Below, one piece after another: positions 1 through 64,000 of a stretch of DNA of 64,000 nucleotides. Within the stretch, counting starts at the first letter, position 1. The number at the start of each line of letters is the position of its first letter. Under the pieces are notes generated by a model, which was not told the DNA's origin, did not search any database, and worked only from the letters and a program-made list of their open reading frames with translations. The position numbers and the translations under genes are program-made. The stretch is from Prevotellaceae bacterium MN60 (lineage in GTDB: Bacteria > Bacteroidota > Bacteroidia > Bacteroidales > Bacteroidaceae), in contig FZQZ01000004.1 of the NCBI GenBank assembly GCA_900199555.1, positions 62,001 to 126,000 of the forward strand, given 5' to 3'.

Positions 1-2262
1 AAGTCACACTTTGATGTTGATGGCGATTATCTTGGCGATTATAGTCAGGCTGAGCGTTATCCAAATGTTGATTGGCAGGATGAGATGTTTAAGGAGTATA
101 CCTTATCTTATAATACGAACCTGAATATTTCTGGTGGTACCAAGTATGTGAAGTACTTCGTTGCATTCGACTTCCAGAATGAAGGTGATATGACCAAAAT
201 TTGGGATAACCACCAGGGATATGAGGGTGGTTATAGTTACAACCGTTTGAATGTACGTTCAAACTTGGACTTCCAGATTACCAAGACAACCCAGTTTAAG
301 GTTAACTTGGCTGGTTCTAATGCTCAGCAGAAGACTCCACGCTTTTATTATGGTAATAGTGGTGAGTTCTTCCAGCAGCAGAAGTGGGCTGGTGCATACG
401 GTATGGCGCCTAACCTCTTCCCTGTACAGTTCTCTGATGGATCTTGGGGATATTATCCTTTGGTTTCAAATATTGAGAACTCTCCTCGAAGCGTATCAAC
501 TTCAGGTTATGAGGTTCGCTCAATCACACGTACTTTTACTGACTTCACTTTGGAGCAGAACCTTGACTTTATTACCAAGGGCCTGATTGCTCGTGGTACT
601 ATCTCTTGGGATAACCAGTTTAATGAAACTGGTCGTGGTATCTCTGACTTGCACACCGTTAAGAATGCTTATATGCTTCCTGAGGATGGAAAGATTCTTT
701 ATGAGAATACCATTGATGATAACACTGGTTTTGATTTCTATGAGGAACGTGGCTGGAGTACTGATGGTGGTAATGTTGGTTCTACTAGTCGTGCAACTGA
801 AATGTCACTCCAGCTTTTCTGGGCTCGTCAGTTCGGTGATCACAACGTAACGCTGATGGGTAACTGGAAACGTCGTACCACTCAGGGAGGTACAAGTCTC
901 GAAGATCGTCGTGAGGACTGGGTATTCCGTACTACCTACGATTATAAGAGCAAGTATTTTGCTGAGTTCAATGGTGCTTACAACGGTTCACAGAAGTTTG
1001 CGAAAGACTATCGTTTTGGTTTCTTCTGCTCTGGTGCTGCAGGTTGGATGTTGTCTGAAGAGCCATTCATGAAGAAGTTGAAGGAGAAGAAAATCTTGGA
1101 TATGTTCAAGATTCGTGGTTCTATCGGTGAAATCGGTGATGATGCAGGTGGTACTGCCTTTGCGTATATGTCAACTTGGAATACAGCTGGCCCTTACGCT
1201 CTTACTCTGGATGGCTCAAACAGTCCTTTCCAAGGTTATACAGAGGCAACTATTGCTGTGCCTGACCTCCGTTGGGCAACCGTGCTGAAGAAGAACCTCG
1301 GTTTCGACTATGCTTTCCTTGGCGGTATGTTTGCAGGTAGCTTTGACTGGTTCCGTGATGACCGTTATGATATTTATATCAGTGGTGATGCTCGCGCTAT
1401 CCCTGCATTCTATGGTGCAAAGAAAAACCCTGATACCAATAAGGGTAAGATTAAGAACTCAGGTTTTGAGTTTGAACTTCGTTTCAATAAGGTACTGAAG
1501 AATGGTATGCGTTTCTGGGCAAATGCCAACTATACTTACGCACATAATACAATCCTCGAAAAGGATGACCCTCAGTTGATTCCTTCTTATCGTAAGGCCC
1601 AAGGCTATTCTCAGGGACAGTATGTTTCATTCATTGATAATGGCTTTATTAGTACTTATGATGAATTATATAGTTCACCTGCGCGCGAAAGAGATGATAA
1701 TCAGGTGCTCATCGGTGACCACTATATTGTAGACTTCAATGGTGACGGTATCGTTGATGAGACTAATGACCAGGCTCCTTATGGTTATACCGGTACTCCC
1801 GAACATACTTATAACGCAACTATCGGTTGGGAGTGGAAAGGCTTTAGCATGTTCGCTCAGCTTTATGGTGTAACTGGTGTTACTCGCGATGTAGGCCTAG
1901 CATCTTTCAATAATAAACTTCTTACCGTATATGATAATGGTACATGGTGGAATCCTGTAGATGGTAATGGTGCAGTTGTTGTTCCTCGTTTCACCACACA
2001 GGTTGCCTATAACGATGGTACTCAGTTCCTTTATGATGGTTCTTATTTCCGTCTGAAGAACGTGGAAATTGCATATACTTGGACAAAGGGCTGGATTAAG
2101 AAGCTTGGTTTCTCAAGCTTGAAGGTTTACGTAAATGGTAACAACCTCTTCTTGATTACCAAGATGCCTGATGACCGTGAGAGTAACTATGGATTTAGCG
2201 GTGGCGGTGGTGCATACCCAACCGTAAGACGTTATAACTTCGGTTTTAAGCTTAACTTATAA
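1..2262 (+). CDS. SusC-family TonB-dependent xylooligosaccharide transporter, 3' part (5' end outside window)
   Basis: The reading frame is open from base 1, so the gene starts upstream; 753 residues are visible of the roughly 1000 usual for SusC, and the signal peptide, N-terminal extension and plug are missing. The visible part is the outer-membrane beta-barrel: it opens with the SusC-typical YPNVDWQDEMFKE stretch, followed by alternating amphipathic strands, and ends in RRYNFGFKLNL with the terminal aromatic/leucine strand needed for barrel insertion. A SusD gene follows 14 bases later, and a second SusC/SusD pair follows that. This order, with a DUF1735-type lipoprotein and a GH10-like lipoprotein behind, corresponds to the xusA-xusE/xyn10C cluster of Prevotella and Bacteroides, so this is the xusA position. 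Family and role are secure; substrate (xylan oligosaccharides) is inferred from neighbours. Confidence 0.95.
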   Translation, partial: KSHFDVDGDYLGDYSQAERYPNVDWQDEMFKEYTLSYNTNLNISGGTKYVKYFVAFDFQNEGDMTKIWDNHQGYEGGYSYNRLNVRSNLDFQITKTTQFKVNLAGSNAQQKTPRFYYGNSGEFFQQQKWAGAYGMAPNLFPVQFSDGSWGYYPLVSNIENSPRSVSTSGYEVRSITRTFTDFTLEQNLDFITKGLIARGTISWDNQFNETGRGISDLHTVKNAYMLPEDGKILYENTIDDNTGFDFYEERGWSTDGGNVGSTSRATEMSLQLFWARQFGDHNVTLMGNWKRRTTQGGTSLEDRREDWVFRTTYDYKSKYFAEFNGAYNGSQKFAKDYRFGFFCSGAAGWMLSEEPFMKKLKEKKILDMFKIRGSIGEIGDDAGGTAFAYMSTWNTAGPYALTLDGSNSPFQGYTEATIAVPDLRWATVLKKNLGFDYAFLGGMFAGSFDWFRDDRYDIYISGDARAIPAFYGAKKNPDTNKGKIKNSGFEFELRFNKVLKNGMRFWANANYTYAHNTILEKDDPQLIPSYRKAQGYSQGQYVSFIDNGFISTYDELYSSPARERDDNQVLIGDHYIVDFNGDGIVDETNDQAPYGYTGTPEHTYNATIGWEWKGFSMFAQLYGVTGVTRDVGLASFNNKLLTVYDNGTWWNPVDGNGAVVVPRFTTQVAYNDGTQFLYDGSYFRLKNVEIAYTWTKGWIKKLGFSSLKVYVNGNNLFLITKMPDDRESNYGFSGGGGAYPTVRRYNFGFKLNL

Positions 2263-2276
2263 TAGCGTATTCTATC

Positions 2277-4301
2277 ATGAAATATAATAAAAACATAAAA
2301 TCCCTTTTGTGTGGTTCGCTGCTTCTTCTGGCAGGTGCATCTATCACATCATGTACCGACTGGCTTGATAGAGATCCTGAATCTATCGTAGAACCAGATG
2401 AGGCATTTAAAAACTACCGTAACTTCCAGGGATATATCGAGGAGATTTATAGTATGATCCCCGATAAGCAGAAGGTTAACTATTGTACTGCATGGAACTT
2501 TGGTGATGATGCCGTTCACAATCCTGAAGGCTATGCACACATGGACCATCAGGTTGACCTCGGTAACTATCGTAACTGGTACAACAACTCACAGTGCTGG
2601 TTGAATGGTTCCAGAAGCTCTCTGTGGAAAAATGCATGGCTGAGTATCCGTAAGTGTAACTTAGGTATCGAAAATATTAAGTCACTTGTAGGTACCGACG
2701 AAGAGCGTGACCTCTTGCTCGGACAGTTGTATTTCTTCCGCGCATGGTGGCATTTCGAACTGATGTGCTATTTTGGAGGTTTCCCATACATTGATCAGAC
2801 TTATGATCCTTCAAACATTCCCGAACTCCCTCGTCTTTCTTTCCAGGAATGTGCTGACCATTGTGCTGCAGACTTTGAAATGGCAGCAAATCTTCTTCCT
2901 AATGACCCTGAAGGTTGGGACGAGACATTGGCTGGTATGCAGACCTCTGGTAAGAATGACCTGCGTATCAACAAGTTTATGGCACTTTGCTACTTAGGTA
3001 AGTGCTACCTTTGGGCTGGTTCTCCGCTGATGAAGGAATTCGAGAAGACTAAGAATGGTGGTCATGCTCAGCTACTGGGTGCTAGCTCTAATGGCAAGAC
3101 CTATGACTATGATGTAGCCTATTGTAAGAAAGCTGCAGAGGTTCTTGGTAAGGCTCTCGATATGGTTAATAAGGGACAGGTTAGCTATAAACTGGCAGAA
3201 TATAAATATTCTAATATCTACGACCACGTGGCAGATGAGAAATCTGAGACTAACTACTCAGATATCTTCTATACAGTAAAGCAGAGCTGGAAGATGCCAG
3301 GTTCTTGTGAGGCTATCTTCCGTGGAGCCTTCCCTGGTGTCAATAGTGCTCCTTGGAACTGCGCTAAGCTTTTCGGCCCGAAGGTGGCTGGCCTCGTAGA
3401 TCATGATAACATTATTCACCATCCAACAGCCAATCTGATTGACCAATATGGTATGGCTAATGGTGAGCCTATTTATCTTGTTCAGAATGGTAAATTGGTG
3501 TATAACGAAGATTCAAAGTGGGATCCCGAGCATCCTTATAAGAATCGTGACCCACGTTTCTATCATGACATCGTATTTGATGGCTTCCACTATGTGCTTA
3601 GCACAGACGCACTGTCAGCAGCTCAGAAGAAACTCGAGTATTGCGACCTTTATACAGGTGGTGCCATGCGTGCTGTTGATAATGCAAGTAGCACAGGCTA
3701 TTTCATTCAGAAGTTGATTCCTCACCAGAATAATGAGGGTGATAAATGGTATGATTATGGTATTGCAGAGCAGAGCTATCTGCCTTACATGCGTCTGGCT
3801 GATGTCTATCTGATGTATGCTGAAGCAAGAACCGCATTCGCTACCAGTCCAATTGATCTCAAGACAAGAGATTTTTGCACAACTTTGTCTGCTGTAGAAG
3901 CTATTGATGCACTTCGTGACCGTGTAAACTCTATCGATTATCCAATGGAACACGTGCCAGCTAAGTACATTAACGTAAATTATGGTAATGGAACCAGCTT
4001 TATGGATATCGTTCGTAACGAGCGTGCTGTAGAATTGGCCTTTGAGGGCTTCCGCTGGTGTGACCTTCAGCGTTGGTTGCTCTTGACAGAGCCTCCATAC
4101 ACGGTAAAGTACTCTCATGAGTTTGAGCGTTTGGAGAAGGCTGAGTGGTTTAAGGATCATGATCCAAAAGATGCAAAGGTTGCTAACTTCCATAGCGAAC
4201 CGCTGATTACTCGTCCTTTAGGCTCAAAGCACTATTGGTTCCCACTTCCTGATAAGGAAACATATCTGTACGGAGCATATAAGCAGAATCCGGGATGGTA
4301 A
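2277..4301 (+). CDS. SusD-family surface glycan-binding lipoprotein (xusB position)
   Basis: 674 residues. The N-terminus is a lipoprotein signal with lipobox ASITSC and lipidation Cys26, followed by acidic residues typical of surface-exported Bacteroidota lipoproteins. SusD hallmarks include LGQLYFFRAWWHFEL in the first TPR-like helix pair, RNERAVELAFEGFRWCDLQRW near residue 580, and the C-terminal YWFPLPDKE...QNPGW signature. The protein is longer than the typical 500-600 residues, mainly through loops in the middle. SusD proteins form a lid over the SusC barrel and capture oligosaccharides. Its gene directly follows the first SusC and precedes the second SusC by 39 bases, so the four genes are very likely co-transcribed. 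Xylan specificity is inferred from the locus. Confidence 0.95.
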   Translation: MKYNKNIKSLLCGSLLLLAGASITSCTDWLDRDPESIVEPDEAFKNYRNFQGYIEEIYSMIPDKQKVNYCTAWNFGDDAVHNPEGYAHMDHQVDLGNYRNWYNNSQCWLNGSRSSLWKNAWLSIRKCNLGIENIKSLVGTDEERDLLLGQLYFFRAWWHFELMCYFGGFPYIDQTYDPSNIPELPRLSFQECADHCAADFEMAANLLPNDPEGWDETLAGMQTSGKNDLRINKFMALCYLGKCYLWAGSPLMKEFEKTKNGGHAQLLGASSNGKTYDYDVAYCKKAAEVLGKALDMVNKGQVSYKLAEYKYSNIYDHVADEKSETNYSDIFYTVKQSWKMPGSCEAIFRGAFPGVNSAPWNCAKLFGPKVAGLVDHDNIIHHPTANLIDQYGMANGEPIYLVQNGKLVYNEDSKWDPEHPYKNRDPRFYHDIVFDGFHYVLSTDALSAAQKKLEYCDLYTGGAMRAVDNASSTGYFIQKLIPHQNNEGDKWYDYGIAEQSYLPYMRLADVYLMYAEARTAFATSPIDLKTRDFCTTLSAVEAIDALRDRVNSIDYPMEHVPAKYINVNYGNGTSFMDIVRNERAVELAFEGFRWCDLQRWLLLTEPPYTVKYSHEFERLEKAEWFKDHDPKDAKVANFHSEPLITRPLGSKHYWFPLPDKETYLYGAYKQNPGW

Positions 4302-4340
4302 AGATAATGCATAATCCATAATGAATAATAAGAAGATTTT

Positions 4341-7328
4341 ATGAAAAATATTAAAACAAACATATTTCTCTTTGCCATGTGTGCTGTAGCACCTCTGGCG
4401 GTCAATGCTCAGACCGCTGAGGATGGTGATTCAGTAGTGGCAAAAAAGAAGGTCCATGTTGCTTTCCGCGACAAGGATGCCGACCATCTTCTTGGAGGTG
4501 TTTCCTATGTTGACATGGAAGAGCTGGCAAAGAAAGACTACACCATGAGTAGCCTTGAAGATTTGAATGGACTCGTTGGTGGTTGGAATGGCAACAACCT
4601 CTGGGGTATGGACAATGACCGTTTGGATAATAACGATAATAGCAACACGCCACTCGTTATTATCGATGGTGTGAAGCGCCCCTCTAACAACGTATTGCCT
4701 TCAGAAATTGAGCAGATTACTTTCCTGAAGGGCGCACAGGCTGTTTTACTCTATGGCTCTAAAGGCGCTAAAGGCGCTATCGTGATTACCACCAAGCGTG
4801 GTAAGGTAGATGGTCTGCAGGTTACTGCCAATGCCAACACCGGTTTTCACTTTGCAAAGGAATTCCCCGAGTATCTGGGCTCTGCAGAGTATATGACGCT
4901 TTATAATGAAGCTGCTATCAACGACGCTCTTTCCGCAGGTTCTCATTATAGTAACATGCTCGAAGGACCATATACCCAGCAGGATATTTATAACCATGCC
5001 GTAGGTGCTAATCCTTATCGTTACCCCAATATGAACTATTATTCAGACGAATATATTCGTAAAGCGTATAATCGTTCTGAGGCTACATTGGAGATTCAGG
5101 GTGGTGGTACACGTGCCCACTTCTATACAAATATCAACTACTATCGTGCAGAAGACCTCCTGAACTTCGGTAATGCAAAGGATAACTATACAGACCGTTT
5201 CAGTGTACGTGGTAATGTAGACCTTGTTGTTAATAAGTATATCAAGGGTTGGGCTAATGCAAGCGCTACTTTCTACAATGCTAACAAAAACAAGGGAGAT
5301 TTCTGGAAGGAAGCATCAACCATGCGTCCAAACTATCCTAGAAATGCTGCGATGCTGATTGATATTAATATGATAGATCCTTATGCCACTAAGGCATTAG
5401 CTACTCTTGGAAAGTCTCTCAATCTCCTTGGTGGAAGACTCTTCCCAAGTGGTACGAAAACAATCGACTCTAACTCAATCGCAGATGGCTATTTTGGTGG
5501 TACTTCAACAGACTACAGTCGTCAGTTCCAGTTTGATGCAGGTATTGATTATGATATGAACCAGTTTATCAAGGGTTTGTCTTTCAAGACACTGTTCTCT
5601 ATTGACTATGCTGCTAAGTACAGCCTCTCATACAACAATAAGTATGCCATCTATATTCCTATATGGAGTAACTATAACGGAGAGGATGCTATTGTGGGCT
5701 TGACACAGCAGAATGATGAAGTCGTAACGGGTAAATTGTCTTTCTCTAACTCATCATATCGCCAGACAATTACTTGGAATGGTCATTTTGACTATGAGAA
5801 TACTTTTGCAGGCAAGCATCATGTAACAGGTATGTTGCTCGCAAGTATGTACACGACTATTACCAGTGGTCAGTATCATCGTTATGCTAATGCGAACTTA
5901 GGTTTAGAGGCTGGTTATGACTATATGGGTCGTTATTTTGCCGAAGTAGGTTTGTCTGGTGTACATTCAGCTCGTCTTGCCGAAGGTCATCGTGAAGCGC
6001 TTTCTCATTCGTTCACACTCGGATGGAATCTTGCAAAAGAGAATTTCTTGAAAGATACCTTCGTGGATGATTTGATGCTGAGTGCATCTTACAGCAACCT
6101 TAGTGAAGATGCGGATGTCTATATGCTTGTTAATGGTAGCGAAAAGTATTTTAATCTCTATAAATCTCTTTGGGAAAAAGGTGGCGGTAGCTTCACATGG
6201 GGCGATGGCGCATATTCTACCGATCGCACCTATTCTACTGCAGGTTTGAATTCTGATCTTGACTTTATTCATCGTAAAGAGTTCTCTGCAACACTTCGTG
6301 GTTCGTTCTTTAACAAACTGATTAGTGCAGAGTTTACTTATTTTAATACGAATATGGATGGCTTCATCGTTCAGAACCCCACTATGTTCCCATCACACTT
6401 GTCTAGTGGTCTCGGTGTTTCGACCTTTAAGCCCGCTATCAACAATGATATTCAAAACCGTAAAGGTCTTGATTTCAGCGTAACTGCTCAAAAACAATTG
6501 GGTAAAGTTCACGCTACGTTGGGTGTTGTTGGTACTTATCTGACCACCAAGTGGAGTAAGAAAGATGAGATTCCAGCATATGAGAACTTGAAGGAAGAAG
6601 GACATTCTTTGGATGCTATTCGTGGTTATAAGTGCATTGGCTTCTATACCATTGATGACTTTAATGTCACTACGGATGAGAAGACTGGTAAGGTTAAGTA
6701 TAATTTGAAGGATGGACTTCCCAAGTCAAGAATCGGTGGTACGATCATGCCTGGTGACTTGAAGTATGAAAATGTTAATGGCGACGATGTAATTGACAAG
6801 AACGATATGGTTGATCTTGGCAAGTCTGGTACGTATGGTGCACCTCTTACACTGGGTGTGAACCTCACACTGAAGTATAAGAACTGGACACTCTTCATGG
6901 TAGGTAATGGTCAGTTCGGTGCTTATGCGCTCAGAAACAATAGCTATTATTACATGCAGGGAGACGACAAGTACTCAGTGAATGCTCGTGATCGCATACA
7001 ATATACTTATGATGAGGACGGTATCATCAATGGATTTGTAAATCCCAATGCGTCTCATCCTCGTCTGACAACTGCGAACTCGGCAAATAATGCTGCTGCA
7101 TCTACTTTCTGGCTCTACAGCACAGATCGTTTCAACCTTCGTAAGGTGCAGCTTACTTATGATTTCCCCGCAGAGATGTTCAAGGGAACTCCCGTCAAGG
7201 CGCTCTCTGTTTATGTAAACGGAAACGATCTCCTTACGATTTCTAAGAATCGTAAGATCATGGAGACTACTGTTGGCTATGCACCACAGACTCGTTTCTA
7301 TAATCTCGGTGTTAAGGTAACCCTCTAA
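4341..7328 (+). CDS. SusC-family TonB-dependent transporter lacking the N-terminal extension (xusC position)
   Basis: 995 residues, complete. A signal peptide (about residues 1-23, ending AVNA-Q) is followed almost directly by the plug domain, recognised by PLVIIDGVKRP, IEQITFLKGAQAVLLYGSKG and GAIVITTKRGK (about residues 105-155). The carboxypeptidase-regulatory-like N-terminal extension found in most SusC proteins is absent, and the SLQGKVAGV-type plug stretch is replaced by LEDLNGLVGGWNG. The rest is barrel, ending YNLGVKVTL. The cognate SusD starts 12 bases downstream. Known role of the family is TonB-driven import of oligosaccharides across the outer membrane; xylan as substrate is inferred from context. 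The short N-terminus may mean different coupling to TonB. Confidence 0.94.
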   Translation: MKNIKTNIFLFAMCAVAPLAVNAQTAEDGDSVVAKKKVHVAFRDKDADHLLGGVSYVDMEELAKKDYTMSSLEDLNGLVGGWNGNNLWGMDNDRLDNNDNSNTPLVIIDGVKRPSNNVLPSEIEQITFLKGAQAVLLYGSKGAKGAIVITTKRGKVDGLQVTANANTGFHFAKEFPEYLGSAEYMTLYNEAAINDALSAGSHYSNMLEGPYTQQDIYNHAVGANPYRYPNMNYYSDEYIRKAYNRSEATLEIQGGGTRAHFYTNINYYRAEDLLNFGNAKDNYTDRFSVRGNVDLVVNKYIKGWANASATFYNANKNKGDFWKEASTMRPNYPRNAAMLIDINMIDPYATKALATLGKSLNLLGGRLFPSGTKTIDSNSIADGYFGGTSTDYSRQFQFDAGIDYDMNQFIKGLSFKTLFSIDYAAKYSLSYNNKYAIYIPIWSNYNGEDAIVGLTQQNDEVVTGKLSFSNSSYRQTITWNGHFDYENTFAGKHHVTGMLLASMYTTITSGQYHRYANANLGLEAGYDYMGRYFAEVGLSGVHSARLAEGHREALSHSFTLGWNLAKENFLKDTFVDDLMLSASYSNLSEDADVYMLVNGSEKYFNLYKSLWEKGGGSFTWGDGAYSTDRTYSTAGLNSDLDFIHRKEFSATLRGSFFNKLISAEFTYFNTNMDGFIVQNPTMFPSHLSSGLGVSTFKPAINNDIQNRKGLDFSVTAQKQLGKVHATLGVVGTYLTTKWSKKDEIPAYENLKEEGHSLDAIRGYKCIGFYTIDDFNVTTDEKTGKVKYNLKDGLPKSRIGGTIMPGDLKYENVNGDDVIDKNDMVDLGKSGTYGAPLTLGVNLTLKYKNWTLFMVGNGQFGAYALRNNSYYYMQGDDKYSVNARDRIQYTYDEDGIINGFVNPNASHPRLTTANSANNAAASTFWLYSTDRFNLRKVQLTYDFPAEMFKGTPVKALSVYVNGNDLLTISKNRKIMETTVGYAPQTRFYNLGVKVTL

Positions 7329-7340
7329 AAAAGTAAGACA

Positions 7341-9170
7341 ATGAAGACAAAAAATATTGTATTGTATTTCATCGCGCTCCTCGCTTTCTGCTCATGTAAC
7401 GATATGTTCGAGCCAGCAGAAGAGAATGTCCGACAGTTGGATGATATGACAGAGGAGTCTAAATATGCGCATGGTCTGCTGATGTATGGCTATGATCGTC
7501 TTCCTTATATTACGACCACCACAACTGATGTTGCTACTGATGATGCTGTCACCAATGATAAGAACAGCAACTATATGTATATGGCAACTGGTAGGTGGGC
7601 AGCTGACGATAATCCTATGTCTCAATGGGATAAATGTAAGGATGGTATCCAGTATGTTAATCTCTTCCTGACCATTGTTGATAAAGTAAAATGGGCTCCA
7701 AGTGCAGCCTCAAAGCAACAGATGTTTATTGATCGCCTGACTGGTGAGGCTTATGGCCTGCGTGCACTTCTCTATTATTACCTGTTGCAGGCTCATGGTG
7801 GCTATGCAGATGATGGTGTACTCTATGGCGTGCCTCTGCTGACTCAGCCTGAAGATGGTAGCTCAGACTTCAATCAGCCACGTGCAACTTTTGCAGATTG
7901 TGTGAAGCAGATCTTCGAAGATTGTGATAAAGCAATGGAATTGCTTCCTGCTGACTATGTTGATATTAAAAGTACTGACGAGATCCCTGCAAAGTATCAG
8001 AAACTTGGCGCTATTGTATCTGGATATAACTTGGTATTCGGTGCGCGTTCAAAGAACCTGATGTCAGCTAAGATTGCTGAGGCAATCAAGGCACAGGTTG
8101 CTCTTCTTGCTGCAAGTCCTGCATTCCGCGCTCAGAGTGGTGTAACATCTGAGGAAGCTGCAAAGCTTTGCGCTAATGTGCTTACACGTATTGGTGGAAT
8201 GGATGGCTTTGATAAGGATGGTAACATCAACTGGTATATGAATGCTACTAAGCTGAACAACAAAGCCGAATTTGATGAGATTCTTTGGCGTGAAGATTAT
8301 CGTCTGAATGCAGATCAAGAAAAGGAGAACTTCCCACCATCATTGTATGGTAGCGGTCGCGTAAATCCTTCGCAGAATCTTGTTGATGCTTTCCCAATGC
8401 GTAGTGGTAAGCCTATTACAGAAGCAACAGATTACAACCCCAATAATCCTTATGAAGGTCGTGATCCACGTCTTGAAAAGACAGTGCTTGTGAATGGTAC
8501 GAATTTCAGAAAGGTTGATGTTGTCACAGGAACTTATGCAAACTCTAAGGGTGAAAATCTTGACAATCTTAACAAAGAAACAACTTCAACCCGCACGGGT
8601 TATTATCTGAGAAAGTTGCTTCGTGATGATGTAAATCCATTGTCAAGTTCGCTGATAGAAAAACAGCATGTTTATCCACGTATCCGTTATACAGAGATCT
8701 TCTTGGCTTACGCAGAAGCTGCAAACGATGCATGGGGTCCAAAGGTTGATGGAGCTGGTGTTGGCTTTACCGCATACGATGTAATCAAGGCTATCCGTCA
8801 GCGTGCAGGACTTGGAACTGATGCTATTGGAATGCCACTTCCACAAGGTGATGAGTATCTTGAGGAGTGCGCAGGTAGTCAGGAAAAGATGACAGATCTG
8901 ATTCGCAATGAACGTCGTATCGAACTCTGTTTTGAAAATAAGCGTTTCTGGGATCTCCGTCGTTGGATGCTACCACTTAATGAGCCCATTAAGGGTATGA
9001 AGATTGAGAAGATTGACTCTGAAAAGGATCCAACTCCTGACAATCTCACTTATACCGTTATTGATGTGGAGACTCGTGACTATGACAACTCTTATCAGTG
9101 CTATGGTCCTATTCCAAAGGGTGAAGTGCTCAAATGGAGCAACCTGAAACAGAATAAGGGTTGGAGATAA
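7341..9170 (+). CDS. SusD-family surface glycan-binding lipoprotein (xusD position)
   Basis: 609 residues. The signal ends FCSC with probable lipidation at Cys19; the lipobox is weak (Phe at -3), but position and context support a lipoprotein. SusD features are LTGEAYGLRALLYYYLLQAHGG, the PRATFADCVKQIFEDCDKA helix, LIRNERRIELCFENKRFWDLRRW near residue 520, and the terminal YGPIPKGEVLKWSNLKQNKGW. It pairs with the preceding SusC (12 bases apart), giving two complete transport pairs in tandem. Inferred role is binding of a second size or decoration class of xylooligosaccharide at the cell surface. Confidence 0.95.
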   Translation: MKTKNIVLYFIALLAFCSCNDMFEPAEENVRQLDDMTEESKYAHGLLMYGYDRLPYITTTTTDVATDDAVTNDKNSNYMYMATGRWAADDNPMSQWDKCKDGIQYVNLFLTIVDKVKWAPSAASKQQMFIDRLTGEAYGLRALLYYYLLQAHGGYADDGVLYGVPLLTQPEDGSSDFNQPRATFADCVKQIFEDCDKAMELLPADYVDIKSTDEIPAKYQKLGAIVSGYNLVFGARSKNLMSAKIAEAIKAQVALLAASPAFRAQSGVTSEEAAKLCANVLTRIGGMDGFDKDGNINWYMNATKLNNKAEFDEILWREDYRLNADQEKENFPPSLYGSGRVNPSQNLVDAFPMRSGKPITEATDYNPNNPYEGRDPRLEKTVLVNGTNFRKVDVVTGTYANSKGENLDNLNKETTSTRTGYYLRKLLRDDVNPLSSSLIEKQHVYPRIRYTEIFLAYAEAANDAWGPKVDGAGVGFTAYDVIKAIRQRAGLGTDAIGMPLPQGDEYLEECAGSQEKMTDLIRNERRIELCFENKRFWDLRRWMLPLNEPIKGMKIEKIDSEKDPTPDNLTYTVIDVETRDYDNSYQCYGPIPKGEVLKWSNLKQNKGWR

Positions 9171-9198
9171 TTTGATAAATTGATAATTGAAAATTACA

Positions 9199-10335
9199 AT
9201 GATGAAATTGAAAAAATATATATATGGTGTGGCCTTGGGAGCTCTCTCTCTTGCTTATACGTCATGTTATAATGCAGATAAGGACTTCCCAGACTATGAA
9301 GGAGGTACAACTGCCTACTTCGCCTATCAGTTCCCTGTACGTACCCTCGTACTTGGTAATGATATCTATGACAATGCACTTGACAATGCGCATAAGTGCC
9401 GTATCTGGGCTACGATGGGTGGTGCCTACGGCGGTCGTAGCGCATATGTTGATTTTGTCGTTGACCCGACACTTTGTGATAACCTTTGGTTTGTTGATGA
9501 GGGTGGAAACGCATCTTATCGTGTAACTCCTCTGCCTGCTGACTATTATACATTGTCATCTAACGTTATTCCTTACAATGGTGACGCTCGTGGCTATGTA
9601 GAGGTGCAGTTCACAGATAAATTCTTTGAAGATGAAAATGCTATCAACGATTACTATGTGATTCCTTTGTTGATGACGAAGACAACAGGTATTGACCATA
9701 TTCTTACTGGTTCAAGACGTGAGGGATGTGAAGATGCTTCTCGTACGAACACAGAGTTGTGGGATGTATTGGCAAAGGATTATGTACTTTATTGCGTGAA
9801 GTATATGAACCCATGGCAGGGTAAGTATATCCGTCGTGGTGTTGACGAGGTAACAGAGAAGGGTAAGACAACAACTGTTGTTCGTAAGGATTTCTCTTTG
9901 GTTAATACCGACCTTGAACACTATACCGAGAATCCTGTAAACCAGAACGATGAGGTTTGTGGTATCACCACTAAGAATATGAAGCAGTCTATCTTCCCTG
10001 TTTCATTCAAGACCTCTTCTGGTGCATCTATTGCATGTAACCTCATTCTGACATTCGACGGTAATAATTGTACTATCTCTACCGAGGATGCAAATGTAGA
10101 AGCTACCGGTACTGGTGAATTTATTGCTAAGGGTACTGAGCGCAAAGAATATAAGGACTACCAGTGGGGAAGCAACAATGGACAGCCTGTTCAGCGTGAC
10201 ATTCTCCGTTTGGCTTACAACGTGAACTTTGCGGATAAGAACATTCAGGTAGCTACCAACGATACACTGGTTGTTCAGACTCGTGAGTCAAACAAGAAGG
10301 TGTTCTTCTCACCCAAATACGAAATTAAAGATTAA
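9199..10335 (+). CDS. DUF1735/DUF5627-type surface lipoprotein (xusE position)
   Basis: 378 residues from the ATG at 9199; an upstream TTG at 9187 is in frame but gives no better signal peptide. The lipoprotein signal ends LAYTSC. The N-terminal half (FPDYEGGTTAYFAYQFPVR onward, including the PADYYTLSSNVIPYNGD strand pair) resembles DUF1735. The C-terminal half, with GTGEFIAKGTERKEYKDYQW, resembles DUF5627. Proteins of this kind sit between SusD and the terminal surface protein in xylan loci (XusE) and are thought to bind glycan at the cell surface; no catalytic residues are evident. The stop codon at 10333-10335 overlaps the ribosome binding site of the next gene. Fold assignment is by pattern recall only. 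Confidence 0.8.
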   Translation: MMKLKKYIYGVALGALSLAYTSCYNADKDFPDYEGGTTAYFAYQFPVRTLVLGNDIYDNALDNAHKCRIWATMGGAYGGRSAYVDFVVDPTLCDNLWFVDEGGNASYRVTPLPADYYTLSSNVIPYNGDARGYVEVQFTDKFFEDENAINDYYVIPLLMTKTTGIDHILTGSRREGCEDASRTNTELWDVLAKDYVLYCVKYMNPWQGKYIRRGVDEVTEKGKTTTVVRKDFSLVNTDLEHYTENPVNQNDEVCGITTKNMKQSIFPVSFKTSSGASIACNLILTFDGNNCTISTEDANVEATGTGEFIAKGTERKEYKDYQWGSNNGQPVQRDILRLAYNVNFADKNIQVATNDTLVVQTRESNKKVFFSPKYEIKD

Positions 10336-10341
10336 AGGAGG
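10334..10341 (+). promoter_or_regulatory. Strong Shine-Dalgarno site AAAGGAGG
   Basis: A near-perfect anti-16S match overlaps the upstream stop codon. It lies 8 bases before the ATG at 10350 but only 2 before the ATG at 10344, so it favours 10350 as the true start. Most other starts in the window have A-rich leaders without such a site. Confidence 0.7.
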
Positions 10342-10349
10342 CTATGAGT

Positions 10350-12002
10350 ATGAATAAGATTTTTAGAAACGGTCTCTTGATGTTGGCTGCAGGAGCTCTT
10401 GTGGTGTCTTGTGCTGACTATAATGATCTTGGTGGTTTCAAAGCAGATCCAGATCCTTCTTTCGTCGAGCCCTACAAGAACTTGGCTCCCGTAAAGTCAT
10501 ACCTTAATAGCGAGAAGTATCCTAACATGTCTTTGGGTACAATGATTAAGGTGGCGGATTTCAATAAGCAGGAGCGTCCTCATGCTGCGGCTATGACCAA
10601 CTTCCATAGTGTGGCATTTGGTACAGACTTGATGTCAGGCAAGATTGTCAACGAGAAAGGTATTATGAACTTCCTTGATATGATGGATTTGTTAAAACAT
10701 GCCGAGGAAATCAATGCCAATATCTATGGTAGCCCAATTGTTGCCAATGCAAATCAGGCCGACGCATGGCTGAAATATCTGACTTCTCCGATAGAAATAC
10801 CGGTAGACTATGTTGAAGGAAAGAGTGTAAACTTCAACGAGATGGAAACTGGTGCATACACTGATGGAGAAGGAAAGACTGCTTCTATCGTAAATTACGA
10901 TAATCAGAATGCGTTGAAAATCAATAGTAATACAAGCGTTCGTATTATTGAAGGTTTCGATGTAGATCCATTGGCTAAATACACTATTACATTCTATGCA
11001 AAAGCCGACAAAGATGCTACTTTTAATGTTGTCTTCTCTGGCAAGAAAGTTGATGGAACTGTTGACGGAAAGTGGCAGATCAAGAAGGGTAATTGGAATA
11101 AGGTTGTTGTAGAAAGTCAGAGCGCAGAAGATGCGACTGAGGGCTATTTGAGAATAGAGAATACTCGTACAACTCATGTCTATATCCAAAAGGTACAGGT
11201 TGGTTACTATCCAGACAACCATCGTCCACAGACTGATGTTGAGAAGAGTGACACTATCAAGTATGCACTCAACACTTGGTGCGATGCATTTATGAAATAT
11301 AATGAAGGTCGTATCAAGGTCTTTGATCTGATTGATGAGCCAATTGATTCGAAGGCAACGCTGGGTAATGGAATGTATGATTTGAAGCACGCAGCTGAAG
11401 ACAATATCTTCTGGCAAGATATCTTGGGTAGCGAGAACTATGCTCCAGCCGTATCTAAGGTTGCTAGTGAGGCTTATGAGAAGTATCAGGGTGATCCTAC
11501 TCAGTTGAAGTTCTTTATCAGCGAGAAGGACCTTGATGATTCAAAGAAGTTGGAAAGCCTGATGTACTGGATAAACATCTGGACTGCTAAGGGCGCTAAG
11601 ATTGATGGCATCAATGCCAAGTTGAATCTCAGTTATAGTGAGGATGCAGATATCCAAGCAGCTAATGAGGCTACTGTGGTTACTTTCTTAGAAAACTTGG
11701 CTGCAACAGGCAAGTTGATTCGCCTTTCTAATTTCGATATCAAGTATGTGGATGCTGAAGGTGCAAGTGTAACAGCAGCAACTATTACAGACGCACAACG
11801 CCAGAAGTTAGCAGACTATTATGCTTTCGTTATCAAGAGCTATATGAACAAGATTCCTAATGCACAGCAGGCTGGTATTTGTAAAGGCAATATGGCTGAT
11901 ACAGCTGATCCTGTAGGTCTTTGGTCTATTGATAGTGAGAGTAAGGATTGGGTACGTACTGCTACCTATAAAGCATTCTGTGACGCTCTGAGCGGAGAAT
12001 AA
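10350..12002 (+). CDS. GH10-fold surface lipoprotein with inserted CBM and degenerate active site; probable xylan-binding pseudoenzyme
   Basis: 550 residues from the ATG at 10350 (an ATG lies two codons upstream). Lipobox VVSC. A GH10 framework can be traced: FHSVAFGTD (enzymes: FNSITAEND), then an insert of about 150 residues (roughly 150-290) resembling a CBM4/22 jelly roll, then VFDLIDEP (enzymes: WDVVNE), LKFFISEKD (LFYNDYN), GAKIDGINAK and IRLSNFDI (IHVTELDI). The acid/base Glu is kept (codon 11337-11339), but the nucleophile Glu is Asn (codon 11730-11732), and the HCLxWHSQ loop and the conserved subsite -1 residues are lost. The CBM-in-GH10 architecture and the position match Xyn10C, which is an active surface xylanase in related species. 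Inference: this homologue binds xylan at the cell surface rather than cutting it. Confidence 0.82.
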   Translation: MNKIFRNGLLMLAAGALVVSCADYNDLGGFKADPDPSFVEPYKNLAPVKSYLNSEKYPNMSLGTMIKVADFNKQERPHAAAMTNFHSVAFGTDLMSGKIVNEKGIMNFLDMMDLLKHAEEINANIYGSPIVANANQADAWLKYLTSPIEIPVDYVEGKSVNFNEMETGAYTDGEGKTASIVNYDNQNALKINSNTSVRIIEGFDVDPLAKYTITFYAKADKDATFNVVFSGKKVDGTVDGKWQIKKGNWNKVVVESQSAEDATEGYLRIENTRTTHVYIQKVQVGYYPDNHRPQTDVEKSDTIKYALNTWCDAFMKYNEGRIKVFDLIDEPIDSKATLGNGMYDLKHAAEDNIFWQDILGSENYAPAVSKVASEAYEKYQGDPTQLKFFISEKDLDDSKKLESLMYWINIWTAKGAKIDGINAKLNLSYSEDADIQAANEATVVTFLENLAATGKLIRLSNFDIKYVDAEGASVTAATITDAQRQKLADYYAFVIKSYMNKIPNAQQAGICKGNMADTADPVGLWSIDSESKDWVRTATYKAFCDALSGE

Positions 12003-12012
12003 ACTACTAACA

Positions 12013-12063
12013 GGTGACTGCCAGTGAATACGAAAGCAAACTTTGGTTTTGCTGGCAGTTACC
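12013..12063. repeat. Long inverted repeat downstream of the transport operon
   Basis: GGTGACTGCCAG (12013-12024) pairs with CTGGCAGTTACC (12052-12063) with one G-U pair, and GCAAA/TTTGC extends pairing within the loop. An A-run, not a T-run, follows, so it is not a classical + strand terminator. It could be a 3' stabilising hairpin or processing site separating the transporter mRNA from the next gene. The rest of 12064-12140 is very A/T-rich with no clear TAnnTTTG box; TATCTTTT at 12106-12113 is the nearest match. Confidence 0.55.
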
Positions 12064-12140
12064 TCTAAAAAAAGAAATAACATAATTATATTTTATATTA
12101 TTATTTATCTTTTATTATTAATCTAAAATTATTTCTATTT

Positions 12141-14375
12141 ATGAAGAAATTATTTACACTTGTTGCTCTCTTGGCAGTGTTCTTGGGAGCAAAAGCACAG
12201 CAGTGGGAAGAGGTCTATTCAATAGACTACTCAACCTACAGTGGTTTTCCATTCTATGTAATGGGTTATGTACCTGAGTGGTTTGATGGCGTAATGGTCG
12301 ACGAGGGTAATGGTTACAAATGTATCAAAGTGGATGATGCTGAGGAACCTGGTGACCATATCGTTAAAACAAACGATGGTACTCAGTACTATAGAGTAGA
12401 AAATGCTTCTAGCGATTTCCACCAGTATTTTATCGCTGATGGTATTGATTGCGTATTGGACGATAGTTATAAGGTTGTCGCACAGGTTAAGGCTTCTCAG
12501 GCTGTTACAATCAACGTCAACATGGGTTGGGGTTGGTCTAATGGCGAGCAGGCTAGTGCTTCAGTAAGCATCCCAGCTGCAAGCGACTTCCAGACTGTAG
12601 AATGGGAATATAGCGGTATCGGTGGTACTCGTTGTAATCTCGTTGCACAGCAGCAGACAACAACACAGATTGAATGGAAGAGCCTGAAGGTTTATCACCA
12701 GAAGGGTAATGAGCGTCCTGTTACTTGGCAGGAGTGGCTCACCAGCGATGGTAAGCCTGTTGTCGTTGGAGAAAAGGTACAGGATATTGCTACTTGGAGA
12801 GGTAACGCCGAGACTCCATGGACTGCAGAGCAGAAGGAAACTAAGTTTAATGATCAGGAAAAGAACTTCTTGATTTGTGCTTGGTCTAAGGAGAAGGGTG
12901 TAAACATGAATGAGAACGATGGCTGGGATCCATTCCCCGCTAGCATTGAAGAAGATCCCGATGATCCTACTAACCACGTATTTGTATGCCATGGTCAGCC
13001 TGCAACCTCTGAAGGTGATGCTTCTAAATGGGATAACCAGTTCTGGATTGAGTCTCCAAGCTCTTGGAAGGAAGGTACAACGATTAAGGTTCACTTCCGT
13101 TATAGATGTAATCAGGAGAGCGTAAAGACCGCTACTCAGATTCACAAGCAGAACCCATCTGATTACCTCCACTATGAGGCTATTGGTGACGTTACTTTCA
13201 CCAATCAGTGGCAGGACTTTGACAAGACCATCTCATTTAATGGTTCACAGAATGGCGGTTGGTCTATCGCATTCAACTTGAATGATGTTGACAAGTCTGC
13301 TATCGACTTCTATTTCGATGATCTCTCTTGGCAGACCATGAAACTTGACGAGGGCTTCTTCGTTGCTTCTGCAAACTCTGATAAGGGCATTGAGTATGTA
13401 TTCGATACCGCTACAGAATTTGTAACTGATCCTAATGATCCTACTGTTGTTGTTGCAACTGTTGGTACAGAGGGTAAGGAAGATACATGGGTAAATGAGG
13501 TTATGATCTCTACTGTTCGTGGTAATACTGCAGCTTTCAAGGGTGCAACTATTAAACTTACTAGCTCTGCTACTGATGGCGACTGGTTGGACTACACTGA
13601 GGCAAGTCTTGCAAAGATTAAGCTCCCTGCTGCTGGTGTATGGAAGATTTCTATTGCTCCAGAGGATAAGCAAATCTGCTTCGATAAGATTGAAGGTGAG
13701 GAAGAAAAAGCACCAGTTGATATTATAACTAATCCTTCTGTAGTAACTGTAAATGCTCTTGAAAGAGATTGGCTCTCTGCTGGCCAGGATGGTAATCCTC
13801 GTGAAGATGAGGTTGGAACAGGTGAAGCTTGGGACAACCAGTTCTGGATTGTTGCTAACCGCGTTCTTGATGCTGGTGAAGAGACAGTTGTTGAGTTTGA
13901 CTATGTAGCAACTAAGGAAGCAAAGGCCACTACACAGTCTCACAAAGGACTTGGTGGTTATATCCACTATGTAGCTATTGGTGATGTAAACTTCACTACT
14001 GAGGAGAAGCATTTCACATATGATTTCACTATTCCTGCAGAATGTGCTGGTAAGGATATGAATTCTATCGCATTTAACTTGGCTGAGATCAAGGATGCTA
14101 ACGACTATACCTTCAAGAACTTTAAGTGGTACCTGAAGAATAGCGAGGAAGGTAAAACTACTGAGAACTTGATTAATGCAGAAGGTGGCAAAAACTTTGG
14201 CTTCAAGATTGTAGGTGGACAGGCTCAATACGTTGAGGATCCTGCTTCTGCTATCAACAATGTAGTTACCAATAAGACTGCTTCTAACGTAACTTACAAC
14301 CTCGCTGGTCAGCGCGTTTCTAAGGACTTCAAGGGTATCGTTGTTAAGGACGGTAAGAAGTTCATGAATAAGTAA
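12141..14375 (+). CDS. Secreted multi-module protein of unknown function, probably carbohydrate-binding, with C-terminal sorting tail
   Basis: 744 residues; signal peptide 1-19 ending GAKA-Q. I recognise no catalytic family. Two clearly related modules begin WDNQFWI at W297 and W564 and share IHYVAIGDV/LHYEAIGDV, a following FT strand, and SIAFNL near their ends, suggesting jelly-roll CBM4/9-like folds. A third, more divergent copy may lie at about residues 20-195 (GWGWSNG..., VEWEYSGIGG). The last about 35 residues (YNLAGQRVSKDFKGIVVKDG) match the C-terminal tail type seen on several enzymes here and resemble a type IX secretion signal. The gene stands alone between a hairpin and a terminator, downstream of the binding proteins and upstream of the esterase/GH115 unit, which suggests a secreted xylan-binding role. 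Function is inference. Confidence 0.72.
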   Translation: MKKLFTLVALLAVFLGAKAQQWEEVYSIDYSTYSGFPFYVMGYVPEWFDGVMVDEGNGYKCIKVDDAEEPGDHIVKTNDGTQYYRVENASSDFHQYFIADGIDCVLDDSYKVVAQVKASQAVTINVNMGWGWSNGEQASASVSIPAASDFQTVEWEYSGIGGTRCNLVAQQQTTTQIEWKSLKVYHQKGNERPVTWQEWLTSDGKPVVVGEKVQDIATWRGNAETPWTAEQKETKFNDQEKNFLICAWSKEKGVNMNENDGWDPFPASIEEDPDDPTNHVFVCHGQPATSEGDASKWDNQFWIESPSSWKEGTTIKVHFRYRCNQESVKTATQIHKQNPSDYLHYEAIGDVTFTNQWQDFDKTISFNGSQNGGWSIAFNLNDVDKSAIDFYFDDLSWQTMKLDEGFFVASANSDKGIEYVFDTATEFVTDPNDPTVVVATVGTEGKEDTWVNEVMISTVRGNTAAFKGATIKLTSSATDGDWLDYTEASLAKIKLPAAGVWKISIAPEDKQICFDKIEGEEEKAPVDIITNPSVVTVNALERDWLSAGQDGNPREDEVGTGEAWDNQFWIVANRVLDAGEETVVEFDYVATKEAKATTQSHKGLGGYIHYVAIGDVNFTTEEKHFTYDFTIPAECAGKDMNSIAFNLAEIKDANDYTFKNFKWYLKNSEEGKTTENLINAEGGKNFGFKIVGGQAQYVEDPASAINNVVTNKTASNVTYNLAGQRVSKDFKGIVVKDGKKFMNK

Positions 14376-14377
14376 GC

Positions 14378-14401
14378 GAAAAGCAAGCGAGCTTGCTTTT
14401 C
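14378..14401 (+). terminator. Perfect hairpin just after the stop codon of the 12141 gene
   Basis: GAAAAGCAAGC (14378-14388) and GCTTGCTTTTC (14391-14401) form an 11-bp perfect stem with a 2-base loop, 3 bases after the stop. No long T-run follows. It may act as a 3' end stabiliser together with the true terminator about 70 bases downstream. Confidence 0.5.
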
Positions 14402-14473
14402 CGAACGAGAATGAACTCGACAATAGTTCAAGTTCGTGAGTTCGAAAAGAAAGCTTAGAAGATAAATAAATTC

Positions 14474-14525
14474 ATCGTGCGTCACGTTTCAGCGTTAAGC
14501 TGGATGTGGCGCACGATTCTTTTTT
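14474..14525 (+). terminator. Rho-independent terminator
   Basis: ATCGTGCGTCAC (14474-14485) pairs with GTGGCGCACGAT (14506-14517) with one G-U pair; an inner CAGC/GCTG stem closes the loop; TCTTTTTT follows. This ends the 12141 transcript. It is part of the 345-base gap 14376-14720, which holds two hairpins, a weak interrupted inverted repeat (14402-14444), this terminator and the promoter region of the next unit. Confidence 0.85.
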
Positions 14526-14555
14526 CGTTAAAGAAACATAAGCTAAATTATTTGA

Positions 14556-16694
<2,139 letters not shown>

Positions 16695-16740
16695 GAAGTC
16701 AAGATACTGAAGATAATAGTCAGTAGAAAAGAAGATAAGA

Positions 16741-19215
16741 ATGCGCATTAAGACGATATTATTAGGACTTCTCGCGGCATTGCCATTAAGTGCTGCCGAT
16801 CGATTTGTCACCTTTACACCGCAGAGTGGGGCTCTCTCACTCTGCGGTGCTACCATTGGTTATAGTACCAATGAGCCCAAGGGCGTGCAGATAGCTGCCG
16901 CAAGTTTGCAAGAAGACTTTACTCGTGTCATGGGATTCAGTCCTGTGAAGGCTGATAAGCCTACTATCCTCATCGGAACAGTGGGTTGCAATAGTCGTAT
17001 TGACCAGTTGGTGAAGCAGAAGGTCCTTAAAGACCTAAAGGGTAAACGTGAGAAATACATCATCACTACCGTAGATGGTCAGATAGTGATAGCCGGTAGT
17101 GACCGTCGCGGTACTATCTATGGTATCTATGAGTTGGCTGAACAGATGGGTGTGTCACCATGGTATTGGTGGATGGATGTGCCTGTAGAGAAGCACGACT
17201 ATGTAGGTGTGATGCCGGGTAACTATACCGATGGAGAGCCTGCTGTGGAGTTTCGTGGTCTGTTCCTGAATGACGAAGCCCCCTGTCTTACCTCATGGGT
17301 AAAGAATACGTTTGGTACTGATTATGGAGACCATCGTCTCTATGCTAAAGTCTTTGAACTGATTCTTCGTCTTCGCGGTAATATGCTGTGGCCCGCCATG
17401 TGGGGATGGGCATTCTATGCTGATGACCCTGAGAATTCGAAAACAGCCGATGATATGGGTGTCATCATGGGTACCTCTCACCATGAGCCGATGGCTCGTA
17501 ACCATCAAGAGTATGCGCGCAAGCGTGGAGAGTGGGGACCTTGGAACTATGATAAGAACCCAGAGAAGCTTGACCAGTTCTTCCGTGAGGGTATCGAGCG
17601 CATGAAAGGTACTGAGGATATGGTGACCATCGGTATGCGTGGCGATGGTGACGAAGCAATGAGTGCTGAGGCCGATACCAAGTTGCTGCAGCGTATCGTT
17701 GAGAATCAGCGTAAGATTATCAAGGAGGTTACGGGTAAGCCTGCCAATAAGACGACTCAGGTGTGGGCATTGTATAAAGAAGTGCTCGACTACTATGATG
17801 CCGGTATGCGTGTGCCCGACGATGTTCTGATTCTGTTGTGTGATGATAACTGGGGAAATGTACGCCGAGTACCGAATGCACAAGAACGCAAGCATCCTGG
17901 TGGATGGGGCCTCTACTACCATGTGGACTATGTGGGAGCACCTCGTAATAGCAAGTGGCTTAATGTGACTCAGACACAACAGATGTTTGAACAGCTCTCT
18001 TTGGCATATGACCATGGTATACAGCGTATGTGGATTCTGAATGTGGGTGACTTGAAACCCATGGAATATCCGATCCAACTCTTCATGGATATGGCTTGGA
18101 ATCCTAAGGAATATACCCAGCAGAATGTCAAAGAGCATACTACCCGCTTCTTCAGTACGGTACTCGGAAGTCGTATAGCCGATGAGGCTGCCGACATATA
18201 TAACCGCAACTGTCAGTATATGGCTCGTGTGACACCGGAAATGCTTGATGCACATACCTATAATGTGGCTACTGGTGAGTGGAAACAAGTGGCTGACGAC
18301 TATGCTCGTCTGGAGTTGCGTGCGCTTCGCTTGCTATCAGAGATACCTGAGGCGGCTCGTGATGCCTATCGTCAGAGCATACTATTCCCTGTACAGGCAA
18401 TGGCAAACCTCTATGATATGTACTATGCGCAAGCCATGAATCATCATCTTGCGAGTGTTGGCATGCCCGACGCAAATATATGGGCTGCACGTGTGAAAGA
18501 CTGCTTCCGTCGTGATTCACTGCTCTGTCATGACTATAACAAAGTGATGGCTGGTGGTAAATGGGATGGCATGATGACACAAAAACATATCGGTTATAGA
18601 AGCTGGAACGATAATTTCCGTAGCGATATGCTGCCAAGAACCGTCGCTGTTCCTGCTACTACTACAACGGGTGGCTACACCTTTACTGCCACCAATGGTT
18701 ATGTCTCTATGGAGGCAGAGCACTTCTATAGCAGTCAGGCTGCTAATGGTACGGAGTGGAGCATCTATCCAGACTATGGACGTACACGTAGTGCAGTAGC
18801 ACTGACACCTTATACAAAACCTGTTGACGGTGCTTCGTTGACCTATCGCTTCGCACTGCCAGACCATACACCTGCGCAGGTTACTGTCCATGTGGTAGTG
18901 AAATCTACATTGGACTATCTGAATGTCGGCGGTCATGAATATACTGTCAGTATAGATGGCGCTGAACCACAAATTATTAACTTCAACAAAACATTGGTGG
19001 ATCGTCAACCTTATATGTACTCTGAATTTTATCCTGCTGTGGCTCGTCGTATCGTGGAGAAAACCATTACGTTGCCGATTCAGCAGAAAGATGTTCATGA
19101 ACTGACCATTGTGCCGCGTCATCCTGGCATCGTCTTTGAAAAGATTGTCATTGACTGTGGTGGCTATCAGTCGCAGTACTTGTTCGGTAACGAATCTCCT
19201 GTAAAACGTAACTAA
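16741..19215 (+). CDS. GH115 xylan alpha-1,2-(4-O-methyl)glucuronidase
   Basis: 824 residues; signal peptide about 1-19. GH115 features include IYGIYELAEQMGVSPWYWWMDVP, VEFRGLFLNDEAPCL, RLRGNMLWPAMWGWAFYADD, MGTSHHEPMARN, TIGMRGDGDEAMS, and LCDDNWGNVRRVPN followed by GWGLYYHVDYVGAPRNSKW. The C-terminal region from about residue 640 (YVSMEAEHFYSS onward) is the beta-sandwich end domain. GH115 enzymes remove glucuronic or 4-O-methylglucuronic acid from internal as well as terminal xylose units. The gene follows the CE6-CE1 gene by 46 bases and precedes GH3 by 12 bases, in one operon. No lipobox or sorting tail is seen, so a periplasmic location is likely. Confidence 0.95.
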   Translation: MRIKTILLGLLAALPLSAADRFVTFTPQSGALSLCGATIGYSTNEPKGVQIAAASLQEDFTRVMGFSPVKADKPTILIGTVGCNSRIDQLVKQKVLKDLKGKREKYIITTVDGQIVIAGSDRRGTIYGIYELAEQMGVSPWYWWMDVPVEKHDYVGVMPGNYTDGEPAVEFRGLFLNDEAPCLTSWVKNTFGTDYGDHRLYAKVFELILRLRGNMLWPAMWGWAFYADDPENSKTADDMGVIMGTSHHEPMARNHQEYARKRGEWGPWNYDKNPEKLDQFFREGIERMKGTEDMVTIGMRGDGDEAMSAEADTKLLQRIVENQRKIIKEVTGKPANKTTQVWALYKEVLDYYDAGMRVPDDVLILLCDDNWGNVRRVPNAQERKHPGGWGLYYHVDYVGAPRNSKWLNVTQTQQMFEQLSLAYDHGIQRMWILNVGDLKPMEYPIQLFMDMAWNPKEYTQQNVKEHTTRFFSTVLGSRIADEAADIYNRNCQYMARVTPEMLDAHTYNVATGEWKQVADDYARLELRALRLLSEIPEAARDAYRQSILFPVQAMANLYDMYYAQAMNHHLASVGMPDANIWAARVKDCFRRDSLLCHDYNKVMAGGKWDGMMTQKHIGYRSWNDNFRSDMLPRTVAVPATTTTGGYTFTATNGYVSMEAEHFYSSQAANGTEWSIYPDYGRTRSAVALTPYTKPVDGASLTYRFALPDHTPAQVTVHVVVKSTLDYLNVGGHEYTVSIDGAEPQIINFNKTLVDRQPYMYSEFYPAVARRIVEKTITLPIQQKDVHELTIVPRHPGIVFEKIVIDCGGYQSQYLFGNESPVKRN

Positions 19216-19227
19216 ACTAACCCGAAT

Positions 19228-21819
19228 ATGCGTAGACTATTCCTTTTCCTTGCTGTATCGTGTGGCCTAACGGCCACCGCTCAGCCACTACCTTACAAGA
19301 ATCCTCAGTTGACAGCGCATGAACGTGCTGTCGACTTGTGTGGTCGACTGACCTTAGAAGAGAAAGCCAAGTTGATGCTTGACGAGAGCCCGGCAATTCC
19401 CCGCTTGGGTATTAAGAAGTTCTTCTGGTGGAGTGAGGCCTTGCATGGTGCTGCTAATATGGGGAATGTAACCGTATTCCCGGAGCCTGTGGCTATGGCT
19501 TCATCGTTTAATCCTGCATTGTTATATAAATGCTTCGATGTGGCCTCTACCGAATTTCGTGCTCAATACAACCATCGTCTTTATGACCTCGGTGGAGAGG
19601 ATATGAAGATGCGTAGTCTGTCGGTATGGACTCCTAATGTTAATATCTTCCGTGACCCACGATGGGGTAGAGGACAAGAGACTTATGGTGAGGATCCTTA
19701 CCTGACAAGTGTGATGGGTGATGCCGTTGTGCGTGGCTTGCAGGGTGATCCACTAATTGGGGAAACTGGTCAGCACAAGTATCGTAAGTTGTGGGCTTGT
19801 GCTAAGCACTATGCCGTACATAGTGGTCCTGAATATACACGTCACTCTGCCAATCTGACTAACGTACCTGTGCGTGACTTCTGGGAAACCTACATGCCTG
19901 CATTTAAGCATTTGGTCACTAAGAGCGATGTGCGTGAGGTGATGTGTGCTTATCAGCGTTTGGATGATGATCCATGTTGTGGCTCTAATCGTTTGTTGCA
20001 ACAGATTCTGCGCGACGAATGGGGCTTTAAGTACCTAGTAGTAAGTGACTGTGGTGCTATCAGCGACTTCTACGATTCTCATAAGTCATCATCATCACCT
20101 GTGACTGCTTCTGCCAAGGCAACACTGGCAGGAACTGATGTGGAGTGTGGTTATGGTTATGCCTATCGCAGCATACCAGAGGCCGTGCGTCGTGGATTGA
20201 TAACGGAAGCAGAGGTGGATAAGCATGTCATCCGATTGCTTGAAGGACGTTTTGACTTAGGTGAGATGGACGATCCTTCACTGGTAGAGTGGTCAAAGAT
20301 TCCTTATTCTGCCATGTCAACGAAGGCTTCTGCCAACCTTTCTTTGGATATGGCTCGCCAGACAATCGTTCTGTTGCAGAATAAAAATAATATCCTGCCA
20401 CTGAAGAAGAATGCGGAAAAAATCGCGGTTATTGGTCCTAATGCCCATAATGAGCCGATGATGTGGGGAAACTATAATGGTACGCCCAATCATACCGTGA
20501 CCATCCTCGATGGTATCAAGAAGAAACAAAAGAAGCTGGTGTATATGCCAGGTTGTGACCTGACTTACGACAAAGTAATGGAGTGTCACATGGCTACAGA
20601 GTGTGTGGCTCCTGATGGAAAGAAAGGTTTGAAAGGTACTTTCTGGACGAATACGAAGATGGAAGGCAAACCTTTCACAACAGAATACTATACACAACCA
20701 TTGGCTGTGACTACCAATGGTATGCATGTATTTGCTGCTAATCTGCCTATCGAAGACTTCTCGGCAAAGTATGAGACCACCTTTACACCGAAAGAGGCTG
20801 GTGAATATGTACTGAATGTAGAAGGAACGGGACAGTTCTCTGTATTTGTTAATGGAGAGCGCAAGGCTTCTCATCGAATCTGGCGTTCAACTCCTACCCG
20901 TACTGTGTTGCAGGCTACTGCCGGTCAGCAATTTAAGATTGAGGTGCAATTTCAAACGGTGAAGACATGGGGTGCAGGCATGAAAATCAACATTGCTCGT
21001 GAACTGCCTATCAATTATCAGCAGACCATCGCTCAACTGAAAGGTATTGATAAGGTTATCTTTGTGGGCGGTATTGCTCCAAGCTTAGAAGGTGAGGAAA
21101 TGCCTGTGGATATTGAAGGCTTTAAGGGTGGTGATCGTACCAATATTGAACTTCCTAAGGTGCAGCGCGACTTCCTGAAGGCTCTGAAAGCAGCTGGTAA
21201 ACAAGTTATCTATGTCAATTGCTCTGGTTCAGCCATAGCCTTGTTGCCAGAAACTGAGAATTGTGATGCTATCGTACAGGCGTGGTATCCAGGACAGGAA
21301 GGTGGCACAGCTGTTGCTGACGTGCTGTTTGGTGACTACAATCCCTGTGGAAAGTTGCCTATTACCTTCTATAAGAGTACGAGCCAGTTGCCTGACTACG
21401 AAGACTATTCTATGAAGGGGCGTACCTATCGTTATTTCAATGATGCCTTATTCCCATTTGGCTATGGACAGAGCTATACTACATTTGAGGTGGGCGAGGC
21501 TACCGCTACTGTAGATGGTGACGATATCACCATTAACACAACGGTAAAGAATACTGGTAAGCGTGATGGTACGGAGATCGTACAGGTGTATATTCGCAAT
21601 ACTGCCGATGCTGATGGCCCTTTGAAGACCCTGCGTGCATTCCAGCGTGTTGACGTAAAGGCAGGACAAACTGCTCAGACTGAATTACAAATGAACCGTG
21701 AGAGCTTCGAATGTTGGGATGCAGAAACCAATACGATGCGTGTGATGCCTGGTACCTATGAGGTGCTCTATGGTAATAGCTCGCAGAACTTGAAACGTAT
21801 GACACTCAAAATACAATAA
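19228..21819 (+). CDS. GH3 beta-xylosidase-type enzyme with PA14 insert
   Basis: 863 residues; signal peptide MRRLFLFLAVSCGLTATA. The GH3 N-terminal barrel contains FWWSEALHGAANMG, SVWTPNVNIFRDPRWGRGQETYGEDP and the nucleophile Asp274 in VVSDCGAI. The second GH3 domain is interrupted at about residues 465-600 by a PA14-like insert (GTFWTNTKMEG..., EYVLNVEGTGQFSVFVNGE). A fibronectin-III-like domain ends the protein (DGTEIVQVYIRN). The EALHG/GRGQETYGEDP signatures are those of the xylan beta-xylosidase branch of GH3. It would release xylose from xylooligosaccharides in the periplasm. Co-transcribed with GH115 upstream. Confidence 0.93.
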   Translation: MRRLFLFLAVSCGLTATAQPLPYKNPQLTAHERAVDLCGRLTLEEKAKLMLDESPAIPRLGIKKFFWWSEALHGAANMGNVTVFPEPVAMASSFNPALLYKCFDVASTEFRAQYNHRLYDLGGEDMKMRSLSVWTPNVNIFRDPRWGRGQETYGEDPYLTSVMGDAVVRGLQGDPLIGETGQHKYRKLWACAKHYAVHSGPEYTRHSANLTNVPVRDFWETYMPAFKHLVTKSDVREVMCAYQRLDDDPCCGSNRLLQQILRDEWGFKYLVVSDCGAISDFYDSHKSSSSPVTASAKATLAGTDVECGYGYAYRSIPEAVRRGLITEAEVDKHVIRLLEGRFDLGEMDDPSLVEWSKIPYSAMSTKASANLSLDMARQTIVLLQNKNNILPLKKNAEKIAVIGPNAHNEPMMWGNYNGTPNHTVTILDGIKKKQKKLVYMPGCDLTYDKVMECHMATECVAPDGKKGLKGTFWTNTKMEGKPFTTEYYTQPLAVTTNGMHVFAANLPIEDFSAKYETTFTPKEAGEYVLNVEGTGQFSVFVNGERKASHRIWRSTPTRTVLQATAGQQFKIEVQFQTVKTWGAGMKINIARELPINYQQTIAQLKGIDKVIFVGGIAPSLEGEEMPVDIEGFKGGDRTNIELPKVQRDFLKALKAAGKQVIYVNCSGSAIALLPETENCDAIVQAWYPGQEGGTAVADVLFGDYNPCGKLPITFYKSTSQLPDYEDYSMKGRTYRYFNDALFPFGYGQSYTTFEVGEATATVDGDDITINTTVKNTGKRDGTEIVQVYIRNTADADGPLKTLRAFQRVDVKAGQTAQTELQMNRESFECWDAETNTMRVMPGTYEVLYGNSSQNLKRMTLKIQ

Positions 21820-21861
21820 CATTTATTACATACAATTATTAACACACAAAACAAAAAATCC

Positions 21862-23064
21862 ATGAAGATTATGAAAAAGATTACAACCATTCTCTTGTTG
21901 CTATTGACAGCTATGTGTCTTTCTGCTCAAAAGAAGCAGACCGTTCCTCCATTGGTATATGGACAGGAAGATATGGGCGCCCAGTTGGCTAAACCCAAAC
22001 TCCCCGCACCAGACCAATTGCCTATTATCCGTGAGTTGCCTGAAGCCTTGAAGGGTGTGAAGAAGTTTGGAGACTGGGAGCGTCGCCGCCATGAGATTAG
22101 TTGCCAGATTCAACACTACGGTATTGGCGAGAAACCTGCCGTTAAGCCTGAACAAGTGAAGGCACGCATGAATGGTGACACATTGATCGTTGATGTAACA
22201 GTCAATGGGCAGACGCTGACACTACGCTCAGAAATTAAATATCCGAAGACGGGAACAGCTCCCTATGCGCTGATGATTGGTACTAGCGGTATTGCACTGC
22301 CAAGACAACTGTTTGCTGACCGTCCCATCGCTACGATGGTATTCCATGAGAAACAGGTCAATGACTATGGCCAGTTTGGTAAGCACCACGAAAGAGGTGA
22401 CCATAACTTCGATCGTCTCTATCCGAATCTGAAGGATAATGGTGCCTATAGTGAATGGGCATGGGGACTGAGCCGCCTGATTGATGGATTGCAGCAGTTG
22501 GGTAGCGAGGTGACTAAGATTGATACAAAGCATATCGGTGTCACCGGTTGCTCTTATGCCGGTAAGATGGCACTTTATTGTGGAGCCTTTGATGAGCGTG
22601 TAGCTCTGACAATCGCTCAGGAACCTGGTGGCGGTGGTGCTGCTGCATGGCGCGCTTCTCATGAGTCAAAGAAGAATGTAGAGGATATTGATAAGACCGA
22701 CTATCACTGGTTCTTGGAAAGTCAGAAAGAGAACTTCCATGGTGATAGCGTCTATCGTTTGCCTTATGACCAGCATGAACTATGTGCAATGGTATGTCCC
22801 CGCGCATTGCTCCTGTTAGGCAATCCTGATTATGAATGGTTGTCAGATCCCGCTATGCTGGTGTCTGCCAAGGCTGCTCGTCAGGTATGGGAACGTTTTG
22901 GTATTGCAGACCGTATGGGTTGGAGTATTGTTGATGGACACGGACATTGCCAGTTGCCTGAAAGCCAGTGGCCAGAGGTACAGGCATTCATAGACAAATT
23001 CCTGCTAGATCGTGATACAGATACACATGATATAAGAATCGTTAATGTAAAAAAAGAGTTTTAA
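21862..23064 (+). CDS. CE15 glucuronoyl esterase
   Basis: 400 residues; signal peptide MKIMKKITTILLLLLTAMCLSA. An alpha/beta-hydrolase with the CE15 signatures: nucleophile Ser231 in VTGCSYAGKMALYCGAFD, then LTIAQEPGGGGAAAWR, FHGDSVYRLPYDQHELCAMVCPRALL, and catalytic His in VDGHGHCQLP near residue 360. CE15 enzymes cleave ester bonds between (4-O-methyl)glucuronic acid of xylan and lignin alcohols; with GH115 in the same operon this gives a complete glucuronate-removal pair. The stop codon abuts the ATG of the GH95 gene (TAAATG), pointing to translational coupling. Most sequence features fit well; activity is inferred from the family. Confidence 0.9.
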   Translation: MKIMKKITTILLLLLTAMCLSAQKKQTVPPLVYGQEDMGAQLAKPKLPAPDQLPIIRELPEALKGVKKFGDWERRRHEISCQIQHYGIGEKPAVKPEQVKARMNGDTLIVDVTVNGQTLTLRSEIKYPKTGTAPYALMIGTSGIALPRQLFADRPIATMVFHEKQVNDYGQFGKHHERGDHNFDRLYPNLKDNGAYSEWAWGLSRLIDGLQQLGSEVTKIDTKHIGVTGCSYAGKMALYCGAFDERVALTIAQEPGGGGAAAWRASHESKKNVEDIDKTDYHWFLESQKENFHGDSVYRLPYDQHELCAMVCPRALLLLGNPDYEWLSDPAMLVSAKAARQVWERFGIADRMGWSIVDGHGHCQLPESQWPEVQAFIDKFLLDRDTDTHDIRIVNVKKEF

Positions 23065-25545
23065 ATGAGGAAGGTATTCATTTTGTTTTTTACACTTGTG
23101 TCTGCTGCAGCTATCGCTCAGCAGCACAAACTTTGGTATAATAAACCTGCTAGCCATTGGCTGGAAGCACTACCCATAGGCAATTCCCACTTGGGGGCAA
23201 TGGTCTATGGCGGTACGGACGTTGAACGGATTCAACTCAACGAGGAGACTTTCTGGAGTGGTTCACCTCATGATAATAATAGCCCAGCGGCTAAAGCACA
23301 TCTACAGGAGGTACGTGACTCAATCTTTGCTGGTAAGGAAGAAGTGGCTCATAACATCATTGATAAGAACTTCTTCAAAGGCCCTCATGGTATGCGTTTT
23401 CTGCCTTTGGGTACTATCCAACTTAAATTAGGACATACCGATGTAAGCAAATATAAACGCGAACTCACCTTGAATGATGCACTTAATACCACTTCTTATA
23501 CCTATAAGGGAGTGAAGTATGAGCGCACCATCTTTGCTTCACAGGCTGATAATGTGATTGTGGTACGCTTGAAGGCTGGTAAAAAGGGCGCATTGACATT
23601 TAATGCTGCTTTCGATTCACCATTAGAGTCGAAGGTGTTTCCATTAAGTGTATCAGGAAAGGAACCTTATCTGTATCAAATCACCGCAACCGTAAAGAAT
23701 GTAGAACAAGAAGGCATCAAGGGAAATCTAACTGCTGAATGTCGCGTGGAGGTTAAGGCTGATGGTAAGATTTCACTTGACGGAAAGGAGTTAAAAATTG
23801 CTGATGCAACGGAGGCAACCCTCTACATCGTAGCAGCCACCAACTTTGTGAACTATCATGATGTTAGTGGTAATCCTACCAAGAAGAATAACCAGATGTT
23901 GACGGGTATACGTGAGATGTCATACAGGCAATTGTTGGATCGACATCTTAAGAAATATCAGGAGCAGTATAGTAGGGTAAGTTTGATTCTTCCAAGTAAT
24001 ACAAGCTTGACTAAAGAACTTCCCACAGACCAACGCCTTGCACAGTTTGATGGTACAGATCTTGATATGGTGTCGCTGATGATGCAATATGGTCGCTATC
24101 TGCTGATATCTTCTTCTCAGCCAGGCGGACAGCCTGCCAACTTGCAGGGTGTGTGGAACGACAAGATGAATGCCCCTTGGGACTCTAAATATACGATTAA
24201 TATCAATGCAGAGATGAACTACTGGCCTGCATTGGTAGGTAATCTCGCTGAGACGCAACAACCGCTCTTCTCGATGATTCACGATCTGAGTGAGACAGGT
24301 ATAAAGACGGCTCAGGAAATGTATGGCTGTCCAGGCTGGGTAGCGCATCATAATACGGACCTATGGCGTATTGCCGGACCTGTGGATGGTACCACATGGG
24401 GTATGTTCCCAACGGGTGGCGCATGGCTAACTACACATATTTGGCAGCATTATCTCTTTACAGGTGACAAACAGTTCTTGGCTGATAACTATGAGGTGAT
24501 GAAGGGCGCAGCAGACTTCCTGATGGCTTATATGCAGGAATATCCTGCCAATGGGGAGGTGAAGCATGCTGCAGGCTGGTTGGTAACTGTTCCGACAGTG
24601 TCGCCAGAACATGGACCGATAGGCAAACGTACTACAGTGACTGCTGGTTCTACCATGGATAATCAAATTGTATTTGATGTACTTAACCAAACCTTACAGG
24701 CTGCAAAACTGTTAGCTAAAGATGAGGCTTATATTGCTAAGCTGAAATCTCAACTCGAAAAGCTGGCTCCTATGCAGATTGGTCGCTATGGTCAGTTGCA
24801 GGAATGGCTGATTGATGGTGATGATCCGAGGGATGAACATCGCCATATCTCACACCTATATGGTCTCTATCCTTCTAATCAGATATCACCATTCTCGCAT
24901 CCAGAACTTTATACAGCTGCAGCAAATACGCTGAAACAACGTGGCGATATGGCTACTGGATGGAGCCTTGGTTGGAAAACAAACTTCTGGGCACGTATGT
25001 TGGATGGTAATCATGCCTTCCAAATCATTAAGAATATGCTTCGCATCTTACCCGATGATAGTAAGATGAGACAGTATCCAGATGGACGTACCTATCCGAA
25101 CTTGTTTGATGCTCATCCGCCATTCCAAATAGATGGTAACTTCGGCGTATCGGCAGGTATCTGCGAGATGCTTGTACAGAGTCATGATGGTGCTGTACAT
25201 CTGCTCCCTGCCTTGCCTGATAGTTGGAAAGATGGTGACGTGAAAGGTCTTCGTGCACGTGGCGGATTCATCGTTGATGAACAATGGAGTAATGGTAAAT
25301 TGTGTTCAGCAACTATCCATAGCACGATTGGTGGAACACTACGCCTGCGCTCTTATGTGCCTTTGAAGGGTAAAGGACTTCGACCTGCTTCAGGTTCTTG
25401 CCCGAATAAACTTCTTGCTCCTGCAGAGATTAAACAACCTCTTCGCTCTGCAGAGCTGAGATCTCTGGAACTAAAGCAGGTTCCTATGGTCTACGAGTAT
25501 GATATTGATACCACCCCAGGCGAGTCTTATAAATTGAAGATGTGA
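23065..25545 (+). CDS. GH95 alpha-L-fucosidase/alpha-L-galactosidase
   Basis: 826 residues; signal peptide [18 protein letters not shown]. Family signatures: [35 protein letters not shown], the N-x-N active-site block [48 protein letters not shown] and [20 protein letters not shown]95 enzymes are inverting exo-enzymes on alpha-L-fucose or alpha-L-galactose. In the Bacteroides ovatus complex-xylan locus a GH95 acts as an alpha-L-galactosidase on cereal glucuronoarabinoxylan, and this neighbourhood (GH115, GH31, GH97) is similar, so that activity is plausible here. Substrate choice cannot be settled from sequence by eye. Adjacent without gap to CE15 and overlapping GH31 by one base. Confidence 0.9.
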
Positions 25546-27875
25546 TGAAAAAGAATCTTATAACAATTATGGTGAGCCTGTTGACAACAGTTTGTTGGTC
25601 ACAGCAGAATGTGTCAGTAGAGTTCCTGACTCCGCGGATTGTTCACGTGGTAAAAGGGCAACCAACGAAGACACTCGTTGTTACAGCTAAGCCTGAAAAT
25701 GTACAATTGTCTGTAGGAAAAGGAATTCTGAAGAGTAGTGAACTTACCGTCAAGCAGGATGCTCAAGGTAACTTAACCTTCATGACCTCCAAAGGTAAAG
25801 TGCTACTGAGAGAGAAGGATTTTGATATTGCAGAGGCTCGCCAAACGTTTACTCTTGACAAGGATGAGGCTATCTATGGTTTGGGTACCATACAAAATGG
25901 TAAGATGAACCGCCGTGGTGAGAAGAAACGCATGGAACAATCGAATCTAGAGGACTTCCAGAATGTACTTCAGAGCATCAAAGGGTGGGGTATTTATTGG
26001 GAAAACTACTCACCGACGCTCTTTGAGGATAATGCCCATGGAATGACGTTTGATTCTGAGGTTGGAAATGGCGTTGATTACTATTTTATGTATGGTGGTT
26101 CTGCTGATGGCGTGATTGCTCAAATGCGATGGCTGACAGGCGATGTGCCGATGTTCCCATTGTGGACATATGGTTATTGGCAATCAAAGGAGCGCTATAA
26201 AACCGCAGCCGAGACTGAAAGTATTGTTGATAAGTATCGTGAACTACAAGTTCCACTGGATGGTATTATTCAGGATTGGCAGTATTGGGGTTCTAACTAT
26301 CTGTGGAATGCGATGGACTTCCTGTCGGAGGATTTCTCCAATGGTAAGCAGATGATTGCCAATGTTCATCGTAAGCATGCCCACTTCATGATTTCTATAT
26401 GGGCTAGTTTTGGTCCGCAGACGCAGCAGTTCAGAGAACTGGATGAAAAAGGTTTGTTGTTACCTTTTGCTACGTGGCCTCAGAGTGGTTTGTCGCATAT
26501 TTGGCCTCCACGTATGGATTATCCATCGGGTGTGAAAGTTTATGATGCTTTTAGTCCAGAGGCTCGTGCCATCTATTGGAAACATCTGAAACGTCTCTAT
26601 GATTATGGTACGGATGCATGGTGGATGGATTCTACTGATCCTGACTTTTTCGACCCAAGAGAAAGTGACTACGAACACAAAGTATATGGTGGTACTTGGC
26701 GTTCACAACGTAATGCATTCCCATTAGAAACGGTTCGTGGTATCTATCAAGCACAGCGTAAGGATGACCGTGGTAAACGTATTTTTATTATGACGCGTAG
26801 TAGCTATGCTGGACAACAGCACTACGGCTCAAATATGTGGAGTGGTGATGTGAATTCTTCGTGGGATATGTTGCGCAAGCAGGTTCCTGCAGGATTGAGC
26901 TTCACATTGACGGGTAATCCTAACTTTAATACCGATATTGGTGGTTTCTTCTGTGGCTCTTACAATACAAAGGGTAGTGGTTCCGCACCTAAGAATCCAC
27001 AGTTTCAAGAGCTCTATGTGCGTTGGATGCAATATGGTTTGTTCTGCCCAGTCTTCCGTAGCCATGGCGCTGATGCCCCTCGTGAGATCTGGCAGTTTGG
27101 TAAGAAAGGTGAACCTGTGTATGATGCTATTGAGAAAATGATACGTCTGCGCTATCGTCTGTTGCCGTATCTTTATAGCATTGCATGGCAGGTGACGAGT
27201 AACAATGATAGCTATATGCGTCCGTTATTTAGCGACTTCGCTCAGGATAAGAAAGTGTGGAATATCACGGATGAGTTTATGTTCGGTCGCAACATCCTTG
27301 CAACTCCCATTGTAGATCCGCAATATACGGAAGAAAAAATTATCCGTACTGATGCCATGACAGGATGGGATCGACAAGATGTTGGAGGTAAGAAAGACGA
27401 AGGGCAGTATGTTGATTGGACAGAAACGAAAAGCGTATCAAAGTATCTGCCCAAAGGGAGCCGTTGGTATGATTTCTGGACCAATACAATCTATCAAGGT
27501 GGGCAGACGATCACTCTGAAAACCACTCTTGACCAAGTCCCGATGTTTGTTCGTGCCGGTAGTATTCTACCTCTTGGTCCTGAGATGCAGTATGTTGGCG
27601 AGAAAAACTGGGCGCATCTGGAAGTACGCGTCTATCCTGGCGCCGACGGTCGTTTTACGCTCTATGAAGATGAGGGTGATAGCTATAACTATGAGCGCGG
27701 CATCTATTCGACAATAGAGCTTCAGTGGGATGACCATTCTCGTACTCTTTCTATCTCTAAAAGAATAGGATCTTATCCAGGAATGTTACAAACACGAGAG
27801 TTTACGATCGTCTTACCTGATGGTAAACAACAAACCATTTTATATGATGGACAGCAGAAAACCATTCGTTTCTAA
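25545..27875 (+). CDS. GH31 alpha-xylosidase-type enzyme
   Basis: 776 residues from the ATG at 25545, which overlaps the GH95 stop (TGATG); a GTG one codon earlier is also possible. Signal peptide [21 protein letters not shown]31 features: GWGIYWENYSPTLFED, MFPLWTYGYWQSKERY, VPLDGIIQDWQYWG, nucleophile Asp362 in WWMDSTDPDF, acid/base Asp435 in SGDVNSSW, and FCPVFRSHGADAPRE. The pattern is that of the alpha-xylosidase branch rather than alpha-glucosidases. In complex xylan loci, a GH31 alpha-xylosidase removes alpha-linked xylose from arabinofuranose side chains. It is the last gene of its unit; a strong terminator follows. Confidence 0.9.
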   Translation: MKKNLITIMVSLLTTVCWSQQNVSVEFLTPRIVHVVKGQPTKTLVVTAKPENVQLSVGKGILKSSELTVKQDAQGNLTFMTSKGKVLLREKDFDIAEARQTFTLDKDEAIYGLGTIQNGKMNRRGEKKRMEQSNLEDFQNVLQSIKGWGIYWENYSPTLFEDNAHGMTFDSEVGNGVDYYFMYGGSADGVIAQMRWLTGDVPMFPLWTYGYWQSKERYKTAAETESIVDKYRELQVPLDGIIQDWQYWGSNYLWNAMDFLSEDFSNGKQMIANVHRKHAHFMISIWASFGPQTQQFRELDEKGLLLPFATWPQSGLSHIWPPRMDYPSGVKVYDAFSPEARAIYWKHLKRLYDYGTDAWWMDSTDPDFFDPRESDYEHKVYGGTWRSQRNAFPLETVRGIYQAQRKDDRGKRIFIMTRSSYAGQQHYGSNMWSGDVNSSWDMLRKQVPAGLSFTLTGNPNFNTDIGGFFCGSYNTKGSGSAPKNPQFQELYVRWMQYGLFCPVFRSHGADAPREIWQFGKKGEPVYDAIEKMIRLRYRLLPYLYSIAWQVTSNNDSYMRPLFSDFAQDKKVWNITDEFMFGRNILATPIVDPQYTEEKIIRTDAMTGWDRQDVGGKKDEGQYVDWTETKSVSKYLPKGSRWYDFWTNTIYQGGQTITLKTTLDQVPMFVRAGSILPLGPEMQYVGEKNWAHLEVRVYPGADGRFTLYEDEGDSYNYERGIYSTIELQWDDHSRTLSISKRIGSYPGMLQTREFTIVLPDGKQQTILYDGQQKTIRF

Positions 27876-27890
27876 ATGGTATATGCATGA

Positions 27891-27951
27891 TTTGTAACAT
27901 CATGATACTCTAGCAAAAGATTTTGTAACATCAGCCGACGCTGATGTTACA
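27891..27951. repeat. Three TGTAACATCA boxes between the GH31 and GH10-CE1 genes
   Basis: TTTGTAACATCA occurs at 27891-27902 and again at 27922-27933 (31 bases apart), and the inverse TGATGTTACA at 27942-27951. The last two form the terminator stem, but the first copy lies outside it. The core ATGTTACA recurs as a direct repeat before the 44743 gene. Confidence 0.5.
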
Positions 27952-27960
27952 TTCTTTTTT
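27924..27960 (+). terminator. Rho-independent terminator after GH31
   Basis: TGTAACATCAGC (27924-27935) and GCTGATGTTACA (27940-27951) form a perfect 12-bp stem with a CGAC loop, followed by TTCTTTTTT. Confidence 0.88.
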
Positions 27961-27961
27961 G

Positions 27962-27969
27962 TAACTTTG
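27962..27969 (+). promoter_or_regulatory. -7 promoter box TAACTTTG for the GH10-CE1/GH43/GH97 unit
   Basis: Exact match to TAnnTTTG, 40 bases before the ATG at 28010. The -33 region falls inside the terminator stem and has no clear TTTG, so activation by a bound regulator is possible. Confidence 0.6.
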
Positions 27970-27988
27970 CAAGCGAGAAAACTATTAA

Positions 27989-30199
<2,211 letters not shown>

Positions 30200-30209
30200 T
30201 TAGTTAATC

Positions 30210-32318
30210 ATGAAATATCTAACCTTGGCGGCCGCCCTCATCGCTTCGATGTCGGCGGCTGCGCAAAACCCCATCATCCGCGATCAGTTTACTGCTGATC
30301 CAACAGCGCGCGTATTTAATAATAAGGTATATTTGTATCCGTCACATGACATTGTTCCTCCGCAGGGACAACGTCAGGATTGGTTCTGCATGGAAGACTA
30401 TCATGTCTTCTCGTCAGAGAATCTAACCGACTGGAAAGACCATGGCATTATAGTCACTCAGAATAAAGTGCCCTGGGTAAGAACAGACTCTTATTCAATG
30501 TGGGCTCCTGACTGTGTAGAGCGCAATGGAAAGTATTATTTCTACTTCCCCTCAGCGCCTAAGGATGGCAGAGGCTTTGGCATTGGCGTGGCTATCGCTG
30601 ATAGTCCTGAAGGTCCATTCATCCCAGAACCAGAGCCCATCAAGGGTATTAATGGTATTGATCCTTGCGTGCTTTTGGCTTCAGATGGCAATGCTTATAT
30701 CTTTTGGGGCGCAGGTCGTTGTGCCAAGCTTAAGCCTAATATGAAAGAGCTTGCTGATGATACTCCCAAGGAGAAAGTTAAGTTTGGCGACCGTGAGTTT
30801 GAAATGTTAGGCGTGAATTGCCTTAAAGGTTTGCCCAGCCGTCAGGCAGAAGGGCCATTTGCTTTTGAGTATAATGGCAATTACTATCTTACCTATCCTT
30901 ATGTAAGAGAGAATACTGAGGTTCTTGGTTATGCTATGAGTAAGAATCCAATGGGCCCCTATGAATACAAAGGTATCATCATGCCTGAACATGAGAATGG
31001 TTGTTGGACTAATCATCATAGTATCATTAATTATAAGGGTCAATGGTATTTGTTCTATCATCAGAATGCTTTCTCTCCTCGTGATGACAAGCGTCGCTCT
31101 GTACAGATTGATAAATTGTACTTCAATCCTGATGGAACTATTCAGGAGGTGAAGAAAACCATGCGTGGCGTGGGTATCAACAAGGCTACCGAGAAGATAG
31201 AAATTGACCGTTATAGTACAGCGAGTGAAGGCGTGACATCTGAACTTGTTGATACTGTAAATACTTTCCGTAGCTATCAGGCCAATTTGCCTAAGAAGGG
31301 TAGTTGGTTGAAGTATGCAGATGTAGACTTTAGCTGCATCAAGGATGGTTATTTGATTATTAATGCAAAGGCCTCTGATAATACAGAACTCTGTATCCGT
31401 GAAGGCAATGCAAAAGGTAAGGTAATTGCTCGAGTTAAATTGGAGGTAAAACCACAACAACCCGCAGGTGCTGCTGCTAATCCCATGATGGCTCGTTTCC
31501 GCAGAGATTTGAGTAATCAGTGGCTCTCGCAATCTGTTAATCTAGAATATGTTCCAAAGGGTGTTGTTGACCTCGTTGTTACTAACGAAGGCGATGGTGC
31601 TCTTAGTGTTGACTGGGTTCAGTTCAAGAATCGTCCAGATTACTTTACACACGTAGCTCCTAAAGCTCCTGCAGCTAAGCCCGATGATGAAGGTTTCATC
31701 CGTCGCTGGATGCTCTTAGATCCTATTGATAAACCTAATAGTGGCAATACTGTCTTCACAGATAGTTATTTGCGTGATCATTTCAACAGACAATACTTCA
31801 AGGGGCAGCAGACTATTCTACCAAAAGATGGTCAGAAGGTTACCGCTGTGTTCCAGCAGGAACAGGCTCCTGCAGGCTTCGGACGTGGCGCTCAGCAAAT
31901 GCCAGAAGGTCCTCAGGTAAAGACTGTTAAGCAGACACTGACATGGCATGCATTGGAGAGCAATATGTTCAATGTGAAGTTGTTCCGCTTTGCAGAGAAG
32001 TGGGGCTCTAAAGTCTATGGCGTACTCTTCTGGGCAGTTACTATTATTGACTGTCCTGAGGATATAGAAAATGTTCGCTTAGCAGTGGGCTCAAATTCAG
32101 CTTCTATGTGGTGGCTCAATGGCGAGGAAGCTCTCTTGCTTAGTGGTGACCGCCGTATGGTAAAGGATGACGCAGTGTCACCCCGTCTCACACTGAAGAA
32201 GGGACGTAACATTCTGCGTGGTGCTATTATCAATGGCCCAGGTATGAGTGATTTCTGTGTTCGCTTCATTGACGAGAAAGGAAATCCTGTTAAAAACTAT
32301 TCAATCAACGCTCAATAA
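30210..32318 (+). CDS. GH43 beta-xylosidase/alpha-L-arabinofuranosidase-type enzyme with C-terminal beta domains
   Basis: 702 residues; signal peptide MKYLTLAAALIASMSAAA. The five-bladed GH43 propeller covers about residues 20-320, with the catalytic base Asp30 in FTADPTARVF, the pKa-modulating Asp in GIDPCVLLASDG, and the acid Glu in QAEGPFAFEYNGNYYLTYPY; NHHSIINYKGQWYLFYH completes the fold. Residues about 345-470 look like a CBM6-type sandwich (WLKYADVDF, LSVDWVQFKN). A further C-terminal region (about 485-702, MWWLNGEEALLLSGDRR) I do not recognise. The next gene starts one base after the stop. The exact GH43 subfamily cannot be fixed here. Confidence 0.88.
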   Translation: MKYLTLAAALIASMSAAAQNPIIRDQFTADPTARVFNNKVYLYPSHDIVPPQGQRQDWFCMEDYHVFSSENLTDWKDHGIIVTQNKVPWVRTDSYSMWAPDCVERNGKYYFYFPSAPKDGRGFGIGVAIADSPEGPFIPEPEPIKGINGIDPCVLLASDGNAYIFWGAGRCAKLKPNMKELADDTPKEKVKFGDREFEMLGVNCLKGLPSRQAEGPFAFEYNGNYYLTYPYVRENTEVLGYAMSKNPMGPYEYKGIIMPEHENGCWTNHHSIINYKGQWYLFYHQNAFSPRDDKRRSVQIDKLYFNPDGTIQEVKKTMRGVGINKATEKIEIDRYSTASEGVTSELVDTVNTFRSYQANLPKKGSWLKYADVDFSCIKDGYLIINAKASDNTELCIREGNAKGKVIARVKLEVKPQQPAGAAANPMMARFRRDLSNQWLSQSVNLEYVPKGVVDLVVTNEGDGALSVDWVQFKNRPDYFTHVAPKAPAAKPDDEGFIRRWMLLDPIDKPNSGNTVFTDSYLRDHFNRQYFKGQQTILPKDGQKVTAVFQQEQAPAGFGRGAQQMPEGPQVKTVKQTLTWHALESNMFNVKLFRFAEKWGSKVYGVLFWAVTIIDCPEDIENVRLAVGSNSASMWWLNGEEALLLSGDRRMVKDDAVSPRLTLKKGRNILRGAIINGPGMSDFCVRFIDEKGNPVKNYSINAQ

Positions 32319-32319
32319 A

Positions 32320-33771
32320 ATGAAAAAACTATATAGTATTCTTGCGGCCTTGACACTTTCTGTGGCTGCTAATGCACAAGTCGGTGCACCTTATATTCAC
32401 GACCCCTCAACCCTTGCAGAGTGTGATGGCAAATGGTATACCTTTGGAACGGGTGGCGGTGGCCTTATCAGTGAAAACGGCTGGACATGGAATAGTGGAG
32501 CTGAGCGCCCTGGTGGTGGTGCTGCTCCCGATATTATAAAGATTGGTGACCGCTATCTCTGTATTTATGGTGCAACAGGTGGTGGACTCGGAGGTGGTCA
32601 TAGTGGCCGTATCCTTACCATGTGGAACAAGACTTTGGATCCTAAAAGTCCTGACTTTAAATGGTCAGAAGCCGTAGAAGTATGCAATAGCGATGGTATG
32701 GAAGATCAGGATGCCATTGATCCAGGTATATTGCTTGATCCCACTACAGGACGTTTGTGGGTAAGCTACGGAACCTATTTTGGTACAATTCGTCTCATAG
32801 AACTTGATCCGAAGACAGGTTTCCGCGTTAATGGCAACAAGGAGAAAGATATTGCCATAGACTGTGAGGCTACCGACCTTATTTATCGTAATGGTTGGTA
32901 CTATCTCCTCGGTACTCATGGCACTTGCTGCGATGGTGTAAACTCTACTTATAATATCGTGGTTGGTCGTTCTCGTAGTGTAGAAGGTCCTTATATAGAC
33001 AATGTAGGTCGTGACATGTATCATGGTGGAGGTCGTATGGCTATCGGCGCTCGTAACCGTAGAGCAGGTGCTGGACACTTCGGACGTACTATCGTTGATG
33101 AGGGCGTTGAAGTTGCTTCGTTCCACTGGGAGGCTGATTTTGACCTTGGAGGCCGTTCTACTTTGGCTATTCTTCCTTTGTTGTGGAAGAACGATTGGCC
33201 TTATGCTGGCGAACAGATTTCTGACGGTGTCTATGAGATTGAGAGTGAGCGTCGTGGCTACTCTTTGGAATTAGCTGTAGATTTTGTTCGCATGCAGACT
33301 GCACGTCAAGGATGGTTTAACCGTAATCAAGCCCAAGAGGCTCCCAAACCTGTAGCTAATCAAACATTGGCAGAGGTGGAGGGTACTTGGCCTAAAGGTG
33401 ATGTTGCCGTACGCTGTGGCGACTATATGTTCCGCCCACATCAGCGTTGGCAGGTAACACCAGTTCCTGAAAGAGGTGGTACAATCTGTGGTCCGCTCTA
33501 TGTCGTTAAGATTGCTGGTACCAATCGCGCTTTGACTGCTACAGATAACCTAGAGGTGACTACTAAGGATTTTGCTGATCTTGATGAGCAGCTATGGCGT
33601 ATTGAACAGCTGACTGATGGTACTTACCGTATCATGCCTTATGTCATTCCTGGACAGCAAGGTAAGAACCAAAAGTATTGTCTCTATTCAGCTGCAGATA
33701 GTACACCAACATTGGCTGTTTACGACTTCAATAGTGATAATTCAAAGTGGAATCTGAAGGATAAACAGTAA
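32320..33771 (+). CDS. GH43 arabinanase-like enzyme with C-terminal ricin-type domain
   Basis: 483 residues from the ATG at 32320, where a clean signal peptide begins (MKKLYSILAALTLSVAANA). An in-frame upstream ATG at 32248 lies inside the previous gene and is rejected. GH43 residues: base Asp28 in YIHDPSTL, Asp in DAIDPGILLDPTTGRLWVS, acid Glu in DCEATDLIYRNGWYYLLGTHG, and His in AGAGHFGR as the usual metal-site residue. The sequence style is closest to the endo-arabinanase/exo-arabinofuranosidase side of GH43. The last about 120 residues (RWQVTPVPERGG..., EQLWRIEQLTDGTYRIMP) resemble a ricin-type beta-trefoil. Substrate in this locus is probably an arabinose or xylose side group. Confidence 0.85.
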   Translation: MKKLYSILAALTLSVAANAQVGAPYIHDPSTLAECDGKWYTFGTGGGGLISENGWTWNSGAERPGGGAAPDIIKIGDRYLCIYGATGGGLGGGHSGRILTMWNKTLDPKSPDFKWSEAVEVCNSDGMEDQDAIDPGILLDPTTGRLWVSYGTYFGTIRLIELDPKTGFRVNGNKEKDIAIDCEATDLIYRNGWYYLLGTHGTCCDGVNSTYNIVVGRSRSVEGPYIDNVGRDMYHGGGRMAIGARNRRAGAGHFGRTIVDEGVEVASFHWEADFDLGGRSTLAILPLLWKNDWPYAGEQISDGVYEIESERRGYSLELAVDFVRMQTARQGWFNRNQAQEAPKPVANQTLAEVEGTWPKGDVAVRCGDYMFRPHQRWQVTPVPERGGTICGPLYVVKIAGTNRALTATDNLEVTTKDFADLDEQLWRIEQLTDGTYRIMPYVIPGQQGKNQKYCLYSAADSTPTLAVYDFNSDNSKWNLKDKQ

Positions 33772-33808
33772 GATTCACAACGAGCTATAATTAACAAAAC
33801 AATACGGA

Positions 33809-36625
33809 ATGATAAAAAAACTTCTATTTCCTTTTTTGTTATGTACCCCATTAGCCATGTCTGCACAAAATCCTTTTGTGCAGACATGGTGTACTAGTGA
33901 CCCAGCTCCTATGGTGCATAACGGAACAATGTATGTATACACTGGTCATGATGAGGATGGTGCCGATTTTTTCTGGATGCAGGAGTGGCGCGTATACTCT
34001 ACTCAAGACATGGTAAACTGGCAAGATCATGGTTCTCCATTGGCATTGGAAAGCTTCTCATGGGCCGACGATCGTGCATGGGCAAGTCAATGTGTTGAGC
34101 GCGATGGTAAGTTCTATTGGTATATTTGTGCTCACTCAAAATTGTCGGGTGGTATGGCCATTGGTGTAGCTGTCAGTGATTCTCCAACAGGTCCTTTCCG
34201 CGATGCACTTGGAAAGCCTCTCTTTGAGAATGGCTCTTGGGATCATATTGACCCTACAGTGCTCATTGACGATGATGGTCAAGCATGGTTGATGTGGGGT
34301 AATCCACAGTGTTATTACTTGAAGCTTAATCGCGATATGATTTCATATAGTGGCGAATTAGGACGTCTCGATATGACTGAGGAGGCTTTTGGTGGACCAA
34401 TCATGAGCAAACGTGAAAAAGGAAAGAAGTATAAAGACTCTTATGTAGAAGGTCCTTGGCTTTCTAAACGCAATGGCGTCTATCAGTTGTTGTATGCGGC
34501 AGGTGGCGTTCCAGAACATATTAGCTATAGTACAGCTCCATCTCCTACTGGACCTTGGAAATATGCTGGTGAGATTATGCCCCTCAGTGATACAAAGTCA
34601 TTTACTAATCACTGTGGTGTTGCTGATTTTAAAGGACATAGCTATTTCTTCTACCATACAGGAAAGCTGCCCAATGGAGGCGGTTTTGGACGTAGCGTAG
34701 CTGTTGAAGAATTTAAGTATAACGCAGATGGTTCATTCCCAACAATCCTGCCAACCGATGAGGGTGTGAAGCCTGTGTCTAAGTTTGACCCTTATCGTAG
34801 GGTAGAAGCTGAGACGATGGCTTTCTCTAAAGGCGTGAAGACGGAGCAAAATGATGAGGTTGGTGTTTATGTTACCGACATCCATAATGGTGATTATATC
34901 AAGTTGCAAAACGTACATCTATGCTATAAGGCTCCTCGTACCTTCACGGCTCGTGTTGCCAGTGGATTACGTGGTGGCCAGATTGAAATCCGTCTTGATA
35001 GCCTTGGAGGTGAACTCCTCGGAACATTGGACGTTCCTGGTACTGGCGGTTGGGAGAAATGGCAAACGATTACGACCGATTTACCAGAACTTGACAGCTA
35101 TCCCTCTCGCCTGCATACTCGTGACTTGTATTTGGTGTTCAAGGGACGTAAGGGACCAAAGCTCTTTAACTTCGACTGGTGGGAGATGCGTGGAATAGAG
35201 CAGGTCAATATGCCGCTCTTCCAAACTAAGTACACTGCTGACCCCTCACCATTGGTGGTTGGTGATACCTTATTCTTATATACCTCACACGATGCCTCTC
35301 CAGAGGATATTCCTGATGAGAATGAGAAGAACTCTGCAGGTTTCTTTATGTATGACTGGTTACTATGGTCTACCACCGATATGGTTAACTGGACAGAGCA
35401 TGGCGCAGTAGCCTCGCTGAAAGAATTCTCATGGCGTTCTCGTGAGAATGGTGCGTGGGCTATTCAAACCGTTGAACGCAATGGTAAGTACTACCTTTAT
35501 GCTCCACTACATGGTCATGGTATCGGTGTGCTAGTAGCAGACTCACCTTATGGTCCTTTTAAGGACCCTCTCGGTGAACCATTGGTTTGGCAGAAAGAGC
35601 ATTGGGATGATATAGACCCTACTGTATATACCGATGACGATGGTCAGGCTTATATGTATTGGGGAAATCCTCATGTCTATTATACAAAGTTGAATAAGGA
35701 CATGATCTCTACACAAGGCGATATTCACGTACTAAATCCTCAGGATGGTGTGATGCGTCCCGTTAAGGCTGAAGGTGCTAAGATTAATCTCAGAGCGCCT
35801 TGGAGTGAGAAGGCTGGATGGGCTGTAAAGAACTATCAGGAAGGTCCTTGGTTATATAAACGTAATGGTCATTATTATCTCGGCTATGCTACCACCTGTT
35901 GTCCTGAAGCTCTTGGCTATGCTATGAGCGATAAGCCTACAGGTCCATGGGAATGGAAAGGCTATATTATGGAACCTACTCAGCGCGACCGCGGTAATCA
36001 TCCTGGTATTTGTGATTTTAAGGGTCACTCCTATGTGTTCGGCCAGAACTACGATTTGATGCACTTAGATACTTATATTCATCACGAGCGTCGCAGTGTA
36101 TCGGCTACAGAGATTACCTACAACGCCGATGGCACCATTCAAAAGGTTCCTTACTGGATGGATCAACAGCCTATGAAGCAGTTGCACTGGCTCAATCCAT
36201 ATCAGCGTGTTGAAGCAGAGACAATGAACTGGGGGTATGGCTTGAAGAGTGCAAAGATGGGTATTGCGAATACTGGTGTGGTAAAGGATATGCCTGCATC
36301 TACTGGTAAACGCAATATGTATATCTTCGACATTAATGATGGTGAGTATATTCGCTTGCGTGGTGTTGACTTTGGTCAGGGAGCTAAGCAATTCAATATC
36401 ATTGCTGCTGCCGCTGCCAATGCAGGTTGTACTGTTACATTGCGCATTGATAGTCAGAAAGGTGAGGTTATCGGTACTGCTACCATCAAAAGCACTGGTT
36501 CTATAGACAAGTATAAGTCTTTTACTGCTAAGGTAAAGAACGCAAGAGGTGTACATGACTTGTATCTCTGTTTTGATAAGGCACAAGGCGATGTACACCT
36601 GGACTGGTGGACGTTTAAACATTAA
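33809..36625 (+). CDS. Double GH43-CBM6-GH43-CBM6 enzyme
   Basis: 938 residues; signal peptide MIKKLLFPFLLCTPLAMSA. Two full GH43-CBM6 halves follow each other. First half: base Asp31 in CTSDPAPMVHNGTMYVYTG, IDPTVLIDDDGQAWLMWGNP, acid Glu in YVEGPWLSKRNGVYQLLYAAG, then CBM6 starting YRRVEAETMAF. Second half: base Asp478 in YTADPSPLVVGDTLFLYTS, IDPTVYTDDDGQAYMYWGNP, Glu in YQEGPWLYKRNGHYYLGYAT, then CBM6 starting YQRVEAETMNW. Both active sites look intact. The halves are clearly homologous but well diverged, so the duplication is old and the two may differ in specificity (for example xylosidase and arabinofuranosidase). Fourth gene of its unit, 37 bases after the previous GH43. Confidence 0.92.
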   Translation: MIKKLLFPFLLCTPLAMSAQNPFVQTWCTSDPAPMVHNGTMYVYTGHDEDGADFFWMQEWRVYSTQDMVNWQDHGSPLALESFSWADDRAWASQCVERDGKFYWYICAHSKLSGGMAIGVAVSDSPTGPFRDALGKPLFENGSWDHIDPTVLIDDDGQAWLMWGNPQCYYLKLNRDMISYSGELGRLDMTEEAFGGPIMSKREKGKKYKDSYVEGPWLSKRNGVYQLLYAAGGVPEHISYSTAPSPTGPWKYAGEIMPLSDTKSFTNHCGVADFKGHSYFFYHTGKLPNGGGFGRSVAVEEFKYNADGSFPTILPTDEGVKPVSKFDPYRRVEAETMAFSKGVKTEQNDEVGVYVTDIHNGDYIKLQNVHLCYKAPRTFTARVASGLRGGQIEIRLDSLGGELLGTLDVPGTGGWEKWQTITTDLPELDSYPSRLHTRDLYLVFKGRKGPKLFNFDWWEMRGIEQVNMPLFQTKYTADPSPLVVGDTLFLYTSHDASPEDIPDENEKNSAGFFMYDWLLWSTTDMVNWTEHGAVASLKEFSWRSRENGAWAIQTVERNGKYYLYAPLHGHGIGVLVADSPYGPFKDPLGEPLVWQKEHWDDIDPTVYTDDDGQAYMYWGNPHVYYTKLNKDMISTQGDIHVLNPQDGVMRPVKAEGAKINLRAPWSEKAGWAVKNYQEGPWLYKRNGHYYLGYATTCCPEALGYAMSDKPTGPWEWKGYIMEPTQRDRGNHPGICDFKGHSYVFGQNYDLMHLDTYIHHERRSVSATEITYNADGTIQKVPYWMDQQPMKQLHWLNPYQRVEAETMNWGYGLKSAKMGIANTGVVKDMPASTGKRNMYIFDINDGEYIRLRGVDFGQGAKQFNIIAAAAANAGCTVTLRIDSQKGEVIGTATIKSTGSIDKYKSFTAKVKNARGVHDLYLCFDKAQGDVHLDWWTFKH

Positions 36626-36652
36626 TATTCTCATTAAAAATAATAATACACT

Positions 36653-38707
36653 ATGAAAAGAATCGTTTCTCTGTTTTTTGCAGCATGTGCAGTATTAACA
36701 ATACAGGCACAGAATCCTTATCTGCCGCTTTGGGAACATCTGCCCGATGGTGAACCTCGTGTGTTTGATGATCCTGATAATCCAGGTAAGAAGCGTGCCT
36801 ATATCATTGGCTCGCATGACGTAACATATACAGCATATTGTGGTCCCGATATCCGCATGTGGTCTGCACCAGTAGAAGACTTGTCGCAGTGGCGTGATGA
36901 AGGTCCTATCTTTACTTGGTTTGTTAATGGCCAGTGGGATACGATGTATGCTCCTGATCTTGTAGAGGTTGTAGACAAGAAGACCGGTAAGAAAACCTAT
37001 TGGCTTTATCCTCATTCTCGTGGTTGGCGTCGTACTCCTATGGTATGTAAGAGTGATCGTCCTGACGGTCCCTTCACACCTGTCAATTTGACTGCTGACG
37101 GAACTCAGTGTCTGCCAGGTTCACTCATAGACTTCGACCCATCTGTATTCATTGAGACTATTACAGACAAGAAAGATAAAGATTACAATACGGGCTATCG
37201 TGCTTATGTATTCTATGGTTTCCAGCACTCTACTGCTTGTGAACTAGATCAGAATACTATGTATTCTAAGCGTGAGGGTACTGAGCTCATAGATCCTTTT
37301 ATTCCTGCTAGCAGTGCTGATGGTCGTCTGCTGGATAAAGCTGGTAGCGAGTATAAAGCACTTTACAAAGGTCAGAATCCTCTCGACTTCAACTTCTTCG
37401 AGGCTTCATCTATTCGTCAGGTGGGTAATAAGTACGTGATGGTATTCTCTGGCTACTCTGGTAAAGAGTATGGTTTGGGAAATACCAACTCGGCTCTGCG
37501 CTATGCTTATGGTGATTCTCCTCTCGGTCCTTGGCGTTCTGGTGGCGTTTTGGTTGATTCTCGTGGCGTTGTTCTCAACGAAGACGGCTCAAAACTCATT
37601 ACTACCAATGCGGCTCACAATACCCATGGCTCTCTGCAAGAGATCAATGGTCAGTGGTATGTGTTCTATCATCGTCCACCTCGTGGTTTTGGTAACGCTC
37701 GTCAGGCCATGGTCGCTCCTGTTAAGATTGAGTGGGATAAGAAACCTGTGGCCAAGGGTGGTCAGGTCCGCATTACTGGTTATGATCCTTATATCAAGGG
37801 TAATGAATGGACTGCTAAAGCTACAGATGGAAATGAATATACAGGTGCAGAGGTAACTAGTGAAGGCTTCCAGATTTTCGGTCTTCCTCCATATAACTAC
37901 TATTCTGCAGGTATAGCATGCTTTATGTATGGTCCAAATGCCAATAACTGGATGCAGGATAACCATGATGTATGGAACAACTCTATGGACCTTGCTGGCA
38001 TCCAGAATGGTGGCATAATTGGCTTCAAGTATTTCGGTTTTGGTGGCTTGGCAAAGGATACAAAGGGCGTTAAAGCTTTTGAGGGAGTTAAAAAGGGTGA
38101 TGATGTTCACCTTAATATTAATTTGACTACTAGTGGCAAGGGTGCCTTCAAAATCCACGTTATGTTGGATGATCCTTGGAAAGGTCAGGAGGTTAAAGTG
38201 GTTGACGTTCCTGCCAACTTCCCTGCTAATAAGCCACTCACTATCTCTACTTTGGTTCCTGCATTGGAAGGACTGACCGGTAAGCATGCTATCTATCTCG
38301 TGGTAGATGGTCCTGAGATTAAACAACCCGAACAACCACAACGCGGTCAGTGGGGACGTCGCCCACAGGAACCTCAGCGCCCACAAGGACTCTTCGACCT
38401 ACATGGAATCGGTTTTGCTAAGAATGAGTCTGGTGCACAGCCCGCTTTCGTTCCTGAGATTACCATTACGGTTGATGGACAGAAACTGAATATCCCAGAG
38501 AAGCCTATTATGGCGACTAATGCCAATGGTTATACAGAGTGTAACCGTTATCAACTCTATGCTCCTCTGAAAGCTAACTCTAAATTGAAGGCTACTTGTG
38601 AGAAGGCACCAAGTGCTGTTGAGTTTGAGGTTAGTTCTATTGTTGGTGGCCGCGCTACGGTAAAGGCTACTTACAAGGGTATGACCAAGTATTTCCTAAT
38701 TAACTAA
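36653..38707 (+). CDS. GH43 family enzyme with C-terminal beta domains
   Basis: 684 residues; signal peptide MKRIVSLFFAACAVLTIQA. The N-terminal propeller has the variant first motif PDGEPRVFDDP in place of the usual ADP, then AYIIGSHDVTYTAYCGPDIRMWSA, MYAPDLVEV, FDPSVFIET (second Asp) and FNFFEASSIRQVGNKYVMVFSG (acid Glu). NTHGSLQEINGQWYVFYHRPP supplies the late-blade His. The remaining about 300 residues include a CBM6-like region (YYSAGIACFMYGPNANNW..., GIIGFKYFGFGG) and a Pro/Gln-rich stretch (about 555-580) before a final beta domain. The substrate is unknown; arabinoxylan side chains are likely from context. Confidence 0.82.
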   Translation: MKRIVSLFFAACAVLTIQAQNPYLPLWEHLPDGEPRVFDDPDNPGKKRAYIIGSHDVTYTAYCGPDIRMWSAPVEDLSQWRDEGPIFTWFVNGQWDTMYAPDLVEVVDKKTGKKTYWLYPHSRGWRRTPMVCKSDRPDGPFTPVNLTADGTQCLPGSLIDFDPSVFIETITDKKDKDYNTGYRAYVFYGFQHSTACELDQNTMYSKREGTELIDPFIPASSADGRLLDKAGSEYKALYKGQNPLDFNFFEASSIRQVGNKYVMVFSGYSGKEYGLGNTNSALRYAYGDSPLGPWRSGGVLVDSRGVVLNEDGSKLITTNAAHNTHGSLQEINGQWYVFYHRPPRGFGNARQAMVAPVKIEWDKKPVAKGGQVRITGYDPYIKGNEWTAKATDGNEYTGAEVTSEGFQIFGLPPYNYYSAGIACFMYGPNANNWMQDNHDVWNNSMDLAGIQNGGIIGFKYFGFGGLAKDTKGVKAFEGVKKGDDVHLNINLTTSGKGAFKIHVMLDDPWKGQEVKVVDVPANFPANKPLTISTLVPALEGLTGKHAIYLVVDGPEIKQPEQPQRGQWGRRPQEPQRPQGLFDLHGIGFAKNESGAQPAFVPEITITVDGQKLNIPEKPIMATNANGYTECNRYQLYAPLKANSKLKATCEKAPSAVEFEVSSIVGGRATVKATYKGMTKYFLIN

Positions 38708-38720
38708 GAAAGTATTCAAT

Positions 38721-40664
38721 ATGAAGAAAATATTTGCTTCGATGGTTTTGTTGGCAGGCTGTTTCGTAACAGCCTTTGCCACCGACCAACGTGTCGCCAG
38801 TCCTAATGGGAAACTGGTAGTAACTATCAGTGATGAAGGTGGCAAACCAGCCTATACTGTTAGCTACGATGGACATGTCGTGCTGACTCCTTCTGCTTTA
38901 GGATTAAAAACGAATATTGGCGATTTGACGCAACAGCTGACTTTGAAAAGTTGTGATAGTAAAACTATCAGTGATCACTATACTGTTCGCAATATCAAAC
39001 AGCAAATAGTAGATTATGAGGCTGTAGAGGCTGTATGTCACTTTACACAGGGTAATAAGCCTGTTATGGATATAACTTTCCGTGTAAGTAATCGTGATGT
39101 AGCTTATCGCTATCGTGTTCTTCCGAAGGGTGAAACACGTGTTTGTGTAGTAGAAAGCGAAGCGAGTGCTTTCGTAATGCCTGAGAATACAACCACTTTC
39201 TTGTGCCCTCAGTCATCACCGATGCATGGTTTTGCTCGTACTTCTCCTAGCTATGAAACTTCTTATGACCTCGATCAGCCTGTAGGTCGTAATGGTTGGG
39301 GCGAGGGATACACCTTTCCATGTCTTTTTAAGGTTCCTGCAGCTCAACCTGTCTGGGTGCTTATCAGTGAGACAGGAACAGATGGTGACTATGTTGGTTG
39401 TCGTTTACTCAATGAGGGAGCAGGTAATTATCGTATTGGTTTCCCCCAGCAGGGTGAAATGAATGGTGTTGGTTCTATCACACCAGCCATTAGTCTTCCT
39501 GGTGAGACCCCTTGGCGTACCATCACCGTTGGTCCTTTGGCAAATATAGTAGAGACAACTGTACCTTTCGACCTTGTGCAGCCAAAGTATAAGGCATCTC
39601 AGGAATATATCTATGGTAAAGGTTCATGGAGCTGGATTATCGGTATGGACTCTAGTTGTAACTTTGATGAGCAGAAGCGTTATATCGATTTTTCTGCAGC
39701 TATGGGCTATCAGAGTGTGCTGATTGATGCCTTCTGGGATCGTCAGATTGGTTATGACCGTATTGCAGAGTTGGCACGTTATGGTAAGGCAAAGGGTGTT
39801 GGCCTTTTCCTGTGGTATAATTCTAATGGTTCTTGGAATGATGCACCTCAGACTCCTATCGGTAAGATGAACAATCCTCGTATCCGTCGTGCTGAGATGA
39901 AGTGGATGCATGATAATGGTATTCGTGGTATCAAAGTTGACTTCTTTGGTGGTGATAAACAACCCATGATGCAACTCTATGAGGATATCCTTGCCGATGC
40001 TAACGACTTCGGCTTGTTGGTTATCTTCCATGGTTGTACATTACCACGTGGTTGGGAGCGTATGTATCCTAACTATGCAGCCTCTGAAGCTGTCTTGGCT
40101 TCAGAAAACTTGCATTTCGGACAGGGATCTTGTGATGCTGAGGCTCGCAATGCCTGCATACATCCATTCATTCGCAATACGGTTGGTTCTATGGATTTTG
40201 GTGGCTCTACGCTCAATAAGTTCTATAATGCGGACAACCAGCATGGAACTCATCGCGTAACAAGTGATGTTTATGCATTGGCTACAGCCGTACTCTTCCA
40301 GAGCGCCGTACAGCACTTTGCATTGGCTCCCAACAATCTGACCGATGCTCCTGCGTGGGCTATCGACTTTATGAGGATGGTACCTACTACATGGGATGAG
40401 GTTCGTTTTATCGATGGTTATCCTGGCAAATATATCCTCTTAGCACGTCGCAGTGGCTCTAAGTGGTATGTTGTTGGTGTTAATGCTGAGCAACAGCCCG
40501 TGAAGAAGACTATTTCTCTGCCGATGTTCGAGAAGGGCTCTTCGCTAAGTCTTTATAGTGACGATGCTCAACTGCAGGGTAGCTTAAAGACTATTAAGCT
40601 TAATAAGAAGCAGCAACTTACCATCACTATCCCCTGCAATGGTGGATTGGTGGTAACTCAATAA
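38721..40664 (+). CDS. GH97 enzyme, retaining (alpha-galactosidase-like) type
   Basis: 647 residues. The N-terminus MKKIFASMVLLAGCFVTAFAT could be cleaved by signal peptidase I or, at LLAGC, lipidated. The N-terminal beta-sandwich (VASPNGKLVVTISDEGGKPAYTVS) and the barrel (YIDFSAAMGYQSVLIDAFWD, FLWYNSNG) are those of GH97. Asp407 in GIKVDFFGGDKQ occupies the nucleophile position that defines the retaining branch (alpha-galactosidase-like); inverting SusB-type alpha-glucosidases lack it. NTVGSMDFGG and HRVTSDVYALATAVLFQS are also typical. It would remove alpha-galactose decorations and is last in its unit, before a terminator. Confidence 0.88.
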   Translation: MKKIFASMVLLAGCFVTAFATDQRVASPNGKLVVTISDEGGKPAYTVSYDGHVVLTPSALGLKTNIGDLTQQLTLKSCDSKTISDHYTVRNIKQQIVDYEAVEAVCHFTQGNKPVMDITFRVSNRDVAYRYRVLPKGETRVCVVESEASAFVMPENTTTFLCPQSSPMHGFARTSPSYETSYDLDQPVGRNGWGEGYTFPCLFKVPAAQPVWVLISETGTDGDYVGCRLLNEGAGNYRIGFPQQGEMNGVGSITPAISLPGETPWRTITVGPLANIVETTVPFDLVQPKYKASQEYIYGKGSWSWIIGMDSSCNFDEQKRYIDFSAAMGYQSVLIDAFWDRQIGYDRIAELARYGKAKGVGLFLWYNSNGSWNDAPQTPIGKMNNPRIRRAEMKWMHDNGIRGIKVDFFGGDKQPMMQLYEDILADANDFGLLVIFHGCTLPRGWERMYPNYAASEAVLASENLHFGQGSCDAEARNACIHPFIRNTVGSMDFGGSTLNKFYNADNQHGTHRVTSDVYALATAVLFQSAVQHFALAPNNLTDAPAWAIDFMRMVPTTWDEVRFIDGYPGKYILLARRSGSKWYVVGVNAEQQPVKKTISLPMFEKGSSLSLYSDDAQLQGSLKTIKLNKKQQLTITIPCNGGLVVTQ

Positions 40665-40700
40665 GATACACACTAACTATAATAATTATTAATCATTCTG

Positions 40701-40738
40701 TCCCTGCGTTCTTGTTATAAGGCGCAGGGATTTTTTTT
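40701..40738 (+). terminator. Rho-independent terminator after GH97
   Basis: TCCCTGCG (40701-40708) and CGCAGGGA (40723-40730) form an 8-bp GC-rich stem followed by eight T residues. Confidence 0.9.
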
Positions 40739-40797
40739 GAATATACCTTTCTTGCAAAAAAAAATAGATAAAGTGTATGTTTTATACTTTTTTTGTG

Positions 40798-40805
40798 TAC
40801 CTTTG
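40798..40805 (+). promoter_or_regulatory. -7 promoter box TACCTTTG for the GH10-CBM6/CE6 unit
   Basis: Exact TAnnTTTG match 29 bases before the ATG at 40835. There is no good TTG at -33; instead an inverted repeat GTAT-GTTTT-ATAC lies there (about 40775-40787), possibly an operator. Confidence 0.65.
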
Positions 40806-40834
40806 CAACCAAAACATAACTTAAAACAGAAATA

Positions 40835-43054
40835 ATGAAAACACTTAAACGCAATTTGCTAATGATGGCGGCTTGTCTGTGCATTCTGCCTGCATCTGCT
40901 CAGTTGTCATCTAATCCTAACAAGTTTTTAGGTAACATCACAACGAGAGGTAATGTAGAACCGGGAGGCGGTGTACCTAAGTATTATACCCTATGGAATC
41001 AGATTACTTGTGAAAATGAATCTAAGTGGTCTTCTGTAGAAGGTAGTCGTGGTACTTTTAACTGGGGTGGGGCTAATAATGCATTCAACTATGCAAAGCA
41101 ACACAACTTTACCTACAAGTTTCATGCTTTGGTATGGGGTGCTCAGTATCCTAGCTGGTTGGAAAACCTGAGCGCTAAAGACCGCTTTTCAGCAATGACC
41201 AATTGGTTTGATCATGCAAAGTCTCAGTACAACACACTACCTATGATTGATGTGGTAAATGAGGCAGTAGGTATGCACCAGCAGGGTAATCCTATGATGA
41301 AGGAAACTCTTGGCGGTGGCGGAAAGACAGGCTATGACTGGCTTATTAAGGCTTTTGAAATGGCCTACGAACGTTGGCCAGATGCCATTCTGATTTACAA
41401 TGACTATAACTCTATCCGTTGGGATTTGAATAATTATATTACCTTAGTGCAGACGCTGCGTGATGCCGGCGCTCCTATCGATGCCTATGGTAACCAATCA
41501 CATGAATTGAGTGATATCAGCTTGGACGAGTTGGAAAGGGTGTTGAAGCAACAGCAAGATGCACTAAAAATGCCAATGTTCTCTACAGAGCTGGATATAG
41601 ACATTGCCGATGATACTAAGCAGAAGTTACAGTATCAGAAAGTATTGCCTGCTTTTTGGGAAAAGCCTTATTGCGCTGGTGTTACCCTTTGGGGACATGT
41701 GCTTGGCGCTACATGGGTTGACAACTCAGGCCTTTATAGAAATGGCGAAGAACGTCCTGCTATGACTTGGATTAAAGAGTATATGCAGACTGATGCAGCC
41801 AAGAACGCAGCAGGTCCGCTCCCTGGTACAAAGAAAGAGGCTTCTATCTATATTCGTCCTGCTGCTCAGAAGGTTGCAAAGGATGATGTGTTACCTATTA
41901 AGGTGCGAGCACGCTTAGCTACCAAGTCCATCGAAAAAGTTGATTTCTATGTGAATGATGAATTGGTTAAGACGATGACGGAGGAACCTTACATTGTTGA
42001 ATATACGGCAGACAAGGTCGGTGATTGTTTCACGAAGGCTGTAGTTACTGCTACAGATGGTTCAACATATGAACGCTATGGCTATTTCAAAGTAGCAAGA
42101 GGAACGAAACGCTCACCTTATAATGAAGAAGTCCCTCAGCTTCCTGGTACAATTAATACTACAGAATACGATAATGGCCTTTCTGGTGTAGCTTATTATG
42201 ATGCATCTCGTACATTGACATCAACTAAAGATGGTCAATGGATGGAGTATACAATTGACGTTACAGAAGAAGGCTATTATACGATGGATGCGGAGGTCGC
42301 AGCTTCAAAGACTGGTGGTATGTTCCATTTAGCAGAATATTCTTTAGACAATCTTAATTTTCTCACGGACTATATAGATGTGCCAAATACAGGTGGCAAT
42401 TCAAACTTCCAAATGGTGCATTGTCCAATAAAGGTATATCTGACGGCAGGTCGTCACGTATTTACATTCCTTGTTGATAAAGGCGGTTTCTATGTCAAGA
42501 GTCTAAACTTTGTGCATACGCCAACCTTTAGCTTGCCTGGAATAGTTCAAGCAGAAGACTTTTGTGAGGGAGGTGATGGCGTTGATGTAATTAATGGTAA
42601 TGGCGGCTATGTCGTTTGTATTGATAATGGTGAGTGGATGGACTATTCTGTAAACATCATAACACCCGGTAAATATTCTTACGAGGCTACAGTTTCATCG
42701 GTTGTTGATGGCGCCAAGTTTTCTATGGAGTTAGTTTATAGTGATGGCACGACTAAGAGTCTTGTACCTGTTAGCGTACCCAATACGGGCTCAAAGGATG
42801 TTTATGAGGTGAAGACTGGTAAGATTAGAAATACAATTGCTGTTGATGGCCTTCAGAAGTTGCGCATTACAAGTACGGCTGGAAGCTGCAATATTGACAA
42901 TGTGAAGTTTGTCTGCACTGAGCCTGCAAGTGGTATCAATACGACTGTAGCAGATGATGATTTAAATGCGCCTACTTATAATCTCATGGGAATTCCTGTC
43001 AATGCCGATTACCATGGTATCGTGATTAAGAATGGTAAAAAAATGATTAAGTAA
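40835..43054 (+). CDS. GH10 endo-xylanase with Ig-like and two CBM6-like modules and a C-terminal sorting tail
   Basis: 739 residues; signal peptide MKTLKRNLLMMAACLCILPASA. The GH10 domain (about 25-325) is intact, with ENESKW, KFHALVWGAQYPSW, acid/base Glu143 in IDVVNEA, IYNDYN, nucleophile Glu252 in STELDID and LWGHVLGATW. The N-terminal half is shorter than in classical GH10 enzymes. Next are an Ig-like domain (about 340-425, VDFYVNDELVKTM), a first CBM6-like module (about 435-565, DGQWMEYTIDV) and a second (about 570-695, IVQAEDFCEGG and GEWMDYSVNI). The tail (YNLMGIPVNADYHGIVIKNG) resembles a type IX secretion signal, so surface or extracellular location is likely. Two-gene unit with the CE6 gene behind. 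Confidence 0.92.
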   Translation: MKTLKRNLLMMAACLCILPASAQLSSNPNKFLGNITTRGNVEPGGGVPKYYTLWNQITCENESKWSSVEGSRGTFNWGGANNAFNYAKQHNFTYKFHALVWGAQYPSWLENLSAKDRFSAMTNWFDHAKSQYNTLPMIDVVNEAVGMHQQGNPMMKETLGGGGKTGYDWLIKAFEMAYERWPDAILIYNDYNSIRWDLNNYITLVQTLRDAGAPIDAYGNQSHELSDISLDELERVLKQQQDALKMPMFSTELDIDIADDTKQKLQYQKVLPAFWEKPYCAGVTLWGHVLGATWVDNSGLYRNGEERPAMTWIKEYMQTDAAKNAAGPLPGTKKEASIYIRPAAQKVAKDDVLPIKVRARLATKSIEKVDFYVNDELVKTMTEEPYIVEYTADKVGDCFTKAVVTATDGSTYERYGYFKVARGTKRSPYNEEVPQLPGTINTTEYDNGLSGVAYYDASRTLTSTKDGQWMEYTIDVTEEGYYTMDAEVAASKTGGMFHLAEYSLDNLNFLTDYIDVPNTGGNSNFQMVHCPIKVYLTAGRHVFTFLVDKGGFYVKSLNFVHTPTFSLPGIVQAEDFCEGGDGVDVINGNGGYVVCIDNGEWMDYSVNIITPGKYSYEATVSSVVDGAKFSMELVYSDGTTKSLVPVSVPNTGSKDVYEVKTGKIRNTIAVDGLQKLRITSTAGSCNIDNVKFVCTEPASGINTTVADDDLNAPTYNLMGIPVNADYHGIVIKNGKKMIK

Positions 43055-43070
43055 AAGAATGGTCAATAAA

Positions 43071-44570
43071 ATGAAACACTATGTTCTAACAATAATGATG
43101 TTGCTATGCGCTGTAATGGGCGTAAAGGCAGAGGTTGATCCAAACTTCTATATTTATATCTGTTTCGGTCAGTCAAATATGGAAGGTAATGCAGATTGGG
43201 AACCTCAGGATGTAGGAAATGTTGATCCACGTTTCCAGATGTTGGCAACATGTAACTTTAATAGCCCTAAGCGCACTTTAGGTAATTGGTATAAGGCTGA
43301 ATGTCCTATCGTCAGTCCTGTAGGTAAGCTTGGTCCTACTGACTATTTCGGTCGTACAATGGTAAAGGCTCTCCCTGATAAGAAGGTTGGCGTCATTGCC
43401 GTTGCTATGGGTGGTAGCCCTATCGAAATGTTTGATAAGGATAAGTATCAGCAGAAGTATCAGGATAACTATAACGAGTGGTGGGCTCAGATTGCCAGAA
43501 ACTACTATGGTGAGAATCCTTATGGACGTATCATAGAGATGGCGAAGAAAGCTCAGGAAGTGGGTGTCATCAAGGGAATCTTGCTGCATCAAGGCTGCTC
43601 AAATTGTGGTGACCCCAACTGGCCCAATATGGTGAAGAAGATTTATAATGATATGCTAACAGACCTCGATCTGCAAGCTGCAAATGTTCCACTGCTTGTT
43701 GGAGAGGTCGAATATAAGGGCGATGCTCCACAAAGTGGTGGTTGTGAAAGTCATAATACACAAGTGGACCGTATTCCTGAAGTGATTCCTACTGGTCATG
43801 TGGTATCAGCTAAGAATCTTCCTGGAAATGGTAAAGATCCTTGGCACTTCTCTGCTCAAGGGTATCGTATTTTAGGACAGCGTTATGCCAAGGTGGCTCT
43901 GAATTTGATGGGTGTTGATATAAAGATTGATAAGCCTGAGATTCCTGCAAAGTATTGGACAATTGATGAACGTTTAAATTCTGTGTCAAGTTTGGCAGGA
44001 AAGTCCTTCGCTATTGTGGATGAAACTACTCAGAAAGCCTTCTATTGTGAATGGGGCCAAGAACTTGCTAGTGATTATTTCCCAATAGCATTTAATGTGT
44101 ACAACGAGGCTTATCTCTTTAAACTTTATAGAACAACAGGTGGACGTCGTTTGCGTCTTATTACTCCTGATGGTGTGGATTATCAAATGTCTGGTGGTGT
44201 GGGCTATCTGAATTCCGAAGCAGTTGATGGAACCCGCTGTTTAGTTCATGGTGTAACAAATCAGAATGGTTATGCTATTCCTAAAGGTGCAGTGTGGGAT
44301 CTTCAATTCGTTGATGGCAAAGGATGGGCTATAAAGAATGTTGGAACTGGTAAGTATTTAAAAGATGCTACGTCGCCAGCGAAATATGACGAACCTACCT
44401 ACTTCACCTTCTGTACACTGAAGGAGACCGCAACTGGTATTGAAGATGTTCGTCGTCATCAGACAACGTCAGATACTAATGTCTATACCCTTGATGGACG
44501 TAGGGTAAATCCTGAGAATCTGCGTCCTGGCCTATATATAAAGGGCGGAAAGAAAGTCTTGATTAAGTAA
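43071..44570 (+). CDS. CE6 acetylxylan esterase with C-terminal beta domain and sorting tail
   Basis: 499 residues from the ATG at 43071, preceded by an A-rich leader; an ATG four codons earlier (43059) is equally in frame. Signal peptide MKHYVLTIMMLLCAVMGVKA. The SGNH/CE6 core has [12 protein letters not shown] (nucleophile Ser), GPTDYFGRTM, VGVIAVAMGGSPIEMF, HQGCSNCGDPNW, and the Asp-His pair in KDPWHFSAQGYR. After about residue 295 comes a beta-rich region (AYLFKLYRTTGGRRLRLITPDG, AIKNVGTGKYL) resembling a ricin-like lectin fold. The tail VYTLDGRRVNPENLRPGLYI matches the other presumptive type IX secretion tails. It deacetylates xylan, probably with the GH10 encoded 16 bases upstream. Confidence 0.9.
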   Translation: MKHYVLTIMMLLCAVMGVKAEVDPNFYIYICFGQSNMEGNADWEPQDVGNVDPRFQMLATCNFNSPKRTLGNWYKAECPIVSPVGKLGPTDYFGRTMVKALPDKKVGVIAVAMGGSPIEMFDKDKYQQKYQDNYNEWWAQIARNYYGENPYGRIIEMAKKAQEVGVIKGILLHQGCSNCGDPNWPNMVKKIYNDMLTDLDLQAANVPLLVGEVEYKGDAPQSGGCESHNTQVDRIPEVIPTGHVVSAKNLPGNGKDPWHFSAQGYRILGQRYAKVALNLMGVDIKIDKPEIPAKYWTIDERLNSVSSLAGKSFAIVDETTQKAFYCEWGQELASDYFPIAFNVYNEAYLFKLYRTTGGRRLRLITPDGVDYQMSGGVGYLNSEAVDGTRCLVHGVTNQNGYAIPKGAVWDLQFVDGKGWAIKNVGTGKYLKDATSPAKYDEPTYFTFCTLKETATGIEDVRRHQTTSDTNVYTLDGRRVNPENLRPGLYIKGGKKVLIK

Positions 44571-44590
44571 GATGAATATATGATGCATAG

Positions 44591-44619
44591 AAAGTGTGGG
44601 CTACGGCTCACACTTTTTT
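44591..44619 (+). terminator. Rho-independent terminator after CE6
   Basis: AAAGTGTGGGC (44591-44601) pairs with GCTCACACTTT (44606-44616) around a TACG tetraloop with one G-U pair, running into TTTTTT. Confidence 0.88.
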
Positions 44620-44621
44620 AT

Positions 44622-44658
44622 GGATATATGTTACATTTTATGTGGATTTATGTTACAT
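44622..44658 (+). promoter_or_regulatory. Direct repeat GGATnTATGTTACAT upstream of the promoter; possible activator binding site
   Basis: GGATATATGTTACAT (44622-44636) and GGATTTATGTTACAT (44644-44658) are 14/15 identical and start 22 bases apart, about two helical turns, immediately upstream of the -33 element. This placement is typical of an activator site. The ATGTTACA core is shared with the 27891-27951 boxes. Confidence 0.55.
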
Positions 44659-44664
44659 AATGAA

Positions 44665-44695
44665 TTGGATATAAAAGTGTTTTTTTGTACCTTTG
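44665..44695 (+). promoter_or_regulatory. Promoter TTG-N20-TACCTTTG for the CE1/GH10/GH3/esterase unit
   Basis: A -33 TTG (44665-44667) and a -7 TACCTTTG (44688-44695) with 20-base spacing match the Bacteroidota housekeeping consensus. The leader would be about 40 bases. Confidence 0.75.
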
Positions 44696-44742
44696 CAGAT
44701 GGAAATATGAAAAACCATACTAACTAACCCGATTAACAGGAT

Positions 44743-46713
44743 ATGAAAAAACTATTTTTATTCTTTTCCGCTGCAGTAGCTTCCGCTATGACGGCTACCG
44801 CACAACCTCGTACCCATGCTGATGGTACGGTAACCTTTCAGTACAAAAATGATTCTGCCAAAACAGTGATGGTCGATGTGCAGTTTGCTGGACGCCACGA
44901 AATGAAGCGTGGCGCAGATGGATTGTGGACAGTAACGCTTGGCCCAGCCGCTCCAGACATGTACCCTTACTGCTTTATTGTTGACGGAATCAGTGTAATG
45001 GACCCTGAAAATCCACAGTATTTCCCTAACGAGGGCTTTAAGAATAGCCTATTGGAGATAAAGAGTGCCAAGGAAAAACTACCACACGATATTTGTGATG
45101 TTCCTCATGGTCGTGTGGAGTATGTGAATTATTACTCAAAATCTCTAGGCGCCACCAATCACGCTATTGTTTGCTTGCCTCCCAACTATATGAGAGATAT
45201 GCAGAAGAAGTATCCAGTGTTCTATCTGATTAGTGGAACAACTGATACAGAAGAAGTGTATTACAAAGTTGGCCGTGTGAATTATATCCTTGACAACTTG
45301 ATAGCTGAGGGCAAGGCCAAAGAGATGATAATCGTTCTGCCATATGGCAATCCAACAAAACTGCTTGCGGGCAAACCTCTTGCTGGACAACCACAAACTC
45401 GCTTTGGTGGCGACCCCTTTAGTCGTGATCTCATAGAGGACTTGATGCCTTATGTTGAACAAAACTATCGTACCAAGAATGATCGAGACAGCCGTGCCAT
45501 CGGTGGATTCTCTCGTGGCGGTAATCAAGCTTTGTTTAATGGCTTGTCAAATCTTGATAAGTTCTCTTATCTCTGTAGTTATAGTTCATTTACCTCTACA
45601 GATATTCCTCAGGTTTATGATAATGCTACTGATACCAACAAAAAGATTCATCTATTCTGGTTAGGTGTTGGTACTGATGACTTCCTCTATGGCAATGCCC
45701 GTGACTATATGGCTTTCCTTGACCAAAAAGGCATCCGCTCTGTTAAGGAGTTTACCAACGATAAGTTTGGTCATACATGGATGAATGCAAAATATTTCCT
45801 CAGCAAGACGCTACCTTTGCTTTTCAACAAAAAAGCCGCTGAGGCAGCCATGAAAGAAGGCAAACCCGCACCAGAAGCTACAGGTAAGGAGCAGCAGTTT
45901 ACTGCAGGAGTGATGGCTCGTCTCTTCCCACGTCCAATTATCTCACCTGAGTATACCGAACAAGGAACGATTTTCCGTTTTAAGGCTCCCGAAGCCAAGA
46001 AGGTAGAACTGGCTTGTGAAATCATACCAGAACCCATCGCTATGGAACGTGATTCTGATGGCGTTTGGAGTACAACCCTCACCGACATGATGTTCGAAAC
46101 CTTCGAATACTGTTTTGTCGTTGATGGTACTCGCGTTGCTGATCCTAGCAACATGTATCTCTCTCCCAACCAGGGATTTAAGTTTAGTATTGCTGATAAT
46201 CCTCATTCTCCCTTCAATTTCGCCTCACAAGGTGATATTGCTCATGGCCGTGTGGCTTATGACCTCGAAAGAAATGAAGCGTGGTACACTTCAGCAATGA
46301 AACAGGGTATGATGATGATGCCTGTCTTTATACAGCTGATTCCAGGCGAAGGCGATACCATGGAGAGCTGGTTTAAGACTGGTGGCGCAGATGCTATCGT
46401 TGACCGTTTGGTCGCTGATGGTAAAACCAAGCCATGTATCCTTACAACCAGTTCGTTAGATTTTATGCAAGGTCAAGGACAAGGAATGGGACAAATGCCA
46501 GGATTTAGAGTACGTACATTGCGTGCTGACGACTATCCAACATGGAGCCAGCGTCGTCGTGCCCTCGTAAAACTGCTGCTTGCTATCGGTAAGGAACCTG
46601 CTCCCCAGATGCCTGCCTTTGGTGGTGGCTTCGGAGGCGGCTTCGGCGGCGGCTTCGGCGGCGGTGGCAACTTCGGCGGAGGTGGTTTCGGAGGCGGATT
46701 CCCTGCGAACTAA
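44743..46713 (+). CDS. CE1 esterase with a second, degenerate CE1-like half and a Gly/Phe-rich tail
   Basis: 656 residues; signal peptide MKKLFLFFSAAVASAMTATA. First half: a CBM48-like domain (about 22-115, MYPYCFIVDG) and a CE1 alpha/beta-hydrolase (about 125-365) with YPVFYLISGTTDTEEVYY, Ser257 in GGFSRGG and His344 in FGHTW. Second half (about 385-625): another CBM48-like domain (FEYCFVVDGTRVADPS), then VFIQLIPGEGDTMESWF and ILTTSSLDF, which follow the CE1 pattern, but no G-x-S-x-G and no catalytic His before the domain breaks off. The last about 30 residues are nearly all Gly and Phe (GGGFGGGFGGG). The first half is probably active on ferulate or acetate; the second may only bind. First gene of a four-gene unit. 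Confidence 0.87.
   Translation: MKKLFLFFSAAVASAMTATAQPRTHADGTVTFQYKNDSAKTVMVDVQFAGRHEMKRGADGLWTVTLGPAAPDMYPYCFIVDGISVMDPENPQYFPNEGFKNSLLEIKSAKEKLPHDICDVPHGRVEYVNYYSKSLGATNHAIVCLPPNYMRDMQKKYPVFYLISGTTDTEEVYYKVGRVNYILDNLIAEGKAKEMIIVLPYGNPTKLLAGKPLAGQPQTRFGGDPFSRDLIEDLMPYVEQNYRTKNDRDSRAIGGFSRGGNQALFNGLSNLDKFSYLCSYSSFTSTDIPQVYDNATDTNKKIHLFWLGVGTDDFLYGNARDYMAFLDQKGIRSVKEFTNDKFGHTWMNAKYFLSKTLPLLFNKKAAEAAMKEGKPAPEATGKEQQFTAGVMARLFPRPIISPEYTEQGTIFRFKAPEAKKVELACEIIPEPIAMERDSDGVWSTTLTDMMFETFEYCFVVDGTRVADPSNMYLSPNQGFKFSIADNPHSPFNFASQGDIAHGRVAYDLERNEAWYTSAMKQGMMMMPVFIQLIPGEGDTMESWFKTGGADAIVDRLVADGKTKPCILTTSSLDFMQGQGQGMGQMPGFRVRTLRADDYPTWSQRRRALVKLLLAIGKEPAPQMPAFGGGFGGGFGGGFGGGGNFGGGGFGGGFPAN
46621..46701 (+). 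repeat. GGCTTCGGAGGC-type short tandem repeat encoding the Gly/Phe tail
   Basis: Repeats of about 12 bases (ggcttcggcggc and variants) encode (GGGF)n at the C-terminus of the CE1 protein. It is the most GC-rich stretch of the window and prone to slippage. Confidence 0.8.
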
Positions 46714-46737
46714 TAAAAGAAAAAGATATATTTAAAC

Positions 46738-49284
46738 ATGAGAAATTTAACACAAATCAAATTACAGACATCTATTAAAAACAAATTTCTTATTGCTGGA
46801 GCTGCGCTGGCACTTTTGTGCCAGCCTGCTTTGGCTGAAGAGCGTACCATTGATATTAGTGGTAACAATACTGATAAGTCTTACGTAACTTATGGTACGG
46901 CAATCTCCATTCCCGCTGGCGACATTGTCAATGTGAAGATGGCACGTTATTGCTATTTTAGCTCTACTATTACAGGAAGTGGACAACTTAACATATATGG
47001 TGGTGGAGAGCGCTGTTACCTAGGTGCTGATAAGAAAACATGGTCTAATTGGACAAATTTTACAGGTGATATTCATATATTTCCGTTTAGTGAGAACTCT
47101 ACTAGTGCAGGTGCATATGGTGTTGTTTTGGCAAACGGAAAGTCGTTTTCACCAGAGAATATCGACTATTCCAAAATGAATACCACTATGCACAATAATC
47201 GTGTTACATTGTACGATGGAGCAACTATGACTTGTGAGTCTTCTGGTGCTGCTGGCTTTCGCATTGGAGAGCTTCGAACAGAAGTAGGTTCTATGCTGCA
47301 AGGATATTACAAGAAATCAAAAGCTGCCTACTACTTATTGGGATTCTTAAATACTGATGCTACGCTAGCAGGTACAATAGCTCCATGTAGTTATGATGAT
47401 AACACTCTATTAGGTATCATCAAAGAGGGTACAGGTACTTATCGCATCACTGGTAATAATAACTATCTAAGTGGTGCACTTCGTATCCTAGATGGTAAGG
47501 TCCTTGTGATGAACAATCGTAGTGAGGCTGAGGCAAATGGCTTACGTGGCGCCTTGGGTGCAAAGCCTAATGCTAATGATGCTATTGCCTACGTGTTCTC
47601 AAAGGGTGTACTTGGTGGAACTGGTAGTATTGGTGGTTCTGTGGACAACTATGGAACAATAGAACCTGGTGCCGATGGTATTGGTTTACTAACACTGAAG
47701 AATTATGCAGCAGAAAAGGATGCGAACCTGACTGTTCATCCTTCGTCTCGTCTGCATTTTAAGATTGCTAGTGCTAGCAACTATGACAAATTGATGGTTG
47801 CTGGTGCAGTGCAATATTCTAACTCGTTGGAAGATTTTTCTACCAGCGATAAGATGCCTTATATTGATCTTACTATAGAGCAAACAGCTAATATTGCTAT
47901 CGGTACTGAGTTCCGTGTGCTGACAACTAATAGTAAGGCAACTGCTGATTGGCATTTCGATGTACGTGCCAATAAGTATACATGGGTGGTAGAGGAACGT
48001 GAAGAGAATGGTCAGATAGTTTTCGTGGTTCGTTTAGAATCTTATAATGACATGGAGATTGCAGACGATCCCGATGAGGATGACGATGCAGACGATCCCA
48101 TCTATACCATGGGCGCTTTCTATGATGATGGTATCAGTGATACTTCAGACAAAAATACTCTCAAGTACTATGCTGCTAAGAACAATAAAAATATCGGAGT
48201 GGCACTATGTACTTATAAAGGTCTTGATAGTGACCGCCAAGAAGCTGCTAGACAGTTTAACCTGATGGTATGTGAGAACGAAATGAAGTTTGAGAGTTTG
48301 CAGCCTTCAAAGAATTCTTTCAGTTTTGGCAATGCCGATAACCTTGTGAGCTTAGCCCAACAGAATAATATGGATATTCGTGGCCATTGTTTGGTATGGC
48401 ATTCACAGGTTTCTAGTTGGGTTTCTTCTGATGGCAAGAAAAATGATAAAGGTTGGACGCGTGATCAGGCACTGGAGATTATGAAAAATCACATCACGAA
48501 AGTGATGACACATTATAAGGGAAAAGTACGCGAATGGGATGTTGTCAACGAATGTCTTGATGACGACCAGACTACTGTACGTACAGATCCCAATAGCTAT
48601 GATTTGCGTAAACAAAGCGTATGGCAGTTGGCAATTGGTGATGACTATATCGACTCTGCCTTTGTCTATGCTCATCGTGCCGATCCAGATGCAATACTAT
48701 ATCTTAACGACTATGGTGTAGAATTGCAAGGCAAGGCAAAGTCGTTAGCCTTCTATAACTTGGCTGTAAGTCTGAAAGAAAAGGGTATCCCCATCCATGG
48801 CGTAGGTTTACAATGTCACTTCTCTGTTGGTGAGCTTGACGGTGTCAAACTGAATCGTACTATCAAACGCTTTGCAGAGGCTGGCCTGAAGTGTATCATC
48901 ACAGAGCTGGATATGGGTATTCCCTCAACTTCTTCTGCAAATCTGGAAGAACAGGCACGTCTGTATCGTCTTATCACCGATATCGTATTGAACAACGATA
49001 ATTGTCCAAGTATGGTTATCTGGGGTGTTAAGGATAACGATAGTTGGCGCACCTCTTCTAATCCGTTGCTTTATGACTCTGGAATGGGTAAGAAACCCGC
49101 TTGGTATGGTGTCCGTTCTGCTTTGCGTCATCGTACACTTTCTTCTACGGGTATTAATCCTGAAAGTTGCAATAACATTACAATGGACGAAACAATATAC
49201 GACCTTCTTGGACGTCGCGTTAAAAAATCTAGCCTGCGCCCAGGTCTATATATACAGGGAGGTAAAAAGGTAGTCATCAAGTAG
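46738..49284 (+). CDS. GH10 endo-xylanase with a large N-terminal beta-helix domain and C-terminal sorting tail
   Basis: 848 residues. A long N-region precedes the signal core (KFLIAGAALALLCQPALA, cleavage near residue 35). Residues about 36-430 form a repetitive beta region with autotransporter-like or pectin-lyase-like features: GSGQLNIYGGG, TFTGD, IIKEGTGTYRITGNNNYLSG, KGVLGGTGSIGGSVDNYG, IEPGADGIGLLTL. An acidic linker (DDPDEDDDADDP, about 440-455) leads to a complete GH10 domain (about 465-815): ENEMKFESLQP, HCLVWHSQ, Glu605 in WDVVNE, LYLNDYG, Glu723 in ITELDMG, WGVKDNDSW. The tail YDLLGRRVKKSSLRPGLYI resembles a type IX signal. A beta-helix fused to GH10 is unusual; it could bind xylan or act as a stalk. 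Confidence 0.88.
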   Translation: MRNLTQIKLQTSIKNKFLIAGAALALLCQPALAEERTIDISGNNTDKSYVTYGTAISIPAGDIVNVKMARYCYFSSTITGSGQLNIYGGGERCYLGADKKTWSNWTNFTGDIHIFPFSENSTSAGAYGVVLANGKSFSPENIDYSKMNTTMHNNRVTLYDGATMTCESSGAAGFRIGELRTEVGSMLQGYYKKSKAAYYLLGFLNTDATLAGTIAPCSYDDNTLLGIIKEGTGTYRITGNNNYLSGALRILDGKVLVMNNRSEAEANGLRGALGAKPNANDAIAYVFSKGVLGGTGSIGGSVDNYGTIEPGADGIGLLTLKNYAAEKDANLTVHPSSRLHFKIASASNYDKLMVAGAVQYSNSLEDFSTSDKMPYIDLTIEQTANIAIGTEFRVLTTNSKATADWHFDVRANKYTWVVEEREENGQIVFVVRLESYNDMEIADDPDEDDDADDPIYTMGAFYDDGISDTSDKNTLKYYAAKNNKNIGVALCTYKGLDSDRQEAARQFNLMVCENEMKFESLQPSKNSFSFGNADNLVSLAQQNNMDIRGHCLVWHSQVSSWVSSDGKKNDKGWTRDQALEIMKNHITKVMTHYKGKVREWDVVNECLDDDQTTVRTDPNSYDLRKQSVWQLAIGDDYIDSAFVYAHRADPDAILYLNDYGVELQGKAKSLAFYNLAVSLKEKGIPIHGVGLQCHFSVGELDGVKLNRTIKRFAEAGLKCIITELDMGIPSTSSANLEEQARLYRLITDIVLNNDNCPSMVIWGVKDNDSWRTSSNPLLYDSGMGKKPAWYGVRSALRHRTLSSTGINPESCNNITMDETIYDLLGRRVKKSSLRPGLYIQGGKKVVIK

Positions 49285-49292
49285 AATAAAAT

Positions 49293-51635
49293 ATGAAAGG
49301 ATTTATCATGATGTGCATGAGCGCACTATTGGCCGGATGTACGGCAACAGATCTTGAACCAGAGGTTGATCAATTATATCAGCGAATGTCTCAGGAAGAG
49401 CGCATCGCTCAGTTGAAGAGCATGTATATGGATGACCTCTTCGATGAAAAAGGCGAATTGGATACTGCTAAGTGTCGACAGCTGATACCTAATGGTATAG
49501 GTCATTTCTCGCAATATGCTAGTCAAAAGCCACGCAATCCAAATGAACTGCGTGATAAAGTAGCTGCGATTCAGGAGTGGTTGATGAATAACACCCCTAA
49601 TGGTATCCCAGCACTCTTCCATGAGGAGGTTTTGTCAGGTATTAATACAAAAGGTGCCACTATCTACCCACAACAGATTGGTCAGGCTTGTTCATTCAAC
49701 CCAGAATTGGCAGAAGTCAAGACTCGCCAGACTAGTACACAGATGCGTAAGATGGGTGGTATATTGTCACTCTCTCCTATGGTTGACGTATGTCGTACTC
49801 CCTCGTTCAATCGTTTGGAAGAGTCGTATGGTGAGGATGCTTACTTATCAGCTGTGATGGGTACAGCCTTTGTTCAAGGTTTGCAGCAAGGCGACTTGAA
49901 GAAGGGTGTAGGAGCTTGTTCAAAACATTATCTTGGCTATGGCGGTGGAGGTGATGCTGATGAAAAAGAGCTGATGGAAGAAATCCTTTTACCTCATGAG
50001 ACAATGATACGATTGGCAGGAAGCAAGGCTGTGATGCCTGGTTATCATGCTATGGCAGGTAATAAGTTGACCTGTGTGGCTGATAGCACCATCTTAAATG
50101 ATATTCTGCGTGGCTATCTCGGTTTTGATGGTATGGTGGTTAGTGACTATACCGCTATCGACCAGTTACCCGAATTGCCCGATGAAGTTCATAAGGCTGT
50201 AGCAGCTATCAATGGTGGTAACGATGTCGATTTCCCCTTTGGTGCTAACTATCAACACCTGCAGGAGGCTATTGACCAAGGACTGGTAAAGCCTGAGGCT
50301 TTTGAACGAGCAGTAAAAGATGTATTGCGCTATAAGTTCCGCGCAGGTCTTTTTGATAAGAAACCTTACTTGTATAGTACAGAGGATATTAAGCTCGATA
50401 CCCCCGATGAACGAAAGACGGCTTACGATATTGCTACACAGTCTATCGTGTTGCTAAAGAATGATAGCATTCTTCCTTTGTCAGCCGATTCGTGCTTAAA
50501 TATTCTGGTGACAGGTCCTAATGCCAATTCTATGTGGGCGATGTGTGGTGACTACTCTTTCCCTGCAATGACCTATTTCTGGAAAAAGGTAGAGAAAGAC
50601 CTCGACCATCCTCATGTTATCACACTCTTAGAAGGAATGCAAAACCATCGTCTTGATAGCATGACTATTCAGTATTCACGTGGTTGCGACTGGACTGAAG
50701 AGATTGAGACAAAGTTCTCGCATGTGGGCGACAAGCGTTCGTGGGAGTATCCTCTTCTGCATCGTAAGGTGGATTCTGGCGAGAAGGCCGACAAGGCTGA
50801 AGCATTGGCTATGGCCGATTCTGCTGATGTTATCATTGCAGCTATGGGTGAGAATGTAATGCTCTGTGGTGAGAACCGCGATCGTCAGGGATTGCGCTTG
50901 CCTGGTAAGCAGGAAGAATATGTTGAGGCTTTGCTGGCAACAGGCAAACCCGTTATCTTGGTACTGTTTGGAGGCCGTGCACAGGTGATTGGTGACTTGG
51001 CAGAGCGTTGTGCTGCTGTTATTCAGGCATGGTATCCTGGTGAGGAAGGTGGTCATGCTGTTGCTGATATCCTCTATGGTAAGGTATCTCCTTCTGCAAA
51101 GCTCTCTGTAAGTTATCCCAAACAAGAGATTTACGAGCCTATCTGCTATAATAATTCGATAGAGCAAGATGAACGTGTACAATGGCCCTTCGGCTATGGC
51201 TTGAGCTATACAACCTTTGAGTATAAGCACATGTTGATGGATTTGTCTACCTCAACCTCTTCTAATTATGTCGACCTTTCTTTTGAGATTAAGAATACTG
51301 GTAAGGTTGCTGCAGACGAGATTGCACAGATTTATCTATCACCAAAGACCGATGACCAGCCGATACGCCCAATCCAGTTGCAAGGCTTTGCTCGTGTATC
51401 TCTCCAACCTGGTGAGACTAAAGCTGTCAAGGTAAAACTCTATACCGAGCAGTTTGGTTATTATAGTCGTCAGGGTAAGCAGCGTCAGTGGAATATTCAA
51501 CCTGGAACCTATGTGGTGAAGATTGGCGCTTCCTCAACTGACATCCGTATGGAACAAGAGATAGTATTGAAGGGACAGCCTGTCAGCAAACCTTTGCGTG
51601 AACACTATTTCTCACAGGTCGAGATACATGACTAA
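49293..51635 (+). CDS. GH3 beta-glycosidase (probable beta-xylosidase), lipoprotein
   Basis: 780 residues. The lipoprotein signal ends LLAGC (Cys16), followed by TATDLEPEVD, so it is membrane anchored and possibly surface exposed, unlike the other GH3 here. The two-domain GH3 core includes FHEEVLSGINTKGATIYPQ, LSPMVDVCRTPSFNRLEESYGED, KHYLGYGGGGDADEKEL, nucleophile Asp285 in VVSDYTAI, and GENRDRQGLRLPGKQEE in the second domain. A fibronectin-III-like domain (about 650-740) completes it; there is no PA14 insert. Likely xylosidase by context; glucosidase activity cannot be excluded from sequence. It lies 8 bases after the beta-helix-GH10 gene. Confidence 0.92.
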   Translation: MKGFIMMCMSALLAGCTATDLEPEVDQLYQRMSQEERIAQLKSMYMDDLFDEKGELDTAKCRQLIPNGIGHFSQYASQKPRNPNELRDKVAAIQEWLMNNTPNGIPALFHEEVLSGINTKGATIYPQQIGQACSFNPELAEVKTRQTSTQMRKMGGILSLSPMVDVCRTPSFNRLEESYGEDAYLSAVMGTAFVQGLQQGDLKKGVGACSKHYLGYGGGGDADEKELMEEILLPHETMIRLAGSKAVMPGYHAMAGNKLTCVADSTILNDILRGYLGFDGMVVSDYTAIDQLPELPDEVHKAVAAINGGNDVDFPFGANYQHLQEAIDQGLVKPEAFERAVKDVLRYKFRAGLFDKKPYLYSTEDIKLDTPDERKTAYDIATQSIVLLKNDSILPLSADSCLNILVTGPNANSMWAMCGDYSFPAMTYFWKKVEKDLDHPHVITLLEGMQNHRLDSMTIQYSRGCDWTEEIETKFSHVGDKRSWEYPLLHRKVDSGEKADKAEALAMADSADVIIAAMGENVMLCGENRDRQGLRLPGKQEEYVEALLATGKPVILVLFGGRAQVIGDLAERCAAVIQAWYPGEEGGHAVADILYGKVSPSAKLSVSYPKQEIYEPICYNNSIEQDERVQWPFGYGLSYTTFEYKHMLMDLSTSTSSNYVDLSFEIKNTGKVAADEIAQIYLSPKTDDQPIRPIQLQGFARVSLQPGETKAVKVKLYTEQFGYYSRQGKQRQWNIQPGTYVVKIGASSTDIRMEQEIVLKGQPVSKPLREHYFSQVEIHD

Positions 51636-51669
51636 GAAGAAAAACTATTAATTTCATAACAAAATAGAC

Positions 51670-53484
51670 ATGAAAAAAACTTTATTATCAACAATGATGC
51701 TGTGCATGACCATGATGGCCACTGCACAACCTGCTGGAGGTTTTGGTGGTTTCCAAATGCCTCAAGTGAAGCTGGAGACCAGCCAAGAGTGGAAGGATGT
51801 CAACTATGCTGGTGATGATCAGGCTTATCACACCTGTGACATCTACTTGCCCAAGAAGGAAGCTGCTAGCTATCCTGTTGTAATCCACATCTATGGTAGT
51901 GCTTGGTTCTCAAACAACAGTAAGGGAATGGCCGACCTTGGTACGATTGTTAAGGCTCTGTTGGATGCTGGTTATGCTGTGGTTTGCCCCAACCACCGTT
52001 CTAGTGGTGATGCCAAGTGGCCTGCTCAGCTTCACGACATCCGTGCCGTAGTTCGTTTCGTACGTGGTGAGGCTAAGAAGTACAAGTTTGATACTTCATT
52101 TATTGCTACCAGTGGTTTCTCTAGTGGTGGTCATCTTGCTTCTACTACTGCAACAACTAGTGGTACTAAGCAGACCAAGGTGGGTACTGTAGATATCGAC
52201 CTGGAAGGCAATTTGGGTAAGTATACCAACGAGAGCAGTGCCGTAAATGCAGCCTGTGACTGGTCTGGTCCTATTGACCTGACTGCTATGGATTGTGGCG
52301 ATGCTATGAAGATGGGTGAAAACTCTCCTGAGGATGTATTGCTGGGTTCTAAGTTGTCAAAGGAACCAGATAAGTATCTCAGTCTGAGTGCTACCACTTA
52401 TATTGACAAGAACGATCCTCCTGTTATCATCTTCCATGGTGAGAAAGATAATGTTGTTCCCTGCTGTCAGGGTAAGAAGTTCTATGAACTGCTGAAGGCT
52501 GCTGGTGTAAAGACTGAGGCTACTTTCGTTCCAGAGGGTGGTCATGGTATGGGAATGTATAGCGAAGAGAACCTGCAGAAGATGGTTCACTTCCTTGACT
52601 GCGCTCGTAAGGGTGGTGACTGTAAGGGTGATTGCTGCGAGAAAGGTAAAAGCCGCCTTGTAGAAGATGGTGGTACTGGTGCCTTCAAAGCTATCATGAA
52701 AGAAGAGAAAGGTTTGGCAGAGCACACTGTTTTCGTACCACAGGACTTGTCAAAGTTTAATGCTAAGAATCCCCTGCCCATCTTGGTTTGGGGCAATGGC
52801 GCTTGTGCCAACTCTCCTTGGGAGCACATGAACTTCCTCAATGAGATTGCCTCTCACGGTTTCATCGTACTCGCAACTGGTGATATCCCTATGGTTGACG
52901 AGTGGTATAAAGGTCCGATGTCTCGTTCTGAGCAGCAGATTGAGAGCATTGATTGGGCTATTGCTCAGAATGCAGACCCCAAATCTCCCTACTATCAGAA
53001 GCTTGACGTAAAGAATATCTGCGTTGCAGGTATGTCTTGTGGTGGTTTGCAGACACTCTTCAATTGTGCTGATCCTCGCATCAAGTTGCTGATGATTTGC
53101 AATAGTGGTCTTTTCAACCAAGAGAATGCTGGTCAGGCTGTAGGAGGTATGCCGATGCCTAAGAAAGAGAAGTTGAACGATATCCATACACCAATTATGT
53201 ATATGTTGGGTGGTAAAGAGGATATTGCTTATGGCAATGGTATGGACGACTTCCAGCGCATCAGCCATGTTCCCGCTTGTGCTGTCAACTTCCCTGTAGG
53301 CCATGGGGGCACTTATCGCGAGGCTCATGGTGGTGAGTTCAGCGTAGTAGCACTGGCTTGGCTCAACTGGCAGCTGAAGGGTGACAAGCAGGCAGCAAAG
53401 ATGTTCGTTGGTAAAGATTGCGGGTTGTCAACTCGTAAGGATTGGACCATCGAGAAAAACAAGCTGTTTGGCAAGTTGAAGTAA
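51670..53484 (+). CDS. Double alpha/beta-hydrolase esterase (two catalytic domains)
   Basis: 604 residues; signal peptide MKKTLLSTMMLCMTMMATA. Domain 1 (about 45-310) is of the acetyl/feruloyl esterase type: VVIHIYGSAWFSNNSKGM (oxyanion region), Ser151 in GFSSGG, Asp in HGEKDNVVP, His in GGHGMGM. A short Cys-rich segment (CARKGGDCKGDCCEKG, about 312-328) joins it to domain 2 (about 330-590) with PILVWGNGACANSPWEH, Ser456 in GMSCGG, and His in VGHGGTYRE. Both nucleophile elbows are present. Domain 1 recalls bifunctional feruloyl/acetyl-xylan esterases reported from xylan loci; domain 2 resembles the PET-hydrolase/chlorophyllase-like group and I cannot name its substrate. Last gene of the main xylan locus, followed by three hairpins. 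Confidence 0.82.
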   Translation: MKKTLLSTMMLCMTMMATAQPAGGFGGFQMPQVKLETSQEWKDVNYAGDDQAYHTCDIYLPKKEAASYPVVIHIYGSAWFSNNSKGMADLGTIVKALLDAGYAVVCPNHRSSGDAKWPAQLHDIRAVVRFVRGEAKKYKFDTSFIATSGFSSGGHLASTTATTSGTKQTKVGTVDIDLEGNLGKYTNESSAVNAACDWSGPIDLTAMDCGDAMKMGENSPEDVLLGSKLSKEPDKYLSLSATTYIDKNDPPVIIFHGEKDNVVPCCQGKKFYELLKAAGVKTEATFVPEGGHGMGMYSEENLQKMVHFLDCARKGGDCKGDCCEKGKSRLVEDGGTGAFKAIMKEEKGLAEHTVFVPQDLSKFNAKNPLPILVWGNGACANSPWEHMNFLNEIASHGFIVLATGDIPMVDEWYKGPMSRSEQQIESIDWAIAQNADPKSPYYQKLDVKNICVAGMSCGGLQTLFNCADPRIKLLMICNSGLFNQENAGQAVGGMPMPKKEKLNDIHTPIMYMLGGKEDIAYGNGMDDFQRISHVPACAVNFPVGHGGTYREAHGGEFSVVALAWLNWQLKGDKQAAKMFVGKDCGLSTRKDWTIEKNKLFGKLK

Positions 53485-53492
53485 ATGATATC

Positions 53493-53528
53493 GTCCTATA
53501 TAAGGACATAGTGGCATCAAATGCCACT
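53493..53528 (+). repeat. Two small hairpins after the last esterase gene
   Basis: GTCCT/AGGAC (53493-53497, 53503-53507) and AGTGGCAT/ATGCCACT (53510-53517, 53521-53528) are consecutive stems in the 3' untranslated region, without T-runs. Confidence 0.5.
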
Positions 53529-53542
53529 CCTATTTTCTGAGG

Positions 53543-53603
53543 AAATTTCACGAAGTTGTATGTGCTATAAAGTCCAAGAACTGCGACTTCGTGAAATTTT
53601 TTT
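53543..53603 (+). terminator. Strong rho-independent terminator closing the xylan locus
   Basis: AAATTTCACGAAGTTG (53543-53558) pairs with CGACTTCGTGAAATTT (53584-53599) over 16 bp with one G-U pair, ending in a seven-T run. Confidence 0.9.
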
Positions 53604-53671
53604 GTTGTTTTTTGCTATTGTAATTAGATATTAGTTATTCTTCGTCGTATAATATATAGAACAACCTTTTG

Positions 53672-54223
53672 ATGACACACATTGAGCACGACATCATCAC
53701 CCGCTGTCGACAAGGTGACAGGGATGCTTTCCGTTGGGTGGTTCGTACACATCAGCGGATGCTTTTCTCGCTGGGTCTGAAGATGTTGTGTGATGAAGAA
53801 GAGGCAAAGGATTTGGTGCAAGATACGTTTGTCCGTGTATGGCAACACCTGGATGATTACGATTCTAAGCGCTCCCTTTCTACTTGGCTCTATGTCATTG
53901 CCTCGCGATTGTGTCTGGATAGGATGAAGCGTAAAAAGCGCATCATAGCGCTGAAAGGTGATGAAGAGGTGTTGCGGCGTGTCGCTTCAGACACTGATAC
54001 CCATCTCAAGCTAGAAAATAGCGAATGGGTTGCATTGGTCAGAACGATGGCTGAAGGATTGAGTGATAAGCAACGATTGGTATTCACACTCTGTCAACTG
54101 GAAGGCCTCTCTTCTGATGAGGCGGAAGCGATTACTGGAATGGATAGTCGACAAGTGAGGAATAACCTCTATCTGGCCCGACAGACCATACGACAACGAC
54201 TGAAAGAATTAGGATATGAGTAA
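53672..54223 (+). CDS. ECF-type RNA polymerase sigma factor
   Basis: 183 residues from the ATG at 53672 (a TTG directly before is in frame). Region 2 is clear: IITRCRQGDRDAFRWVVRTH, then EEEAKDLVQDTFVRVWQHL and SLSTWLYVIASRLCLDRMKR. Region 4 (LSDKQRLVFTLCQLEGLSSDE, MDSRQVRNNLYLARQTIRQR) carries the helix-turn-helix. The downstream gene overlaps by 8 bases and encodes a single-pass membrane protein, the usual sigma/anti-sigma pairing. It probably drives its own operon, including the exported protein and the outer-membrane barrel behind it. Link to the xylan locus is positional only. Confidence 0.93.
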   Translation: MTHIEHDIITRCRQGDRDAFRWVVRTHQRMLFSLGLKMLCDEEEAKDLVQDTFVRVWQHLDDYDSKRSLSTWLYVIASRLCLDRMKRKKRIIALKGDEEVLRRVASDTDTHLKLENSEWVALVRTMAEGLSDKQRLVFTLCQLEGLSSDEAEAITGMDSRQVRNNLYLARQTIRQRLKELGYE

Positions 54224-55118
54224 GACCGACGATATATTAGAACGCCTGAAAGGGATAGAACAACCCATCAATGATGACTTCGACGCTTTGACGGAGCGCA
54301 TTATGGATAGTCTGCCTCCTCAGCAGTCTCCTGCAGAGAAGGTAGATTCCTCCGTTCCGCCTGGCATGGAGGACTATCATGTCAATCTGCACTGGGTGTT
54401 CGCTGCTGCTGTCGCCTTGCTGATTATTGGTTTTGGTCTTACAAAGTTGCCTGATATGCTGATGGATTCTAAGGAACCCGTCGTTGCTCAGAAGGTGCAA
54501 ACGGAGATAAAAAAGAAAACCATTGAAAAGGCACTCCCGTTGGCTCGTAAAGATTCTCCTGTTCGGGCACAAAAGCCCTCTGATAGGAGTGCAGAAAAGG
54601 CTGTGGAAGTTCAAGAGAAACAAGCAGGTGTGTCATCACAACCTGTTGCAACAGAACTTACTTTCCATTATGCCTCATTAGAGAATACGGTGGATAGCAA
54701 TTATCAAGCACCTAGTCGTATGGATGAGTTTATTGCCAAGATGGCCAACTATCATCAGGTGGAAGCCATCCCCTTGAACTGCGCTATTAACACCGGTGAT
54801 AGTACCATTGTCAATACCGCTTACGTTTTTGAAGACAAGCAAGAGTTTGACCTCTTTGGTCGTTTGTTACAGATGGCTTGCTGGTATGACACCAAGACTC
54901 CAGGCTATCTGCTTAACTTCTCACGCCAACAGTTCTACTTCTGTCTGAAGGATTTGCGTAAGGGTATGAAATATCTCTGGTTGGCAGAGCGTATCAATGG
55001 AGAGCGCATTTTGCTTTATAGCACTCATTCGCCCATTGATACCACCGTATCATCCAATTGTTTCCAAGAGTATCGTGAACAGCTGACACATACCAATATC
55101 AAAATGTTAAACCTCTAA
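54216..55118 (+). CDS. Membrane-anchored putative anti-sigma factor
   Basis: 300 residues, start overlapping the sigma gene by 8 bases, implying coupled translation. A cytoplasmic segment of about 55 residues (ILERLKGIEQPINDDFDALTERIMDSLP) is followed by one transmembrane helix (WVFAAAVALLIIGFGLTKL), a Lys/Pro/Ser-rich linker, and a periplasmic domain of about 160 residues (ELTFHYASLENTVDSNYQAP onward). No FecR-like domain is apparent. The topology and position argue for an anti-sigma factor that holds the ECF sigma at the membrane until an envelope signal is sensed. The N-terminal segment is short for a classical zinc-binding anti-sigma domain and lacks its His/Cys motif. Confidence 0.75.
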   Translation: MSKTDDILERLKGIEQPINDDFDALTERIMDSLPPQQSPAEKVDSSVPPGMEDYHVNLHWVFAAAVALLIIGFGLTKLPDMLMDSKEPVVAQKVQTEIKKKTIEKALPLARKDSPVRAQKPSDRSAEKAVEVQEKQAGVSSQPVATELTFHYASLENTVDSNYQAPSRMDEFIAKMANYHQVEAIPLNCAINTGDSTIVNTAYVFEDKQEFDLFGRLLQMACWYDTKTPGYLLNFSRQQFYFCLKDLRKGMKYLWLAERINGERILLYSTHSPIDTTVSSNCFQEYREQLTHTNIKMLNL

Positions 55119-55131
55119 AACGAAAGTAAAG

Positions 55132-56331
55132 ATGAAGAGACTATTTATCCTCAGCCTAGCGACATTCGTCTGCACCACTATGCTGGCACAGCAGACGTTT
55201 ACGGCAACGGGAAGTTTTACGCCCGATGTGAAAGAATTAGCACGAAGTGTGGGCGTTTTCGTGTCTCGTCCCGATGTCACTACCATTAAAAAGACTAAGA
55301 AGACCACTGCCGTATGGCATAGTACGAACAATGCCTGGATAAAGGACTATTGCGAACCAAAGGAGTTTGCCATAGAGAAGGACTATTTGAAAATCTTCTC
55401 AGAGATAGACCATCTAGATTTAGACGAACAACCTTATGTTCCGATGAGTTGGCGACTTACTGAAGAGAACGGAGAGACCGTAATGCATTGCTACTTCCGT
55501 ATGCCTGCTGACGAGGTGACCAACCTATGGCTGACATCAGAAGAGACCTGCCTCGTAGATACTGAGACGGGTGTGCAATATCGTATTCGTCGTACAGAGC
55601 CCGAAACCTTCCGCAAACACTTCACTGCCAAGGCAAAGAAAGGCGATGTGCTCGACCTGAAGATATTCTTTCCGCCATTGCCTGCAACAACTAAAGAGGT
55701 TGTTATTTTTGGTATTCCCAATTGGTATTTGACAGGCAATAGAATTACAATCCGTCCCAATCGCTATGAAGTTTCGGGTACGATAGTGTATGACTATGAT
55801 ACCATTCCCCAGTTCCACAAGCCACGTATTCTTCAAGAGCATCTCAGCGAGAATAAACCTTACGACAAAGACAACTGGAATACTTGGAAGGTGCTGACAG
55901 ATGCCCATTTAATCAAACCTCAAAAAGAGGAAACAATGGCTCTTTGGCGCACGCCAGATGCTACCTATATAGCCATTGCTTGCGAACAGAATTGGACACG
56001 CGAATACTGGGGCTTTAATTGGGGTAACAAATATGCAGATATGTTGGTGGATGATGCAGGTCGTCAGTATAAACTCCGTGAGGTGGTAGGCGTTCCACAA
56101 AACGAACTCTTCTTCATGGAAGGTAAAGCTGGTGACTATATCGCTTATCTCAAGATCTTCGACCCTCTGCCACTCGATGTGGAAACCTTTACTTATATCA
56201 TGCCCGAAGGTGAACCCTTCAATGCCTGGGGTGCTAGTTGGGCTGGTTCGGTACATCATAACATCAATGTCCAAGAACTTCGTAAGAATCAACACTTATT
56301 TAACTATCACCCACGAATAGTCGTGGAATAA
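55132..56331 (+). CDS. Exported protein with two homologous beta domains, unknown function
   Basis: 399 residues; signal peptide MKRLFILSLATFVCTTMLA. I do not recognise a named family. The protein contains a repeat: CLVDTETGVQYRIRRTEPE followed by AKKGDVLDLKIFFPPLP in the first half, and MLVDDAGRQYKLREVVG followed by GKAGDYIAYLKIFDPLPLDV in the second, each flanked by a strand with a W (LWLTSEETC; ALWRTPDATYIAIACEQNW). This indicates two related beta-sandwich-like domains, perhaps for binding. It sits between the anti-sigma gene and an outer-membrane barrel gene with 13 and 21-base gaps, so it is probably a periplasmic partner of this envelope system. Confidence 0.75.
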   Translation: MKRLFILSLATFVCTTMLAQQTFTATGSFTPDVKELARSVGVFVSRPDVTTIKKTKKTTAVWHSTNNAWIKDYCEPKEFAIEKDYLKIFSEIDHLDLDEQPYVPMSWRLTEENGETVMHCYFRMPADEVTNLWLTSEETCLVDTETGVQYRIRRTEPETFRKHFTAKAKKGDVLDLKIFFPPLPATTKEVVIFGIPNWYLTGNRITIRPNRYEVSGTIVYDYDTIPQFHKPRILQEHLSENKPYDKDNWNTWKVLTDAHLIKPQKEETMALWRTPDATYIAIACEQNWTREYWGFNWGNKYADMLVDDAGRQYKLREVVGVPQNELFFMEGKAGDYIAYLKIFDPLPLDVETFTYIMPEGEPFNAWGASWAGSVHHNINVQELRKNQHLFNYHPRIVVE

Positions 56332-56352
56332 TTATCGATTTATCATCTTCTA

Positions 56353-59214
56353 ATGAAAACTATCCTCTCTCTCCTACTGGTGCTCGTCTGCTTGACGGCA
56401 CCAGCTCAGGACAACAAGAAAAAAGAAAAGAAAGTAGATCTTTATGGTTACATCACCGACTCCTTTACCAAGGCCAGCGTTCCTGTCGACAGCCTTTTAA
56501 AGATTATTGTGTTAAATGCCGACTCCTCCGTAGTTGATACGGCTGGTGTGTGGAGATCTAGTAGTTATTATGGTTTGCAGACAACGGTCTATGATGTCAA
56601 GGTGCCCGCTCGTCCTGCCAAGTATATCATCAAAGCCATGCATCCCGACTATGAGACTACATATATGAACTATGAGATTAAGCGCATTGCCCGTAATCGA
56701 GAGTTTGAATTGCCCAATCTTCGTATGCGTCGCATCCAGCGTTCTGACTACGATAAGGATGGTGGTAATCTACAAGAAGTTGTTGTCAAGGCCACTAGAG
56801 TCAAAATGGTGTATAAGGGTGATACCATTGTTTTTAATGCCGATGCCTTTAATGTTCCTGAAGGCTCTATGCTTGATGGACTCATCAAACAGCTGCCTGG
56901 TGTGGAGCTGAAGGATAATGGAGAGATTTTTGTCAACGGAAAGAAGATTGAAAACCTTACGCTTAATGGTGCCGATTTCTTCAAAGGCAAGAATAAGATG
57001 ATGCTTGAGAATCTTCCTTACTATTCAGTAAAGAATGTGCAGGTATACAACAAACAAACTCCTCGCAGCAAGTTCTCTGGTCGTGATGTCGAGCAGAAAG
57101 AGTACACAATGGATGTAGTCTTGAAGCGTGAGTATAATGTGGGCGGTACTGCTTTCGTTGAGGCTGGTTATGGCACCGACAATCGTTATAAGTACAAGGG
57201 CTTTGGTTTGCGCTATTCTGATCATTCGCGTGCCGTACTCTTTGGTGGAGCCAACAACCTAAATGAGTATATAGACTACGACAGAGAAGGTAATGAGCGT
57301 GATCGTACCAATGCCTCTGGTGACCGCAATGTAAAGCAAATTGGTGGCTTGCTTACGCTGAATGCAACAGAAGAACGCATTAACAACACCACAGAGTATA
57401 ATCTCCGTTGGGAGGATAACCATACAGAGAGTCGTTCACAGTCGGAGAATTATATGGCTGACACTAGTACCTTTGGCAAGAACGATGGCTTTAGCGAGAA
57501 TCGTCCTTTCAGCATGAATGTGCGCAATACTTTCCAGGTGCAGAAACCTTTCTTTCTCTATTCATGGTTAGACTTTGACTATGACCATGACCACAGTGAA
57601 AGTGAATCAACCTCACTCACAGCCAAAGATATATTGTATGGTGACTTAATCAATAAAAATACCAGTCGTAGCATGCGTAGAGGTAACCGCATGTCTCTCA
57701 ACTTTAATAATAATCTTACCTTTAAGATGCCATGGGGTGATGAATTAGAGATGCAGTTGAATGGTTCTATGGGGCGTAGTTGGAATAATCATTCTTTCTC
57801 TCAGAACAGCTATACCTTTTATAATACGGGAGTGATAGATCAGCGCAACCAGTATAATGATTCGCCCAATAAAGGTTTTAGCCTCAATGGTAGTATTGGT
57901 TATCGCTTTAGTCTGACAGAGAATTTCTCTATTACACCAACTCTGAACATTGGCTATGATTACAATGACAACGATAATAATCTCTATCGTCTCGATTGGT
58001 TGGGTAAAGACTGGGCTGTAGATGGTCCTCATGCCATTGGCTCTCTACCAGACAATGAGCTGTTGCCTTCAGCATTCGATGGTCCAAACTCGGCTGGTGA
58101 GGGAAACAGGCAAAACTCTCAGTCTGCTTCATTGGAGTTCTCATATAACAAGCAGACAGAGAAGGCCTACATATATCTTTCTGGTAGTTTCAGTGAGAAG
58201 TTTCGCCGTGACCACATGACGTATAACAGTGATGTGTTGAATACGAGCATTAACAAAAACTATAACTTCCCTCAAGTATATGTATATGGTTATTTGTCCT
58301 TTGATAATTGGCGTAAGACATTGAATGTCAGTGTTCAGAATTATTCAAATATGCCAGGTATCCGCCAGTTGGTAGACATCGAATCTACCAATAATCCCCT
58401 GAACATCTCAAAGGGTAATCCCGATTTGAAGCCGATGAACTATTGGAGTTTCTATGTAAGCTATAGTTCTCGCAAGGATAGTATCGACCAACATATGAAT
58501 ATCTCTTTGAATAGTACTATTCAGCGCAATGCCTTTGCCAATGCCTATACTTATGAGCCTACTACTGGTGTTTATACCTCGTGGACAGAGAATATCAATG
58601 GCAACTGGAACATGTCTGGTAATATGGACTATAATCGTGCCTTAGGAGAGAAAAAGTTCTGGCATGTAGGTGCAACCCTCAATACCTCTATTAGTCAGAG
58701 TACTGATATGTCTTCGCTGACAGGGCAGACTGAGGCACAGCGCAACCGCGTAACCAGTACACGTTTAGGTTTCTCTCCTAATGTTCGTTTCCAGAAAGAT
58801 AAACTCACCTTTACTTTAAAGGGTGCAGGTTCTTGGCAGCATATCCATCGCAGTATCAATGTCACCAATATGCCTGCCGATGTCTATGACTTCTCTTATG
58901 GCTTTAATGCCAACTATCAGTTGCCTTGGCACTTCACCGTTGATACCGATTTGCAGATGCATTCACGTCGAGGTTATGCAGATTCGGAAATGAATGACAA
59001 TCGCCTATATTGGGATGCCACACTTACCAAGTCATGGAAACAAGGCCGCTGGATAGCTAAGCTCAAATGCTACGACCTTCTCGGTCAGGTTTCTCATTTG
59101 CAGTATTGGGTAAGTTCTCAAGGCCGCACAGAATATTGGACTAACAACATGCGCCGATATGTGATGCTCTCGTTATCCTACCGCTTTACCTTGACACCGA
59201 AGCATAAGAATTAA
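56353..59214 (+). CDS. Outer-membrane beta-barrel protein of the TonB-receptor-like (OMP_b-brl_3) type
   Basis: 953 residues; signal peptide MKTILSLLLVLVCLTAPA. A Lys-rich segment and a carboxypeptidase-regulatory-like domain (about 28-125, VDLYGYITDSFTKASVPVDS) are followed by a plug-like domain: LQEVVVKATRVKMVYKGDTI, LIKQLPGVELKDNGEIFVNG, GADFFKGKN. From about residue 260 alternating strands form a large barrel, ending MLSLSYRFTLTPKHKN. Unlike SusC it has no SusD partner. The ECF sigma upstream suggests its expression is controlled by envelope or substrate signals. Family members have been annotated as TonB-dependent receptors, but the ligand is unknown. A bidirectional terminator follows. 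Confidence 0.85.
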   Translation: MKTILSLLLVLVCLTAPAQDNKKKEKKVDLYGYITDSFTKASVPVDSLLKIIVLNADSSVVDTAGVWRSSSYYGLQTTVYDVKVPARPAKYIIKAMHPDYETTYMNYEIKRIARNREFELPNLRMRRIQRSDYDKDGGNLQEVVVKATRVKMVYKGDTIVFNADAFNVPEGSMLDGLIKQLPGVELKDNGEIFVNGKKIENLTLNGADFFKGKNKMMLENLPYYSVKNVQVYNKQTPRSKFSGRDVEQKEYTMDVVLKREYNVGGTAFVEAGYGTDNRYKYKGFGLRYSDHSRAVLFGGANNLNEYIDYDREGNERDRTNASGDRNVKQIGGLLTLNATEERINNTTEYNLRWEDNHTESRSQSENYMADTSTFGKNDGFSENRPFSMNVRNTFQVQKPFFLYSWLDFDYDHDHSESESTSLTAKDILYGDLINKNTSRSMRRGNRMSLNFNNNLTFKMPWGDELEMQLNGSMGRSWNNHSFSQNSYTFYNTGVIDQRNQYNDSPNKGFSLNGSIGYRFSLTENFSITPTLNIGYDYNDNDNNLYRLDWLGKDWAVDGPHAIGSLPDNELLPSAFDGPNSAGEGNRQNSQSASLEFSYNKQTEKAYIYLSGSFSEKFRRDHMTYNSDVLNTSINKNYNFPQVYVYGYLSFDNWRKTLNVSVQNYSNMPGIRQLVDIESTNNPLNISKGNPDLKPMNYWSFYVSYSSRKDSIDQHMNISLNSTIQRNAFANAYTYEPTTGVYTSWTENINGNWNMSGNMDYNRALGEKKFWHVGATLNTSISQSTDMSSLTGQTEAQRNRVTSTRLGFSPNVRFQKDKLTFTLKGAGSWQHIHRSINVTNMPADVYDFSYGFNANYQLPWHFTVDTDLQMHSRRGYADSEMNDNRLYWDATLTKSWKQGRWIAKLKCYDLLGQVSHLQYWVSSQGRTEYWTNNMRRYVMLSLSYRFTLTPKHKN

Positions 59215-59233
59215 ACGTGTGTGATGATAAAGA

Positions 59234-59267
59234 AAATAGCGTGAGTCCGATGTGGCTCACGCTATTT
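59234..59267. terminator. Bidirectional terminator between convergent genes
   Basis: AAATAGCGTGAG (59234-59245) and CTCACGCTATTT (59256-59267) form a perfect 12-bp stem; the + strand continues TTTCTTTTA and the - strand continues TTTTCTTTA, so it can serve both the barrel gene and the minus-strand GH43 gene. Confidence 0.88.
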
Positions 59268-59289
59268 CTTTTATGATGTTCTCTTGCTT

Positions 59290-61011
59290 TTAGAAAGTCT
59301 TGCGAGTACGCTTCACACCATTCTTGTCGGTATATTGCTCGATAATCATACCACGATGGTTCTGAGCATTTGTCAACTTACGACCAGATAAGTCGTAAAC
59401 CTCTTTCTTTACGGGTTCGTAGGCTTCCATCTCATTGATGCCATCCGTCTCATGTCTAAACTGCCATGAGTCAACATAGAGCTCTCCTTCAGAAACTACG
59501 AAATAGATGTTGTTCTTCACGCCCTTAAACTTAGTGGCGTCAACATCGATAGTCTTCTCCTCCATATCTTCTGAAGAGAACTCAAGGGTGGCTATTGTAC
59601 CACGAGGAGAGAGAGAGGTGCGGATATCCAGTTTACCTGTACCCTTCGCGCGTACCGTTACCTTTGCAGCACCAGTACCAAAGTCCACCTTACGTACGTT
59701 AAACCAAGAAGAAGCAACCATCTTCACCTGCATGTTCTCAGAAGCATCGTTGCCCAGAGTGCTGATTCTGGTATTTTTATTAATATTGGTGATGTCCTCA
59801 TACTCAATGCCACCACTTCTTGCCATGGTCTCGGCCTCCTGCAGTACATAGGGGTCCATGTTCTTGATTTGCTTCACACCGGCGATAGTCAGAGATACGG
59901 GGTTAACTGTAGCAGTCGACTCATTTACTGTCGCTTTGTTCACACAGATTGAACGATAGTCACCTGCGCTGTTATCTACGGCACCGTCACTCTTCATGGC
60001 ATCCAGCAATACACTTCCGTGATCGTGGTAGATGTGGTAGTAGCTGCCCTGGAACTTCTGCAGATGCGAGTGGTTGTTACCTGCAACACCAGGACCATAG
60101 TATCCCTTGAATTCCCATGAGTTAGGATCCATAGGCGTATCGCTCACCATATAGCACATCGTGCCACCACCGGGAGCGCTAGCTGTAGTGCTGTGCTCAT
60201 TCTTATAAGTGCTCCAATCATCACGTGATGCCCAGTTCGAGCAGTAGGTATATACATACTTACCATTGATAACATTCAGCTCGTTGGCCTCAAAGTGGTA
60301 GGGAGCGGGAATAACGACAGCCGAACCATCCACTTCAGTCATTGAAGGCTTCAACTTGATGATTCGTGCTGCATTGGGCATCAAGGTGCTAGGACCAAGG
60401 CCACCGAAAGATAACCAGCCCACACCATTCTCGTCGATGGTTACACCTGGGTCAAAGTTCGCATTCGTTCCTGCTGCATTTGCTCCTGGAGTGTCGTAGT
60501 GAATCATCAACTCCTTGTTGGGCGATTTCCAAGGACCGACAGGTGATTCGGCCTTCAATACGCCCACACCATGACTGCTGTTGCAGAAATACAAGAAGAA
60601 TTCATCTTTGCCGTTTTCTGCATTGTGACGCCATGTTACAGAGGGCGCCCACGAGACACCATAGCCTTTATACCATGAATTAATCCAACCAGAACATATC
60701 TTTTTTGTGTCAATTGTTCCGTGGAAGGTCCAGTTCACCATGTCGTCAGTAGAGAATACAACGATAGACTTGATGCTACCATAACTGTTATCACCTTTCT
60801 TGTGGTTGGTAATAAACTCCTGATGGTCGTTTGTTCCATAGACGTACAAACGTCCGTTGTATTCCAGTGCGGTGGGGTCTGCACAGAATATGTTACCACT
60901 AATAGGATTGGCGTTTTCTGCCCCTTTATAACTAGTAGCTGTTGATGATTGCGCATTCGTCTGAATGCAGGTCGCCATGAGGGCGGCGATTAGGAATAGT
61001 GTCTTGTACAT
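59290..61011 (-). CDS. GH43-CBM6 enzyme with C-terminal sorting-like tail
   Basis: 573 residues from the ATG at 61009-61011, where the signal peptide MYKTLFLIAALMATCIQTNA begins; an in-frame ATG 28 codons upstream lies across the promoter and is rejected. GH43 residues: base Asp45 in FCADPTALEYNGRLYVYGT, Asp in NFDPGVTIDENGVGWLSFGG, acid Glu in FEANELNVINGKYVYTY, His in NHSHLQKFQGSYYHIYHD. A CBM6-type module starts YVLQEAETMARSGG (about residue 395). The end (VYDLSGRKLTNAQNHRGMII) resembles the sorting tails seen elsewhere, with a basic extension. It is transcribed alone, opposite to the locus, and may be an exo-xylosidase or arabinofuranosidase expressed independently. Confidence 0.9.
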   Translation of the reverse strand: MYKTLFLIAALMATCIQTNAQSSTATSYKGAENANPISGNIFCADPTALEYNGRLYVYGTNDHQEFITNHKKGDNSYGSIKSIVVFSTDDMVNWTFHGTIDTKKICSGWINSWYKGYGVSWAPSVTWRHNAENGKDEFFLYFCNSSHGVGVLKAESPVGPWKSPNKELMIHYDTPGANAAGTNANFDPGVTIDENGVGWLSFGGLGPSTLMPNAARIIKLKPSMTEVDGSAVVIPAPYHFEANELNVINGKYVYTYCSNWASRDDWSTYKNEHSTTASAPGGGTMCYMVSDTPMDPNSWEFKGYYGPGVAGNNHSHLQKFQGSYYHIYHDHGSVLLDAMKSDGAVDNSAGDYRSICVNKATVNESTATVNPVSLTIAGVKQIKNMDPYVLQEAETMARSGGIEYEDITNINKNTRISTLGNDASENMQVKMVASSWFNVRKVDFGTGAAKVTVRAKGTGKLDIRTSLSPRGTIATLEFSSEDMEEKTIDVDATKFKGVKNNIYFVVSEGELYVDSWQFRHETDGINEMEAYEPVKKEVYDLSGRKLTNAQNHRGMIIEQYTDKNGVKRTRKTF

Positions 61012-61041
61012 ATTTATAATTAGTTTGTTATTTTCGAGGTG

Positions 61042-61070
61042 CAAAGATACAAAAAACAAGTCAATATCAA
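61042..61070 (-). promoter_or_regulatory. Promoter TTG-N18-TATCTTTG of the minus-strand GH43 gene
   Basis: On the minus strand TATCTTTG (61049-61042) lies about 30 bases before the ATG, with TTG (61070-61068) at 18-base spacing. Confidence 0.65.
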
Positions 61071-61156
61071 TCGTTTTTAGTGTATTTTTACACAAAATGA
61101 TACATTAGAGAAAATCCATGAAACAGTAGGGAGGGGTTAGTATGTGATTTTTTTTA

Positions 61157-61164
61157 TACCTTTG
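61157..61164 (+). promoter_or_regulatory. -7 promoter box TACCTTTG for the DUF6057 gene
   Basis: Exact TAnnTTTG match 26 bases before the ATG at 61191. No convincing -33 TTG. It is divergent to the GH43 promoter about 90 bases away. Confidence 0.6.
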
Positions 61165-61190
61165 TAGCCTAAAAATATTACATACTACGA

Positions 61191-63032
61191 ATGACTATAC
61201 TGAAATACCTAAGATCAAACATCTATGCCGTCATGTGGTTGGCGGTGCTCATAGTCGTAGCCATGGTGCTACTTCTCTGTGAGCCTCACTTTCTTTGGAA
61301 GGTGCAAGAAAAAAATCTCTTTCTCTGTTCCGTTTTGTTTTTCAAGGAGCAGATGGTGGTGCCAGGCGGATTCCTTTCATGGCTTGGTATGTGGTTTACG
61401 CAATTTTTGTATATTCCCTGGTTGGGCGTATTGATGCTCTGCTGTTGGTGGTTGTTGCTGATGGCTATCATCAAGCGTGCCTTCCATATTCCCCATCGTT
61501 GGGCTATCCTGATGCTCATCCCAGTTGCCATCCTATTGTTGACCAATATGGATATGGGCTATTGGGTATATATGCTCAAGTTGCGTGGCCATTTCTTTAT
61601 CTCCACCATAGGTACCACGGCAGTAGCCGCCTTGCTGTGGGGCTTTAGATGTATTCCCGAGAAGAGAGGTCTTCGTGCAGCCTATATCTTCCTCACCTGT
61701 GCTTTGGGCTATCCGCTTATGGGTATCTACGGATGGGCAGCAGCCTTGCTCATGGGTATCTGGTCGTGGCGCTTGTCCTCTTCTCGCACCCATGCCATCG
61801 TTCATAGCGTTGTGGCCGTGTTGAGTTTCGTTGCCGTACCCTTGTTCTGCTATCGCTATGTCTATTATCAGATTAACTTGGCCAATGTCCTTTGGGCAGA
61901 ACTCCCCTTGTACTATGTCACGGAGAATCATCCCACTTATTATATCCCTTATTATCTGCTCGCCCTGTTCTTTGTGGTCTTGGCGATTACCTATCAGCCT
62001 GCCTCTTCTGAGCGTAAGCCCATGAAGAAGTTACCTTATGTGCTTTGTCAGGCTGTTATCGCTATTCTGCTCGTAACAGGTGTCTATACTTTCTGGATGA
62101 AAGATGAGAACTTCCACCACGAGTTGGCGATGCAGCATCATATCTCTAAACTAGAGTGGGAGGGTGTGCTCGAAGAGGCTGTCACCCAGAAAGACGAGCC
62201 TACCAGAGCTATTGTGATGATGCGCAATCTGGCATTGAGTCGTCTAGGACGTCAGGGTAACGAGATGTTCTTGTATAAGAATGGGTCTAAAGCCTATGCC
62301 GCACCTTTCGGTATGCGCCTGATGCTGGTATCCGGACCTTTAATCTATTACCAGTATGGTTTGCTGAACTATAGCAATCGTCTGTGTATGGAGATGGGTG
62401 TTGAGTTTGGCTTCCGTATCGAGGATTATCAACTGCTTATCAATTGTGCTATTCTTGAAGGCGACCAGCCTCTGGCTCGCAAATATATCGGCTTGCTGAA
62501 GCAAACCCTGTTCTATCGTGATTGGGCAGAACAGGCTGAGGCTTTGTTAGGTCATCCCGAACTCATTGCCAAGAATGCCGAGATGGAGCCTATCACCCAC
62601 ATGCTCCACTATGACAATTATCTGGGTGGGGACCAAGGTAATATCGAAGGCTTCTTGATGGGCCGTCTGGAGAAGAGCAATTATATTGCCGATCCTATCT
62701 TCCAAGAGCAGTGCCTGTTGGCTACCCTTTGGACGAAAGATGTCAATAGATTCTGGCAGCATTTCAGAGTATATGCTCGAATGCACCCCAACGAGCCTAT
62801 GCCGCGCTATTATCAGGAGGCCGCCTATCTTTATTGCACCATGATGGAAAGTCCCAATATTGACAATATGCCCTTCGATGCAAGCATCAAGGAATCCTTT
62901 GAGCGCTTTGCCACCTCCCTGTCCAGCTATAATGGTCAGGATATAGAAGTGGCTCGTGAGGCATTGGCTCCCTACTTCAGTGATACCTATTATTATGACT
63001 ACTATACCATGAGTAACCTACCTGAATACTAA
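61191..63032 (+). CDS. DUF6057-like polytopic membrane protein
   Basis: 613 residues. The first about 310 residues contain roughly nine to ten hydrophobic helices (for example AVMWLAVLIVVAMVLLL, LGVLMLCCWWLLLMAII, AVIAILLVTGVYTFW). The following about 300-residue soluble part is helical with TPR-like character (VLEEAVTQKDEPTRAIVMMR, LLINCAILEGDQPLARKYI, CLLATLWTKDVNRFWQHF). This two-part layout fits the Bacteroidota DUF6057 family, whose function is unknown. The gene is followed 12 bases later by a CXXCH/PD40 lipoprotein, and the two probably form an operon unrelated to xylan breakdown. No catalytic motif is apparent. Confidence 0.75.
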   Translation: MTILKYLRSNIYAVMWLAVLIVVAMVLLLCEPHFLWKVQEKNLFLCSVLFFKEQMVVPGGFLSWLGMWFTQFLYIPWLGVLMLCCWWLLLMAIIKRAFHIPHRWAILMLIPVAILLLTNMDMGYWVYMLKLRGHFFISTIGTTAVAALLWGFRCIPEKRGLRAAYIFLTCALGYPLMGIYGWAAALLMGIWSWRLSSSRTHAIVHSVVAVLSFVAVPLFCYRYVYYQINLANVLWAELPLYYVTENHPTYYIPYYLLALFFVVLAITYQPASSERKPMKKLPYVLCQAVIAILLVTGVYTFWMKDENFHHELAMQHHISKLEWEGVLEEAVTQKDEPTRAIVMMRNLALSRLGRQGNEMFLYKNGSKAYAAPFGMRLMLVSGPLIYYQYGLLNYSNRLCMEMGVEFGFRIEDYQLLINCAILEGDQPLARKYIGLLKQTLFYRDWAEQAEALLGHPELIAKNAEMEPITHMLHYDNYLGGDQGNIEGFLMGRLEKSNYIADPIFQEQCLLATLWTKDVNRFWQHFRVYARMHPNEPMPRYYQEAAYLYCTMMESPNIDNMPFDASIKESFERFATSLSSYNGQDIEVAREALAPYFSDTYYYDYYTMSNLPEY

Positions 63033-63044
63033 AAAACTACCACT

Positions 63045-64000
63045 ATGAATATCAAGAATATCACATATATCGGTTTCTGCCTGTTGGCGATGGGCTGTGC
63101 GAGTCCTTCCGTTCCTGACTCTTATACGGAGACAGCCCGCCAGCCTAAGATTTATCCCGACTATACCGATGTCACTATTCCTATCAATATCGCTCCGCTC
63201 ACCTTTCAGCTCGATGAGGCTGCCGATGACATGATTGCCCGCTATGCTGTAGGCGATGAAGAGATTATCTGCGAAGGCAAGGCTCAGCCCGATGCCGACG
63301 AGTGGCGCTCATTGGCTGAGAAAGCTAAGGGCAGTGCCATCACTGTAGATGTCTATGCCAACAAGGGCGACCAGTGGACCCACTATAAGCCCTTCCATAT
63401 CTATGTGTCGCCCGATAGCATTGATAGTTATCTGAGTTATCGTCTCATCTTCCCCTCTTTCGTTAGTTACGAGGCGCTGACCATCAATCAGCGTTGTTTG
63501 GAAAACTATGACGAGAGTGTGATATACGATAATATGCTCTGCACTTTCGAGAAAGACGGTCAGTGTATCAACTGCCACAACTATCAGCAGTACAACCCTG
63601 AGCGCATGCAGTTCCATGCTCGTCAGAATCAGGGTGGTACGGTGATTGCCTATGATGGTAAGGTGCGCAAGATAGATATGAAAAACGACTCTATCCTTTC
63701 TGCTGGTGTCTATCCCACCTGGCACCCCACGCTGCCATTAATCGTCTATTCTACTAATAAGACGCTCCAGAGTTTCCATACCGTTGCTCATAATAAGATA
63801 GAGGTGTATGATACGCAGAGCGACCTGATTGCCTATGATGTGGAGCGAAACGAGGTGACCAATATCGAGAACGACTCTACCGAGTTCGAGGTATTCCCCT
63901 TCTGGGCTCCCGATGGTAATACACTCTATTATTGCAGTGCCCATTTCGAGCGTCAGGATACCACCCTCTCTGCAGCTGGTGAGATTACAAAGCGCTCTAA
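63045..64000 (+). CDS. Lipoprotein with CXXCH motif and PD40/TolB-like propeller repeats, 5' part (runs past window end)
   Basis: 318 codons are visible from the ATG at 63045 to the window end with no stop. The lipoprotein signal ends LLAMGC (Cys18). An N-terminal beta domain (about 40-150, VTIPINIAPLTFQLDEAA) is followed by CINCHNY (Cys174, Cys177, His178), a CXXCH motif as used for covalent haem c attachment. PD40-type propeller strands come next (SAGVYPTWHPTLPLIVYSTN, FPFWAPDGNTLYYCSAHF). Proteins of this layout follow DUF6057 genes in other Bacteroidota as far as I recall; their function is not established. Whether haem is bound is unknown, because a single CXXCH can occur by chance or bind metal. 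Confidence 0.72.
   Translation, partial: MNIKNITYIGFCLLAMGCASPSVPDSYTETARQPKIYPDYTDVTIPINIAPLTFQLDEAADDMIARYAVGDEEIICEGKAQPDADEWRSLAEKAKGSAITVDVYANKGDQWTHYKPFHIYVSPDSIDSYLSYRLIFPSFVSYEALTINQRCLENYDESVIYDNMLCTFEKDGQCINCHNYQQYNPERMQFHARQNQGGTVIAYDGKVRKIDMKNDSILSAGVYPTWHPTLPLIVYSTNKTLQSFHTVAHNKIEVYDTQSDLIAYDVERNEVTNIENDSTEFEVFPFWAPDGNTLYYCSAHFERQDTTLSAAGEITKRS

Follow-up and report, generated by a model that had tools for sequence, protein, structure and literature searches.

A conserved GH10-fold pseudoenzyme in the Xyn10C position of a putative xylan-uptake operon of a Prevotellaceae bacterium

The stretch of DNA analysed here (the window) comprises 64,000 nucleotides from Prevotellaceae bacterium MN60 (assembly GCA_900199555.1, contig FZQZ01000004.1, positions 62,001 to 126,000 of the forward strand). 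Its first genes lie on one strand and encode two SusC-SusD pairs and a DUF5627 protein, followed by a GH10-like lipoprotein and a large multi-domain protein:

85..2262, + strand: SusC-like transporter 1, probably cut by the start of the window (homologous across the compared loci, and longer there)
2277..4301, + strand: SusD-like protein 1, named from its place and from homologues across loci
4341..7328, + strand: SusC-like transporter 2 (Pfam Plug; neighbour comparisons)
7341..9170, + strand: SusD-like protein 2 (Pfam SusD_RagB, E 1.6e-48)
9187..10335, + strand: DUF5627 / BT_3987-like_N protein (Pfam), homologue of the neighbour of BACOVA_03431
10344..12002, + strand: GH10-fold pseudoenzyme with a lipoprotein signal, 552 aa (open reading frame; likely start Met at 10350)
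10410..10412, + strand: lipobox Cys23 (VVSC followed by ADYN), the predicted lipidation site
10476..10793, + strand: GH10 barrel, first part, residues 45-150 (model secondary structure, alignment)
10728..10748, + strand: GSPIVAN in place of GHTLAWH, with the conserved His and Trp lost
10794..11222, + strand: single CBM-type beta-sandwich insert, residues 151-293 (model of residues 152-293, pLDDT 90.9)
11223..11999, + strand: GH10 barrel, second part, residues 294-552 (Pfam match, model)
11337..11339, + strand: Glu332, the retained acid/base Glu (FDLIDE)
11730..11732, + strand: Asn463 at the nucleophile position (SNFDI), codon AAT
12141..14375, + strand: multi-domain protein of 744 aa, containing modules that match the second CBM found in Xyn10C-type enzymes by homology

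The start of the GH10-like protein at 10350, as given in an initial annotation of the window, agrees with the relatives, in which the corresponding Met3 is invariant (10 aligned sequences) and marks a conserved start; Cys23 is likewise invariant in the 10. The acidic residues after Cys23 resemble what we take to be a surface-export signal, and the protein is predicted to be lipidated at this residue and exported to the cell surface. The Pfam GH10 profile matches residues 301-503 (E 7.6e-12, 45.5 bits against a cut-off of 22.1), and CBM profiles gave sub-threshold matches only. A structure prediction superposed on GH10 xylanases had been proposed in the initial annotation; the AlphaFold2 model, with 43 aligned sequences as input (pLDDT 88.3), found its best structural match in Cellvibrio Xyn10C (1us2/1us3; Z 33.7, rmsd 2.7 over 326 residues), and all 50 best structural rows were GH10 xylanases or GH10-based designs. 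With a profile score above the cut-off and a barrel matching GH10 structures, the protein belongs to GH10 by both sequence and fold.

The residues by which an active GH10 enzyme would be recognized are largely replaced. In the alignment, the nucleophile motif ISELDM of active relatives reads LSNFDI in the window protein, WDVVNE reads FDLIDE, NDYNL reads SEKDL and IGTQMH reads INAKLN (QMH to KLN), while QWC..SGWR is represented by KGN, the SGWR loop (the Trp loop beside the active site) being deleted. The His and Trp of GHTLAWH, the Asn of NE, the Gln and His of QMH, and the Trp of QWC and SGWR are thus not kept. Residues matching the replaced motifs form subsites in a Prevotella copri GH10 model, as presented in part of PMC8631079. 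The initial annotation had already read the Glu-to-Asn change at codon 11730-11732, the altered Trp and Asn of WDVVNE and the loss of a HCLxWHSQ loop, and its reading was confirmed; in the alignment, GHTLAWH is replaced by GSPIVAN. A point absent from it is that the acid/base Glu332 is kept. It was also right that these changes are no reading error, with Asn at the nucleophile position in 83/83 homologues chosen by similarity, and the alignment places no other Glu there. A sequencing error at the nucleophile codon is ruled out by the same 83 relatives. The statement that the other three GH10 proteins of the window keep all motifs is correct for those at 28010-30199 and 46738-49284 and incorrect for the one at 40835-43054, a GH10-CBM6 protein that keeps both catalytic Glu, yet has IDVVNE and FHALVWG. 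Together with the window protein and one on contig 17, these make up the five GH10 matches in the genome.

A precedent for such a protein is BACOVA_03431 from PUL-XylL of Bacteroides ovatus, for which Rogowski and colleagues showed in 2015 that it is a GH10 protein without activity that lies at the surface and binds xylan (sections of PMC4491172). Judged by its sequence, the window protein appears to be of the same kind, with the nucleophile lost and the predicted glycone site disrupted, and we infer that it has no xylanase activity. The retained Glu332 and the GH10 profile score would also fit a protein that remains an active xylanase and uses a different residue as its nucleophile, which we regard as highly improbable in view of the invariant Asn and the loss of other conserved active-site residues; furthermore, the B. 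ovatus counterpart, whose losses are comparable, showed no activity (PMC4491172).

The window protein has 83 distinct homologues that are at least 59.9% identical to it, and the next sequence is at 36%, which sets them apart as a discrete group; the family was drawn by similarity and not by the Asn, and the same 83 rows came out as with an Asn-based definition. Among the 83, Asn463, Phe327, Ser130 and Glu394 are each found in 83 and Lys426 in 82, Glu332 is Glu in 81, Asp in 1 and Gly in 1, and Asp465 and Lys514 are fixed in the 81/81 full-length rows. In a protein search of 251 genomes of the host's family, 54 had matches and 10 carried the window type, namely the window's own genome and nine with proteins at 63–69% identity. 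A scan of named species genomes yielded 100 relatives, of which the best 80 are 60–71% identical to the window protein. The record titles of these best 80 name Prevotella, Prevotellaceae, Bacteroidaceae or Bacteroidales, except for one 'uncultured bacterium'; a ruminant or forestomach source is named in 21, another 39 carry the RUG label, presumably for rumen uncultured genome, and 20 give no source. Across 72 sequences, the 25 most closely related pairs have dN/dS values of 0.07–0.20, although dS exceeds 1 in many of them, which demonstrates purifying selection; together with the intact frame, the same values rule out a decayed pseudogene. By these sequence comparisons, the window protein belongs to a pseudoenzyme family that is maintained in Prevotellaceae and their near relatives and is represented mainly by records of ruminant origin.

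The gene neighbourhood is conserved to a similar extent. Among the named loci, which are the best 80 of the 100 relatives from the scan, a DUF5627 protein is encoded by the nearest recognized upstream gene in 78 (the other 2 begin at the pseudoenzyme gene, at contig ends), the full SusC-SusD-SusC-SusD-DUF5627 order is present in 69, 10 further contigs beginning too far downstream for it to be seen, and the nearest recognized downstream gene is a homologue of the open reading frame at 12141-14375 in all 80. The placement 'next to SusD' given in the initial annotation needs a small correction, as SusD is followed by the DUF5627 protein and only then by the pseudoenzyme. Its central claim, that a GH10 pseudoenzyme occupies the Xyn10C slot, has good support from the shared operon position, from purifying selection and from the conservation of the Glu-to-Asn change among relatives (83/83). 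Relatives with intact motifs occupy the equivalent place, directly after a DUF5627 protein, in 16 of 27 such loci covered, and no DUF5627 homologue was found beside them in the other 11, some of which lie at contig ends. In 9 of the 10 pseudoenzyme genomes, some of them incomplete, there was no other Xyn10C-family match at E<=1e-10. An intact Xyn10C-type GH10 gene follows the CBM-module gene downstream of the pseudoenzyme in 2 of the 80 named loci (L152, 14106-16427; L165, 13985-16327), and coexistence of the two is therefore possible.

In the unannotated 744-aa product of the downstream gene, residues 558-672 match the second CBM of L027 (E 1.4e-22) and residues 292-400 match L042 (E 1.8e-18). 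The CBM function may have passed to this separate, adjacent protein. A similar tail (YxLxGxxV...GxxIKxGKKxxxK) ends the proteins at 12141-14375, 40835-43054, 43059-44570 and 46738-49284, and resembles what we take to be type IX secretion tails; NCBIfam gave no type IX tail match in the suspected secreted proteins of the window, and two PorV-family proteins score over the cut-off in the genome.

For the insert of the pseudoenzyme (residues 152-293), the closest solved structure is CBM1 of BiXyn10A (4mgs/4qpw; Z 14.2, rmsd 2.2 over 121-122 residues), and in Xyn10C-type enzymes such CBMs sit between strand 3 and helix 3 of the barrel (as outlined in sections of PMC7848910). A MAFFT alignment of the insert with active CBMs was poor, and a profile of 39 active inserts was used instead, which matched 56 of 81 window-type inserts at E<=10 (best 3.8e-12) and none of 13 B. 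ovatus-type inserts at the same threshold. The insert is thus homologous to the CBM of active Xyn10C-type enzymes and lies in the same insertion region. The initial annotation stated that the CBM insertion is kept, which is true of the insert and its Xyn10C-type CBM fold, but in an admittedly weak insert alignment none of the 81 inserts has a Trp at either position aligned with the Trp motifs of active CBMs. Near the first of these positions a Tyr or Phe is found in 18 of the 81, and at the second the nine residues after the conserved Phe231 lack an aromatic in all 81. In Pm25, a Xyn10C-type relative, mutation of the first-motif tyrosine abolishes binding and mutation of the second-motif tyrosine or Trp weakens it, according to passages of PMC7848910; the Pm25 motif positions were matched to the window-type inserts by eye. 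A loose Y-x-x-Q pattern like the first binding motif of active CBMs is present in 48 of the 81 inserts, so that the insert may itself be a binder; in the window insert, the pattern lies on an earlier strand, approximately 10 residues before the aligned Trp position. As the barrel subsites are replaced and the insert has no such Trp, xylan binding is not predicted from any known site.

Across the family, mean conservation is 0.81–0.85 in the barrel against 0.68 in the insert, which varies more than any other part of the mature protein. On the catalytic face, 55 of 94 positions are invariant at the 95% level or above, against 50 of 129 in the helices (Fisher p 0.004); the same count in 40 active relatives, a more divergent set, gave 34 of 94 against 16 of 129. 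The preference for face over helix is thus stronger in active relatives, and the tendency is not particular to the pseudoenzyme family. At 28 barrel positions, at least 95% of the pseudoenzymes share one residue where at least 80% of the 40 active relatives have another; 16 of these 28 lie on the catalytic face, which places the old active site under new constraint. Residues kept there from active relatives are D328, E332 and D465, and those newly fixed in the family are D331, E394, N424, K426, N463, K514 and N516. From this pattern, the former catalytic face is most likely the candidate contact, rather than the CBM-type insert, with these kept and new residues as the candidate contact residues.

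The constraint on this face also bears on two other readings. One is a changed reaction, in which Glu332, together with the new Asn463, Glu394 and the lysines, would act on a different bond or on a decorated sugar. The near-invariance of Glu332 (81/83) and the fixation of Glu394 (83/83), Asp465 and Lys514 (both 81/81) would suit it, yet Glu332 is replaced by Asp or Gly in 2 of 83, the nucleophile position is without a carboxylate and the Trp-bearing loop next to the active site is missing, and we judge this reading to be very unlikely. The other is a structural or docking subunit, a dead barrel that binds no glycan and holds the complex together or orients the SusD and DUF5627 proteins. This would be consistent with the replaced xylan-contact motifs of the barrel and the lost Trp positions of the insert, and with the conservation of the barrel helices, which also reaches high values (0.70–0.97). 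Non-binding proteins moreover exist in such operons, as the B. ovatus DUF5627 protein BACOVA_03430 bound none of the xylans tested in the experiments reported in PMC4491172. Against it, invariant positions are more frequent on the catalytic face than in the helices, which points to a ligand site, and the B. ovatus counterpart binds xylan (same report, sections on BACOVA_03431); a purely structural role consequently seems unlikely, if less so than a changed reaction.

The best reading, with BACOVA_03431 as precedent, is in our analysis a xylanase converted into a surface glycan-binding protein. Based on the position, the fold and the B. ovatus precedent, we consider it likely that a dead GH10 lipoprotein has replaced Xyn10C in a xylan-uptake operon of the order SusC-SusD-SusC-SusD-DUF5627 and that, from the hydrolase slot of the outer-membrane SusCD complex, it would hold or present xylan chains, or a decoration on them, uncut. 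Backbone cleavage would be left to the other GH10 enzymes of the genome, and a dead GH10 in this slot could keep a docking and presentation role while dropping the cutting. In two systems of B. thetaiotaomicron, a surface hydrolase and a glycan-binding lipoprotein are found together on SusCD (described in parts of PMC7618045).

Among 149 Bacteroides genomes searched, 14 have a relative at E<=1e-60. In 12 loci covered, the nucleophile position is Asp in 10 and Glu in L178, and L177 is intact. At locus L168, the DUF5627 neighbour is identical over 322 residues to PDB 3n91, which we take to be BACOVA_03430. The gene after it encodes a GH10-like protein that carries the motifs VSDLSM and WNIIGNP, and GH30 and GH98 come next. 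L168 was identified as the BACOVA_03431 locus because its gene order matches the one given in PMC4491172 and because of the identity to 3n91. The Bacteroides homologue L178 (7236-9530) keeps the nucleophile Glu with most other motifs lost and is possibly an intermediate toward the B. ovatus-type pseudoenzyme. In one Bacteroides genome, a B. ovatus-type gene is found in three pieces, one of them with internal stops (L084-L086; G299 contig 85, 106578-108792).

Whether the two pseudoenzyme types have one origin or two was addressed with trees of the barrel and of the neighbouring genes. The barrel trees included 13 of the 83 window-type rows, leaving out 4 fragments and 6 near-copies of active enzymes. 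Each type formed a clade (100/100), with long stems of 2.03 and 1.33 changes per column; a tree joining the window and B. ovatus types was not rejected (p-AU 0.445) and the two were joined in 230 of 300 bootstrap trees. With motif columns and outgroup removed, the tree joining them came out ahead (p-AU 0.749). The barrel sequence is not decisive and leans, if anything, to a single clade of both types. The neighbour trees, quick trees with one support value, were built from SusC2, SusD2 and the DUF5627 protein and held 44 of 47 rows, without two near-copies and one locus with a fragment; one further locus had been skipped earlier for lack of genes. The neighbouring genes group the window type with the active loci L048, L049 and L064, group the B. 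ovatus type with the active loci L177 and L054, and reject one pseudoenzyme clade (p 0.0006; p 0.0014 with L177 allowed in). The GH10 of L177 (3144-5399) looks intact, and its SusC, SusD and DUF5627 neighbours nest among B. ovatus-type loci, which could reflect either a gene replacement or the ancestral state. The substitutions of the two types differ at most motifs; Asn at 424 is common to both, with Gly in 38 of 40 active relatives. Taken together, two independent losses are weakly favoured; the conflict between barrel and neighbouring genes could be explained by transfer of the single gene between loci, and long-branch effects may bear on the question.

More tentatively, it is possible, though somewhat doubtful, that xylanase slots have been made non-catalytic more than once independently, and that in the present lineage the active site was rebuilt as a charged pocket (new Lys426, Lys514 and Glu394, kept Glu332, and Asn463), perhaps for acidic or ester decorations of xylan, with the gripping of polysaccharide by CBMs moved to the protein at 12141-14375. 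If the two lineages are independent, the Xyn10C slot itself would favour conversion, which the neighbour-gene trees suggest and do not prove. In either case, the family provides a test case for a hydrolase turning into a non-catalytic subunit of an uptake complex. There is also a practical consequence: the window protein and its relative L148 both score above the Pfam GH10 cut-off, so that a protein not expected to cut is probably being counted among the xylanases of rumen genomes.

The initial annotation presented the conversion as a new observation, but an inactive, xylan-binding GH10 protein had been published in 2015 (PMC4491172) by authors who stated in the relevant section that no other natural inactive GH10 had been described by then. 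For the Prevotella lineage, we found no description in the passages of literature covered, on inactive GH10 proteins, surface glycan binding and Prevotella Xyn10C, which besides the papers cited above included PMC7815789, PMC11784079 and PMC4855328. The present data widen the single published example, BACOVA_03431, to a large conserved family from another lineage and host environment.

Among known systems, the surface xylanases of the Xyn10C / BACOVA_04390 / BiXyn10A type share the slot, the barrel and a CBM insertion of the same fold with the window protein; they differ in that both catalytic Glu and the conserved motifs are present in the relatives with intact motifs. In Pm25, xylan binding is largely driven by the CBMs (sections of PMC7848910). 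Chitin-binding lectins of the GH18 type, which lack catalytic residues, are likewise a case of a hydrolase fold kept for binding, although from another GH family, and the comparison with an inactive GH10 is made in PMC4491172. Closest of all is BACOVA_03431 itself, a lipoprotein of GH10 fold with the nucleophile lost and the glycone site disrupted, encoded in the matching slot, where it likewise follows two SusC-SusD pairs and then the DUF5627 gene. The two proteins share 26% sequence identity over the matched barrel part. BACOVA_03431 has Asp at the nucleophile and Asn at the acid/base position (VSDLSM, WNIIGNP), in contrast to Asn and a kept Glu in the window protein; its insert consists of two repeated modules (read by eye) instead of one, and it is followed by GH30 and GH98 instead of a CBM-module protein. 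The kind of protein has thus been known since 2015, and the lineage found here differs in carrying other substitutions at the same sites and a single insert.
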